A stretch of DNA of 64,000 nt, taken from NCBI RefSeq assembly GCF_032854445.1, contig NC_088307.1, positions 22,890,017 through 22,954,016 of the forward strand, read 5' to 3'. The notes beneath the pieces were generated by a model. The model was not told the DNA's origin and did no database searches. It was given only the letters and a program-made list of their open reading frames with translations. Positions 1 to 64,000 of the stretch are shown here, piece after piece. The first letter of the stretch is position 1. Each line of letters begins with the position of its first letter. This DNA is from Liolophura sinensis. Taxonomy: Eukaryota; Mollusca; Polyplacophora; Chitonida; Chitonidae. The translations under genes and the position numbers were made by a program.

Positions 1-1474
1 GAATAAGCTCTAGTGACCTTGAGTGCCATATATTGACCTTGAGTGCCAGATTTTGGAGGGAAAGGGTGTGACAGGAGTCTTGTACTGCAGCACCGGTACA
101 AAAGAATGCTGACTACTGATAATTATTAAGTTCTTTCTATGTAATGATTCTGTACATCAGCTCTCAAAGCTGATGGACGCGTACATTATAAAATTCATTA
201 AGTATTGGGATAAATGAAGAGTCAACTGTAGGAGTGGTGATAAGGGTTTGTATGAATCAAGGGGGATATTTCCTCTTGGTATACTATAGGGCAGCTATAG
301 GACAGAAATTATCTGAAGCGTTAAGTCCATGTAGGTGTACTAGTATTAGCTGGTCCTTTGTTTGCTGGATAAATTGTTCTTAGCCTTTTTGCACATACTA
401 AGGCTATGTATCATTAAGGAGCATTTATTATGTATTAAATAGTAAATGATATGGTTTGGTGAACTTTGTATAATGTTGACAGAATTTTGATATGTTACAA
501 GGTTGCTGCCTGAAATTTGGTGTAGTTCTACAATAGTTTTCTTGCGAGAAAAATCTTTTTAAATAATGATGGAAACAGTACTTTAACTGACATTGTTTTT
601 TGACTGAAAGTTGTGGCTCACCTTGTCATGTTTTAGTAGAAATCTCATGTTTTTAAGTCTTAGCAAATAGGAAAAAATATTTTTGTCATTTGTAAATTAC
701 ATGCATGTGGAGGATTTGTATTAGTCTCGGTGCTAGTTTGCTAAATCATACAAACTTATGATCTTCATTGTACTCTTTGAACTGTTCCGATACCTAGTTA
801 AATACGTGACTCAAAAGTGTGTATGACAAGCCGCGAATCTGTAATTTACATATATGTACATATTGTTTGTATACAACCAAATGTATACTTTAAACATACT
901 GATGAAGCTAATTTTGCTGTTCTAGTTCAATTCCTAACATCAAATTCCATAAAACTTCTGGACAAAAGTTTTGTGAGGCATATAAATTTCCTAAAATATT
1001 ACTTTTGGTATCTTTGGTGCTGAACCTTTGGTGTTTCTCCAGTGGTATACCATCCTACCTTCGATCAAACACCTTTCAAGATAAACAAAACTCACACAAT
1101 CAAGGAACACCAGTAACTTTGTCATGAATGAAAATTTTAGGTCATCTACCAAAAGTGATAATTAAATGTGAGTCCTGGGGAGTTTCATTGTTGCTGGCCA
1201 ACTAACAAGTCTGATTTGTCATATGCATTTATTAATCGTTAATTGAAGCCTGCATTGTTAACAAGTGATGTAAGATATTTTAGTAAACATATATTCATTT
1301 ACTTCCATCTTTCATTTGTTTCTCTTTTTAATTTATATATTTACACAATCTATACATTTACACAGTTTGTATATTAACACAATTTATTTTTTTTCACAAT
1401 TTATATTTTTAAATAATTTATATATTTGCACAATATCTATATTTACACAATTTAATATATTTGTAGGGGTTTAA
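1..1474. other. Non-coding, no gene recognised
   Basis: AT-rich sequence without a recognisable coding exon. The short open stretch at 817-1023 has no family resemblance and is biased in composition. From about 1320 to 1465 there is low-complexity DNA built from degenerate copies of TTTACACAATTTATAT. It could be the 3' flank of a gene lying to the left, but no polyadenylation context decides this. Confidence 0.5.
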
Positions 1475-1735
1475 CATGCAATTCAGCGCAATGACCCAGG
1501 AGCCTTTCACCGATGCGGTTGCTGTGAGTTCAAGTCCACTTCATGCTGGCTTACTCTCCGCCTTATGTGGAAAGGTCTGCCAGCAACCTGCGGATGGACT
1601 GGTCATAGGTTCCCTTGGGCAGAGAGCCCAGTTTCCTCCCATCATAATGCTGGTTGTCGTCATATAACTAAAATACTCTTGAGTACGGCGTAGAACACGA
1701 ATCAAATAAAGATATAAATAAATAAATATATATTT
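1475..1735 (+). repeat. SINE family 1 (tRNA-headed), 5'-truncated copy
   Basis: Carries the family hallmarks in order: CAATGACCCAGGAGCC, the box-B-like GAGTTCAAGTCC, CAGCAACCTGCGGATGG, TTTCCTCCCA.CATAATGCTGG, and the tail GAGTACGGCGTAGAACACGAATCAAATAAA followed by TAAA-rich DNA. The first half of the tRNA head is missing or degraded. Confidence 0.85.
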
Positions 1736-2872
1736 ACACAATCTATAAACAGTATCCTATAATAGAAGAATAATTCTGAAGGTGTGATCATTTCTTAATC
1801 CTAACTTCTGCTTGTTGGCAAATTACACAACTGAATGACTGCTGGCTAAATTGCTTCACCATCATCATACAGGTTCAACGGTTTTAAAATACCATCCTAG
1901 CTTGTACATAATTTTGGGGTACATGTATAATAAACTATATAGTGCATTCTGTGAAATGGGATGTCAGAACAAATAATTTTCAACTCCTGCTACAAACAGC
2001 CTACAGCCAATGAGGTTGTGTATTTGAATTCAACTCTATATAGGCTGAAGATCGGCCTGTTTCTTCAACATTATTCTGTACGAATGCCGAAGAGTTAGAT
2101 TGAAACGGAGAGATCATCAAGCTTATTAAGCTTGCAAAGATCGATGGTACCAATAACTCTGAGCACAGGGCAGATCACCCTTAAGTCTTAACCCTTAAGT
2201 CTGCGCCTGAGCCTGCATGAAACACGAATCAAATAAATCAATAAATATTTTATTGCTTTTGCTGACTTGCCATGGGCCTAAATTTTTTTTTTCTTTTTTA
2301 TACAAATGCTCAATATCACAGCTGCACAGTGACTGCGGTGATCTTAAATGTTCCACCCACATTACCGATAATGGAAATAATGTTTTTATTAACGCATTTC
2401 CTACTTTTTAACCTGTTTGGCAATCGACTTTCTGGCATTTGTCACTGGGACAGCCATTTCATAGCTTTACAATACCTGTATACTGTATTTCACGTAAAAT
2501 TTGGCCTGTAAAATGACGCTTTCAGAAGCACCTACAGTTCTTAAAATAATTTTTTTGATGCTAACTTTTAACTTAAGAAGTTAATAAAACTTCGCAAAAT
2601 GTGAATAAATAAGGTTGGAGCAAAATACGTCTCTTGAATAAAACCGAACTGTAAGTGAAATACAGTAATCTCTTGTTAGGGTAGCTGTTTGGGATCTTGA
2701 AGAAGGGCAGTAACTCTTCATGCCCAACTCTTCAGCGGCGGAGGATAAAAGTGGTCTTTAGCGTGCGTGGCAACGGGGAAGCTAGTTTCACTTTGCCCCA
2801 AACAACTATCCTGGCTTGAAACAACCAGTTTGCCGTTATCTCACCATTACCAGTTCCATCAGTTAAACAGCC
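1736..2872. other. Spacer and upstream region of the glutaredoxin-like gene
   Basis: No coding exon recognised. Includes AT-rich stretches, and presumably the promoter and 5' UTR of the glutaredoxin-like gene near 2700-2872. No TATA box or initiator could be assigned with confidence. Confidence 0.4.
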
Positions 2873-3092
2873 ATGGCCTGTGCGCCTGATTTTGTGGATG
2901 CTAAAATCCGGCAAAGGAAAGTTATTTTATTTTCGAAATCGTACTCTCCCGACTGTAAACGAGTCAAAGCAATCTTGGATGGATACAGTCTGCAAGGACT
3001 CGGCCTTTGAAGTCGTGGAAATTGAAAATCGTCAAGATTGTACTCAAATACAGAATTATTTCCAGATTTTGTGTCTGACAGACAACAGATCG
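2873..3092 (+). CDS. Glutaredoxin-like gene, exon 1
   Basis: Ends ...CTDNRS with donor TCG|GTAAGT, phase 0. It holds the SPDC active-site variant and the frame break around 2975-3010. Confidence 0.7.
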
Positions 3093-4412
3093 GTAAGTTC
3101 TCTATTATCACTCTCATAATCTGGGTGCTGGCTTCCCCTCCGGCTGTACGTGGAAATGTCTGTCATGCAGAAATCTGTCCGGTTTCCTCCCACCGTATTG
3201 CTGGCCGCCGTTGTATGAATGAAATATTCTTGGGTACGGCGTAAAACACCGATCAGTTAACGAAAAATATAAATATAATGTTTGTGACCTGTTCAAATCG
3301 CAATGGTTCAACTGCGTTAAATGTACTATATCCATTTTTTTCTATATATTTAACATTCATTCAGTCGGTAGACCGAATGTCAGAATGTTAAACAAGAAGG
3401 GAGATCATCTAGCTTACTGAACTAGCTAGGTTTGATGTGTTATGGTTTTTCTTTTATGGAAACTTTCTGATCACGACACGTGTTTTAATACAACATTATG
3501 GGCGAAAAAATTTATTCTGACACCACAATGACACGTTGCAGAAGTGTGCATGTACAAAACTAATGGTAGCTGCTGTTAAATTGGCATAGAACAGTAAAAG
3601 GTTCAACTGTCAAGAATGAATGGATGTTTATGACCTAACGCCTCATTGGCAACGTTTCAGCCATATCGTGTCAAAGAAAGTATCACGTAAAGACTGAGAT
3701 CGCTTAATTGTTTTTCTGAACAATGGTCAATATCTACTAAATTAATGCAAATTTTGACAAACTCGACAGAGTCGCACGAAAAATTTCCGTTGTTTAACAT
3801 CTCCAATAGGAGTAAAGTATAAGGCCTTGTTTTAGTTTCACCTCACAGGTATAGTTTTAATTTCACCTGATATTGTGCCTATTTAGCCCTACGTATGTTC
3901 TTAAGTCCAAAAGTCCAAATGTCGGCATCTAGTTTCCTTAAATGCCCCTATCAAAGCCTTTGAAGCCTTTGTCACGTATAGTTTTCAGCATATTTCATCT
4001 GACATTGGCTAAACTTGTAATGACCGTGTGATAGAGATCATTGTGTTTTACAGGAGGTAATTTACATATCTTGCCATTGTAGACGATATGAGGGTATACG
4101 TCTTGAGTATGGCGTTTATCAACGATCAAACAAGTAAAGAAATCAAGCAAAATTACCTTAAGATTCGTGATGTTTTTCACCAAATTGAATCGAGTTAAAG
4201 ACTTCCAAACGTTCATGGGTTCATTCACCAATATTTTCACCTGTTACAAGGCATTCCAGACGCCCAAACATGTATTTATTTCCTCTGTTTATATTGTGCA
4301 GGTCCCACAACTTTTCATCAAAGGGAAGTACGTGGGAGGAGAAAAAGAAATACCTATTCTCCACGACAGCGGCGAGTTGAAGAGACTATTTACAGAGGCC
4401 CGTGCCTTGTGA
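2873..4412 (+). CDS. Glutaredoxin-like protein, frame-disrupted (exons 2873-3092 and 4302-4412)
   Basis: Glutaredoxins reduce protein or glutathione disulfides with a CPxC thioredoxin fold. Exon 1 from ATG 2873 gives MACAPDFVDAKI, then VILFSKSYSPDCKRVKAIL (beta1 and the active site). Exon 2 gives VPQLFIKGKYVGGEKEI and LHDSGELKRLF, which are the cis-Pro (VP) and GG glutathione-binding motifs and the C-terminal helix, ending in TGA at 4410. The intron is GTAAGT...TGTGCAG, phase 0. Two oddities: the first active-site Cys is Ser (SPDC instead of CPxC), and the frame opened by the ATG meets TGA at 3008, while the conserved continuation FEVVEIENRQDC lies one base further on. Exon 1 is 220 nt where 219 would keep frame. 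It may be a pseudogene, a sequence error, or +1 recoding at CTT-TGA. The domain assignment is firm; function is uncertain. Confidence 0.7.
3120..3262 (+). repeat. SINE family 1, 5'-truncated copy in the glutaredoxin intron
   Basis: TTTCCTCCCACCGTATTGCT, GCCGCCGTTGTATGAATGAA and GGGTACGGCGTAAAACACCG match the family 3' half. It lies about 30 bases after the exon 1 donor, in the sense orientation of the host gene. Confidence 0.8.
4302..4412 (+). CDS. Glutaredoxin-like gene, exon 2 (C-terminal)
   Basis: Acceptor TTTATATTGTGCAG|GTC at 4301/4302. It encodes 36 residues with the VP, GKYVGG and LHDSGEL motifs of the glutaredoxin C-terminal half, then TGA. Confidence 0.8.
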   Translation, partial: VPQLFIKGKYVGGEKEIPILHDSGELKRLFTEARAL

Positions 4413-5789
4413 TACGAAAGGGATTGAATTGTTTCAATAGATTTACCTCAGGGATGACATTTTGCGTCTTGTTCACGTCAGAACACCTCAGAGTTTAAAA
4501 ATGAAATGACGTTAAAGGTGGGTACGAGGCGATTGGACGCGTGTGGTTGTAAAGAATGAACTGGGCAAGATGATCACCGTGAAAAAAGGACTTTTATTTA
4601 CAAGAACTGTTTATATGAATACATGTATATACTGGTGAATTATATATGAATTATATATTATATATTATATATGAATTATTATGTAAGTATAAAGGTATAT
4701 ACTGAATATACATTGTTTTTTTTTTGGGGGGGGGGGGAATTGTGCTGTAGAGACCTACCTTAAATTTGTATATTATCATGTAAAATCCTTTAACGTGCAT
4801 TTCTACTATTCCACGATTCCACGATAAGAAGTCATGGATTTACTTTTCAAACATTTGTTTAGGACTCGTGACATGAAACTCCTGGCTTTTAATTGGTACA
4901 CAAATTCCATTGAAAGCGTTGCCCTATATCGTGAGCTAATTTACGAGACGATGGTAGAAGTGAAATATTCTTGAGTACGCCATGTAACACCAGTCAAATA
5001 TCTTTCGAACTTTCCAGTGTTTGAATACAGCAAGTGATTGACACACATGTACATATCCACATATTATATAAATGTGTTCATATTACGTATATTTGAGTTC
5101 ATATTAGGCCTTTTTGGCAGGTTAACTCTATTATATGAAGTAGTATTATGTACTACACTGTCTTAAGGCTATATATTCCCCAGAGAAAACACTTCGTTGA
5201 AAACTGCCTTGAATCGTTCCTGTCAAGACCGAATATTGGTCGTCCCTTTCGGAAAAAAGTTCACAAGCATTTTTGTGGTTACAAGATAAATGGTGCTTAC
5301 GAAACCGACATGCGTCTCTGATCACAAAATCATCGTTAAAAAATGGATGTTGGTGTGGCCTAACAACACATGACCACCCTTCCGAAAAAAAAAAAAAAAA
5401 AAAAAAAAAGAAGGAAAAAAATGGGGCGAACGGGCATTCGGACAGGAAATAACACTTTAGCATTTGTGTTATGCACGGTATTTGATGAAACGCCTACATC
5501 GCCATTAGCTGGTTAGCCTGACCATCGGTCCGTTGCTTCAACGTAACTCTTAATGTACGATTACGGCCTGAAAGATTTGAACACAGTAAGGAGACACACT
5601 TCACAGAGCACGCGCGAGATGTCTTAAAGCAGAGCGAAAGTCGCATATGGATGCAAATAGGCTATCCATGTTTTTCTTTAATATCGCTCTACGCTCTTTT
5701 GGTGTCATTTTCAAACTGTCACACCCTGAAATTTGAGTGGCTGAAAACTGATGACATTTAACTGACTCACCTCTGTTCTGTCAGCATAA
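4413..5789. other. Intergenic region between convergent genes, with SINE scrap and poly-G/poly-A tracts
   Basis: The region lies between the ends of the + strand glutaredoxin-like gene and the - strand transporter gene. It holds an AT-rich TATATATTATATAT stretch (4638-4672), a poly-G run near 4724-4738, a family 1 SINE tail remnant at about 4952-5001 and a poly-A tract at about 5386-5409. No coding exon recognised. Confidence 0.5.
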
Positions 5790-5795
5790 TTTATT
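5790..5795 (-). promoter_or_regulatory. Candidate polyadenylation signal of the SLC5 gene
   Basis: AATAAA on the - strand, about 135 bases past the stop codon of the transporter. Position is right, but nothing beyond the hexamer was checked. Confidence 0.4.
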
Positions 5796-5928
5796 TCCCA
5801 CATGCTTTGGACGAAAAGACAATTTCAGGTGTGATCTATTCGATACTGACTGGCCGAACGTTGAAGCCATGAACTAAAAACAATGGACTCATCCTCAGAC
5901 TAATTTCTAGCCGGTCCAGATCATATCC

Positions 5929-6146
5929 CTAATGATAGAAGCCAATGAGAAACACAGCCACGGCAAGTAAGATTACAGCGTTGATATCTAGTAGTATCCG
6001 GGATTGTCGTTTCTCACGAATACTCGTCAGCCTTTTTATTTGAGCCGCCATTTCTTCTGCCGTGAGCTTGGCTGATTTTACACCCGATAGACCACAACAC
6101 TTCTCCAAAGCGCTCCGCCATCTTGGTTTCTCTCGAGCCGTGGAAT
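5929..6146 (-). CDS. SLC5A9-like: SLC5 gene, exon 15 (C-terminus)
   Basis: Acceptor TTTAATTCAG|AT, phase 1. It encodes the cytoplasmic segment with CCGLSG, the LTAEEMA...RLTSI helix and the last transmembrane helix ([20 protein letters not shown]), then the stop. Confidence 0.92.
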
Positions 6147-9100
6147 CTGAATTAAACGGAAACAAGAATTAATAAATGAATGATCAATATTTAACGCCTC
6201 AGTGGCAGTATTCCAATCACATCGTGGCGAGAACATGTTAAAACTAGTTCACATTATGTAAGCCACTTCGCTAACGACCAGTGAGAAGCTGAAAATTATA
6301 TAAATCCAATGAATACAAGATCGCTGACAGCGATTCAGAAATAGGCATTTTCCTATGCAATAACGTTGCGAGGACCCTTTTCTTCACCCACGCCGTTTGT
6401 TACAGAGGCGATCACGTGGTCTCTAGTTTCAGATCTGTCTTACAGAATAGGTCTATGCGCGAGAGTGATAACATTCAGATATATAACAAACAGCAACGCT
6501 GTCGTACGGAAAACATCTGTGGCATAGTACCCATCAAGAACAAATATTCTTAAAGATGTGAGCCGAGTGATTTCAGCGGGCCCAAACGGAGAGCTCTAGC
6601 ATAGTCATCTTTCATGCATGTACGACTAGCTTTCCAAGAGGCTGCCGGAAATAAGATGTGCTAATGAACAGGAGCCATGTAAAAATGATATAGATTGTCT
6701 TTCATGAATTGCGAATCCCGCATAACTTGCATGCATGCATCAATAAACCTTTGATTCTCTCGAGTCTTGCCACAAAAGTGAATTTTGACGTCAGGACTCG
6801 CCACACATATCCCCATAATCCTCTGCCTTGTATTTTGAACTTGAGAAGTCTTTGGTTGATGCATGCTTGCCTTGTGTAAAAAGTGTTGTGTAATAAGGTG
6901 ACCTGGTTAGAATTATATGGTTAACATATTTAAACTAGTGACAAAACACCAACACAAAAGCAACTTTGATGTAAGAACAATCCGAATGACGAACCATTCG
7001 ATATTATATAAAGGGAAAAACATCTAGTTTAGCCCGAACTTGAACTGGTATACCAAATTTGATCTTCCGATCAGTTGTAGTATTCATGCTGATGTGAGAA
7101 CGTTATCCCAAGTAACATTTTAAAGTTGGTTACCATGGAAATCAGAAATTTAGTCGAAATGAAGTTTCTTCTTCTCGAGCCAATGTATGACACCTCAAAT
7201 ATTGAGTTGAATATCGGATCTATATCACAAGGCTGGCGAAGATGACTAAATTTGCAGTTCCTGCTTAGTGCGGTTGGTCTTCTATTGGGAGCACGTCGTC
7301 CAAATTAACGCTTTAGCGTTGTGCTTGTTGCCATAGAAATTTAATCAAAATGACCCTAGTTTAAGTAGGAATGTATTTCCACCAAATAGGATGAGTTTTC
7401 TTTTGCGAGCATGTCAACATTAAACTTTTTAGAGGAGACTGCCATTGAAAACAAAAAATTTAATCGAATTGAAACAACCTCGGCTTAGAGAGGAATTTAG
7501 TTCCACGTGAACTAAAGACATATAATGTGACCCGATCTAACCGACAAAATGGGCAAGCAAAAAATACGGTTAAAATAGCCATATGTTTTCCGACATAATA
7601 CCGAAATTTAATCAAAATGATCACAGTTTAAATAGGAAAACTTTCTTTGCGAGCATGTCGTCCAAATTAACATTTTAGGGGAGACTGTCATAGAAAAGAA
7701 AATATAACCGACTTTAAGTGACTCCAGCTTTGAGAGAAATTTAGTTCCAAGTCAACTGAAGGCATATACTAAAATTCCTATCTGATAGGCCTACAATACT
7801 TGTCTGTTGTGAGTACGGTGTCCCTCCCGACGAACAGACGGGGCGATGGAAAGGTGGAGATGGTGGGAGGGGGGGGGGGGGGGGGGGGGAACAACAATCT
7901 CTTCGACAATAATCCCTTCGTGCTCACTGGGATGGCTTCAATGCGACATACATAAAATCTCCACATACCATTCTTAATTCTGCTGTTCTTCTCTGACATG
8001 TCATCTGTCTCGTCATCGTCAACTGGCATCTGGCGTGAGTGACGCGTCCACCAAGTGACCCGATGTAACTGACAAAATGGACAAGCAAAGCATACGGTTG
8101 ACATTGCCATATGTTTTTTTTAGCAGAATATCCATGTATATATGAATTTGCACGGGTTGTACGACCTGAGTTGCGAAGCTTGGGGGCTGATCAATGATTC
8201 GCTTTGTAATTCTACGGCTTTAGCCTATAAGTTATGTGTGCAAAAATATAAAATTTAATAAGTAAAATATAAGTATAACATAATAAATAAAATCCTTCAA
8301 TTAAGGGTTACCTTTTCCGGAGGTCGAGCTGGAGTAAAAAGGCTGATGATGAGAATTAGTGTGGCGGTGACGGCGATCTCTGTGGCGGCCACATACAAGA
8401 AGTGAACTCTGACAACAAACGGTCTGTCATCTGTGACGTCACAGGCGGGGGAAGGGTAAACCACGGACAACGCCAGGCGGGTCACACCAACCAGCTGACC
8501 AGCGATCATCCCGTAAAATGCTCCCTGTGCGGTTAGGTAATAAAATAAATGCGAGACATTTATGCGTATGTGGCAAGTAATCCAACAGTCTTCGGTTTTT
8601 TGGCTTGTAAAGACTGGCCCTTAGCACCAATTTGGATCTTAGCGGTCATTTTTTTGCGTCATTTACTGTGCTAAAAGCGGTCTTACGGTGAACGAAGTAT
8701 CCAAATCACCTTTCGGATCGTCAACCGGTAAAACGATACCCAAAGGACGGCTGGATTCCATATGGACGTTTACAATTTCATGTTACGGTAACCATAGCAA
8801 TCTCGTCATATCAGAAGTGGAAATCTCTACGTGAAGCTGCCTTTTTTCCACTTTTCACAACAGTAAAATTTTTGAAAGCACAGTGAACCATTATTATGCA
8901 GATTATATACTCTTACACAGAGACAATTTTAATGCACTGAAAGTGTCAATTTTGCTTACCGGTTCGGTGGCGCGTTTCCAGAAGAAGCCTAAGATGAAGA
9001 CAGTACCCCACGGTGGACCCACACAAGACATGAGCATTTGCCAGTACTGCCACAGTTCTCCCCCTTGGGCAGCTTGCATGATGGGAATCCACAAGATGGC

Positions 9101-12100
9101 GCACCCAACCAATGCCAAAACGACAATCCTGTATAAATGGCCATACATGTTTTCAATTTTTGGGAGCATGTCGTCAACTTAACAAAAACTGGAAATTCAC
9201 AAAAATTATAAGATATTGTATCAGTAGGCTATATTTATGAGACATTGTACTAACAGGCTTATATTTTGTTTTGAATAAAACAATTTCCAAATAATGTGTG
9301 GCATCTCTAAGCTATTAAAGAGGCCTTTCAATAGAACAATCACAGAATCACACTAATCACAGAACCAATCCAAACTACTCAGCTTAGGGTGCTTTTGATT
9401 GGCTTTTGTTATCAGAAGAATATTTCACCCCCTAATAGTCAACAATTTCCACTCGCTGGCTTTCTTTCCACATGTAGAACGTTACCTAGCTGTCCACAAC
9501 CAACAGTTTCCACTCGCTGCCATCCTTTCTACATGCAGAACCTTACCTGTCCACAATCAACACTTCTCGCTGGCATTCTGTCAACACGTATAACTTTACC
9601 CGCCAACAATCAACAATTTCATTTTACCCGCTCGCTGGTGTTCTTTCTACTTGGTTCAACTGACCTATCAACAATCAACAACTCTCACTCGCTGGTCTTC
9701 TTTCTAGATGTATACCCTTACCCGCCAACAAGCAACAATCCCCATTCGTTGGCCTTCTTTCAACATTTATAATCTTACCCGCTAACAATCAACAATTCCC
9801 ACTCGCTGCCAATATTTATATCAAGGATATTAAATTAAAATCCTTCATTCCAAGATTCTTAAATTTTACAGTAAGTACAGTTCTCTTACCATAAGTAAAT
9901 GTGGTTGGAGTGTCGAGAATCTCTAATACTCTTGGCCTTCATAACCAGGGATTAGGTGCTGTGTACACACTTTGCATGAATCATTCATAATTTCTTACTC
10001 CATACACTTTTTTTTACTTCTTTGGTCATTTGTATTAAACGTATTTTTGGAAAGTGATCGTACGGTAATTGACCAGGAATGTACTTTATTGTTGACGATT
10101 GGTATACGGACATCTGTGCCTACGCCTTTATTTCTACATGTATCATTTTACCTGCCAACAATCGACAATTCTCAACCCCTGGCGTCCTTTTATACTACCA
10201 GCTTACCTGTCAACAGTCACCAATGTTTATTCATTCGCATACTTTCTACATGTATCGCCTAACCTACCAACAATCAACAATTCTCAGCTTCTGGCATCCT
10301 TTCTACATGTATCCCCTTACCTGTCCACAATCGGCAATTCTCGACCTCTGGTGTCTTTTCTACATGCATCACCTTACCTGTAAACAATCAACAATTCTCA
10401 GCCCCTGGCGTCCTTTCTACATGTAACACCTAACCTACCAACAATTAACAATTCTCAGCTTCTGGCATCCTTTCTACATGTATCGCCTAACCTACCAACA
10501 ATCAGCAATTCTCAGCCTCTGGCGTCCTTTCTACATGTAACACCTTACCTGTCCACAGTCAACAGTTCTCAACCTCTGGCGTCCTTTCTACATGCATCAC
10601 CTTACCTGTCCACAATCAACAATTCTCAGCTTCTGGCATCCTTTCTACATGTATCCCCTTACCTGTCCACAATCAACAATTCTCAGCCTCTGGGGTCCTT
10701 TCTACATGTAACACCTTACCTGTCCACAATCAACAGTTCTCAACCTCTGGCGTCCTTTCTACATGCATCACCTTACCTGTCCACAATCAACAATTCTCAG
10801 CTTCTGGCACCCTTTCTACACGTATCCCCTTACCTGTCCACAATCAACAATTCTCAGCCTCTGGGGTCCTTTCTACATGTAACACCTTACCTGTCCACAA
10901 TCAACAGTTCTCAGCCTATGCCGTCCTTTCTACATGTAACACCTTACCTGTTCACAATCAACAGTTCTCAGCCACTGGCGTTCTTTCTACATGCACCACC
11001 TTACCTGCCAACAATCAACAATTCCCACTCGCTGGCGTTCTTTCTACACCGCGTCCAGAGATCCATGGTAAAAATACTACTGGCGCTGTTGAAGACTGAC
11101 GTCAGAGTGCTCATGCAAGCTGCAAACAACGCCGCCAACATCAAACCACGAATACCTGAAAGCGAAAATGAAAGTGTTGTGCACTTTTCCTGCTTTCAGA
11201 ATTGTATACAATAAACCAGTAACATTTGCCAGTTCATATGCACTATCCCATAACAATGTTGCAAATGTCAAGCGACGTGCCAAAACTGTTACGTATACGC
11301 AATCTGTTGCCCTGGTTGCCCCTGAAACTTTGATGTGTACAAGGCTATTTTATTTCCGTTTTAGAATAAAGCGTTTGCAAGTTGCATTATATGAACTGGG
11401 GCTAGTTAGGCTCTTTTAAACTAAATATAGTTATATTTGTAGGTTAACATATTGGGTTAAAAACCCGTCAATTTATTATAAAACAATAACTCTGCCGCTT
11501 TACTCAGCTGCCGCTTTACTCACCTGGCTGCAGAATTTTCAGCACAAGTACCGGATATGCAATGTTCGAACATCCAGCCGGGTTTCCACATATACACTCA
11601 CAAGCTGCCGGATCCACACATGCTACTTCATCTGGCAAATAAAGACAATACTATTGCTGCCAAAGTAAAGGAACCTTAAGCGGAGAGTAGAGCTATCCAT
11701 CTTGGATAAACTCGGGGGCATGTGTTGTATATGCATCGTGTTGAATATAGTCGCTACATTGCACATATGAATAGTTGCAATCAAATCTCAAAATAAATAC
11801 AGATTTTGATTATTTATTTGATTGATGTTCTACAAAGACATTTCACTTATACGATGGCGGCCAGCATTAGGGTGGGAGGAAACCCTTCAAAGCCCTAGGA
11901 AAAACCCAAGACTATCCGCAGTAATCATTAAACATAGGTGATAACAAAATTATTTTGCTTCTTCCCGGCAATCCTCACAATATGGCTCCAGTATCGGTAA
12001 AGTGGCCTTAAGCAGTAATCATTTATTCAGTTTTTCAATTACTGATAACTGACTTTTAAATTGACCACCATTTTGGAAATTCATCTTTCGATTAACGACC

Positions 12101-15100
12101 TTGTGTGACCATTTGCCAGCTATCATAAATGTCGTCGCTGCTCTAGTTTTTCTCTCAGTGCTTTGCGTCTTTAATTATATTACATATTACACTTATGGTG
12201 ATTAAGTGAGGTGAACTGACAAGAGGTCAGATCTCATCGGTTACGTGTGACCATTTGCCAGCTATCACTCTGTCTTCGCTGCTCTCTGTACTGTAGCCGT
12301 ATTTCACCAGTTACGTGTGACCATTTGCCAGCTATCACACTGTCTTCGCTGCTCTGGTTTTGCTCTGTGTTGCAATCCTTGATTTTATATTCTTTCTTTG
12401 TTCTTTGGTGGTTTGTGCTGAATATTGCTTAAGACATTAGTCTTGCGATTATTGATCTGAAACGTTCGTTATGGTCAATGATAGGTTTACAAATGTCTGA
12501 TAAAACGCCAGTTTGGGCCTACCTGTGAAAAGGACTCTGGAGGCCATACCCGGCAGGATAAAAAGAAAGAATGGGAGAATCTTGAGATAGCCGGCCAAGA
12601 TTGACCCCCCTTTGGCATGGCTGAGATTTTTGGCCGACAGGGAGCGCTGTACCATGATCTGAATGAGAGTGGATAAGGAAACATATATATAAATGAGTTT
12701 TACAGAAGTTGGGCCTATTTCGTCAATCGCCACAGCTTTAGGGGGATGTATATAGAACGTTAAGGGTCTTTCGTTTTTAATAGTGTGTGTCCTCTGCTTT
12801 TTACCTTGGACAAGAGGCTTCTCTGCTATAACCATCGCGAACCATCACTGAGTACTTTATACCTAAATTTCTCGTATACAAATGGAGAGCCTTTCTCGCC
12901 TAAAATAGTTCGGCTCACAGCTGATCTATTTCACGCATTTTTTCAGTTCGTTACTGTGTTTAGCATGGCGATTTGTGGCCGGAAACTTGTAAACATATTG
13001 TTCATTCAGTATTACAGAGCATTAGTCAATCCGGCTTGGACCATCGGGAGGGAATTCATTATTGGGATCGGAATAATCAACAAATACCAATGTTCTTCTG
13101 ATATATGCCTTTTTATGTGTTTCAGTCTTTAGGGTACATCAGTCTTCGATCTGTCCATTATCACCAAGCCATGTGGTTGTGAATAACTATCTGTAACACA
13201 ACTGGCTCTATACTTCTGGTTGAATTCGGCGCATCTGTTTTGACAAATTTCGGAATCAGATAAGCAAAAAAGCGAAAACGTACAAAAAACTTTACGTTGC
13301 ACAAACAAAATGCGGGAATGGGACTAACTGTCGGCCGTTACAGCTATTGCGCAACAAATTAGTTCAGTGGTGTTAACGGTAATGAATGAAGTATACCTTC
13401 GCTCATTATAACATTAATTTGGACCGTCCTTTCACTTTCTAGTGGAATGCAAATGTCTGACGCTTATATTTCAAGATATTCATCAGCGGACTTGATGTAG
13501 AGTGACCATATGGGGAAAATAATGTAAATGTGACGTCATGTTTCAGCGCCATTACATGACGTTACCTGATCCGCGCACCAGAACCAGACGTCCGCTGCAC
13601 AGTTAATAATCAGAGTTCCTGGCCAGGGATAATCAGAGTTCACGGGGTCACGGAGCAGGCTCAAGGAATCCGGACGTGGGTAGCCGCACGTGCTGTTGCT
13701 ATGCAACGTCGTGTTTGGTACAGCCCTCATATATTTATGGAGCAAGGCGTTATATCCACCAACTTCCATCAGACCTGCAGTCCGAAAAGAAATAAAAATG
13801 AACCTAAAATAAATAACTCTACATTCTTATCGGAATATTGACATCTTAATAAACGACAATAAATTATTCTTCTCCTTTGCTTATGGTGACTGTTTTATGT
13901 TTTATAACAAAGCATGCATCTTTACTTGTAAGTGTATAAAAGTGTTATAAAATATCGTCGGGCATACGAACTATCTTACTCCTAGCTAAAAGGACGATCG
14001 CTCCGCCGGTAAGAACCACTGCCTGGAGAGTGTCTGTGTACAGTACCGCAGTGAGGCCACCTGTGAAATAGTGTATAAACAGCCATTGAGTTAGAGTTCT
14101 ATACAAAGTGTTATTCACTATGAAATCAACCATTTTTTCCTTCAAGAAGGCTAAATATCAATCATACCGTTTTTAGAGTAGTGTATGTAAAAAAAAAAAA
14201 AAAAAAAATCAGACCTTGGTCTCAACCAACTTGGAACCTCGTTTGTTTCGTGTGAAATTGTTCTCGAATGACACTGTTACTTTTTTAAAGCATTTACATG
14301 AATATTTAGGGGAAAAACCCGACCGAAGTAAACTGAAAGGAAGTCGTATTTCTATCACACTGTCGTCGATCCTTTTCTTTTTACTCTCTGTGATATAATC
14401 TTTTATGTTTATGACGTTACTTACGTAACAAATTTGTGATCCTTTGTCTCTATATGGGAGGAAATATTTCGTATTTTAGAACGTTTTTGTAATAGGCCTA
14501 CTTCAATGCGACTGTATATTAAATATAATGATTTCACAGCATTTTGAGTAATTCTGAACCAGTGACGTCTAATATATTACAATTAACATAGTTACTTTTT
14601 AACATATTGACGTTAATTGCAAAGTCGAAGACGTTCTAAAGTAAGAAATATTTCTACCTTGATAGAGCCATTGTGCAAGGGGGCGTGTAACTTACTATTC
14701 TTTAAACATCACACATGAACAGTTAGAATAAAACCCTAACGGAAGTAAATTCATAACAGGCCGTGAAAAGAGGCCGTATTTCACAGGTATCGCGTGACCG
14801 ACTATTCTCTAACTATCACACTGTTGTCGTTGCTCTGTTTTTTTTTTTTTTGCTCCGTATGCTGTAGTCTTTTTGCTATGGGTACCCCCAGTGTTGTCGT
14901 TGATCTTGCAGGTCCTGAATTTAGGATAGCTTAGAAACCGCTGGTTACGGTGATGTAAAATGCTTCATAGTATCTAGACGGTAATAGTCCTCACCCTCCA
15001 ATCTCGACGCTGACAGTCGTTTTTTATAGTTCTAATACTGGCCAAAGACAAAAATACATTTCCAGGATAGAAATGAATTGAACTGTCGTACACAAATCAT

Positions 15101-15840
15101 TATAGTGTAACGCTATGTCTTGTCTAAGCTGAGTTTTAGGTATAGTACTACACTTATTCACGCGTGACCCAGGAAACCCTATCTACACTGTCAGCTAACC
15201 AGCGTCGATTCTGTATCCCTTTAATTAAAGACGCGTCCGACTGTACCAACTGTTGGACCCATGTCTCCGAAAAGAGTATAATGGTAACTTTCCAATTTCC
15301 CTCATGTCTGTATATCATTTTCCTCATGGAGCGATCAGATTTTGCGTAATGTATATTAATAACGTGTTATGAAATGGGAAAGGTTTCTGTTATTGAGGCA
15401 ATGGCCGACCGGGAAATCATTAGCACCTAATCGCCTAACCTGTCATCGTAAAGGCGGCTGAGAATATGAGAATGATGGATCCTGATAAATACATGCTCCA
15501 TCCAAACAACATCTGCACAAACACAGCGCCTGCGTACATCTCTATCTGTAGAACAAAACAGATGGTAAGCAAATTTCTTATTGTTACTTGGGACGCTATA
15601 AACGTTAATTTAGAAAACATACCTGAAGATAGTAATTTAACTCCAAAGGATCAGTCATTGTCGTGAGCATAGAGTTATATGACTGGTTTATTTGGGCTGG
15701 TCGTAGGTTGGAAAGTTTGCCAGCAACCTGCGGATGGTCGTGGGTTTCCTCCGGGCTCTGCCCGGTTTCCTCCCACCATAATGCTGGCCGCCGTCGTATA
15801 AGTGAAATATTCCTGAGTACGGCGTAAAAAACCAATCAAA

Positions 15841-15883
<43 letters not shown>

Positions 15884-18800
15884 ATATGCAGTTACCATGA
15901 AAGCTTCAATATATTACAATGCCAAGTCAAAGCACCAAATGTATGGTTAAAAATGGTTGATCACGGGCATAACCAGACACCACAGACAAACCCCACTGAT
16001 ATCTTGGTGATCACGCACACAAACAGAAACAACAGACAAAACTCACCGATATCTAGGTGATCACGCACACAAACAGACACCACACACAAACCCCACTGAT
16101 ATCTAGGCGATCACGCATACAAACATACACCACAGACAAACCCCACTGATATCTTGGTGATCATGCATACAACAAGACACAACAGACAAAACTCACCGAA
16201 ATCTAGGTGATCACGCACACAAACAGACACCACACACAAACCCCACTGATATCTAGGTGATCACGCACACAACCGGACACCACACACAAACCCCACTGAT
16301 ATCTTGGTGATCATGCATACAACAAGACACAACAGACAAAACTCACCGAAATCTAGGTGATCACGCACACAACCAGACACCACACACAAACCCCACTGAT
16401 ATCTTGGTGATCATGCATACAACAAGACACAACAGGCAAAACTCACCGATATCTAGGCGATCACGCACACACCCAGAAACCATGCACAAAACTCAACGAT
16501 ATCTTGGTGATCATACATACAACCAGGCACCACAGACAAAGCTCACCGAAATCTTGGTGATCACGCACACAACCAGACACTACAAACAAAACTCACCGAT
16601 ATCTAGGCGATCACGCACACACCCAGAAACCATGCACAAAACTCACCGAAATCTTGGTGATCATACATACAACCAGGCACCACAGACAAAGCTCACCGAT
16701 ATCTAGGCGATCACGCACACACCCAGAAACCATGCACAAAACTCACCGAAATCTTGGTGATCATACATACAACCAGGCACCACAGACAAAGCTCACCGAT
16801 ATCTAGGTTATCACGCACACAACCAGACACCACACACAAACCCCACTGATATCTTGGTGATCACGCACACAAACAGACACTACAAACAAAACCCACCGAT
16901 ATCTTGGTGATCACGCACACAAACAGACAAAACTCACCGATATCTAGGCGATCACGCACACACCCAGAAACCACACACAAAACTCACCGATATCTTGATG
17001 ATCACGCATACAACCGCAGACAAAGTTCACCGATATCTTGGTCATAACGCACACAATTAGATAATATAGACAAAACTCACTGATATCTTGGTGATCACGC
17101 TCACAACCAGACACTACAAACAAAACTCACCGATATCTTGGTGATCACGCACACAAACAGACACCACAGATAAAACTCACCGATATTTTGGTGATGATAT
17201 AGACAACCAGGGACAAAACCGACAGGTAGATTCTCAGCCGCTTGCCTCCGTATCTTTTCTTCAGGTATTCAGGCATTGTATATACCTAAAAATTGAAAAA
17301 AAGGATAAAATTCTAGGTATTTTTACTCTGTTAATCGTCTCTTTAAATTTTGCAAAGAAAGTTAATCATGATTCCACGATTTTATTTAAGCATCGATGCA
17401 CTATATTCTAAACTCTGGAGGTTGTATTTCCAACTAGACTAATTTACCTTTCCAGGATAACATTGTTCTTGCTCTAGTAGTAATCAAACGGTAAGTCAAA
17501 CGGTTTCAGGGTTTTATCTCTCCTGGTGATAGCCGAATAAAAAGCGTACAAAGTAAATTGGGTACAATCCCATTTCATAATCATCGTATAGGTTACCATT
17601 CCCATCCACAATCTTTGGAAAGCAATTACCTGTATATACAAAATATTCACATTTTTCCTGGCCATTGTTTCCTGCCCCAGTCGCATGATAATGAAAATTA
17701 TCCAAAAAACATATTATCTCTATCTGACTTACCTAGCAAACCCTCTACAATAATTATTTCAAGTAATAAAATTCATCGATTATGGCTATTATTAATTGTC
17801 GTATATAATCGCGCCCATGTTAAAATGCACTGATTTTCTCCATCACTTTGTAAAGCGACGACACTAAAGACAAAAGGACGTCACCACTATGTCTTAACTC
17901 GAAAATCTCCCTATAGATGTGGCCTGGGATTAACTTAACTCTAAATGCTTACCCCAGAAGCGATGAATACGGGAACAAAGATCCACCCTAAGGCCAGGAT
18001 AAATGGAATTGCCTAGAAATTCGACAAAAGCACAAAAAAACCCCGTCAGCTTGACGATCACTTAATTTGATGATTATTACAAATCGATCTATCCTACACA
18101 TGAAGTGAAATATGTTTCTTTACAAATAAATTCAACACTGGATTAAATTTCGCATTGCTACAATGTCCTTAATCCATGGAGATTATATTTCCAACGGTAC
18201 AGAAACTAGGATTCCACTATTACCGATGAAATAATGATTTTCTACTATTTGCATATCGCATGGTGTTGCATGGTCAAAAACTAACATTTCTGATTCGTAT
18301 ATCAGCGAAATATTAATTACCTGTAACATTTTTAGAGACCGAAAATCTATTTCCTGCTGATGAAGTATGATCTTCCCATGTACATTAAGAATTTGGGATT
18401 ATATAAGCTAACGGTGAAATTTCGTTCCTTTCCTGCAGAAAAGACGTGTAGTAGCCTACTATTTGCATTTTTGAAATATGAAATTCCATGGATAGACACT
18501 GGAATTCCGTTTTCTGATAATTAAATATGAGATTCTATTGTTGGAGAATGGAAATCTTTTTTTTTAAATTCTGAAATTATGAAGTTCACTGATACAGCAT
18601 GGAATTCTTTTTCTTTAAACGTATGGCGTAAGGACAGTGAAATAAATATTTTTTATTAGCGAAATACGCGATTCCATGCTTAGGCCCTGAAATTTGTGTT
18701 TTTTTGTTTTTGTTTTTTTTTTATTTTTCTTTATCAGCGAAATACGTGATTTCATGCGTAACCCTTGGAATTCGTTTTCCTATTATGTCCATATGACATA

Positions 18801-21406
18801 TAATTTCATTTACAGATGTAGAAACTTCCTTTTTTCTTAATTGTTGATATACGAAATGCTATGACTGTTTTGTCATTTAATGTTGTATTACATGCCACTC
18901 AAAGATCATCCCGCCTATGCCCGAGGCTGCCGCTGTTCCCGCTAGACCAATGAACAATGGAGCCCCGATGTTACTGGCGTAGATGGAGGCCCCGATCTGG
19001 AACAGGACAAAAATAGTAAGTACGTTACGTGGTCAGAGTATAGTAAATGATGGAATAGTTTCGTAACTCAGTGGTCAGAGTAGAGTTAATGATGGAATAG
19101 CTTGATGACTCAGTGGTCAGAGTAGAGTTAATGCTGGAATAGCTTGATGACTCAGTGGTCAGAGTAGAGTTAATGCTGGAATAGCTTGATGACTCAGTGG
19201 TCAGAGTAGAGTTGATGATTGAATAGCTTGATGACTCAGTAGTCAGAGTAGAGTTAATGCTGGAATAGCTTGATGACTCAGTGGTCAGAGTAGAGTTAAT
19301 GCTGGAATAGCTTGATGACTCAGTGGTCAGAGTAGAGTTAATGATGGAATAGCTTGATGACTCAGTGGTCAGAGTAGAGTTAATGCTGGAATAGCTTGAT
19401 GACTCAGTGGTTAGAGTAGAGTTAATGATGGAATAGCTTGATGACTCAGTGGTCAGAGTAGGTTAATGATGGAATAGCTTGATGACTCAGTGGTCAGAGT
19501 AGAGTTAACGATGGAATAGCTTGATGACTCAGTGGTCAGAGTAGAGTTAATGCTGGAATAGCTTGATGACTCAGTGGTCAGAGTAGAGTTAATGCTGGAA
19601 TAGCTTGATGACTCAGTGGTCAGAGTAGAGTTAATGCTGGAATAGCTTAATAACTCAGTTGTCAGGGTGGGATTTAAACATGGAGAATATTGATAAATTT
19701 GTGCTTAATAGCTGGATTGACACCTATGCACAAACCTGGTTTCCATATCATCAGTGGTGTTAAAAACAGTGTCCAGTCATGTTGAGCCACGTGTATCTGG
19801 TCACACATTCATGAATCAAACAATTTTCACCATTCTTTAGAAAATATCTATGAAATGACTGAGTTCAAACTATGTCAAGCTAAGTACAACGGTGTCATGT
19901 AATATTAAAGGGAGTGACTGTTTAAATAAGTCTGTGGTCAGAGAAGAATTAAAATCTGGTGAATATCGATAAATCGATTGATCCAAAAGAACCATTTACA
20001 TGTTGCAAAATGGAAGTTAAACTATGAAACACGGCCTCTTCAGATAACTGGTTGAGATATGTGTGCGGTCACACTTTCACGATTTAAACAATTTCTCAAA
20101 CCAATCTTTACTTAAAATAACTATATGAACTAACTTCATGTTCATGAAGGTAATTTGCTGATAGGTCTGTTTAAAAAATTTACAAAAGTTAACTTTAACG
20201 GTGCTAACTAGTACGGTGGACAATGATGGTGTATCTGTCTTCTTTGTTCCTCGGTTGAAAAGTTAATCATAAAACATAAACATCATGAATACGTCACCGG
20301 AATCCACGTCATGTTTTTCCCAGCCAAGAAGTATCCACGGGCATTTCCCTTCGCAGCTTTGAATGTAGCCTTATGAAACAGAAAGAAATTCTTTAAAAGT
20401 GTCCAAATATTCAGACAGTCGAGAGGACGTGGCAAGGTTATGTTTTTGTAGTCGTTTATTGTTTATCTGTCTGTCTATCAACAAGTTTATTTTCTGTTTT
20501 GGTTCTTTTCTCAAATATCCCCAGCTACGAACCCTATAAACATTTGTCTTTATTACATGAGCATGCCGTAAGTGGGAAGGTCTGCCAGCAAGCTTTATGT
20601 CTTATATTTGCAACTGACATGGACATTGTTTACGGACTGCGAGTTTGAAATTTGAATTGTCTAGAATATCGACTGTCCTGCATCAATGGAAACTGATGAC
20701 TGTTTCTCTCATTCATGTTACCGGCTTTACTTTACTATTTACATAAATATTTCTTACATATTTCTTTGGGAATTGGGGTTTTAAGTTATTTTGGAAATGG
20801 GTCTCGTAGTTATCGACTTGGGGCCTTCCTATATGGTTTACGAGTAGAATGTCAGACTTGACGCTAAGATTAAGCATATCTTTCCGAGTTCACCATGACT
20901 TTTTCCATGACATGTAGCAGGACTGCACCATATATGCCGTGAAACATATTATTATATCACCCTGTAGACATTCACACGCTATTTTTAAACCATACGTGTC
21001 GTAGCAAACATTAATATACTAAAATAGATGTTCCGTGTCAATAATTGCAAGACGAATTTTTCCAAACAACGTTCAAAACCCCAGAGGACAATAGGAGTAT
21101 TGTAGGCCCATATATTATGCGAAATCCCTATATCCAGAGAAAAGTTTTCAAGAACGTCCAGAAGATGCAAGAAATGTTTTATAGGCTCGTCATTTTAATC
21201 TATCTCCAAATCGTTTACAATACTAGTTTATAAGTTGTCATCAATCAAAAATATATATTTAAATACATATCTTTGTACACACATTCCCTGACAGCCATAC
21301 TCACCCATGCGCCTACGATAAGGACAACCAAGAAGTAGAGGCCTATCGTCAAACTATCCCCCCAGTGGAGAGTGTAGATTGGGCGAGGAGATGAGCACTG
21401 GTCCAT
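5929..21406 (-). CDS. SLC5A9-like: SLC5-family sodium/solute cotransporter (SGLT4-like), 15 exons, 644 aa
   Basis: Plasma-membrane Na+-coupled transporter of the sugar branch of the SSS family. Exons (- strand, 5' to 3'): 21406-21305, 20369-20298, 18996-18892, 18012-17953, 17285-17181, 15545-15440, 14060-13980, 13774-13566, 12658-12523, 11631-11524, 11155-11005, 9128-8960, 8524-8312, 8068-7969, 6146-5929; 1935 nt including TGA. All introns are GT-AG with agreeing phases. Landmarks: RGYFLAGK (about 47), [10 protein letters not shown] (60), [12 protein letters not shown] (116), [11 protein letters not shown] (about 251), WFWCADQ (274), [15 protein letters not shown] (284), FNSAS, IPIMQ, LFTP, and a hydrophobic C-terminal helix. 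Closest by memory to SLC5A9/A10. The usual Na+ and sugar-contact Asn, Trp, Lys and Gln (hSGLT1 N78, W291, K321, Q457) are present, but the SGSGHF-type segment is GAPLF and Tyr290 is Phe, so the substrate is open. Sequons NTT and NST lie in the exon 8 loop. Confidence 0.93.
7100..7780. repeat. Degenerate tandem duplications in SLC5 intron 14
   Basis: At least two clear and one weaker copy of a roughly 240-270 bp segment. Shared landmarks: AATTTAATCAAAATGA (near 7337 and 7606), GCGAGCATGTC (7405 and 7650), TTTAG.GGAGACTG.CAT (7429 and 7673) and GAATTTAGTTCCA (about 7493 and 7738). A related GAGCACGTCGTCCAAATTAAC occurs at 7282, and GGGAGCATGTCGTCAACTTAA just upstream of exon 12 (about 9160). 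Confidence 0.6.
7524..7595 (-). repeat. Displaced partial copy of the exon 14 acceptor region, acceptor broken
   Basis: The stretch 7524-7595 resembles 8055-8125, which contains the true 3' splice site and first codons of exon 14. The true site reads TTTTGTCAG|TTACATCGGG; the copy reads TTTTGTCGGTTAGATCGGG, so the invariant AG is GG. Confidence 0.65.
7866..7891. repeat. Poly-G/C homopolymer tract in intron 14
   Basis: A run of about 20 or more G on the + strand, with one A near its start, 80 bases downstream (in gene sense) of exon 14. It would be a C tract in the transcript. Length is likely polymorphic or error-prone. Confidence 0.8.
7969..8068 (-). CDS. SLC5A9-like: SLC5 gene, exon 14
   Basis: TTTTGTCAG|TTA...AATG|GTATGT. 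It encodes [13 protein letters not shown] and an acidic loop (VDDDETDD), the cytoplasmic loop before the last helix in SGLTs. Phase 0 in, phase 1 out. Confidence 0.9.
8312..8524 (-). CDS. SLC5A9-like: SLC5 gene, exon 13
   Basis: CGCACAG|GGA...AAG|GTAACC, phases 0/0, 71 codons: [19 protein letters not shown], the Cys-containing loop [19 protein letters not shown] and ISLFTP. These match the TM12-TM13 region of SGLTs. Confidence 0.93.
8960..9128 (-). CDS. SLC5A9-like: SLC5 gene, exon 12
   Basis: TTATACAG|G...CCG|GTAAGC. It encodes [20 protein letters not shown] and [20 protein letters not shown]. The Gln in IPIMQ corresponds to the sugar-contact Gln457 of human SGLT1. Confidence 0.93.
9430..9812 (-). 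repeat. 57-bp minisatellite, distal block, derived from the exon 11/intron junction
   Basis: About seven degenerate 57-bp units, the same family as the block at 10125-11047. On the - strand each carries exon-like GCGAGTGG, TTGTTGATTG and a donor-like CAGGTAA. They are separated from the main block by about 300 bp of unrelated sequence (9813-10124). Confidence 0.85.
10125..11047 (-). repeat. 57-bp minisatellite made from exon 11 3' end plus 5' splice site
   Basis: About 16 tandem units of 57 bp (for example unit starts at 10528 and 10585). On the - strand the unit begins TGTAGAAAG.ACGCCAG, passes TTGTTGATTGT, and reaches CAGGTAAGG. It corresponds to the last 44 bases of coding exon 11 plus the first 13 bases of intron 11. 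The first unit is the real exon end (donor at 11004); the rest are intronic copies, most keeping CAG|GTAAG. Confidence 0.92.
11005..11155 (-). CDS. SLC5A9-like: SLC5 gene, exon 11
   Basis: ATTTCAG-type acceptor (TTCAG|GT) and donor GGCAG|GTAAGG. It encodes [33 protein letters not shown] (Na2-site serines) and [13 protein letters not shown]. Its last 44 bases seed the adjacent 57-bp minisatellite. Confidence 0.93.
11524..11631 (-). CDS. SLC5A9-like: SLC5 gene, exon 10
   Basis: TTTGCCAG|AT...CCAG|GTGAGT, phases 1/1. It encodes [20 protein letters not shown] and [16 protein letters not shown], the Cys-rich extracellular loop typical of SGLTs. Confidence 0.93.
11806..11925 (-). repeat. SINE family 1 fragment in SLC5 intron 9
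   Basis: The reverse-complement tail TTATTTATTTGATTGATGTT, CACTTATACGATGGCGGCCA and GGGTGGGAGGAAACCC identify a 5'-truncated copy in gene sense. Confidence 0.75.
12100..12375. repeat. Locally repeated GACCATTTGCCAGCTATCA element
   Basis: Three copies, at about 12107, 12248 and 12319, share GTGACCATTTGCCAGCTATCA and then TGTC.TCGCTGCTCT. Diverged relatives with CTATCACACTGT.GTCG lie at about 14354 and 14814. Nature unknown; intronic within the SLC5 gene. Confidence 0.6.
12523..12658 (-). CDS. SLC5A9-like: SLC5 gene, exon 9
   Basis: CATTCAG|ATC...ACAG|GTAGGC. It encodes [23 protein letters not shown] (the Lys321-equivalent contact) and [11 protein letters not shown]. Phase 0 in, 1 out. Confidence 0.94.
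13566..13774 (-). CDS. SLC5A9-like: SLC5 gene, exon 8
   Basis: GACTGCAG|GT...CAG|GTAACG. It encodes [19 protein letters not shown], an extracellular loop with sequons NTT and [14 protein letters not shown] and WFWCADQ. The Tyr290 equivalent is Phe; Trp291 is kept. Confidence 0.94.
13980..14060 (-). CDS. SLC5A9-like: SLC5 gene, exon 7
   Basis: TATTTCACAG|GT...GCTAGGA|GTAAGA, phases 1/1. It encodes [20 protein letters not shown], then AIVLLAR. The donor was chosen because it alone preserves phase into exon 8. Confidence 0.88.
15440..15545 (-). CDS. SLC5A9-like: SLC5 gene, exon 6
   Basis: TTGTTCTACAG|ATA...ACAG|GTTAGG. It encodes [20 protein letters not shown] and the following helix, ending FTMT(G). 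Phase 0 in, 1 out. Confidence 0.92.
15705..15886 (+). repeat. SINE family 1, 5'-truncated, with long AAAT tail
   Basis: CAGCAACCTGCGGATGGTCG, TTTCCTCCCACCATAATGCT and GAGTACGGCGTAAAAAACCA, followed by about 12 AAAT repeats. It is antisense to the transporter gene (intron 5). Confidence 0.9.
15955..17218 (-). repeat. 50-bp minisatellite made from exon 5 3' end plus 5' splice site
   Basis: About 25 tandem units of 50 bp (unit landmarks at 16048 and 16098). On the - strand a unit reads CTGGTTGTGTGCGTGATCAC then CAAGATATCG|GTGAGTTTTG. It corresponds to the last 30 bases of coding exon 5 plus the first 20 bases of intron 5. The true exon end (donor at 17180) is the first unit. Some units have the donor changed to GTGGGG; most keep GTGAG. 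Confidence 0.92.
17181..17285 (-). CDS. SLC5A9-like: SLC5 gene, exon 5
   Basis: CAATTTTAG|GTA...TCG|GTGAGT, phases 0/0. It encodes [20 protein letters not shown] and the helix [15 protein letters not shown]. Its last 30 bases are the seed of the 50-bp array. Confidence 0.94.
17953..18012 (-). CDS. SLC5A9-like: SLC5 gene, exon 4
   Basis: AATTTCTAG|GCA...GGG|GTAAGC, 20 codons: [20 protein letters not shown], matching the ALGWVFVPVYI segment of SGLTs. Confidence 0.92.
18892..18996 (-). CDS. SLC5A9-like: SLC5 gene, exon 3
   Basis: CTGTTCCAG|ATC...CAT|GTAATA. It encodes [20 protein letters not shown], then TAAASGIGG and FEWH. This is the TM1-TM2 Na+/substrate segment; GAPLF replaces the usual GSGHF/GSGLF. 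Confidence 0.94.
19020..19670. repeat. 42-bp minisatellite next to the exon 3 acceptor
   Basis: About 15 units containing GCTTGATGACTCAGTGGTCA and GAGTAGAGTTAATG.TGGAATA (42 bp). It begins about 25 bases from the exon 3 splice acceptor (18996/18997). On the gene strand many units hold GCTATTCCAGCATT, resembling the real TGTTCCAG acceptor. Confidence 0.9.
20298..20369 (-). CDS. SLC5A9-like: SLC5 gene, exon 2
   Basis: TTCATAAG|GCT...CCG|GTGACG, phases 0/0. It encodes [20 protein letters not shown] then TWIP, the conserved GYFLAGR-type motif after TM0. The acceptor is weak in pyrimidines but keeps phase. Confidence 0.88.
21305..21406 (-). CDS. SLC5A9-like: SLC5 gene, exon 1 (start)
   Basis: ATG at 21406 gives [20 protein letters not shown] and the first helix [14 protein letters not shown], then GTGAGT. 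TTTCCAG immediately precedes GATGG, so a 5' UTR intron may end here, and transcription may start further right. Confidence 0.85.
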
Positions 21407-22403
21407 CCTGGAAATTTTGACCTTGACTTAACCTTGTGGAAACCAAAAGACAGTTTGTTCCATGTGTTTTCGAAAAAAATGTTTGATTTTTAGAAACAGC
21501 GTTCCACATTGCTTAAAATGTTGTTATAGATACCTAAACAGCTATACTGTTAAGGTTTTGAAGAAGCTTGAGATTTATGGGAATCTTGGATTCCAGACGT
21601 TGTCCTGGAAAAAGTTATTTTACTCGGAAAAATTCCAGGCCCCGGTATTAGGAAACGACCTTAGACTTAAGTTAAAATTTCAGTCATTAAATGTGGAATG
21701 TTCCATTCCATTATTTTAGCTGAGTTTGTCCAGAATTTACGTTGTCAAGCAATATTTTGACCTTGTTACGTAAGAAATAACAAGTTTAAAGTCATTTGAA
21801 ATTTTAACTTTAGTCTAAGATCTCGTGATCTCGATTGCCAGACTCCTTGGTTTACGGAAAACGTTATCTATATTGGTAGAAAACTTGTTCTATTAGGCAA
21901 CAAGGGTTTTCCATGGATTTGAAAATCTTCTTTCCACATGTTGTTGTATAGTTTATTATTTCTTCAAAGAATTTTTTCGTTAGTAACTCATTTGGTTTTC
22001 TGCCTATGACTCGCGTATGCAAAAAGATGGACGACATGGACCCCATATTCCCTGAAGTTCTGTCTGAAAAACTGGACAAAACCAGTTTGAAATGCTTATG
22101 CTTCTATAGCCCCTACACACATTAAAATGGGAATGATCACCTTTGGATGTAGAATGCTGTTTGATCCTGACATGAACTGTAACGTTGCTTTGTTCATTAC
22201 CTCCGGTGAGTAAAGAAGTGGGAATGCATGCAACGTTAATTGTTGGCTAACAAAAATTTCTTAAAGCAAGATTAGTTATTCTGAGGTGTTATTAGGAGTT
22301 TTCACCTGCAAAAGTCTTCACCAAGCTGGCAGAAATGTAATGTCGGTATCAGAGGAATGGTGTCAGTTAAGCAGGTGGACAGATCAGCATCTTCATGCCT
22401 TGA
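21407..22403. other. Upstream of the SLC5 gene, no coding exon seen
   Basis: AT-rich DNA with short open frames of no recognisable family. It presumably includes the transporter promoter, but no element could be assigned. Confidence 0.4.
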
Positions 22404-22660
22404 GGCACAACTGAACTGATGGACGTATATGTATGGTTTCCTCCAGGCACAAATGAATTGATGGAGGTATATGCATGGTTTTACCTTGAGGCACAAATGA
22501 ATTGATGGACGTATATGTATGGTTTCCTCCAGGTACATCTGAATTGATGAAGGTATATGCATGGTTTAACCTCTAGGCACAACTGAATTGTTGGAGGCAT
22601 ATGTATGGCTTTCCTTGAAGCACAACTGGATTAATGGAGGTATATGTATATATCCTCAAT
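22404..22660. repeat. Short degenerate minisatellite, about 43 bp units
   Basis: About six units sharing GCACAA.TGAATTGATGGA and GTATATG.ATGGTTT. Confidence 0.8.
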
Positions 22661-23035
22661 AACACCACTTAAAGGTGCTATAGCAATCGAAAATATCAGC
22701 CTCGCCTGTGCAAATGTTAACGTGTCTGACACTGACAGAAAGGCTATTATGATTTGAGCTAGTCTTGGTAAAAACAGAACAAATCTTTGTTAGGTAAGAG
22801 AATATGGATTCTGTGCCACAATTTCATCTGCAGCCTCTTTAAATCTGACATCTTAAAGAACATGTAGCATGCAACAACTCCTTTTACCTCAACTCTTCTT
22901 TTGCAACGACATGTAGTACAGCTCGAAATGACTAAGAGCCAGCAGAAACACAGCTGTGATCACGGTAATACCTTCCGAACACTAAAATTCAGATTTCGTT
23001 CCAGAGGGGACGTAGGCCAGATAAAACTTCAAACC
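22661..23035. other. Unassigned intergenic DNA
   Basis: No repeat, RNA gene or coding exon recognised. Confidence 0.4.
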
Positions 23036-23405
23036 ACCCAAATTTCTTCAGTCCAGGGAAATTTCTTCAGTTCAGGGAAATTTCTTCAGTTCAGGGAAAT
23101 TCCTTCTGTCCGCGGGGATTCTTCAGTACACGGCGATTCCTTCAGTCCACAGGAATTCATTCAGTCGAGGAAATTCTTTCAGTCACAGGAGATTCTTCAG
23201 TACAAGGTGATTCCTTCAGTCCACAAGATTCTTTCAGTACGAGGAAATTGTTAGCCCAGGGGAATTCTTCCAGTCAAGGAAATTCCTTCAGAACAAGCAA
23301 ATTCCTTCAGTCAAGGAAATTCCCTCAGTACAAAGAAATTCCTTCAGTCCAAGGGAATTCTTTCAGTCCACGGAAATTCCTTCAGTACACGGATTTCAGT
23401 AACAT
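23036..23405. repeat. 19-bp minisatellite (AAATTCCTTCAGTCCAAGG-like)
   Basis: Near-regular units at 23043, 23062 and 23081 (period 19), then increasingly diverged. The core is ATTC.TTCAGT.CA.GGAA. The open frames over it are repeat artefacts. Confidence 0.85.
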
Positions 23406-24208
23406 TCTTACATTGGATCGTGAATTATCATCAAAACGATGTTGTTTGTACTCTAGCCGCCACGTAGTATAGGCCCATCTCTGTGTGTATGTAACTTAGG
23501 CCTACTTTTCAAAGCTGAATCTAGGAGTTAGACCTAGATACATGTCACGATGCACTGGCTACAAATAGCTCTCGTTCTCCACAGTTTTTAAGCCGTTGAA
23601 ACTGAGTTTTATGCGTCCGTCCATGTCTATATCGTCCATGGCCTGCTTTTCGAGAACGCATATGTATTAAAATTTGACCTATTTCCCAGCATGCAATAAA
23701 CGGCACGTTTTCTAGTATACATAAGACGTCTATCCTATAGACACAGCGGGCTCGGTATTTACAGTGAAACAGAGACATTACGCTATCATGTTACTTTTCG
23801 CATGTAAATATACGGCGAAATTTACCCTGTTAATAGGCCTATATTAAAGTACCTATGTGCGGTTTGATACTAGACGTGATATATTTCTCGAGTGTGTTTA
23901 CACTCAAAGGGGCTGGACCATTTAATGACAATAATTTGCAGTGTAAAAATATCGCTATGACACAAGGTGAGGGTTCAAACTTGTGTGACACTCTAAAAAG
24001 CCTATATGTACGTGTAGTTTAAAGTTCTTTGAAGATCGCTTAATTATTTTCCACCACTGATGTGCGCTTTTGTATGTCACACGTGGAAAAGTTCGTCAGT
24101 AACTTGCCAAAGGTCGGTGACTTACCAACCTTTTAATAGCCTCTTTTCCACCACCCATGAAACCGAAGGCCATTACATCAGGCTGAGCCTCACGCTCCCC
24201 CGAAAAAG
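23406..24208. other. Unassigned intergenic DNA
   Basis: No gene recognised. Open frames are short and unlike any family known to me. Confidence 0.4.
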
Positions 24209-24345
24209 ATATATTTATTTATTTATCTGACTGGTGTTTTACGCCGTACTCAAGAAAATTTCACTTATACGACGGCGGTCAGCATTATGGTGGGTGGAAA
24301 CCGGGCAAAGCCCGGAGGAGACCCACGACGATCCGCAGGTTGCAG
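24209..24345 (-). repeat. SINE family 1, 5'-truncated copy
   Basis: TTATTTATCTGACTGGTGTT, TTACGCCGTACTCAAGAAAA, TATACGACGGCGGTCAGCAT and GATCCGCAGGTTGC, read as reverse complement of the family 3' half. Confidence 0.85.
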
Positions 24346-24940
24346 AGAGACCCCCCGAAAAAATATCTTTTTTTTTAATCTTCGAAATAAATTCGACAGA
24401 AGAAGCCAAAAATGTCAGAGAAGCTCAGAGAAGCAAACAATTTAGAGTAGAGCAGCTGTCTTATTTGTGAAACCGGAAGCAACTTCAGTGAATATTGTGA
24501 CAGTGTTGTGAAGTATGCACAACGTGATTCTAACTGAATGGGCCTGGATGAAACAATTTTATTGATGAATTTTGCTTACAGGTCCGCGCGAGGACGTCAG
24601 TGATGAGGCTAAGCCTCTACAAGCATACTACGTGAATAGCACAGGCTCCAAAGGTCAAGCTTGTCTAGTGGTGGCAGTGATGCAAAGTGAGCGTAGTGTG
24701 TAGAGAGCGGCACGTACGCTGTGAGGAGTAGGCTGTTCGTCAGGTACAGCTCGAGAGGGAGTGATCGCCATGCTGACGTCGCCAAAGCGAGCCATTCTTG
24801 AGTAGAGCGAAACACCCTTCTCAAGTAAATAATAAATGTCAATCCACAAGAATTTTTTTTCTGAAAAAGCTCTACCTTCCATCCGAGTATGTGCATTTAC
24901 ACATCATCCCTTAGACTACGGAGCTAAAAAAACAAGCTCA
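24346..24940. other. Spacer with a CG-richer patch, no assignable gene
   Basis: Between about 24575 and 24800 base composition is richer in CpG and an open frame of 95 codons exists on the - strand, but I recognise no family and no clear splice context. It could be a first exon or promoter of an unseen transcript. Confidence 0.3.
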
Positions 24941-24949
24941 ACTTTCAAT

Positions 24950-26205
24950 CTTTGTATGAGAAACAATTATTCAGGAACTAAAAAGCGACCACTATACAGG
25001 AGCTAAATAAAAAAACTCCACCTTTAATCCATGCAAAAAGCGACCACTATACAGGAGCTAAATAAAAAGCTCCACCTTTAATCCATGCAAAAAGCTACCA
25101 CTATACAGGAGCTAAATAAAAAGCTCCACCTTTAATCCATGCAAAAAGCGACCACTATACAGGAGCTAAATAAAAAGCTCCACCTTTAATCCATGCAAAA
25201 AGCGACCACTATACAGGAGCTAAATAAAAAAAGCTCCATCTTTAATCCACGCAAAAAGCGACCACTATACATGAGCAAAATAAAAGCTCCACCTTTAATC
25301 CATGCAAAAAACGACCACTATACAGGAACTAAATAAAAAGCTCCACCTTTAATCCATGCAAAAAGCGACCACTATACAGGAGCTAAATAAAAAGCTCCAC
25401 CTTTAATCCATGCAAAAAGGGACCACTATACTGGAGCTAAATAAAAAGCTCCACCTTTAATCCATGCAAAAAGCGACCACTATACAGGAGCTAAATAAAA
25501 AAACTCCACCTTTAATCCATGCAAAAAGCGACAACTATACAGGAGCTAAATAAAAGGCTCCACCTTTAATCCATGCAAAAAGCGACCACTATACAGGAAC
25601 TAAATAAAAAGCTCCACCTTTAATCCATGCAAAAAGCGACCACTATACTGGAGCTAAATAAAAAGCTCCACCTTTAATCCATGCAAAAAGCTACCACTAT
25701 ACAGGAGCTTAATAAAAAGCTCCACCTTTAATCCATGCAAAAAGCGACCACTATACAGGAGCTAAATAAAAAGCTCCACCTTTAATCCATGCAAAAAGCA
25801 ACCACTATACAGGAACTAAATAAAAAGCTCCACCTTTAATCCATGCAAATAGCGACCACTATACAGGAGCTAAATAAAAAACTCCACCTTTAATCCATGC
25901 AAAAAGCAACCACTATACAGGAACTAAATAAATAGCTCCACCTTTAATCCATGCAAATAGCAACCACTATACAGGAGCTAAATAAAAAGCTCCACCTTTA
26001 ATCCATGCAAAAAGCTACCACTATACAGGAGCTAAATAAAAAGCTCCACCTTTAATCCATGCAAAAAGCGACCACTATACAGGAGCTAAATAAAAAGCTC
26101 CACCTTTAATCCATGCAAATAGCGACCACTATACAGGAGCTAAATAAAAAGCTCCACCTTTAATCCATGCAAAAAGCGACCACTATACAGGAGCTAAAAA
26201 AAAAA
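24950..26205. repeat. 54-bp minisatellite, about 23 homogeneous units
   Basis: Unit landmarks at 25041, 25095 and 25149 (period 54). Each contains CGACCACTATACAGGAGCTA, AATAAAAAGCTCCACC and TTTAATCCATGC. GAGCT...AGCTC forms a small palindrome around AAATAAAA in every unit. Units differ by only a few bases, so the array is young or homogenised. Confidence 0.93.
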
Positions 26206-27009
26206 AGCTTAATCAAGCACCAACCTCAACTCCCCCACCCTAACCCCGCCCTCACTTTCACAAAAATAATCTGTTAATTTTAGCAGAAAGTCTGTTGTCC
26301 AAATGATACTAGAATGTATTCTGTTATTATAACAACAATGTGTGTGTCACCAAAATATCCTGTTGGTCTAATACAGTCATGTTGAATTAATAGACTATGT
26401 GTGATACATTTAAAAAAATAATTCGATGCAATACTAATACAATCTCAGACAACAGCTTGTGTTAAATTTAACAAATTATTTTTTCGAGAGTACAAATTGA
26501 AAGCAACCCTTCCAGAGAGGACTGGTATACTGGACTTGCACAATGACAGTATCTATAAACTTTCAACTTTCAACTTCTGAAAAATGTTTATTTCATAAAA
26601 TGACATGGTTACATTTAGAACAGTTAGTTACATCTTTGGCACGATTAGAAATACAAGCATCAAAAACAGGGTTTAACATTCAATGTTTGTACATGACAAT
26701 TAAATGAATTTCTAAATAACACAGTGATGAACAAGTTTCATATGAAATCTGCAAAAAGACTCCCAAAATAACAACAGGGACACCTTTCAAATAATACCGA
26801 CCTACAATGTTTTAGGACGTTTTATGCTGAACAAAAAGAAAAAACCAACAAAAATGATGATTTACATTCAATGAATCAATTAATTTATAGTATAATAATC
26901 CATTGTAAAGTATATCAAAGGGAGGTAATCCTGTAGAGCTGAAAGTACTATGCTCTAAAGCCTGCACAAATCTGGACATGGAAATTTTACAAACTAAGAT
27001 AATGTAGTT

Positions 27010-27235
27010 TTACAAATAAATACCCTAAACGATCTTAAATTCTGTCTATGACTAACTTGCCCATTTTTCCTGATTCTGAGAGTTCTATTGATTCTAGAAA
27101 GCTGTTTTGAGGTTTTCTTGGAACATGGGATGATATTCTAATTGAAAATTTAAAGTTTAAGCGCCAGAAATAATACTTTGTGACATTTATTTGCCTCTAA
27201 AAATGCACTTTTGTGGGCGAAATTTCAGGTCATTG
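27010..27235 (-). repeat. Dispersed repeat C, copy 1
   Basis: Shares CCCATTTTTCCTGAT.CTGAG, TTGGAACATGGGATGAT and TTTTGTGACATTT with 47395-47590. Its reverse complement (AAATAAATG, CATTTTTA, AAATGACC) matches 60400-60575. Confidence 0.65.
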
Positions 27236-27904
27236 AGGGTAGCTCCTGTATAGTTTGTGGGACGTAGAACCTAAACCCAAAACATTAAATTGGGAGAGTT
27301 ATAGCATTTGTCCACCATATGGAATCAAAAATTCTGAACAGCTATATTTTTCAATCACAGAACATCAGAATCTCTGACGATATTTTGGACCAAACTGCAG
27401 CTGTGTTTCGAGGCATGATTGTTACCCTTGACAATTTTCTTGGCAATGAAAACTTGCCCTTCAGAAGGAAAAAATGTCTTAAATGGTGTAATAATGTACT
27501 CCAAATCACGTAAAACTGCGGTTAAAATGTTATGAAGAATGCTTCTGTATGGAAGACCTAAAGCACCAATATGAAATAAGTATAGACTGTCTACCTTATT
27601 TGCATAATACATGTAATGGCCCAATGCACACAATGAACACACAGGTTATGAGCAAGCCACAATGCACAAACAAAATATTGTGTGCCCCTAAAAATTATGC
27701 AAGACATAAAACACCATGAAATTTCATTAGTTGATAATCTGGTATTAGCCCATAACACACATGTAAACCGTGATCAATTTGTTTTTCCTTTTAAAGTTCA
27801 TTATTAAAAATTATGACCTGCAAAAACTGTTCATTCATCTCTAGGGCAGAACATCAATAAATTTCAGTTAAGAAAAACAGTGTACTAATGTTTTAATGTT
27901 CCCA

Positions 27905-28033
27905 GGTCTTGAAAAGCAAGATTCAAATTCCTTAAATGTGTGACCTTGAAAATCAAGATTCAAATTCCTTAAATGTGTGACCTTGAAAATCAAGATTCAA
28001 ATTCCTTAAATGTGTGACCTTGAAAATCAAAGC
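27905..28033. repeat. Three tandem copies of a 36-37 bp unit
   Basis: Repeats of TGTGACCTTGAAAATCAAGA followed by TTCAAATTCCTTAAA. No role evident. Confidence 0.85.
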
Positions 28034-30002
28034 ATCAAAAATTCCAGGACTTTCAAGGGTATTTTGCCCATAAAGGTACATGTATGATGGAAAAAGCTGA
28101 ATATAATTTTCATGACAATATGTTGAATGGTCATTGTAGAATCAAGTTTATGGCCTATGCTAGCTACAGTGATGGTTAAAACTTGGTCCAATTCAGGAAC
28201 GAAGTTTTATTATTTGCCACTATTCATTCTCAAGGACAGTTATCTCCATGCAAAAATGACCGATGAAGAAATGAACTTCGTTAATTATCATCTAGAGACA
28301 TCTGCATGTCACAAAACACATGTATTTCATAAACCAAATAAGGATTTGTTGAATTCGGGAATGTCCTTTCATGTCCCACCAACCACAAAGTTATTTTGAT
28401 CAGTCCCAATAATGTAAACACGCTATCCCTAATGTTGTACACATAAGTGCAACTATACTAACACATAGATCAACAGATGGAAAAACAAAGATATATAAAA
28501 TTACAATACCTTAACTCAAAGCTGCACTTTTGTTGATAAAATGAGGAAATATTTTCTACAATGGGAATATATGTTGGTTAAAATTTCTGTAAAGGAACAT
28601 GTATGTAAAGAAGTTCTCTTTTCCTCATGGTATATGTATACATTTTTTTCTCCATACATATAAGTCATTGAAAGTGTATGCTTGGTACAGATATATTATA
28701 CAGTAAGTGGTTTAGTAAAACTATGCTATGGCCTTGGTTCTTAGGAGGGGTGGGGATTTGATAGTGGGGATGGGTCAGTTCCTTTAGATTTTTTTCAGGA
28801 TTCTCTCAGCTTTTGTATCTATAAATAAATTACTATTAAGCTTTATTAACCATCAAAAAATATTGGTAAGGTCAGACTTCTAAGATGAACAAATTTTTTC
28901 TTTATGATTTATTATAATGAAATAATATAGGTTGATAAAAACATTTAAAATATAATGGAAAATAAGATATTTTCCATGTGACTGAACAGGTACAAATAAT
29001 GAGATTCGTAAGTCTACAAGAACAATATTTAATTTAACTTCAGTGTCAATGTTTAACGAAGACATTATCATAATCTAAACTTCAGTCAGTTGCTCTTTCT
29101 CTGTATCCTATACATGTAAAATAATCTTTATAAAAATCAATATAAATCAAGTATCTTGATTTTGGTCAATCAATGCTTAAGAATTAAAATGTATGCAGAT
29201 CTGGTTGAAATTAGCAATAAATCTCAGAAAATACCAATGGTAAATATAAACGTTATTAAAACTGGTTAGTAAAACTGCTATCTAGCACAGTTAGAAAACA
29301 TAGATACTAAAAACAACACAATTTTATTAGATCATCTACAGTTAAAAGTTAGTTGCATACAGCTATGTGTATAACTGTAAATAAGTCAAAAATCTTGTCA
29401 CTTTTTAAATTGCTTGAAGTGCAACTGACTTTTGAGACAAAATGTGGCGACGAATCAGACAACATAAACATAACACACACACACATGTAGAGTTAGTTTC
29501 GCTGAACATCTTTTGCCAATTCAAATGAACAATTCACTTAAGGGGAATTTTAAAATCTACTGATATCATATTATAGATCTTCCCAGTTCATGATTTTTAA
29601 ATATCACATGCAAATCTAATACAGAAATCTGCAGGCAACTACATGTAACAACAAACTTCACTACAAACTTTACTACTCTAAATAAAATGTGCGAAACATA
29701 TGTAAGGGTAACAAACTTAGTCAATCTTGAAAATATCGCTTATAGTTTTAGTAACAATATTTACTATACATGAGTATTATGGATGTTAACAATTGGCATC
29801 TATGGCAGAATTCATGTTACAAAAGCTTATGACATTTCTTGTGGGTTTTTTTTTTTGTAAGATTGTGAAATAATAACATTGTTTCTTAATTAAGCAGGCT
29901 AAAACATGCGGTTGACATGTCAAATATATTTCAACAAACTTACAAAACAGTAACTTTACATTAAAAAAAAAAATAGAATTAACTAAACAATTAGTGTTGT
30001 TG

Positions 30003-30255
30003 TCAGAGTTCATCCTTGACATCAGTCAATGAGTCCATAGTGGCTGAAGTTGAAGACGAATCCGGCATGAAATCCTCTGTTTTCTCTTTGTCATCGATGT
30101 CATCAGGATCATTATCCCCTTTATCAACAACAACAGAGTCTTCGGTGTCAGAAATATAATTATCTTCACCCGTGTAATGTGTGGGGTACACAAGCAGGGG
30201 GGCTGCAGAAAGACCAACCAAATCGCGGGGATGGAACTGCTTTTTCCAATCGTCC
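30003..30255 (-). CDS. COLGALT1: COLGALT gene, exon 14 (C-terminus, KDEL)
   Basis: CATTTCAG|G into DDWKKQFHPRDLVGLSAAPL, YPTHYTGEDNYISDTEDSVV, an acidic Ser/Thr-rich tail and VKDEL, then TGA at 30005-30003. Confidence 0.95.
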
Positions 30256-33200
30256 CTGAAATGAGAAACAAAAATAAAAACATTCCCATGAAAATTTTAG
30301 TTCCCAACCTACTACTGTTTGCAGACTTCTGTTCATTGTAGAAAAAAATTCATGATTTCAAAGTCTAATTTTTGGGCTAACTTTATTTGTGACTAGGATT
30401 AGATCTCATCAACTTTTCAATTTAAATTTAGTTTCTCTTTCCGGCCAATGTTAAGTTTGCCTGCTGTCTAAGGAAGTGTCAGGGTGTTACTTTCGACAAG
30501 AATCCGATTGTCGTCAAATTTACGGGAATCGGCTTGGATTCCTGTAAGAAAGTCACAAAAATAATTTTCAAAATGACCAACTGTTCTGAAATTTTCAATT
30601 CATAACCATGCCCCCTCTCAATAAGTGGATGTATGACCATAAACATCACCGTAATGCATGTTTTGTTCAAATTTTTACACGCTATTGAGCGTTGTTGTTG
30701 TTTTTCACCATGATAACTTTCAAAAACATACAATCACTAGAACCTCTATCCTGACGAATGGAGATCAAAATAAACTGTAAAGTAATTTTGAAATGAATCG
30801 CCAAACTGTTGGTTTTATCCCACATTGCAAGTAAATTCTTTAGCATCAGTTAACTCACAAACAATGATATACAGGAGGGGTTGTAATACAAGCTGGCCCG
30901 TGGGCCAAGCTAAACTTTAACAGCAGGGAAGGTAATTAAGGAGTTTAAATGTGAAAACAAACTCTGGTGAAAAGGGAAGTTGTGGGTAAACAAAGTGTGA
31001 GTTCATTGGTCTTTAGTTTGATTGAACTTCAGCATGCCTGTAAAAGTGACAGAAGAGCAGATAAGAACATGTGCTGGTAGTGAATGTTGCTATGATACAG
31101 GCTATCCCATTGGCTGTGTCTCTCCTGTGGACCAATGAGTGAGCTTCTAACAAACTGTCGGAAATGCCACCATTAAAACTTGGAGTAACTGCATACTTTG
31201 TGGCATCCGATCTGACCTAGATTCTAGTGGATTCCAGAATCTACGGGAATGCATTTAGATTCTAGTAAAGAATTATGAAAATAATCGCCTGAGTGTGTTT
31301 GACAGAACAGCCAACTTACCCCCAGAGAACTGGCTTATTTACACATTATTTATTTTATTTATTTGACTGATGTTTTACACTGTACTCAAAAATATTTCAC
31401 TTGTACAAAGACGGCCAGCGTTATGGTGGGAGGAAATCAGGCAGAGCACAAGGGGAAACCCACAAACATCTGTAGGTTGCTGACAGACGTTTCCATGCAC
31501 AGCCGGAGAAAGCCAGCATTGAAGAGAGGTTCCTGGGTCACTGTGCCATGCTGGCATGTTAACCCCCCTTGGCACCATGTGAGCTAGTCCGGTGTCAATT
31601 TTGGGAAGTGTTGTTATCACACTGGTGAGCCAGGTCTCCTCAAATAAATCAAATCCAATCAGTTTATTTATTTATTTGATTGGTGTTTTATGCTGTACTC
31701 AAGAATATTTCACTTATACGACGGCAGCCAGAAAGAGCCCGGGGAAAACCCACGACCACCCGCAGGTTACTGGCAGACAAATCCAAACAAACTACTTACG
31801 TGGGGTGTTGGTCAAACATGATGGGCAAATACTCATCAACAGGAAGAAGTTTGGTCAGAGGCTTTTGGTCAAGCAGCTTTTGAGCCCCACGATTGGTCAG
31901 CAGGTAACTGAGCGTCCAGTAGGAATACAGCGGGTACACGACAGTGTCTGTGCCATCCACAAAGAGTTCTTCCTCATTGTACAGCCTCTTACGACCTAAA
32001 TAGCTGTAGAGCGAAAATCCATGTATACATACATTTATAACACAAGATTCAAAAGCATAGACTGGATTGATTGTTTGATTTATTTATTGATTGATCGATG
32101 GCTGTTTAATGCCATACTTAAGAATTTTTCATTTTCCCCACGGTGATTTATTTTAAGGGTGGAGACTGATATACCTTCGCACGTGTGCCATAGACTGACA
32201 GAGATATACACACCATATTGGTGGAAGACATGCGGTCTTCATGAACAGTCAGAAATCTAATCATCGGTTAACATACTAGGATATTTATCTGTTTATTTGA
32301 TTGGTGTTTTACGCCCTACTCAACCATCAGCTGGCAGACCTTCCCATGTACGGCTGGGAGAGGAAACCAGCATGAGCTGGACTTGAACTCACAGCGACAC
32401 ACACTAAGATATGTAAAGTGGTCCAAAAACTTCATGTAAGACCACACAATACAATGTTATCGGTAGTTTCTAGCCACCAAGGTCCTGTTTTGAAGTCTAG
32501 GGCATCATCCAACCCAGAACAGAATCTGAATCTACTGCCTGTGAATAAACGAATCATTACGGCCCCAAAAAAGATCTCCAGCTTGTGAATGGATGAATGG
32601 TTTGTTACTACTTAAAAAATGAAAGAAAAACTTGTTTTTTTTGTGTTTCTTAACATGGAATATTTAATGTGGCCTAACTATAAAAGTACAAAAAAAGATT
32701 CTCAGCTTTCTACATGGGGTATAAAAATGGCTTTATTTTATTTATTTTATTTGATTAGCGTTTTACGCCGCACTCAAGAATATTTCACTTATACAACGGC
32801 GGCCAGCATTATGGTGGGTGGAAACCGGGCACAGCCCGGGGGATACCCACAACCATCCGCAGGTTGCTGGCAGACCTTCCCATTTACGGCCAGAGAGGAA
32901 GCCAGCATGAGCTGAACTTGAACTCACAGCGACCGCATTGGTCAGAGGCTCCTGGGTCATTACGCTGCCCTAGCGCGCTAACCAACTGCGCCACGGAGGC
33001 CCCCAAAATGGCTTTAAGGTAAACTACAGTTTCCCTAAGGCCCCAGTGGTCAGTCCAGAAATTAGGTACCCTGGTGTGGTGCCTTAGGGCCACTTTCTCC
33101 TGCTTGTGAATGAATGAATGATTATGGCTTAGGGCTACCCTGTAGTGCTATTGAGGTGAGAGTTCTTACCTCTAAACCCCAATTTACACATGATGTGAAT

Positions 33201-36200
33201 TTACCAGCACACATACATACACATACTTACATAAGGTCCCATTCGGGTAAAGCCTTCTCGACCTCTAGCAGCATGTTGAAAAGTCGTGTTCGGAAATATG
33301 CCTCAAATCTGACGTCATCTTCAAACACTGCGATACGATTGTAACCATTTTTTATGACCTGAATGAAATAAAAAAGCCCTGATATGCTGCTTTGACTACA
33401 GGTAGCGTTTACTTATTTACACTAAGACCACCCATCTTAATTGCCGAAGATTAAGTCGTACAAGTGTTGACTCCAAACCGTTTTCATTTGTTACTAGGCT
33501 GTGTGATAAGCACTACTTGTGAGGACGCCAGCATGAGTGACCGCATTGATGAGAGACTCCTGGATCACTGCCTCGCATTGGCACGTTAACCACATTTGAA
33601 CACTATCTAAACTGCCCAGCAAGTGCTGTCGACATTAATTTCGCCTAGGCCCTTAGAACATAAAGGCAGCGCAATCTTGAAACTCAAAAGTCTGTGGCTG
33701 GCATTTCATTAAAATCTTGAGTGTTTGGTGACTGTAAAACAGAGACCTCAATCACAAGGGCTAAACCCACAAAACTACTTGTTTTTTTTTTTTATACATT
33801 TCCAGACCATTCACAATAATTTATTTATTTATTTATTTGATTGGTGTTTTACGCCGTACTCAGAATATTTCACTTATACGACGGCGGCCCGCGTTATGGT
33901 GGGAGGAAACCAGGCACAGCCCTTGGGAAACCCACGACCATCTGCATGTAGCTGACAGACCTTCCCACGTACGACCAGAGAGGAAGCCAGCATGAGACTC
34001 CTGGGGCATTACGCTGCTCTAGCGCGCTAACTAACTGAGCCATGGAGGCCCCGTCCATTCACAATAAGATAAATGTTGTTTGTACTCACATCCATCCAGA
34101 TATTGTAATGACTCAGAAAGCATCCAATCTCACCCATTGTCATGGGTCTGGGGAAAGAAAAAGTCCAGAAATTGTATGGATTACACACCTAAAATACTTC
34201 TGAGAATACAACTACAATCCGAGGCTACTTCATGATTTGGTTAACTTCAAGGTTAAACACTGATACATTGTATAAATAAAAAAATTAACACACCTATGTA
34301 CATGTAGAGATTTGTTTATTTTACTCTAAAATTACTCTTATTTTACTCTTACTTTAAATTCACTGATGGGCTACAGCCTGGGGGTAACCATCGTACCTTG
34401 TCAGATACCAGAGAAACATCCTAACGTAAAGCCACTGACAACCTGCATAAGCTGGATTTGAACCTGTGATCTCTCAGAACATTTATCCTGGTTAGTATTG
34501 AATGTATATCAGATCAGCCAGTGTTCAGAGAACTTAACATCTGCTTATGACACAAACAGGGTATTATTTAAGCAGAGAGAGCTTAAAATTGAGATCAGTC
34601 TGAGACAATTATACTGATCCTGATGCCAGGGCCTCAGTCATTTCATACCTCTTATGGTAAGGATCTGCATAGCCTGGTAACATGGATATACCCTGCTCTT
34701 CGATGAATGTTTCGTTTATTTGCCTGTAATAAGAAGATCACAATGTGAGATTTCTGTTAAACTGAAAGTGCGGCTTTGTTATTTTGTACTTTATTTTGTT
34801 TTCTACATCATCAGTGATCATCATAATCAAAAGGTACATCTTACCACTTAAGGAAACTTTTATCTTCACTGAAAGAATGAATGAATGAAACCTTAAGCAT
34901 TATGTAGCAATATTTAAAAAAAAAATACCAATTTCTGGCAACTTTACAAACGGGGAAACTCATTTTTGAAAGGGATATAAAATGATGGACACAGACAAAA
35001 ATGCATGAAATTTTGAAGTCGTAAAAGATCCCTAGGGGCAAAATCTAATAGACATTTGGACAATGACACACAGAGATGAATAAAGGCTTATATTTTATAC
35101 AGAAAAGCAATACAATGACACTGACATCAGACATAATGTATGATGTGGACATGACATCATGCGTGGACTTGATCTAAGATGAGTGCTTAATGTAAGATGT
35201 AGATTTCATGTCAACTTGATCACAGATATTGACTTAGATAGTGTAAGATGTGAACTTGACCACAGATATTGACTTAGATAGTGTAAGATGTGAATCTGAC
35301 CACAGATACTGACTTAGAGTAAGATGTAAACTTGACCACAGATATTGACTTAGATAGTGTAAGATGTGAACCTGACCACAGATATTGGCTTAGATAGTGT
35401 AAGATGTGAACTTGACCACAGATACTGACTTAGAGTAAGATGTAAACTTGACCACAGATATTGACTTAGATAGTGTAAGATGTGAACCTGACCACAGATA
35501 TTGACTTAGATAGTGTAAGATGTGAACCTGACCACAGATATTGGCTTAGATAGTGTAAGATGTAAACTTGACCACAGATATTGACTTAGATAGTGTAAGA
35601 TGTGAACTTGACCACAGAGATTGACTTAGATAGTGTAAGATGAGAACTTGACCACAGATATTGACTTAGATAGTGTAAGATGTGAACCTGACCACAGATA
35701 TTGGCTTAGGTAGTGTAAGATGTGAACTTGACCACAGATATTGACTTAGATAGTGTAAGATGTGAGCCTGACCAGAGATAGTGTAAGATGAGAACTTTAC
35801 AACAGATATTGATATACATAGTGTAAAATGTGAACATGACAACAGATATTGACACAGATAGTGTAAGATGGGAACTTGACAACATATACTGACTTCAAAA
35901 GTGTAAGATGTGGACTTAATGTCAGATGTAGAATTGATATCAGACATGGATATAATGTAAAATGTAGAACTGATATCAAATGTAGACTTGATGTAAGATG
36001 TGGACTTGATGTAAGATGTGGACTTGATGTAAAATGTGGACTTGATGTAAGATGTGGACTTGATGTAAGATGTGGACCTGATGTGAGATGTGGACTTGAT
36101 GTACGGTGTGGACTTGATGTCAGATGTGGACTTGATGTGAGATGTGGACTTGATGTAAGGTGTGGACTTGATGTAAGATGTGGACTTGATGTAAAATGTG

Positions 36201-39200
36201 GACTTGATGTAAGATGTGGAGTTGATGTAAGATGTGGACTTACTTCCCATCTACAGCGTCCATCAAATGAGCCTCAATCCCCATCACTTTCAGCGTCCGT
36301 AACATACGATCTCGTCTCTCAGGTCGCCGCTTCAAATTAATCATGTAAACCTGAAACACAAATGCAATAAAACTCTAATACCACCACATTTAAACAAACA
36401 CTCACCAATGTAGTTTTCATCAACATACATGTAAGAACATACTTTGAACATCTTTTCAGGCATTTTTTCAAGACTTGCTCACTAATTTCCTTGTATGATA
36501 ATTTCCACCTTTAAATTGATAATGTTTGCTAAATTTGTGAATGACAAATTAAAAGGTTGCTGGGTGTGGGATTCTTTAAGATGTCCTAAGCGATTTCAAA
36601 TTTCATCCATGACTACTGTAATGACAGCAAAACATCAACCACCCGAACAATCGACCACTTGCAATTTATTTATTTATTTATTTGATTGGTGTTTTACGCT
36701 GTACTCATACGACAGCGGCCAGCGTTATGGTGGGAGGAAACCGGGCACAGCCCGGGGGATACCCACGACCATCTGCAGGTTGCTGTCAGACCTTCCCACG
36801 TACGGCCGGAGAGGAAGCCAGCATGAGCTGGACTTGAACTCACAGCGACCGCATTGGTGAGAGACTCCTGGGTCATTACGCTGTGCTAGTGCGCTAACCG
36901 ACTGAGCCATGGAGGCCCCACCACTTGCAATCATCAATGGATATACAGGATTCCCTTCTGAATTTAATGGTGAATTTAATGGTGAATTTACTTTGTGCTG
37001 CCACACTAAGGAAATACTGCTGGTCTTTGACTGACTTTGAGAACCTAGGTATCTAGCATAAAGATGTCAACAGTATGCAGAGAAGCCACCTTAACTAGAA
37101 AATTATATCACGAAAACTTGTTGGGTTAAACTATTTTCTGCCGTCCTTGGTGTTCTTGTTGCAAACTTGCCATTCTAACTTCCTCATTATTATGATCATG
37201 CTATTATGACCGCCATGTTATGAAAACGGAATTTAACACTGTCTAAAGATTGTTATGGTCCAGCTTTACAGGAACAGGGTGGGGTGTCATACGTACATTT
37301 TAACTGCAAAGCCCTTTGTGTTAAAAAGTTAAAACCAAAAAAATTTAACACAGAAGATCGTTGACATAAGTACTGACCTACTTGTAAATTGTCAAAAGTG
37401 ATATAAAGGAAACACTTTTACACTTGCCTTAGCATGAGGTAATCTCATTTTAAACAGAAATACGCAATTCAGCAATGAGTTCCTTCAGAGGAAAATATAC
37501 CTGTACAGTTTGGTCAAGATACAAGCCATTTACATAAGATTTTACTGATGTACAAGCACGTCAATCAGCTGTCACAACAACACCAGATAGAGGTTTGAAC
37601 ACGTGGTAGTTTCGGAAACCTTGCCCGGAGTATGTCTACTGTGTATAACTGATGGTTACCTGCCTGAAATGGTGTGAAAATAGAGCTCTTCTGAAATGGG
37701 AGGACAGTTTTCATCGTGACAAAACAACACGTGCATGCGGGTTAGAAAACTTTCCACTGTATTTAACAGGAGCTTCACCTAAGATACTTATCAAACAGAT
37801 CTTCATCGCTGAAATACATTTGTATGCTGATTTGTTACATTTATTTACGGGCCTGTGAACGGACCACACCGTTCTGAGTATCGTGCATTAGTCGATACAG
37901 CATAGCTGGTAAACTTCGGACAACTGGAGAGGCGGTGGTTAGCATGCCTGTCCAATGGGATCATGCTTTGGGACAGTTTCGGAATTTACAGATTTGCAAC
38001 AACTGCGGCTTCATACCTTCTTCCATTTACTTCATGGACAAAAAACATGGGTGTGACTTGTCAGGAAATCTTCAAGCCTCCCTATCACTTCCACAAATTA
38101 ATACCCCGCCTTTGTCACAGCTCAACTAGACTTGTTTCCAACGTCAGCTGTGAAGCTCCTGTTAAACCAGTCACATTGTACATGTACACTGCTCTTGGCT
38201 CAATTAGGCATAGTGCCATCTGGAGATTATCTATAGTAAGGTAAGATAACTCAGTGGCATAATTTAATGGGCTATATTACTGAATTATCTCCCCTTCAGA
38301 CAACATCCAGATAGTAATAAGGCTAATTCAGTCATGAGCAATGTGAACCTGAACAAGTAGTGCTTTCTATTATCTTTGCCCAATGTTAAACCCCAATATA
38401 TTGAATTTCCATTACACGATAATGATGATGTCTTCTTTCAACCAAGATGAGGTGAAGACAGTCATTGGGGGAATTTCTATGACATACTGAAGAAGACAAA
38501 GATTACAAGTACCAGACCTGGTCAAAACCCAGTTTGTCCGCGGGAATATCTTCCACGTAGATGTGAGGGGAATGGATCAGAGGGTCGCCATTCACTGTGG
38601 GAGTTAAAAATAAAGAAAATGTTATTATTCATCCTGGGAACCAGTCTTATTACTGTTAAAGAACTTTATGGCTGGCAAGATCTTTATAGGTTCTGTTAAC
38701 TTTCAAAGATGTGCAATCAAGAAAATGGCAATGGCTTTTTTAACTTTTCCCACTCACCTGATAATGGTTGTGGAAGCCTACATGTAAAACCTATTCATTT
38801 CCCAGCAATTCCAAACACCAGGTGCCGATTCCACGAAAGGCCTTGTGGAATGGAACCCATCACCTTATGATTTATTTATTTGTTTATTTGATTGGTGTTT
38901 TACGCCGTACTCAAGAATATTTCACTTATACAACAGCAGCCAGCATTATGGTGGGAGGAAACCGGGCAGAGCCCGGGGGAAACCCACAACCATCCGCAGG
39001 TTGCTGCAGGTCTTCTCAAGTAGGATCGGAGAGGAATCACCTAATGATCATTTATTCTTAATTATAACTATTTAAATGCTTTAAATTTAATTCACTTAAT
39101 TACATTTAAGGATTGTATGGCTGGAGTTTAAGAATATTTCACTTTTACAATTATGGTGGGGGAAACCACAGTGTTTGGGGAAAACCACAGTGCTTGGAGT

Positions 39201-42200
39201 AAACCTGACAAATCTTCTGACACAAAGCCACTGCATACACCCCGAGAGCTGAATTTTCACGGTCCTTTAATCATTAACACTGGTAGTACAAATGCATCAG
39301 AACTCACCCATAGCCTCAGCTTTGACGTGAGTGAAGCCTTCTATTTCGTCCTGCAGTGTGGTTCCTGGTTGAAGTGGAATCATCACATGACCAAAATAGT
39401 CCGTGTTTAGAAGATGCATTTTGATACCTGAAACAAATTACTCGTAACTCACTGGCTCATGTATTGTATATATATACTTCTGTTGGGCTTACACTTTAGA
39501 GTATCTGCCTCGAAGACAGGAGATCAAACCCAGGATAAGTTACATTGAAGACTTTAAAAATGGTATTTATTGCTGCCTCACTTGGCATTCAAATCTGAGA
39601 GGTAAGAGCCAGGAATCAGTATAATGTGACTGGGTTGGGTGTCATATCTGGTGTCTTCGGCATGATACTTCAGTGGCGGCAGCACTTTGGCAGTATGGAC
39701 ATGCCCTGCCACAAGAATATGCACTTTATACACACACCGAATGACTTCTTTGAGTTCATATCACAGAAAAATTGTCACGTATGATGTAAAAACCCAGACA
39801 TACAAAAATAAATACTTACATATATCAAGCCACAAACAAGATTATCTTAAGTACAAGATATTTGATTTGGTCTGAGATTTGAAGAAACCAGAAACAAAGC
39901 CTGCGTAAAATTTCCACATCTAGTCTTGACTTAATACTCAAAACACAAAGCAGTATCTAAAAGAAGTAAAAAAGTTGCATTCTTAAGTACAAAGTTGACA
40001 AAAGGTAAAACGGAGGTATCCATCAAGCGAGCTCTTACAGGGGGCAACACCCAGTAACATTCTACGAATTCAAGCCTAAACTTCTCACCAGTTTGACAGT
40101 GCAGTCTTATTGAATGTAAGATATCCTTTATAAAATTCCTTCAATATACATACATTTTGTTTCTTGATAAAAAATTCAATAACTACCTGCTGCTTTTGCT
40201 GAAAATGCAAATCTGATGATATCATCATAGGGGCCTTCGTATCCAGGTGGCGCAGGGTCATATGCTAATTTTTCTGACCCCTGGTGTCGCAAATTAATAA
40301 GCAGGGCAGAGTGAACCATGGGAACCTCGAATAGACCTCCACGGTGACGGTAGAGAACGGTGAAATACTGACGGACTCGCTGGTAATATCCCTGGGTAAA
40401 ATAAGATGGAAAAGCATGCGATTAAAGAGCATATCATAAAATAATCCATTCACAAACCAGACAGATGAACATACCATAAAATGATCCCTTTACAAACAGG
40501 TAGAAGAGCATGCCAAAAATAATGCCTTTACAAACAGGTAGAAGAGCATATCATAAAACAATTCCTTTATAAACAGGTAGAAGAGCATGTCAAAAAATAA
40601 TCCCTTCACAAACAGGTAGAAGGGCATATCACAAAATAATCCCTTCACAAACCAGATAGAAGAGAATTCCATACACTAATTCCTTTAAAAACAACAGGCA
40701 GAACGACATGCCATAAAATAATCTCTTTATGAATTCAAATAGAAATGTTTGTCACAGAAAAATCACTTTATAAAATCGGATAGAACAGTAGGTTATAAAA
40801 CAATCCTTAGAGCAAAATGGCTAGAACTGCCTGCCATAAAATAATCTCCTTACAAAGTCAGACAGAGCACTATGCTACTACAGAATTTCTGTACAACGTA
40901 ACATTCAACAGTATTCCACAACAGAATTTCTTTACAAAACCAGATAGAACTGTGTCATAAAAGTTTGCCTTTATATGTCACAAAACTATTCCTTCCAAAA
41001 TCAAAGTATGTCAAAATATTCTTCTTCAGAACACATACATTTTCTCTCATTCCTCCCCAAAAGTTGGCATATGTTGACTCCAAACTGCTGTTTAACATCG
41101 GGGCTACGATAGTTCTGAAATGATAAGTAACAGTCTAATTGGTTGATAAACTATATCTGTCAGTCCATCAGAACACACAAAAAAGGGAGATAATTCTGCT
41201 TGCAATATACACTGAATCAATGAGCAGGAAGTCACAAGCTCAAGAATAATGTTATAATCTAATAAGAATTAATGCTATCTTTAACTGCCAAATTTTGATA
41301 TGTCAACTTTCTGACATATCACTTGTCTTAAAACTACAAACGCTGTAAGTTTATATTTCATGTAAGGTGGCAAGCATGGACATTACAATTCATTAAAGAA
41401 TTGAAAGACTGGAGATTTCAAGGGTCTATCGGTCTTTCATTAATATCATAGCTCTTCAACACAGTTACATGTAAGTCACAAGTTAATATGCTGCTGCTTA
41501 CATCATGCATTCTATTATTTTTGTTTTCTGAACGGTGATAAATGCCTTACTCCAGAAGTAACATATTTTATTTTATACGTATCACAGCTATCTGGTTTAT
41601 GAGTAGAGGACACATTAACAGTTATTCATTTATTTATATGATTGGTGTTTTACGCTGTACTCAAGAAAATTTCACTAATACAACAGTGGCCAGCAATATG
41701 GTGGGAGGAAACTGGGCAGAGGCCAGGGGAAACCCCAAGTCCACCTAAGTCTGACGTATATAGACGGACATAATTACTTACATGTAGGTGCGCGGTTCCT
41801 CATGGGACAGGTCCAACTAACAAGTTATGATTTTGTCTAGTTTTACACATATACAAATGTACATACATACAACAGAACATGTAAGTAAGGGTCAGCAACA
41901 CATGGCCAGATCATCTCTATCTTCATGCTACTCCAAAACAAGCTCTATTGCTAACAGTAAAAGTATGATTTATTTATTTATTTGATTGGTGTTTTAAGCC
42001 GTACTGAAGAATATTTCACTTATACGACGGCGGCCAGCATTATGGTGGGAGGAAACTGGGCAGAGCCTGGGGGAAACCCATGACCATCCACAGGTTCGGT
42101 AAAAGTATGAAGTAAAGCAACAGACATTGCAGGTCTTTAACCGTTACCAACCTCTGCGATATTTTTTTCAGTGGAATTTATGCATACAATTATTATGAAA

Positions 42201-45200
42201 ATGACACCAAAAAATGATCTGTTTGTGTCAATGAAGATGCAAGGTTCATAAAACTGTGCAAATATTTCTCCACACCATGTAGTTCTTTCAAAATATTGGC
42301 TAAAGGTGTTTGGAAAGGTTGCAGAATTAGAGTAACTACTTTCCATCTTGTTCTACAAGTAACATCAGCACAGAACATTGTCTACTCACTTCCGCTGATC
42401 TATCAGCATCGATAAAGTCTTTGGGTTCTCAATGAGAACATCTGAATCCAACATCTGAGAAAACAAAAAACAAAAAAGAACTCACTATTTTGTAGAATTT
42501 TATAATTTATTGCCTCTTCACAGTCTTCCTGCACAAAAAGAGACTCATGTTCCAGCACCTAGTAAATGACAGGCACAGGGTGTTTCTTTGCTGTATTTTG
42601 AGTATGCCATTACACTGGACATACCGTAATTCTTCTAATTTTTAGGACAGATAATTGTAGTGGTTAAAGCCAAATAGTACACTTACCTCTGATTTTGTTC
42701 CGAAAAGTAAAGACATGTATATGTTGTTCATTAGATAGACTAAGCATGTGAGAAAATAGAAATTGGATTCCTGGTAAAGTTACATGTATATTGGCTAAAA
42801 AAAGGTGACCAAATGTCCCAAAAATTCGAAGCATTACAGCACATGTACATTTAACAGTCATACTGAAGATGTCACAAAAGCCTCCATGGTCATCCTTCAG
42901 AAAAACCAAAGCCAATGAAACAGCTCTCTCCACTTCCCCGTTTACAGAGTATTGACTACATGTGTAGCCTTTAAAAGTAAAGGTTGCCTTAAAAAAAAAA
43001 AACACACGATCTACACAAATTTCCCAGATAGGGTCACGTTAAATAACATGTGCCTGAAACATACGTTTGTTTTTTTTAAGGATGGCCCAATATGTATCTT
43101 TCTAAAAGCGACTTTGAAACAAACAACAGCTTAACAACTTACAAAAGCGAAGTCCGCCCAGTGTTTGCGGGCTGCATCCAATCCTGCCTGTCTTGTTGCC
43201 ATCACATGGGTGAAACGCTCTGTGGTCCAGTGACATGGGCCTCTTTCCCCTTCATAATCTGGTGAGATGGAACAAGGAAAAAAAGTTGAACAAAGGAATC
43301 CGTGAATAATAAATGGAACAAAGGAATAAGTATACTAGTACATTGTGTTTCTATAGGTGAATCTCCCAATGTATTGTAACGGGAGCAGCTTTCCAGTGCT
43401 TATACTAGCAGTAGCTACCAGGAATTTCCCCTTTAGCTCAGTTGGTAGAGGGCTGGACTTTAGCTGCACAGACCCGAGTTGGAATCCTTGTGTGACTCAC
43501 ATAGTGAAATCTTTCATCCATTACAGTATTATAGTGAAAATGCAGCAGACTAGTCCAAGCTGAGACATATTAGTACAGTGCATTTACATGTACATGATTA
43601 CATAGTGCTGCCTCAATGAAACACCATGCTAAAGACACAAGACATGATGCCTCATCAAATCACAGTATACTGACACCAGGTTGACCAGTCTTTTCATCTA
43701 CTGTAATTCTTCGACCTTTTCACATGTTTATTCAAGCATACGCGGAAGGCATTATTCTGTGTTGAATGATAAAATCATACTTTAAGAGAAATCCTGAAAT
43801 GGCCAATATAAGCAATGTAGTTTTGTTTCAAAAATCAAATTAAAAATGAGAATAAATTGCACTGAAAGCAGCTCTTTCATCTGCAAAAAGGTTGAGGAAT
43901 TAGGGTATTTCCTTCAAGCATCAGGAACGAAAACAGAAAAAAAAAAACCCTGATGTTACTTGCAATTCATTCAACATCACCGATTTAGAATTCCTCAAAA
44001 CGCGACACTGTCAACAGATTTAACATACATTTATCACGTTAAAATGATGTTAAGGGGCCCAGCCCCAGGGACAGTCAATACATTCTAACCACTCTCTTCC
44101 TAAAATGACAGCATATAACTATACAAAAAGCAAACATATCAATCACCTGCTTGGGTGTCGTTAATTTCAATGTCAATAGAATGATACTGGTGGCCAATCC
44201 CCCTTACCCACTCTCGCAGTACGGCTGATGTGTTGTCAGAATTATGGTCACTACGAATCCTGCAAAGAGAACACATAAGTGATTTATAATAAACACCACT
44301 GATTATTTACAAATTCTTTAATCCTGACCTTTAAAAATGAAATACATGAGCTTGTGATAAAGATACGAGTACATTTACACTGTTCATATGTTCCTGAACC
44401 TTAATTCCTCAACCTTTTCGTATGAGAAAGAGCAATTTTCAGCGCAATTTATAATTTGATTTTGGAGACAAAGCTACACTGGTCGGACTGGCCTGTTTCA
44501 GGGCTTCACCAAAAGTGTAATTTTGACAGTCAACAGAGAAGAATGTCTTCAGAATAGGCTTAAATAAACACTTTGCAAAAATGTGAAAAGGTTGAAGAAT
44601 TGCAGTAAGCTGTATTTACCCGTTTCATTTGACACTGGGAAATTCAGAACATGTTAACAAAGCTAATACTTTCTTGGTACATGTATGTACATATATCAAA
44701 TGCTCACAAAAACTGCTAATCTACAAAAGAAAACTTACCTATTTACATTACACATGCATTAATGGTGAGGATTTCCACACCACCATCAAAGGGCTTTCTA
44801 CTTTTTAAGGATACGTTTATTTCTCAACATGGAGTTTAGAAGGTGGCCTAACATAAAAAAGTACACAGAATTTTTTCTCAGCTTTCCTTTTCGTGGTGTA
44901 AAAAGGCTATCTTTCCCTAGGGCCATGGCGGCCGTTTCCTCAACTTTCCTCATGCAGAGTATCAATGGCTATCTTTCCCTAAGGCCATGGTGGCCATTTC
45001 CTCAGCTTTCCTCTTGCGGTGTATCACTGGCTATCTTTCCATATGGCCATGGCAGTCTTTTCCTCAGCTTTACTCTTGCGGTGTATCACTGGCTATCTTT
45101 CCATATGGCCACGGCAGCCATTTTCTCAGCTTTCCTCTTGTGGTGTATAAATGGCTATTTTTCCCTAAGGCCATGGCAGCCATTTTCTCAGCTTTCCTCT

Positions 45201-48200
45201 TGCGGTGTATGAATGGCTATCTTTCCCTAAGGCCATGGTGGCCGTTTCCTCAGCTTTCCTCTTGCAGTGTATAAATGACTATCTTTCCCTAGGGCCATGG
45301 CGGCCGTTTCCTCAACTTTCCTCATGCAGTGTATCAATGGCTATCTTTCCCTAAGGCCATGGTGGCCATTTCCTCAGCTTTCCTCTTGCGGTGTATGAAT
45401 GGCTATCTTTCCCTAAGGCCATGGTGGCCGTTTCCTCAGCTTTCCTCTTGTGGTGTATGAATGGCTATCTTTCCCTAAGGCCATGGTGGCCGTTTCCTCA
45501 GCTTTCCTCTTGCGGTGTATGAATGGCAATTTTTCTCTATGGCCATGGCAGCCATTTCCTCAACTTTCCCTTTGTGGTGTATGAATGGCAGTAAGGCCAT
45601 GGCTGTCAGTTCAATTCCAATACCTAACAAAATATCGACCAACAAGGGAAATAATCCATAAAAGATAGGTTATTAAGACATTATTTTAATCTCATGCACT
45701 GAATAAGTTTTCCTGAATAACACATGTATTCAGGTGTTCTACTTTGTTCTACCACAGTGCAACTTTTGCTTTGCATGTCCAATAGGGCCACACGTCCCTT
45801 AAAGGTGGTTATACAAGTAAGCTGTGGTTATGTGGGACATCTGACAAAACTGCGTATGGCAAAGTTTCCGAGTTAAAATACCGGTAACATCAAAGCTGGT
45901 TGAAGACCTAGTTTAAGACAAGATTTTAATTTTATAAACTTATTCAGAGAGCCCTGGAAAAACGTTACGTATTTTTAAAAATACATTTGTAGGTAATTTA
46001 AAAATTGTGGTCAAAATACAACCGACAAGCGAATCTGTTGAACAAACTGCATTTTAGATCTCTCAACATTTCTACTACTCTGGTGTATCGCGTTTTTAAA
46101 TTTTGCTGTCGAATAAATATTAATTACTATCATCATATAATCTACACACTGCATGCTTTGATAGGCGAGGTCCAATTTCTCCAAGATTCATGCCTCAAAC
46201 ACTATCATGCCCACTGTCGAGTAACAAAGAAGGCAATTCAGAGCGGACCTATTCTGATCTTGATTAAAACATTTTCAGTTTATAATCCAGATGTTCACAT
46301 AGATACCTGAACAAATGCACAAGTGTTCATAATTCAGTAGTCAATTTTCCCCAGGGGGATTCCTGATACATAAAGAACAGCCCAGAGTGTCAGGCAGGAA
46401 GTACATAATGTGGTCTAATATCCTGTGCGCCACCTGGGGAAGGGGGAGGGGCGCAGGGGGTGTCAACTGGGCCAGCTGTGGACATAGTGCAGACAAATGT
46501 GGTCAATCTCTAACCTCTAATTCTCTAATCTCCCACCATCCCCCAATCACCAGACCCTCATCCAAACACAAGGCTCCCTCATAATTATACATGTACATGC
46601 AGATCAAGAGGGTCAGGTCAATTAGTGCATTATATAAGCAGTTATATGCATACATCAAAAACCACCATTGACAGGTTCCCATTAAGGCTTAACACACACT
46701 ACTCCCTCATGAGATGGTGGATGTACTGACTTTCTTGTTTAACTACAGAATTTTAATTCTGACTAAGCTGCAAGCTCACTGAATTTATTTATTTACCTGA
46801 TTGGTGTTTTACACCATATTCAGGGGCATACACCTATACGACGGTGGCCAGCATTATGGTGGGAGGAAACCTCATCGAATTTAACTCCCACCAAGAATGC
46901 AGAAGAGTGCATGTTCGTGCAGCTTGTTGCATATACTGGAGATAACGATGAATGACTAAATAGCTATTCTAGGTTATGGCAAAATTTAGTGTTTTAATCA
47001 TTAATTATTAACAAACTAACTTTTCTATCACTGGGGTGCAACAGCTTAGTGAGGAATATTACAATCACATATATATGGATGAATGAAAAAGCAAGTGAAT
47101 GAAAGCAAGCTGAGCCTGGAGAGAACGATCACCCTCCATGATCATCTCCTCCCACCATAATGCTGGCCGCTGTTGTATAAGTGAAATATTCTCGAGTATG
47201 GCGTTAAACACCATATCTGAAAAGAAAATGGAAGGTTCTGCCCTTCTTTAAAGCTTTAACAGACAATGTCACCCGATATAAAATGCAACTAAAAATGATG
47301 TTTTCTGACACCTTTTAAACATGTGAATCAAAAAACAATTTGTAGAAGACTAACCTCTTTATTGGTACACTTCGCAATTTTTTTTTTCAGTTTACTTACC
47401 CTAAATGACCATAATTTTGTACATGACTAACTGGCCCCATTTTTCCTGATACTGAGAGATCTACTCTTTCTAGAAAGGTGATTTAAGGTTTGCTTGGAAC
47501 ATGGGATGATACTCTACTGGAAAATTGTAAGATTCAGCACAAAAATCATATTTTGTGACATTTTAGGTATTTGTTTTGATACAGCTTGAATAACAAGTTT
47601 GGGAGCTCTACTGTTTTCGGGAGCTAAAATGGTTCCTGATAGGTTCTAACTAATATGATAATGGTTGATCTGACACAGGTGCTGCTGATTTCTGAAAGAA
47701 TGCATCTTGGATGAGAAATCTCGTATCGATGTAACGGATGTATATTAGTGATATATGACTGCTTCTAAGTGTTTTTTTCTTTCTCCTTCACTGAGCAATC
47801 TGAGAGTTTTCGGACACTAATGATGACCGCTGTCCCCAATAAGCCATCTTTACTCTGGGCTATGACAAAGTTTTGCAATTACATTCTAAGTCATTAACAA
47901 CTTTTAAATAACCATGCAGAAGAATTTCTTTCTATATTAAATCACACATCATGCAGATGTCCTCACACACTCATGGAGAAAAATCAACAAAGAAGTGAGA
48001 CGTGGCTTAGACTACTCTGAAAGTTAACAGTTCCGCACAAGTTACAGTATTAAATCACATTTCCCTGAGGCAGAATCCCTAAAGACGTGTTTGAGGATTT
48101 CACTTCCATTCAATAGACTTATCACACTTTAATTTAGGACTCTTGCAAAAAAAAAAAACACGACAAAATACAACAAGTAACAATTTTAAGGTGCTTAATT

Positions 48201-50005
48201 ATTCATGTAAATTACATTTATATTGAGGTTTCTTCCAAAATGAGATTTAATTTAAATCATGAGAATAACACCATTAAAACGCATAACAAGAGATCCATGT
48301 CGATGTCGGAATTAGTTACATGCAGGGTTGTTTAGTTCAGGTCAAATTTTCACATTGTTCCAGTCATCAAAATATGGACAAATCCTTGGTCTTACAAAGG
48401 TTGTGACAGGTGATAATCAGGTTATTTGATTTTATCAGGTGAAAAAAAAAAACACAATATGTTTCAAACTGAGCGAGTGAATGAGTGTTTGGGGTTTAAT
48501 GTCGTACTTAACAATTTTTCAGTCTTATGACGACGAAGGAATCCTTCGAGTGCATGTAATGTGCCTCCTTGTTGTAGGACGGATTTCCACCGCTCTTTTT
48601 ATCTAGTACTGCTTCACTGAGACGCCTTACAGAAGGCAAGTAAGCCGCCCCGCCCAACCCATTATACGGATACGGGTCAACCAGTCGTTGCATTATCCCC
48701 TTCATGCTGAACGCCAAGCGAGGAAGTTACAACTTCTCCTTTTAAGGTCTAAGGTGTGACTCGACCCAGGATTGACCCTGGATCTACCACTCCGAAGTGG
48801 AGCTTCTTTCAGCCAAAGAGGCAGATAATGACTTAGGTATGATAATTCTATCCTTGTTGTGGAACTGCCACAGGGTCTGATTGTTGAAGTTGTCAACACA
48901 TGGCCGACAAAAAGCAGTGGAATGTGGGAGTTTGTAAACTAAGATCAGCACTAGCAGAATCAGCAATGTACTATGCTGTCGAATCTGTTAACCTCAGGTT
49001 GCTATTTGCATCATTTGGCAGAGGGTTTGAGATCAACAAATTCTCTGCAGAATCTGCTATTAGCACCTAGCATCTAAGAAGCTAGACTGCAGTATAGTAG
49101 ATATATATGTAGGCTATATTCCTTGTGTTCCAATGGTCTCTCCTATACATTGCGCTCAAAAGCTACAAAGCTCAGATCAGAGTTGTGAACGGGATCAAAT
49201 CTTGTCTTGTTTGAAGACCCTAACAGCGTGAAGGCTGTTGCATATATACAATCATGGTTGCTTACACTAAAAGGTTGTTGGCGCTTGATCAATCACATCT
49301 TCCTGTACAAAAGTAGGCAGGATACAATATCCTCGCCTGGAAATCTGCTTTGAGTTTTCACTGCAGGCTCACTAACAATGGACAACAATCTCAACCGCCC
49401 CCTGACACCCACCCTCCGCCCCATCTCGCCTCACAAATCAATACAGCTGTCAAACACTTGACTATATATCAATAGTTTACCATGGAGTACTATAATTTTT
49501 GTCATCTGACTCCAAGTTCACCAAAGCAGTGGAAACCAAAAAATAAGCAGGTAAATAAAATTATTAGAACTCATTATTAAAGCAATACAATTTACATTCT
49601 TTTGAGGGATGCAATGAATTTTTAGGTAATTAGCATTTCATAATTTAACACTTGATTTAGAATAGTTTAGTTCAACGCTGTATTAAAGAATAACTTACAT
49701 CGCAATTTCTTATATAAAACTGAGAAGCAAACATGGACTTAGGAATTTAGCACTCACCACCACGCTATTCGTTCTTTGGGGTAATCCAGATTTTCCATGT
49801 ACCCGAAGAAATACGGCAGTGCATGGGCTTTATTTCTCACTAGCAAAACAACAAAAACCGTTGGCTTCCTTTCGGGAATAGTTTCCGTGTCTGCATAACG
49901 TATCTGTCCGCACAGTGGCAAAATCTGACACACAAAACACGCTAAAATGAGCAGAAAGTTAGGCCAACTTAAGTCAAACGTCACCCGTGCCATGGAGGCT
50001 GCCAT
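30003..50005 (-). CDS. COLGALT1: Procollagen galactosyltransferase (GLT25D/COLGALT), 14 exons, 614 aa
   Basis: ER-lumen enzyme that adds galactose from UDP-Gal to hydroxylysine of collagens. Exons (- strand): 50005-49758, 44259-44147, 43258-43143, 42454-42390, 41114-41039, 40391-40187, 39427-39308, 38594-38518, 36350-36244, 34723-34649, 34147-34090, 33358-33231, 32003-31800, 30255-30003; 1845 nt, every phase consistent. Landmarks: hydrophobic signal segment (about residues 12-32), LLVRNKAHALPYFFGYMENL, WIRSDHNSDNTSAVLREW, MLDSDVLIENP (first DxD), PMVHSALLINLR, DDIIRFAFSAKAA, VYMINLKRRPERRDRM (start of the GT25 domain), GEIGCFLSHYNIW, VFEDDVRFE (second acidic motif), LLPVDEYLPIMFD, YPTHYTGEDNYISDTEDSVV, and C-terminal KDEL for ER retention. 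Start chosen at M50005 (MAASMARV), with 49993 as alternative. Large introns carry many sense SINEs. Confidence 0.95.
31343..31570 (-). repeat. SINE family 1 copy in intron 13
   Basis: Tail TTATTTGACTGATGTTTTAC, body GGTGGGAGGAAAT and head remnants CCTGGGTCAC and GTTAAC. Internally deleted across the box B region; sense to the host gene. Confidence 0.8.
31660..31772 (-). repeat. SINE family 1, truncated, 28 bases from exon 13 donor
   Basis: TTATTTATTTGATTGGTGTT, GCTGTACTCAAGAATATTTC, TATACGACGGCAGCCAG and CCGCAGGTTACTGGCAGAC. It ends about 28 bases beyond the exon 13 splice donor, in sense orientation. Confidence 0.88.
31800..32003 (-). CDS. COLGALT1: COLGALT gene, exon 13
   Basis: CTCTACAG|C...CCAC|GTAAGT. 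It encodes YLGRKRLYNEEE, YPLYSYWTLSYLLTNRGAQK, and LLPVDEYLPIMFDQHP, the conserved acceptor-side motif of GT25 enzymes. Confidence 0.95.
32281..32398 (-). repeat. SINE family 1 with internal deletion
   Basis: TTATTTGATTGGTGTTTTAC joins directly to CAGCTGGCAGACCTTCCCAT and GAGCTGGACTTGAACTCACA, skipping the central body. Confidence 0.82.
32736..33004 (-). repeat. SINE family 1, full-length, with target-site duplication
   Basis: A complete element read on the - strand. The tRNA-like head GGCCTCCGTGGCGCAGTTGG is followed by TTAGCGCGCTAGGGCAGCG, box-B-like GAGTTCAAGTTCAGC, the body and the TAAAA tail. It is flanked by perfect 12-bp repeats AAAATGGCTTTA at 32724-32735 and 33005-33016, as expected of LINE-mediated insertion. 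Confidence 0.95.
33231..33358 (-). CDS. COLGALT1: COLGALT gene, exon 12
   Basis: CATTCAG|GTC...TTAT|GTAAGT. It encodes VIKNGYNRIAVFEDDVRFEA, with the EDD metal/donor-binding motif, then YFRTRLFNMLLEVEKALPEW. Confidence 0.95.
33820..34053 (-). repeat. SINE family 1, near full-length, with target-site duplication
   Basis: Head GGCCTCCATGGCTCAGTTAG to tail TTATTTATTTATTTATTTGA. Flanking 13-bp CCATTCACAATAA occurs at 33807-33819 and 34055-34067. Part of the box B segment is deleted. Confidence 0.92.
34090..34147 (-). CDS. COLGALT1: COLGALT gene, exon 11
   Basis: TCCCCAG|A...GAT|GTGAGT. It encodes PMTMGEIGCFLSHYNIWMD, the GELGCFLSHYNIWKE motif of the family. Confidence 0.94.
34649..34723 (-). 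CDS. COLGALT1: COLGALT gene, exon 10
   Basis: TATTACAG|G...AAGAG|GTATGA. It encodes QINETFIEEQGISMLPGYAD and PYHKR, matching IQMLPGYRDPYHGR of human COLGALT1. Confidence 0.93.
35190..35870. repeat. 40-bp minisatellite in COLGALT intron 9
   Basis: About 15 units of 40 bp: CTTGACCACAGATATTGACT and TAGATAGTGTAAGATGTGAA, with shortened units near 35310 and 35430. Confidence 0.92.
35900..36243. repeat. 18-bp minisatellite abutting the exon 9 splice donor
   Basis: Units of GATGTGGACTTGATGTAA (18 bp), about 17 copies. On the gene strand the array begins at about base 5 of the intron (AA|GTAAGTCCACATC), so the 5' splice site itself merges into the first unit. A 194-codon open frame over it is a repeat artefact. 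Confidence 0.92.
36244..36350 (-). CDS. COLGALT1: COLGALT gene, exon 9
   Basis: GTTTCAG|GTT...GGGAA|GTAAGT. It encodes VYMINLKRRPERRDRMLRTL, then KVMGIEAHLMDAVDGK, the start of the GT25 catalytic domain. Confidence 0.95.
36666..36919 (-). repeat. SINE family 1, full-length, with target-site duplication
   Basis: Head GGCCTCCATGGCTCAGTCGG to tail, flanked by 12-bp ACCACTTGCAAT at 36654-36665 and 36920-36931. Recent insertion in sense orientation. Confidence 0.95.
38205..38320. mobile_element. Small inverted-repeat element A (MITE-like), copy 1
   Basis: Left end GTGCCATCTGGAGATTATCT...AAGATAACTCA pairs with right end TGAATTATCTCCCCTTCAGACAACATCCAGAT. The same structure occurs at 58336-58462. 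Confidence 0.65.
38518..38594 (-). CDS. COLGALT1: COLGALT gene, exon 8
   Basis: TCCCACAG|TG...CAG|GTCTGG. It encodes NGDPLIHSPHIYVEDIPADK and LGFDQ, joining the two halves of the enzyme. The donor GTCTGG is weak but phase-correct. Confidence 0.9.
38869..39030 (-). repeat. SINE family 1, 5'-truncated
   Basis: Tail TTATTTGTTTATTTGATTGG through CCGCAGGTTGCTGCAGGTCT. Possible near-perfect duplication ATCACCT.ATGAT on both sides. Confidence 0.88.
39308..39427 (-). CDS. COLGALT1: COLGALT gene, exon 7
   Basis: GTTTCAG|GT...ATGG|GTGAGT. It encodes IKMHLLNTDYFGHVMIPLQP, then GTTLQDEIEGFTHVKAEAM. Confidence 0.94.
39486..39815 (+). repeat. SINE family 3 copy
   Basis: Shares GCTGCCTCACTTGG, ATCTGGTGTCTTCGGCATGA, CTTCAGTGGCGGCAGCACTT, GGACATGCCCTGCCACAAGA and a GAAAAATTGTCACGTA tail with the element at 61178-61530. 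Confidence 0.75.
40187..40391 (-). CDS. COLGALT1: COLGALT gene, exon 6
   Basis: TTACCCAG|GGA...GCAG|GTAGTT. It encodes GYYQRVRQYFTVLYRHRGGL, FEVPMVHSALLINLR and DDIIRFAFSAKAA. Confidence 0.95.
40395..40880. repeat. Degenerate 39-40 bp minisatellite adjoining the exon 6 acceptor
   Basis: Repeats of AACAGGTAGAAGAGCAT followed by .CATAAAATAATCCCTTTAC (units at 40494 and 40533). It starts within a few bases of the exon 6 splice acceptor and decays away from it. Confidence 0.8.
41039..41114 (-). CDS. COLGALT1: COLGALT gene, exon 5
   Basis: CATTTCAG|A...AAT|GTATGT. It encodes TIVAPMLNSSLESTYANFWG then GMREN, matching VVAPMLDSR...NFWCGM. Confidence 0.94.
41624..41735 (-). repeat. SINE family 1, 5'-truncated
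   Basis: TTATTTATATGATTGGTGTT, GCTGTACTCAAGAAAATTTC and GGTGGGAGGAAACTGGGCAG. Confidence 0.85.
41966..42095 (-). repeat. SINE family 1, 5'-truncated
   Basis: TTATTTATTTATTTGATTGG, CACTTATACGACGGCGGCCA and GACCATCCACAGGTT. Confidence 0.87.
42390..42454 (-). CDS. COLGALT1: COLGALT gene, exon 4
   Basis: TTCTCAG|ATG...CGGAA|GTGAGT. It encodes MLDSDVLIENPKTLSMLIDQ; DSD is the family's first DxD-type motif. Confidence 0.93.
43143..43258 (-). CDS. COLGALT1: COLGALT gene, exon 3
   Basis: TCACCAG|AT...TTT|GTAAGT. It encodes YEGERGPCHWTTERFTHVMA, then TRQAGLDAARKHWADFAF. Confidence 0.93.
43428..43500 (+). repeat. tRNA-like sequence, probably a SINE head or tRNA pseudogene
   Basis: TTAGCTCAGTTGGTAGAGGG resembles box A, and GAGTTGGAATCC resembles box B with a G where C is invariant. 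The anticodon arm is imperfect and no acceptor stem closes clearly. Confidence 0.5.
43698..43908. mobile_element. Small inverted-repeat element B (MITE-like), copy 1
   Basis: Left end TACTGTAATTCTTCGACCTT...TTCACATGTTT. The right end is its inverse (...AAAAAGGTTGAGGAATTAGG GTA). About 210 bp. Shared with 44396-44609 and 59484-59694. Confidence 0.8.
44147..44259 (-). CDS. COLGALT1: COLGALT gene, exon 2
   Basis: TTTGCAG|G...GCAG|GTGATT. It encodes IRSDHNSDNTSAVLREWVRG and IGHQYHSIDIEIND, the SDHN...DNT motif of the family. Confidence 0.94.
44396..44609. mobile_element. Small inverted-repeat element B (MITE-like), copy 2
   Basis: Ends CCTTAATTCCTCAACCTTTT and AAAAGGTTGAAGAATTGCAG are inverse of each other. 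The body (AGAGCAATTTTCAGCGCAAT) is the reverse of copy 1. Confidence 0.8.
44880..45605. repeat. 62-bp minisatellite in COLGALT intron 1
   Basis: About 12 units (landmarks at 45356, 45418 and 45480, period 62) of GGCTATCTTTCCCTAAGGCC, ATGGTGGCCGTTTCCTCAGC and TTTCCTCTTGCGGTGTATGA. It lies about 600 bases upstream of exon 2. Confidence 0.92.
46782..46872 (-). repeat. SINE family 1, short 3' fragment
   Basis: TTATTTACCTGATTGGTGTT, CACCTATACGACGGTGGCCA and GGTGGGAGGAAACC. Confidence 0.82.
47148..47215 (+). repeat. SINE family 1, short 3' fragment, antisense to COLGALT
   Basis: CTCCCACCATAATGCTGGCC, GTTGTATAAGTGAAATATTC and GAGTATGGCGTTAAACACC. Confidence 0.82.
47395..47590 (-). repeat. Dispersed repeat C, copy 2
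   Basis: CCCATTTTTCCTGATACTGA, GCTTGGAACATGGGATGATA and ATATTTTGTGACATTTTA match 27010-27235 in the same orientation. Confidence 0.65.
48485..48815 (-). repeat. SINE family 2, long copy
   Basis: On the + strand: AGTGTTTGGGGTTTAATGTC, CAGTCTTATGACGACGAAGG, AATCCTTCGAGTGCATGTAA, then GGATTGACCCTGGATCTACC near the tRNA-like head. A shorter relative lies at 60975-61133. Confidence 0.8.
49758..50005 (-). CDS. COLGALT1: COLGALT gene, exon 1 (signal sequence)
   Basis: From ATG 50005: MAASMARV, then the hydrophobic stretch FLLILACFVCQILPLCG (signal peptide), then PTVFVVLLVRNKAHALPYFF and GYMENLDYPKERIAW. Donor TGGTG|GTGAGT, phase 2. The ORF extends in frame to an upstream Met at 50080, but that would bury the signal sequence. 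Confidence 0.9.
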
Positions 50006-50949
50006 CTTGAAATAAGTCCGAAGTGCCACCTGCCGGCAGGATGAAGAGCTGGACATGTAGCCGAGAGACGATTGGTCCACATCCCTTGAAACTTTTTAGG
50101 GGTCAAGTTAAAAGTGACAAATTTTGTTGAAAAGCAAAACAAAACCTATGGGCATTTATGAAAATAAAAAACAAACAATCGAGCAGATATCATAAAACTA
50201 ACACATTTAGTACTAATTAATCCTCAAAAATATAATTGTGATCCGTTATTACAACATTTGAGATATAAAACCGTCATGTTAAGAACAGATAGTCCCTTCA
50301 CATATGGTAGCAATCTGTGAAAGTCGCGTTGGTAAGTTCACACGACCAACGGAATGTTCGGGAAGTACATAAACATGTAGTCACTAAAATTTACTTAGCC
50401 AGCTGAGAGGTCGTGACCCGCAAGCAATACGTGGCACATCAGCCATCTTAATTTCCTGTAGATACTTTCTTGGATGACAACAGAAAGCTTTAGATATAAT
50501 ATATAAAATGGAATATACTTAAAATGGAATAATTAAAGGTTTAGAATCATACGTAGGCCTATTGTAGACATCATATGGGTAGAGCTGAAAGCGGGTTAAT
50601 AGACGCTTTGAACAAACTTTAACATGGAAGTGTGTGAAAATGTCTGCGTTGTATATATAGAACTAATACTGAAATGCTTGTTTCATGCCACCATTGACTA
50701 ATTTCCCGAAAGTCAATAGACAAAGGAAGCATGCATTAAAAAAAAAAAATCTGAAATGCATTACGTGGTTCGAGCCGTTGTGTTCTTTTAATATCTTCTT
50801 GAATTCAGTTTTCAATAATACAAAAGAAAAAAAAGGAAGAAATCCATAACTTTGGTCATTTATAAAAAATATACCTAAAAGTACGAAGATGTTAAATACA
50901 TTTATTTATACTTCCATGGCGAGACAAACAGTAAATGAAAGCTTCATCA

Positions 50950-51185
50950 TCACATGTTAAGAATTTGAGAACGTGACTTGAAATTGTGGATATGCAAATC
51001 GTACGAATTTAAACTTCCCGCGTTATTGCCAACTCCAAAGGAGTTATCGCCCGTGATCAACTCTTCTGTGACGGGTTGCTTGGCAAAGGCTTGGCTTGCG
51101 ACTGGAACTTTAATCAATTGTGCTGAAGATTGTGCGTTGAAAACGCTCCAAAGAGAAGCCATGGGGTTTCCCAGGACAAGCTGTG
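50950..51185 (-). CDS. Possible unrecognised terminal coding exon
   Basis: Open from an AG (CAAATAG|GATGC) through about 76 codons, including MASLWSVFNAQSSAQLIKVP and EELITGDNSFGVGNNAGS, to TGA at 50950. Composition is more protein-like than the surrounding DNA. I recognise no family and find no partner exon, so it may be chance. Confidence 0.25.
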
Positions 51186-52667
51186 CATCCTATTTGATCA
51201 ATGTTTAAATGAAAAATAGCTAAAAAACAGGTCGCTACTTTTTGTTTTTGCTACAAACGGCCGAAGAGCTGCTTGCGTGTCTGGGAGTGGGAGTATACAT
51301 GTCAACAACAACATAGTCGATATTGAAATTTGAAGGTCAGTGTGGGTTAAAAATGGTCACACGTCTACCCTGATTGATTCAGCTTACCCGACTCTGTTAA
51401 AAAATCAGCGCATAACGTCAGTAATTCCAATGTTTGCACTGATGATACAAATGAATAATTTAAATTTACTTGGCGTAACACAACTATCATTAGGCCTATA
51501 CATGTATTCTGGTTTGATACATGGACTGATAAGCCTAATAAATTAGACGTTTTATAGGAGGCGGCATCTTCAAGTTATGTCCATGGTAAACTTTTACATC
51601 AGTTTATGGTCACATTAAAACTGATCTCTGCTTGTTCATTCATTCACAGAGGTATATTCTACCGCCATGATTCATTCAAGGGGGATTGTTAACACAAGGT
51701 TGGTGCCCATGTTGGTGGCTGATTCACTTCTCAGGCGTTCATTATAAAAAGGAGATTCGATAATGAACTGACATCTCTCTACAATGTGATAACAACATAG
51801 ACTTTTCACCTTCTCATTTAAGTCCAGCCTCTTTTTTCAGCTTAGACAAACAAGCTTCATGTACTGTTGGCCTGCTGTGGGACCGCCAAACAGTTTGAAA
51901 TACAGATGAAACTTTATGGCATTCGTTTCAGCTTCTGTATTTTGAACTGTACTTTACTGTACTAAATTTGGAGATCCGATGGATAACGGGCGACCATCTT
52001 CTCCATACCAAGTATTAGCCTATTCCTAGCCATACAGAGAAGCTCTCTGGTGTTTGTTTCCTACTAGGTTATCAAATAAACAAAAATCTGAGTGTTGTAA
52101 GAGTGGTATGACCACCATTTATAGGCATGACTGTAAGATATTTAAATCGTCCTCTCAGTGCCTAGATTTAATTCCGACCATTTCTTCCTTTGGTGGGACT
52201 AAATATAGTTAGTGTATGGTCCATGAACTCAAAGGCGCGTACAGTAAACATTAAAGAAACAGTATTCACACATTGACTTCCATGGCTGGTAAACTAGGTA
52301 CCCCCTTCCCTGAGAAGTAAGCTGTCAAAATGGAGAGTAATCTATAAATGGCACCTCTATCCAGATTTATGCAGAAAACAAAGGGGCATAATTGAAATCA
52401 ATGGCAGATTTGAAAAATCAATGGAGGGACCATACATATTTCACCAGAAATACAATAATCTCCATTCTACTTGCAGCTGTAAAATAAAGACAAATAGCAG
52501 TAAGAATATAAGACCCCTACTAGAATAGATTGCCATCTTTGATTTTGGCATGCTCTAGTCCATATTTCTAAACAAAGGACCGGAGAAGACAAGACAAGGT
52601 AAGACAGCTCTTCTGATTGTCCAATTTCATTCTATTTCATATATGCTTATTGCTGTAAAAGACGTAT

Positions 52668-52895
52668 TTAAAAGCATGTCACTTCAAATTCTGGATCTTT
52701 CTCCATGTATAAAGGCACCCAACTTTCAATTTGGGATTGTCCGAAAATGTCGTGTTCATTTTGACTTTTGACAATGTGTGGTAAGGATGTGTAATGGCTA
52801 CCACCATGCATATGCCCATTGACTAAGCCTCCACTGCTTGATGCAGACCGTTGTGGTCTTAACACTCTGCTACCCATTTGGCTTCTCATCAGGTG
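52668..52895 (-). CDS. Possible unrecognised terminal coding exon
   Basis: Open on the - strand, with SQMGSRVLRPQRSASSSGGL, HYTSLPHIVKSQNEHDIFGQ and ESWVPLYMEKDPEFEVTCF before TAA at 52668. A possible acceptor ...CCTGATGAG lies at its left end in gene sense. It reads like a genuine C-terminus but no family is recognised. Confidence 0.3.
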   Translation of the reverse strand, partial: HLMRSQMGSRVLRPQRSASSSGGLVNGHMHGGSHYTSLPHIVKSQNEHDIFGQSQIESWVPLYMEKDPEFEVTCF

Positions 52896-54629
52896 AAAAG
52901 ATAACAAATACTTTAAGCTTTAGTTGTTGTGGAAGAGAGGTGGAATTAGAATTATACAGCCAAAGCAATTTTGCTCTGACGTGCTTGATAGATCAGCTAA
53001 TAATCTGGAATATTTACCATGCCATGGGACATGCCAAGGATAACATCATAGGGCTTTTGATTTTCTCCGTGTGAGCAAGTTTGCTTTATGCCTTGAATTG
53101 TGGTATCTTGGTTATGCAACATCACAGAAAAAAAAGGCTGGCTTTTTAACCATTTCATGGGATACATTATTTATGCATATTGCATACATTTGGTCCATTG
53201 TTGTCTTTTCTTTTCAGCTGACAGGAACTATTTGACAGGGATGTTTTTCACTTCATGAGCACTACTCGTGGAGTACCTTATTCTGACATTATTGTTGGTG
53301 CAGGTCTTTTGTTTATCAGCCGACTTTTTTAAAGGTTTTATGTGTCTTCTGATTTGTATTCATCTGGAATTGTAATAAAACTATGGAAATCATATTCATG
53401 TATCTTCAGATAAATATAATTATAAAATATAAATATAAATATAATATAAATATAAATAAATATATATTCAGATAAACAGACCTTCCCCTCAACCTTAAGA
53501 AAGGGAATAGGTGACATTAACAGTCTGAACTGAATGAATATGTTGATGGCACCCTGTCATTTTCCTGACATTTTCGTGTAGCAAGATGACAATCGCACTC
53601 TTAACCACATTGCCTTGCAAGTAATACATCCAGAGGTAAATAATTTTTTTTGAGCAGAATGGGTCGTGGGTGTTATTTTTTTGAATTGTTCTTAAACAAC
53701 ATGGTCATTCTAATTTTGAAAAATGAGAAGAAAGACAGAAAGGTCTAAAGTACCTTAAAAGCTCACTGTGCCATCAATGTTTCAAAATACATGTATGATC
53801 TGGTATAGCTCAATAGAATGACTGAACCAAATTTTATATGGCTCTCCTGCACTGTTGTCAGGTTCACCTCTTTTGTCTCCTAAAATTGTCGACATTTTTA
53901 TGTATAACATACTTGAGATTATGATGGCTGATTGGCTATGACCCTGTCAATTATTATATGCCACTTATGGCGCATGGTTTCATAGCTCCACTCAAAATGT
54001 CTTCATATTGAAGACTTCTTCCATACGAAATAAGTACTTCGGGATTGAAGCCTGTGATTAACTGAAAACATATTATAATAGACATACAGCTTAGAGATTA
54101 AAACCAGGCCCTCGTCAATTTACCTCAGTAATCCATAGCCAATCTTTAGTCTAAAAGAATTTCCAGCAACAGTAGCTGAAACCTAAATCAGTCAGTGAAT
54201 TTCACTGTTTTAAAATTTAAGTTGATTTCTAGCTTGAACTACTCTCACAAACACCCAACACCCTTGAAGTCACCTGTGCTACTGCTATATGTTGCTGATA
54301 TGCTGAACTGGTTTCTCTCCTGTTTTTAATCCTGTTTCATGTTTGCAAAAGGTGTTTTTAAAGTTGTTAAATATAAATAATATTACCATGTATTTTTGTT
54401 CTAGTATTTGCCGTAGACATCAAATCATGGCCCTGTTTGATGACATTTAACCTATTTACCCTATTTAATAGCGAAAACATTCCTGCCAAACTTGGTAGGC
54501 CAGTTACAAAATGATGAAATGGACTAGGATCCAGCATTCAGTGTTTCATCTATGTCACCAGGAACAATAGCATTTTAATCCTAGCTATTACAACTGTTTT
54601 ACTTCAGGTGAGGTCCACAGACCCAAAGC

Positions 54630-56992
54630 ATGTCTGACACAAATGAGAATTCAAGTGATGGAACTGCAGCACCAAATGCTGGAATGACTTCTTCAGAGGA
54701 CGGATCTACACCAGCAGTTCATGCTACAACACCATCAAATGCCAAAAATTCTCCAGGCGCCCATGGTACAGTGGCTCCACCTACTAGAAATCCTTCGGGT
54801 AACAATGCTGCATCAAATGCCGAAAATGCCTCAGCAGCTCAGGCTTCAACACCACAAAATGCCAAAAATCTTACCGCAGCCAATGGCTTAAGTGCATCAG
54901 TTAACAGGAAACCTTCCAGAACCTGTCCTAAAACAACAAATTCTAGAAATCACACAGGAGGAAAGCGAAATGGAACATCTTCTTTGACCACCACAAAACC
55001 CTCAGGTACAAATGCTACAGCAACAAGCACCAGAAGGGTTTCAGGATCCAACTTTTCCCCAGCTCACTCATCAACAACATCAACGACAAGTAATCAAAAA
55101 CCATCAAGAGCTAGTGTAGCATCCAATGCTATAAGAAGAACAATGGGAGCAGCACCAGTGGCAGCATCAAGTTCTCGAAAACTGCCAGGGGGAAGTGATG
55201 CAGTTCTTAGAGATGAAAATGGTCAGGCATTAGGGGTTAAGAGGACAATCTCAGGAAGTGAAAAGCGTATTCCCATTGGAGCCCATGGGCTTGGGCGTGG
55301 AAGGGGTGTTACAAGTTCCCTAGGATCTCTTGGCACAGAAGGTGGAGCAGTGAGCACCGTAAGGCCTATAACTGTTAATCGAGGAGCCGAAGGTTACTTC
55401 CCTTCTGAAGAAATGTCACACTCTGGTTTGGGGAGAGGGATGTCTTCAAGCCAAGTGGCTCCCGTTGAGCAGCAGGCATCAGTGTTTGGTAGGCCCGGAG
55501 CTGGTCCTGTAGCAACTGCGCGACACAATGAAACTGTGTCACAAAGGGGTAATGCTGCTGATCGTACAAGGAGGCCTCCTGTTATCAATTCTACATCAAG
55601 TTTGAACTCGGCCGTGCCAGGTTCACTCAGTCGGGGAGTTGCTGGCAACTCGAACTCCACTGGCTATGACCGTTCACTTTTCGAGGAGGCTATTTCAACT
55701 CCAGATCAAGGATATGTGAGAGGTAATCAGGGGGAAGAAGTCTCTTCATCTCAACCTGCACGAAGTGTAAATGAAAGTAACCAGCAGGAAACTGTGGAGA
55801 GCAGCATGTCCCATGATGGAAATGATGGTGCTATCTTGAACAGGCTACCTGGCAGCAGCGTATTGCCAGTTCCAAGGCAGTCTCACACGATGTCTTTCTC
55901 CAGTAATGTGAGACCAAGACCTGGAAGTGCCACAGGCCGTTCCTCATCTATATCTCTGACAAGAAGAACTCCGTCGCCACTGATGCGTTCTCCAAGTGCA
56001 ATTCCTCGCCCAATTTCTCGACGTCTGCAAAGGATGCAAAGATCTCAAATGGATGAGTGGCCATTACCAAACGCGTCCAGTTCATCTTCACTTCTGCCAT
56101 CTTTGCGAGCGTCTGCTGGTTTGCCAGTTGGACAAAGGTCACTGTCCGGATCCCGACCGTCGTCTGCTTCATCAGATGCAGTTTCTTTTGGTTCCTCACA
56201 GTTCAGTGTTCAGTTGCCATCAGTGTTAACACCTATGCAAACTGAAACTTCAGCTTCAAGGAATCAACCACCATCTGGCAGATCGTCACCTTTGGAAACA
56301 CGGCGTACAAGGATGGTCCCAGGGCCAATGTCCAGGGGGACAACACCTCCACATGTGCACTCAACCATGAGAACTCTACCTCCCCGTTCAACATCTGGAC
56401 GTCGACTGTCTCAGCAACCACCTGTAGGACACCTAGCATCTCTTCAAACACCGCCGTCTGGATCACAACATCCTGATTCATCAGCTCGCAACGAAGGTGT
56501 ACCTTCTGAAGGAACCGAAACAATCTGGCATCTGCTTTCAAGGCCACCATCAGCTCGACAATCGCAACAGCAACAGCCACTTTCCACCAGTGATGGGTTG
56601 ATGCCTATGGACCTTCCTCATCCTACATCTCCAAGACCTTCCGCACCATCAGTGACCAGAATGTACAGTGGGCTGCCAGCTGCTCAGTCCTCTCTGGTGC
56701 AGGAAAGATCTGAAGAACAGTCTGTTGCAAACATGGCAACGATAACTCATTTGGAACCGCCACATCCACTGTCTGCCGAGGAAAGTTTACCTAACGGGTC
56801 ATTTGTCAGACCGTCCCCAGACTTTCGATCAGTGCCATATCGGTCGATGTCATTGGCTGAGACAGCGATGCCTGCACGCCGTTTCCTTGATGACATGGAG
56901 CCGAGACAGTTTGATGCACAGCCCTTCAGTGCTGTTCTTCGGGTAGGCTCTAGGGCTAGTAATGCCCAACTTATGCAAAATATTGGGGAATG
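54630..56992 (+). CDS. RING gene, exon with start codon (disordered region)
   Basis: Acceptor TTACTTCAG at 54607, 22 nt of leader, then ATG (MSDTNENSSDGTAAPNAG). 787 codons of Ser/Thr/Pro-rich sequence, then donor GAATG|GTATGT, phase 2. Confidence 0.9.
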
Positions 56993-59900
56993 GTATGTGG
57001 CTCTTGTTTCAGTCTTGGTTTTGGACAGGGAATTTCTGCTGTGTCGTTGATCATGGGCCATGCCAACAATAAGAAAACTTTCATTGAAAACTTCTTGTCT
57101 TCCAGTAATATGACTTGCGAATCTGTATATCACTGATGAAAAACTTCATTAACTTTGTAAAAGTTGGTGGTTTATGCTGGGCTCTGCTACTGTATAAACT
57201 TAAGTTTTCAAAATTTGTTGACAAAAAACAAATAACAAATAGATTTGAATTGGCAAATATATCTGGACTGCAAGGACAACTTGTCCAATGAAATGGGTTC
57301 TCTACATTTGAATGTTTTCTATTGTCATAAAATTCTCTCATTCAACAATAAGCAAGAACAAAGTTCTTTTTAATTACAGGAAGTGTAGGAAAACGATAAA
57401 ATATAAAAAAAAAAAAAAAATACCACGCTTTTGTTTGTTTAAGGGGTAGAAAGTTTCTATATACTTGTACATGTACTACCAAATCTTAGCCAGGTAGCTA
57501 CCTAAACAGATACATTTAGTTCTAGTAGCAGTAATTTGCTATATCACCCTTTGCACTCGAACAGATGGATAGATGGATGTGTCGATGCCTAAGCCAATAA
57601 TACATACAAGTTTATTAACACTAATGTGAAATGTGAATAGTGAAAGAAATGTACTCAAGTTTAAATGGGAAAGTTTAAAAACATCTCCTTTTTGTTTTCT
57701 TTAGCTCCATGTTGTAAGGAGAGATGCCAATGACAACGTTGCTGCAGAAGGGGATACCAATGCTGAGGAAAGTGAGGGGGCCATGGGTGGTGAAACAGGG
57801 GTGCCCACATCTGGGGTCCCACAGGGGGCCACAGGTGGCGCAACTGCTGGGGTCATAGGTGGTGCAACAAGGGGACCCACTGCAGGGGCCACAGGGGGGA
57901 CCACATCTGGGGCAACAGAAGGTGCTACAGCTCCACTACCCCGCTCACCCGATCCACTGCAACGTCTTATCTTTTTTTCCAACATTGTGCAGTCGACATT
58001 AGGTAAGTCTCAAGGCAACCTATTTTGCATACAGATTTTCTGTTCAAAAAGAGGCCTTCGTGGCATAGTGGTTAGTTTGCTAGCGCAGCAGCATAATGAT
58101 CCAAGAGCCTCGCACCAATGCTGTCTCTGCGAGTTCAAGTACAGCTTCTTCTCCAGTCATATACGGATGGTTGTGAGTTCCCCCTGGGGCTGTGCTTAGT
58201 TTCCTTCCACCCTATTGTAAGCTGAAATACTCGTGACGACAGCATACATCTCCAAATAGATAAAACACTTTAAAATGGTTTGTAATCATCTCTTCAAAAC
58301 ACAATACTCATTTATCACCCATGACCAAAATAGACGTAGCGCCATCTGGATGTCATCTAAGGGAAGATAACTCACTGCTGTAACCCACTGCTCAGTGATG
58401 TAGTCCATTGAGTTATACTACTGTTATCCCTCTATAGACAACATCCAGATGGCACTATGAGTGCTGATCTTCATCAGGGGCCATAACTGAGTATTGATTA
58501 CGACTGGCATTATTTTAAAAATTTATTTCATAAATGGACAGAATGGAATCGTAAGACACCAATAATCTATTGTTTTTTTGTTTTTTTTTCTTTAGCTGCT
58601 CAGGCAAGCATGGAAGAAGTCAATTCAGGAGGTGCCACATCAAGACGAGAAGGCTCCCAGGAAAGAAGCCCCATTCAACGTTTAGTGGTGAGTGTAGTTA
58701 CTGATGTGCGCGTTTGAGGTTAGGATGGCATTTGAACAGAGTTACATCCCTTTGTTTCTTGGCATGGTGGGATCAATTTTAACATGGGGTGGTATATAGA
58801 TAAGAATACATACAGCTAATTTCAGGATTACATTTGTCAAAGTAGGCCTGGCCCAACTGTGTGGCTAAATCATTTTGCACTTAAAAAACGTTTTTTGAAA
58901 GGGGCTTAACCAGCTGAAGTGCAAATTCAGCGCTTAGCTGAATGTGGGAACCTGTTGTGGTTATAAAGAGTTGCCTCCATTTTAGCAGTGTTTAACCATT
59001 GTTCCTCTCTTTGTGTAAAAAAAGAGTTTGATTTACATTAAGTATTTTGCCCGGTGAAGTATGGTAGTGTTCTAACAGCAGCAATTCTGTCATATTTCCC
59101 TGCTGTTTCTGTTCTTGGCACCTTGATAATAAAGCAGCCAATAGCAGATGACACTTATGTAGACTAGCATGTACTTGAGCCTGTTGTCTGTTGTTTTTGA
59201 CAGAACCATCAGATGTTCCAGCTACTACTCCTGATAGAGGACAGTCTACAGCTGGAAACATTGCATCATGCTGTGGATTTAGATGACTATGAGGTAATGT
59301 GGCATGTAGTAACTGACATCTTCACCAGTAATGCTGTAGATGTAAGTTTTGCTAAGGACTCTTCGCTGAGGCGATACCAGCCTGCATCATTTACATGTAC
59401 CAAAGATATTCCAATCACGCTGAACTGGTTCAGAAGTTTCTTTAGTTTGTCAATTTTTTACCACAGGCTGTTGGTTTATTCAGTACTGTAATTCTTCAAC
59501 CTGTTTGCATGTTTGCAGGGTGTTTCTTCAAGCATATTCTGAAGGCATTATTGTGTGTAGACTGAGAAAATTACACTTTTTATTCAGCCCTGAAATTGGC
59601 CAATCCAGAAAGTTTTAATGTCAACTGAAAAGTGTGCATAAATTGCATTGAAAATAGCTCTTTCATGTGTGAAAAGGTTGAGGAATGAGGGTAACTATCT
59701 CCACCCATTACATTGACAATCATTTGTCTATTGGTTGATCAGTCAAATTTTTGACACCCTGCGGGTATCTTATGACATGGATAGGGCCTCTGTGGCCAAG
59801 GCACAGCGCAATGACTCAGGAGCCTCTCACCAATGCGGTCGCTGTGGCTTCCTCTCCAGGTATTGATGAGAAGGTCTAACAGCAACCTGTGGATGGTCGT

Positions 59901-61797
59901 GGGTTTTCCCCGTGCTCTGCCCGGTTTCCTCCCACCATGATGCCGACTGCTCTTGTATAAATTAATTGTCATGGGACACATACATGCATACAAATGTGTG
60001 CTTGTTCCTGCACCATACAGTAAAACTGAAATTAATTTTGATGATATTATTATTTATAAGATGTAGTGACTCCAGTGAAATGAACAAATATTTTGATGTT
60101 TTTTTCTCAGTCCCTGTGGAATTTGTCCGAGCAACTGGGTGAGGTGAAAAAGAGAGGCATTAGCGAGGAAGAAATAGCAGAAATCCCGACACGCGAGTTT
60201 CGGGGTTTGTGTGATGAGAAGGAAGAGTGTCGTATATGTCTGACAACATACGAGACACCTGACTGGCTAAGGACTCTCACCTGTAAACACGAATTCCACA
60301 TGGCCTGCATCGACAAATGGCTACTGGTAAGCCCCTCTCTTCCTTCAGTTAACTTCAGAATGCTGAAAGCTGGGGCTTGTTTCACGAAAAAGCATGTACG
60401 GTAAATGACCGAAAATTTAGCCTGCAAAAGTCCATTTTTAAAGACAAATAAATGCCATAAAATATGATATTTTGTACATTTTCCAGTAGTGTATCATTGT
60501 ACATTACAACCAACCCTCAGAATGCCTTTGGAAGATCATTAAAACTCTGCTGAGACAGACAAAATGTGTAACCTAATCATGGGTGAAAGTTGAGGGCTTT
60601 TACAGTAGTGTTATGTGGAAGTAATCATGGCAACCAATACTGTAGGTATTATGTTGGCGTGGTAGCCACATGCATGTATCTCTCAGGTACACTTTGTCAA
60701 ACAGAGTCACAGGTCTGTAAGTGGGAATCCAGCGCTCTGGTTCTTCTCATGACTCCTCTAAGGCAAACCTACCAGAATCTTTTTGGCTTGCCGTAAAAAA
60801 AAAAGTTTCATCCAAACTTACATCAATTTTTGTAACCAAAGAATATACATTTTTTCACATCGTTAAAGTTATCAACACAGAAACTTGTAAATCTTTTCAG
60901 TGTTTAATGTGTGTATTAAAATCTTCCCTTGGAACAATATTATAGTACAAGATTTGTGTTCATTTATATAATTAGTGAGTGAGTGTGTGCTTGGGGTTTA
61001 ATTTAATTTTATCAATTTATCAGTCATATGACGACGAAGGAATCCTTAGAGTGCATGTAATGTGCCTCCAGGATTGACTCTGGATCTACCGCTCCCGAAG
61101 CGGATGCTCTACCAGCTGTGCTATCGGGGCCGGTTTTATATAATTAGTGTTCTATGCCATGCTCAAGAATTTTTTGACTGCTTCAGTGGATTAATGGTTA
61201 GAGTGCCAAAAGTCTGTCAAAGTCGGGAGTCCTCGGGACGAAGCCCGGGTCAGGCGATACCAAAGACTGGTTCTTGCTGCTGCCTCACTTGGTGCTCAGC
61301 ACTGAGAGGTTAGAGCATGGAAACTGGACTGGTTGGCCTACTGTGAGAGGTGTGCGGTTTCATGTCTGGTGTCTTTGGCATGATGCTTCAGTGATGGCAG
61401 CACTTTGGCGGCATGGACTTGCCCTGCCATAAGAAGACACAATATATCTATACTCACTTAATGCCTCCTGGTGATGGTATGACTGAGAAATTGTTAAGTA
61501 CGACTTCAAGCCCCAAGCATGCATACAGACATACAAGAATATTGAACGGAAGGCATATAGTGGGAGGAAACCTGCTAGACTTGAACTATATTCTGCTGAT
61601 TTCTGATTTTGATTATCATTAAAAGAAAATGATGAAAATTAAGGCCTGGAAAGCATAGGAAAAAATCGTTAACTCTCTAAAAATTGAACTGTCATGTCAT
61701 GTTGAACTTGGTAATTATTCAAGCTTTTTTTTTTGTTTTCTGTTTTCAGGTAAATGCCACATGTCCCATTTGTAGACATTCTTTAGCCAAAGCATGA
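54630..61797 (+). CDS. RING-H2 E3 ubiquitin ligase, RNF38/RNF44-like, 6 exons, about 1030 aa
   Basis: Likely transfers ubiquitin from an E2 to substrates through a C-terminal RING-H2. Exons: 54630-56992, 57719-58002, 58596-58687, 59204-59293, 60111-60326, 61750-61797 (3093 nt). Residues 1-880 are low-complexity, rich in Ser, Thr, Pro, Gly and Ala, with N-terminal N-A-K/E-N repeats and Pro/Arg/Ser stretches, probably disordered. About 944-973 (LWNLSEQLGEVKKRGISEEE...IP) matches the linker before the RING in RNF38/44 (LLNLAERLGEAKPRGL). RING ligands: C983, C986, C1001, H1003, H1006, C1009, C1020, C1023 (CRIC...CKHEFHMAC...CPIC), followed by RHSLAKA. All eight are present. A splice acceptor at 54607 shows that a 5' UTR intron precedes the ATG. 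Subfamily is by memory; other RING-H2 families remain possible. Confidence 0.9.
57719..58002 (+). CDS. RING gene, exon 2 (Gly/Ala/Thr-rich)
   Basis: Acceptor at GTTGTAAG|G keeps phase with exon 1 (TG+G = Trp). A stronger-looking TTTCTTTAG lies 14 bases upstream but would need a different donor. It encodes RDANDNVAAEGDTNAEESEG, a G-A-T/G-V-P repeat tract, then LQRLIFFSNIVQSTL. Donor TTAG|GTAAGT. Confidence 0.8.
58050..58250 (+). repeat. SINE family 1, diverged copy
   Basis: GGCCTTCGTGGCATAGTGGTTAG head, ATAATGATCCAAGAGCCTC, GCGAGTTCAAGTACAGC and TTTCCTTCCACCCTATTGTA. It is sense to the RING gene, about 50 bases after the exon 2 donor. Confidence 0.82.
58336..58462. mobile_element. Small inverted-repeat element A (MITE-like), copy 2
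   Basis: GCGCCATCTGGATGTCATCT...AAGATAACTCA and, inverted, TGAGTTAT...GACAACATCCAGATGGCAC. Relative of 38205-38320. Confidence 0.75.
58596..58687 (+). CDS. RING gene, exon 3
   Basis: TTCTTTAG|CT...GTG|GTGAGT. It encodes AQASMEEVNSGGATSRREGS then QERSPIQRLV. Phase 1 in, 0 out. Confidence 0.85.
59204..59293 (+). CDS. RING gene, exon 4
   Basis: TTTGACAG|AAC...GAG|GTAATG, 30 codons: NHQMFQLLLLIEDSLQLETL, then HHAVDLDDYE, an amphipathic helix before the RING linker. Confidence 0.9.
59484..59694. mobile_element. Small inverted-repeat element B (MITE-like), copy 3
   Basis: TACTGTAATTCTTCAACCTG...GCATGTTT at the left and GTGTGAAAAGGTTGAGGAAT at the right. The body AAGGCATTATT.TGTGT and GAAATTGGCCAAT are shared with copy 1. 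Confidence 0.82.
59782..59962 (+). repeat. SINE family 1 copy, sense to the RING gene
   Basis: GGCCTCTGTGGCCAAGGCAC, CAATGACTCAGGAGCCTCTC, ACCAATGCGGTCGCTGTGG, GATGGTCGTGGG and TTTCCTCCCACCATGATG. The box B segment is deleted. Confidence 0.88.
60111..60326 (+). CDS. RING gene, exon 5 (RING-H2, first six ligands)
   Basis: TTTTCTCAG|TCC...CTG|GTAAGC. It encodes the RNF38/44-like linker and CRICLTTYETPDWLRTLTCK, HEFHMACIDKWLL. Confidence 0.94.
60400..60575 (+). repeat. Dispersed repeat C, copy 3
   Basis: AAATGACCGAAAATTTAGCC, CATTTTTAAAGACAAATAAA and TATGATATTTTGTACATTTT are the reverse complement of 27010-27235. Confidence 0.6.
60975..61133 (-). repeat. SINE family 2, short copy with tRNA-Pro-like head
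   Basis: On the - strand: GGCCCCGATAGCACAGCTGG, TAGAGCATCCGCTTCGGGAG (anticodon CGG in a good loop), TCCAGAGTCAATCC, then the family body, ending in GTTTGGGGTTTAAT-type tail (inverse). Confidence 0.8.
61178..61530 (+). repeat. SINE family 3 copy
   Basis: Head GTGGATTAATGGTTAGAGTG, GCTGCCTCACTTGGTGCTCA, TCTGGTGTCTTTGGCATGAT, TGGCAGCACTTTGGCGGCAT, tail GACTGAGAAATTGTTAAGTA. Relative of 39486-39815. Confidence 0.8.
61750..61797 (+). CDS. RING gene, exon 6 (last two ligands, stop)
   Basis: TTTTCAG|GTA gives VNATCPICRHSLAKA and TGA. It completes the RING-H2 with C1020 and C1023. Confidence 0.92.
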   Translation, partial: VNATCPICRHSLAKA

Positions 61798-63058
61798 TGA
61801 CCAGACTTCGTTGGCTTGGAAAATGGATACAAGTTTTTGGTGATTAATATAAATGTGCTGTAAATGAATGGATGGGGATCCATCTGTTACAGTGATGAGG
61901 AAATGTGCAAGCTGATACATGTATGGTGAGAAAGTTTGCTCATTTCAAAGTGTGCTGATACATGAATGCTGTAATTGTAAAAGTGTGTTCATACATATAT
62001 GCTGTAATTGTAAAAGTGTGCTCAGCACAAAGTGTGCCGATACAAGTATGCTGTAATAATGAAAGTGTGCTCATCACAAAATGTGCCACCTAATTACTCC
62101 TCATCGTCATAGGACTGAAAAATTGTTAAATACAACATTAAACCCTAAGCATACATACATGTACATCAGAAAGTGTGCCCATACAAGTATGCAGTAATAG
62201 AGAAAGTTTGCTCGCCAGGAAGTGTGCTGATAATGCTGTAATGCATTTATTTGAGGAAGTGTGTTGATACATGTATGTTGAAATACAGCATGTATGCCAA
62301 TGAGGAAGTGTGCTACATGTATCCACTGTAATATTCATGTAGTGAATGTACTCAAGAGAAAGTGTGCTGTAATATACATGTACATGTAGCAAATGTCCTT
62401 GTGGAAAAAGAGTGTTGATATTCTGTAAATAATGAATAGTAAGTGTCATAATATAGAACACTCAAGAAGAGAACTTTGTTTGCCTTCAGTTTTATACATT
62501 AGATTATTAATAACACCTTCACGTGAACTGTTAAAATCTTATGGTGACACCATGTTTGTATCAACATTCACACAGTCTTTCACACAAAACTGTGATAATA
62601 ATTTGTTGTAATTAGTACCATGTGGATGTCCATATTAAACATTGATGTCTTATATTGATATTGCATGCTTTGCATTAAAGCATTTATAGCTTTATTCGGT
62701 GTCACAGTGATGGCCTGTAGTATTTTGCTCAATTTGGCAGTGTCATTTTGTTGCAAACACGATGGTGTCAGGTAACACCAAATTTGCAATTACAGTATTG
62801 TACAAGTAGCTGTGATATGTTCAGACAGTATTCCAAAAATTTTGGATTAGAATTGTCATATTTGTAATCAAAACTCTCAGTGTTTTGCTTTAATTTGTGA
62901 TGAACAGAAAATGTGATACTTTCATGTAACGATGATTTGAGCAGATATTATGAGTGGACTTGTAGGTGTGCTTTATTTGTGGATGGAAAATGACTCCTTA
63001 TCATACAGCATACTGGTTTCCTTTGACACTAAAAAAAGGTGAAACCTATGAAAATAAA
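61798..63058 (+). other. 3' UTR of the RING gene with degenerate repeats
   Basis: Non-coding. From about 61900 to 62440 it is built of degenerate units with AAAGTGTGCTGATACA.GTATGCTGTAAT. A SINE family 2/3-type tail is embedded at 62095-62160 (GACTGAAAAATTGTTAAATA). Confidence 0.7.
63053..63058 (+). promoter_or_regulatory. Candidate polyadenylation signal of the RING gene
   Basis: AATAAA in GAAAATAAAAGTGG, about 1.26 kb after the stop and just before the terminal satellite. Confidence 0.55.
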
Positions 63059-63124
63059 AGTGGAAGAATATTCAGTGCAAAACGGTTTATATGCTGTAAA
63101 GATGAAGATATACCAATAATGCAA

Positions 63125-64000
63125 TGAACTGTTCGGTGAAACAGAGAACTGATTTGTCCCATGGTCTAGGTTGTATTGTGATGCCATGAACTGTTTGGTG
63201 AAACAGAGAACTGATTTGGCCCATGGTCTATGTTGTGGTGTGATGCCATGAACTGTTCAGTGAAAGAGAGAACTGATTTGGCCCATGGTCTATGTTGTGG
63301 TGTGATGCCATGAACTGTTTGGTGAAAGAGAGAACTGATTTGGCCCATGGTCTAGGTTGTGATGTGATGCCATGAACTGTGTGGTGAGAGAGAGAACTGA
63401 TTTGGCCCATGGTCTAGGTTGTGGTGTGATGTCATGAACTGTGTGGTGAAAGAGAGAACTGATTTGGCCCATGGTCTAGGTTGTGTGATGCCATGAACTG
63501 TTTGGTGAAACAGAGAACTGATTTGGCCCATGGTCCACGTTGTGGTGTGATGCCATGAACTGATGGTCATCAACTGAGACCAAACATGGTCTAGGTTTTG
63601 GTGTGATGCCGTGAACTGTTTGGTGAAGCAGAGAACTGATTTGGCCCATGGTCTAGGTTGTGGTGTGATGCCATGAACTGTGGTGGAGCAGAGAACTGAT
63701 CTGGCCCATGGTCTAGGTTGTGTAGTGATGCCATGAACTGTTTGGTGAAAGAGAGAACTGATTTGGCCCATGGTCTATGTTGTGGTGTGATGGCATGAAC
63801 TGTGTGGTGAAAGAGAGAACTGATTTGGCCCATGGTCTAGGTTGTGGTGTGATGCCATGAACTGTTCGATGAAACAGAGAACTGATTTGGCCCATGGTCT
63901 ATGTTGTGGTGTGATGCCATGAACTGTTTGGTGAAAGAGAGAACTGATTTGGCCCATGGTCTAGGTTGTGATGTGATGCCATGAACTGTGTGGTGAAAGA
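63125..64000. repeat. 62-bp satellite array, runs off the window
   Basis: About 14 units of GATGCCATGAACTGTTTGGT, GAAAGAGAGAACTGATTTGG and CCCATGGTCTAGGTTGTGGT plus GT (62 bp), with a few shortened units near 63485 and 63555. It begins about 70 bases after the RING gene's AATAAA. Nested open frames here are repeat artefacts. Confidence 0.95.

Follow-up and report, generated by a model that had tools for sequence, protein, structure and literature searches.

A minisatellite built from an exon end and its splice donor in a chiton SLC5 gene, with candidate donor-side arrays elsewhere in the genome

A junction-spanning array in SLC5 intron 11

Intron 11 of an SLC5 transporter gene in the chiton Liolophura sinensis carries 22 tandem copies of its own 5' splice junction. 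The repeat unit is 57 bp long and consists of the last 44 nt of exon 11 (TGTAGAAAG...GGCAG) followed by the first 13 nt of the intron. We regard it as probable that this array is a junction-spanning minisatellite of the kind called "mirage", tolerated as a by-product rather than kept as a regulatory device.

The array lies in a stretch of 64,000 nt (the window; contig C13:22890017-22954016) of the L. sinensis assembly, which comprises 609,464,459 bases in 632 contigs. The published Liolophura assembly first went under the species name L. japonica, since corrected to L. sinensis (PMC12441733). The window contains, on its minus strand, an SGLT4-like SLC5 gene: the NCBI protein can be placed on 15 exons without a single mismatch, and the top protein match of the stitched query was "sodium/glucose cotransporter 4-like [Liolophura sinensis]". 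A COLGALT1-like NCBI protein mapped with the same exactness onto 14 exons. The mapping bears out the SLC5 family, the exon number 11 and the exon 11 donor at 11004 that a preliminary description, made from the sequence alone, had assigned. The last base of exon 11 (11005..11155, minus strand, 151 nt) is 11005, and the GT of its donor (CAG|GTAAGG) begins at 11004; intron 11 spans 11004-9129 (minus strand, 1876 nt), and exon 12 (8960..9128, minus strand) follows the acceptor ATACAG|G at 9129/9128. Matches to the PDB entries of SGLT1 and SGLT2 run across the exon 11-12 junction, where the alignment with SGLT1 (PDB 7wmv) is free of gaps.

The founder unit surrounds the authentic donor (10992..11048, minus strand), its exonic part being 11048-11005 on the same strand. 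The intronic copies form two minus-strand blocks: a proximal one of 15 in-register 57-bp copies (10139..10991) and a distal one of seven degenerate copies with indels (9416..9822). Between them lies a spacer of 316 bases (9823..10138) with no recognisable units, in which a free scan gave best matches of 18-31 of 57 (maximum ungapped match to the unit, 31/57). The whole array measures about 1.63 kb. The composition of the unit and the two blocks agree with the preliminary description; its estimate of about 23 copies was right as to the array itself and is corrected to 22. Ungapped identity to the junction unit is 40-49/57 in the proximal copies and 35-46/57 in the distal ones, and the best ungapped matches in the window outside 9129-11200 are 29/57 on the minus and 28/57 on the plus strand.

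The dinucleotide GT is retained in 21 of the 22 intronic copies, one distal copy having CT instead. The earlier claim that each unit carries CAG|GTAAG went too far, as CAGGTAAG is present in 12/22 copies and missing from ten. The 9-mer CAGGTAAGG, identical to that of the true donor, is found in 11 of the 22 (ten proximal, one distal), mostly at 57-nt steps, and the 44 exonic nt upstream of these decoys match the exon at 32-37 positions in the ten proximal copies and at 34 in the distal one.

Origin and growth of the array

The exon copy has practically the same mean identity to the proximal units (79.3%) and to the distal units (79.4%), and proximal-distal pairs average 68.2%. Because exon-to-block identity (79%) exceeds block-to-block identity (68%), the end of exon 11 is the likely source of the copies, as judged from these unit relationships; an exon intermediate between the blocks is what would be expected if the copies derive from it and it has itself changed little from the ancestor. 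Consistently, six of the seven distal units resemble the exon more than they do any proximal unit, and 14/15 proximal units resemble it more than they do any distal unit. Mean identity within blocks is 82.3% for proximal and 70.4% for distal pairs. The proximal block also holds a higher-order repeat of 171 bp (three units): the unit pairs 3 and 6, 4 and 7, and 5 and 8 share 98% identity each, and growth therefore proceeded partly by three-unit blocks. Folding of four unit strands gave z-scores of -0.45 to 0.81, and hairpin-driven expansion was rejected.

A 228-base piece of the array, searched against the 609-Mb assembly with scoring of the best candidates only, gave nine matches, all of them inside SLC5 intron 11, which points to local amplification and leaves a dispersed repeat as source of the array unsupported. 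That the units are a chance or dispersed repeat resembling the exon end, or an artefact of assembly, is improbable in the extreme. Such an accident might be easier in a window as rich in minisatellites as this one (45 TRF rows), but the 40-49/57 identity of the proximal copies is far from the 28-29/57 seen outside the intron region, and no other genomic copy was found among the candidates scored. An artefact is further opposed by the differences between units and by the PacBio HiFi reads of the assembly, whose mean length of 8.3 kb, according to the text available of the genome paper (PMC11068029), exceeds the 1.63-kb array.

A by-product mirage would have arisen as follows. The first step is shown by unit identity: a segment of 57 bases across the exon 11 donor was duplicated in tandem. 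Such a duplication may be close to neutral, since exon definition would still pair the acceptor of the exon with the nearest, original donor, and the extra exon end and donor would simply fall into the intron. The relationships among units support a later phase of divergence and renewed expansion, of which the distal block is an old remnant and the proximal block a younger product, enlarged in part three units at a time, with the real exon probably held near the ancestor by constraint on the protein.

Consequences for splicing

The NCBI protein uses the first, exon-proximal donor of exon 11. In a donor model derived from all 27 donors of SLC5 and COLGALT1, the two genes mapped, the true donor and the identical decoys score 12.0 (leaving the true donor out of the model lowers its own score to 11.6), and the median leave-one-out score of the 27 donors is 8.0. 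Models that read these nine bases only are unable to tell the CAGGTAAGG decoys from the real donor, and the 11 copies with this word agree with the earlier proposal of competing donors of equal strength. The premature stop predicted there was also recovered: because the intron starts G-TAA in frame, reading past the true donor gives AGG-TAA, and use of the first decoy yields a product of 412 aa instead of 644. As parts of a mirage, the decoys would be latent; any that were used would give the truncated transporter and a transcript probably subject to nonsense-mediated decay.

The same properties could serve a functional decoy array, in which repeated donors sequester U1 snRNP or provide regulated unproductive splicing through nonsense-mediated decay, tuning transporter output. 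The 11/22 copies with CAGGTAAGG, scoring 12.0 against a median of 8.0, and the stop directly after the first donor, with its 412-aa product, are what such a device would have. The donor positions, however, are not preferentially conserved: across the 15 proximal units, 6 of 33 other 9-mers are as conserved as the donor 9-mer or more so. This comparison therefore gave us no indication that the decoys are under selection, and selective retention of donors is unsupported. The decay of the distal copies, one with CT in place of GT, also argues against this function, as do the different units of the arrays at exon 5 of the same gene and in COLGALT1 (below), the latter free of GTAAG and GTGAG. We consider a regulatory role unlikely.

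A distal unit could alternatively be on its way to becoming a new exon end, an instance of intron or exon birth such as has been proposed for the globins of amphioxus (PMC3087553, in the portion available), and the units do hold exonic sequence together with a donor. The in-frame AGG-TAA right after the donor would block read-through from the exon, though, and most units score as acceptors at background level; such a transition is decidedly unlikely here.

Acceptor scores bear equally on recursive (ratchet) splicing, in which each CAG|GTAAGG would act as a joined acceptor and donor. Intact units do read AG|GT, and two copies, P11 (6.4) and P14 (5.6), have acceptor scores that exceed the 95th percentile of background intronic AG (4.7). 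The remaining 17 of 19 copies score from -4.1 to 2.5, below this cut-off, which is not sharp and makes the scoring a weak test, because 5/27 true acceptors also fall under it. An intron of 1876 nt, moreover, needs no ratchet, and we hold recursive splicing to be very improbable.

Returning to the mirage as a by-product, we infer from the sequence that the authentic donor wins by position. The array lends itself to the study of splice-site choice as a natural experiment already in place: should the first donor be the only one used, as in the NCBI protein, models based on local sequence must fail and position must decide, whether as distance from the acceptor or as order of transcription.

Relation to known junction repeats

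Mirages in Adh3 of amphioxus were reportedly described by Canestro et al. in 2002. According to the portions available of two papers, tandem repeats that span exon-intron boundaries have been named mirages in amphioxus (PMC3087553, PMC3902484), with cases in globins (PMC3087553) and in TnC and PGBD5 (PMC3902484); the statement in the preliminary description that no comparable case had been described does not hold. The units of these mirages measure 10-160 bp, AG/GT signals are kept in many copies, regular splicing is reported to be unaffected, and homogenisation takes place within a cluster and not at its edges (PMC3087553, PMC3902484).

By its sequence, the chiton array is a mirage: the 57-bp unit spans the exon-intron boundary, AG/GT is present in many but not all copies, and evolution is concerted inside and divergent at the edges (three-unit block duplication; 82.3% against 70.4% identity). 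The unit is of minisatellite size, as are the 50-bp unit at SLC5 exon 5 and a 104-bp unit at another locus, L003 (below). Several features set the chiton case apart from the amphioxus ones, as far as the available text of these papers goes. The host is a mollusc and not a cephalochordate. The chiton arrays reach 22 and about 25 copies; in the amphioxus globins and PGBD5 the number is 2-7 (PMC3087553, PMC3902484). The chiton copy number may therefore be unusual among mirages. One chiton gene has two different donor-side arrays, and others occur in further genes. Finally, amphioxus mirages include acceptor-side repeats, whereas none of the 27 chiton acceptors in the two mapped genes has one. As far as seen, then, the chiton case is new relative to amphioxus in three respects: its phylum, its number of copies and its recurrence within one genome. 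We found no earlier report of mollusc mirages in the literature searched, including the available part of PMC12783039, which is weak evidence of absence, and junction repeats go unmentioned in the available text of two chiton genome papers (PMC11068029, PMC12005716).

Two other systems are related. The human internal tandem repeats found in segmental duplications, in the portion available of PMC2812944, likewise involve minisatellite expansion at exon-intron boundaries, with the difference that in the chiton all the extra copies lie inside an existing intron. With the chiton array, mirages reach beyond cephalochordates into molluscs; the array also hints at a source of intronic minisatellites. 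In the model attributed to Rogers, an intron is said to be gained when a stretch containing an AG|GT proto-splice site is tandemly duplicated. The chiton array shares with that model the duplication of sequence that carries a splice signal, but in the chiton there is no new intron; an existing one is filled with copies of its own donor.

Further donor-side arrays in the window

A second junction array is found at exon 5 of the same SLC5 gene (exon at 17181..17285, minus strand; donor TCG|GTGAGT at 17180, from the mapped NCBI protein). It has a 50-bp unit in 25.1 copies according to TRF (15958..17195, minus strand), starts 15 nt inside the exon and thus overlaps the donor; in 14 intronic copies the donor survives, as TCG or TCA before GTGAGT or GTGAGC. 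A 16-bp unit is present in 2.2 copies at the donor of exon 10 (CAG|GTGAGTAAAGCGGCAG; array at 11492..11526, minus strand), the second with CT and not GT. In COLGALT1, arrays of 18-bp and 40-bp units occupy part of intron 9 (35208..36241, minus strand; donor GAA|GTAAGT at 36243). They begin at the third intron base, so that they adjoin the donor with a unit devoid of exon sequence, and the intron 9 array contains neither GTAAG nor GTGAG.

Array placement was assessed on the intronic arrays of SLC5 and COLGALT1 with a period of 14-200 and at least 3.5 copies (n=6, one of them merged from two TRF rows). For three of the six the start lies in the interval from -44 to +2 around a donor, where 0.46 would be expected (P 0.007); this interval was picked post hoc. 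Two of the remaining three end close to an acceptor (below). Self-similarity was seen at 2/27 donors, compared with 15.5% of random intronic positions, 0.6% of exonic positions and 0/27 acceptors; it is therefore not above that of random intronic positions, only above that of exonic positions and acceptors. No array spans any of the 27 acceptors of the two mapped genes.

Some other repeats in the sequences analyzed come close to acceptors. A 42-bp minisatellite in SLC5 intron 2 (19029-19665) ends 32 nt before the acceptor, and a 39-bp minisatellite in COLGALT1 intron 5 (40425-40729) ends 33 nt before it; both belong to the six arrays assessed for placement, and their ends look as though the branch point and pyrimidine tract had set the limit. 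Similarly, outside the window the array L008:1276-2604 breaks off 56 nt short of a site that resembles an acceptor and has an open exon. Three window segments (15678-15905, 31592-31999 and 36728-37066) have translations with recurring stretches in common, apparently belonging to a dispersed repeat element.

Candidate arrays elsewhere in the genome

The process appears to have acted more than once in the chiton genome, at SLC5 exon 5, at COLGALT1 (abutting only), at RPTOR and at the loci L003 and L034. The RPTOR locus (L035, C1:2110950-2111650; PDB match 5e-11) has donor words at 52-nt steps after an exon; its first copy shows only 19 matches over 36 exonic nt, and for the 30 bases around the donor two further copies match at 22 and 27. 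Judged by their sequences, three loci are weaker cases of recurrence. At L003:6167-6847 the 104-bp unit includes 70 nt of an open, acceptor-preceded exon together with its donor, and five well-kept copies follow the exon (58-65/70 exonic identity in the first five copies, 52/70 in the sixth). L034 has an array on a short open exon, with 9/11 exonic nt matching. L013, a degenerate array after an exon donor, is the weakest, because its units align poorly with the junction (19-30 of 57). Its exon may resemble IFI44; with E up to 1, Pfam named no family for the exon peptide of either L013 or L003, and a PDB search with the L013 peptide gave nothing useful.

A broader reading would make chiton 5' splice sites recurrent birthplaces of intronic minisatellites, a sizeable share of these being amplified exon ends, with up to about 20 latent donors in each such gene ignored by position. 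Donor-straddling duplications would then be filtered out less than other duplications that touch exons. We put this forward tentatively, as a view that could well be right and that we hold at slightly less than even. If true, mirages would be general in several animal lineages and not a lancelet peculiarity, and they would offer a natural test of nearest-donor choice among identical donors.

Array edges were compared with a donor matrix in 28 pieces of contig C13, taken at hand-chosen round positions, seven of them near the window. With a matrix of assumed donor frequencies, a donor at p <= 0.01 was found at 6/78 oriented 5' array edges in 264 kb and at 7/102 in 344 kb, about one being expected; controls in the 344 kb gave 3/102 for the reversed matrix, 0 to 3/102 for six shuffled matrices and 3/102 for 3' edges. 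An exon was recognised at the array start in three of the seven donor-edge arrays (the window, L003:6167 and L013) and not in the other four. No donor-edge array at p <= 0.03 came from eight further 10-kb pieces, which contained 12 arrays.

Genome-wide, triplets of AGGTAAG at a spacing of 20-50 bases number 3086, against 1452 for the reversed word (2.1-fold), and those of AGGTGAG 3674 against 1196 (3.1-fold), an excess to be taken as an indication and not a test, because most of the matches listed sit in a few long arrays and matches within one array are not independent. As single words in 344 kb, AGGTAAG occurs 57 times and its reverse 58, AGGTGAG 60 times and its reverse 35. Counted by eye among the matches listed, from the start of contig C1, there are at least 8 clusters of AGGTAAG up to 2.94 Mb, at least 14 of AGGTGAG up to 5.47 Mb and at least 8 of reversed AGGTAAG up to 5.88 Mb. 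Of the eight AGGTAAG clusters, two show an exon at the first donor, three show none, and in three the stretch starts inside the array.

The 13 highest-ranked donor-edge arrays of the C13 sample are all on the minus strand, and the eight AGGTAAG clusters among the matches listed on C1 are all on the plus strand. A uniform strand bias of donor arrays is unsupported: AGGTGAG clusters listed on C1 are mixed (11 plus, 3 minus) and genome totals are balanced, so no strand rule is drawn. At L032 (C1:1328500-1329250), where no exon was recognised, the array unit has a pyrimidine tract, TATAG and GTAAG directly adjacent (CTCCCCTTTTATAG|GTAAG) and looks like a repeated joined acceptor and donor.
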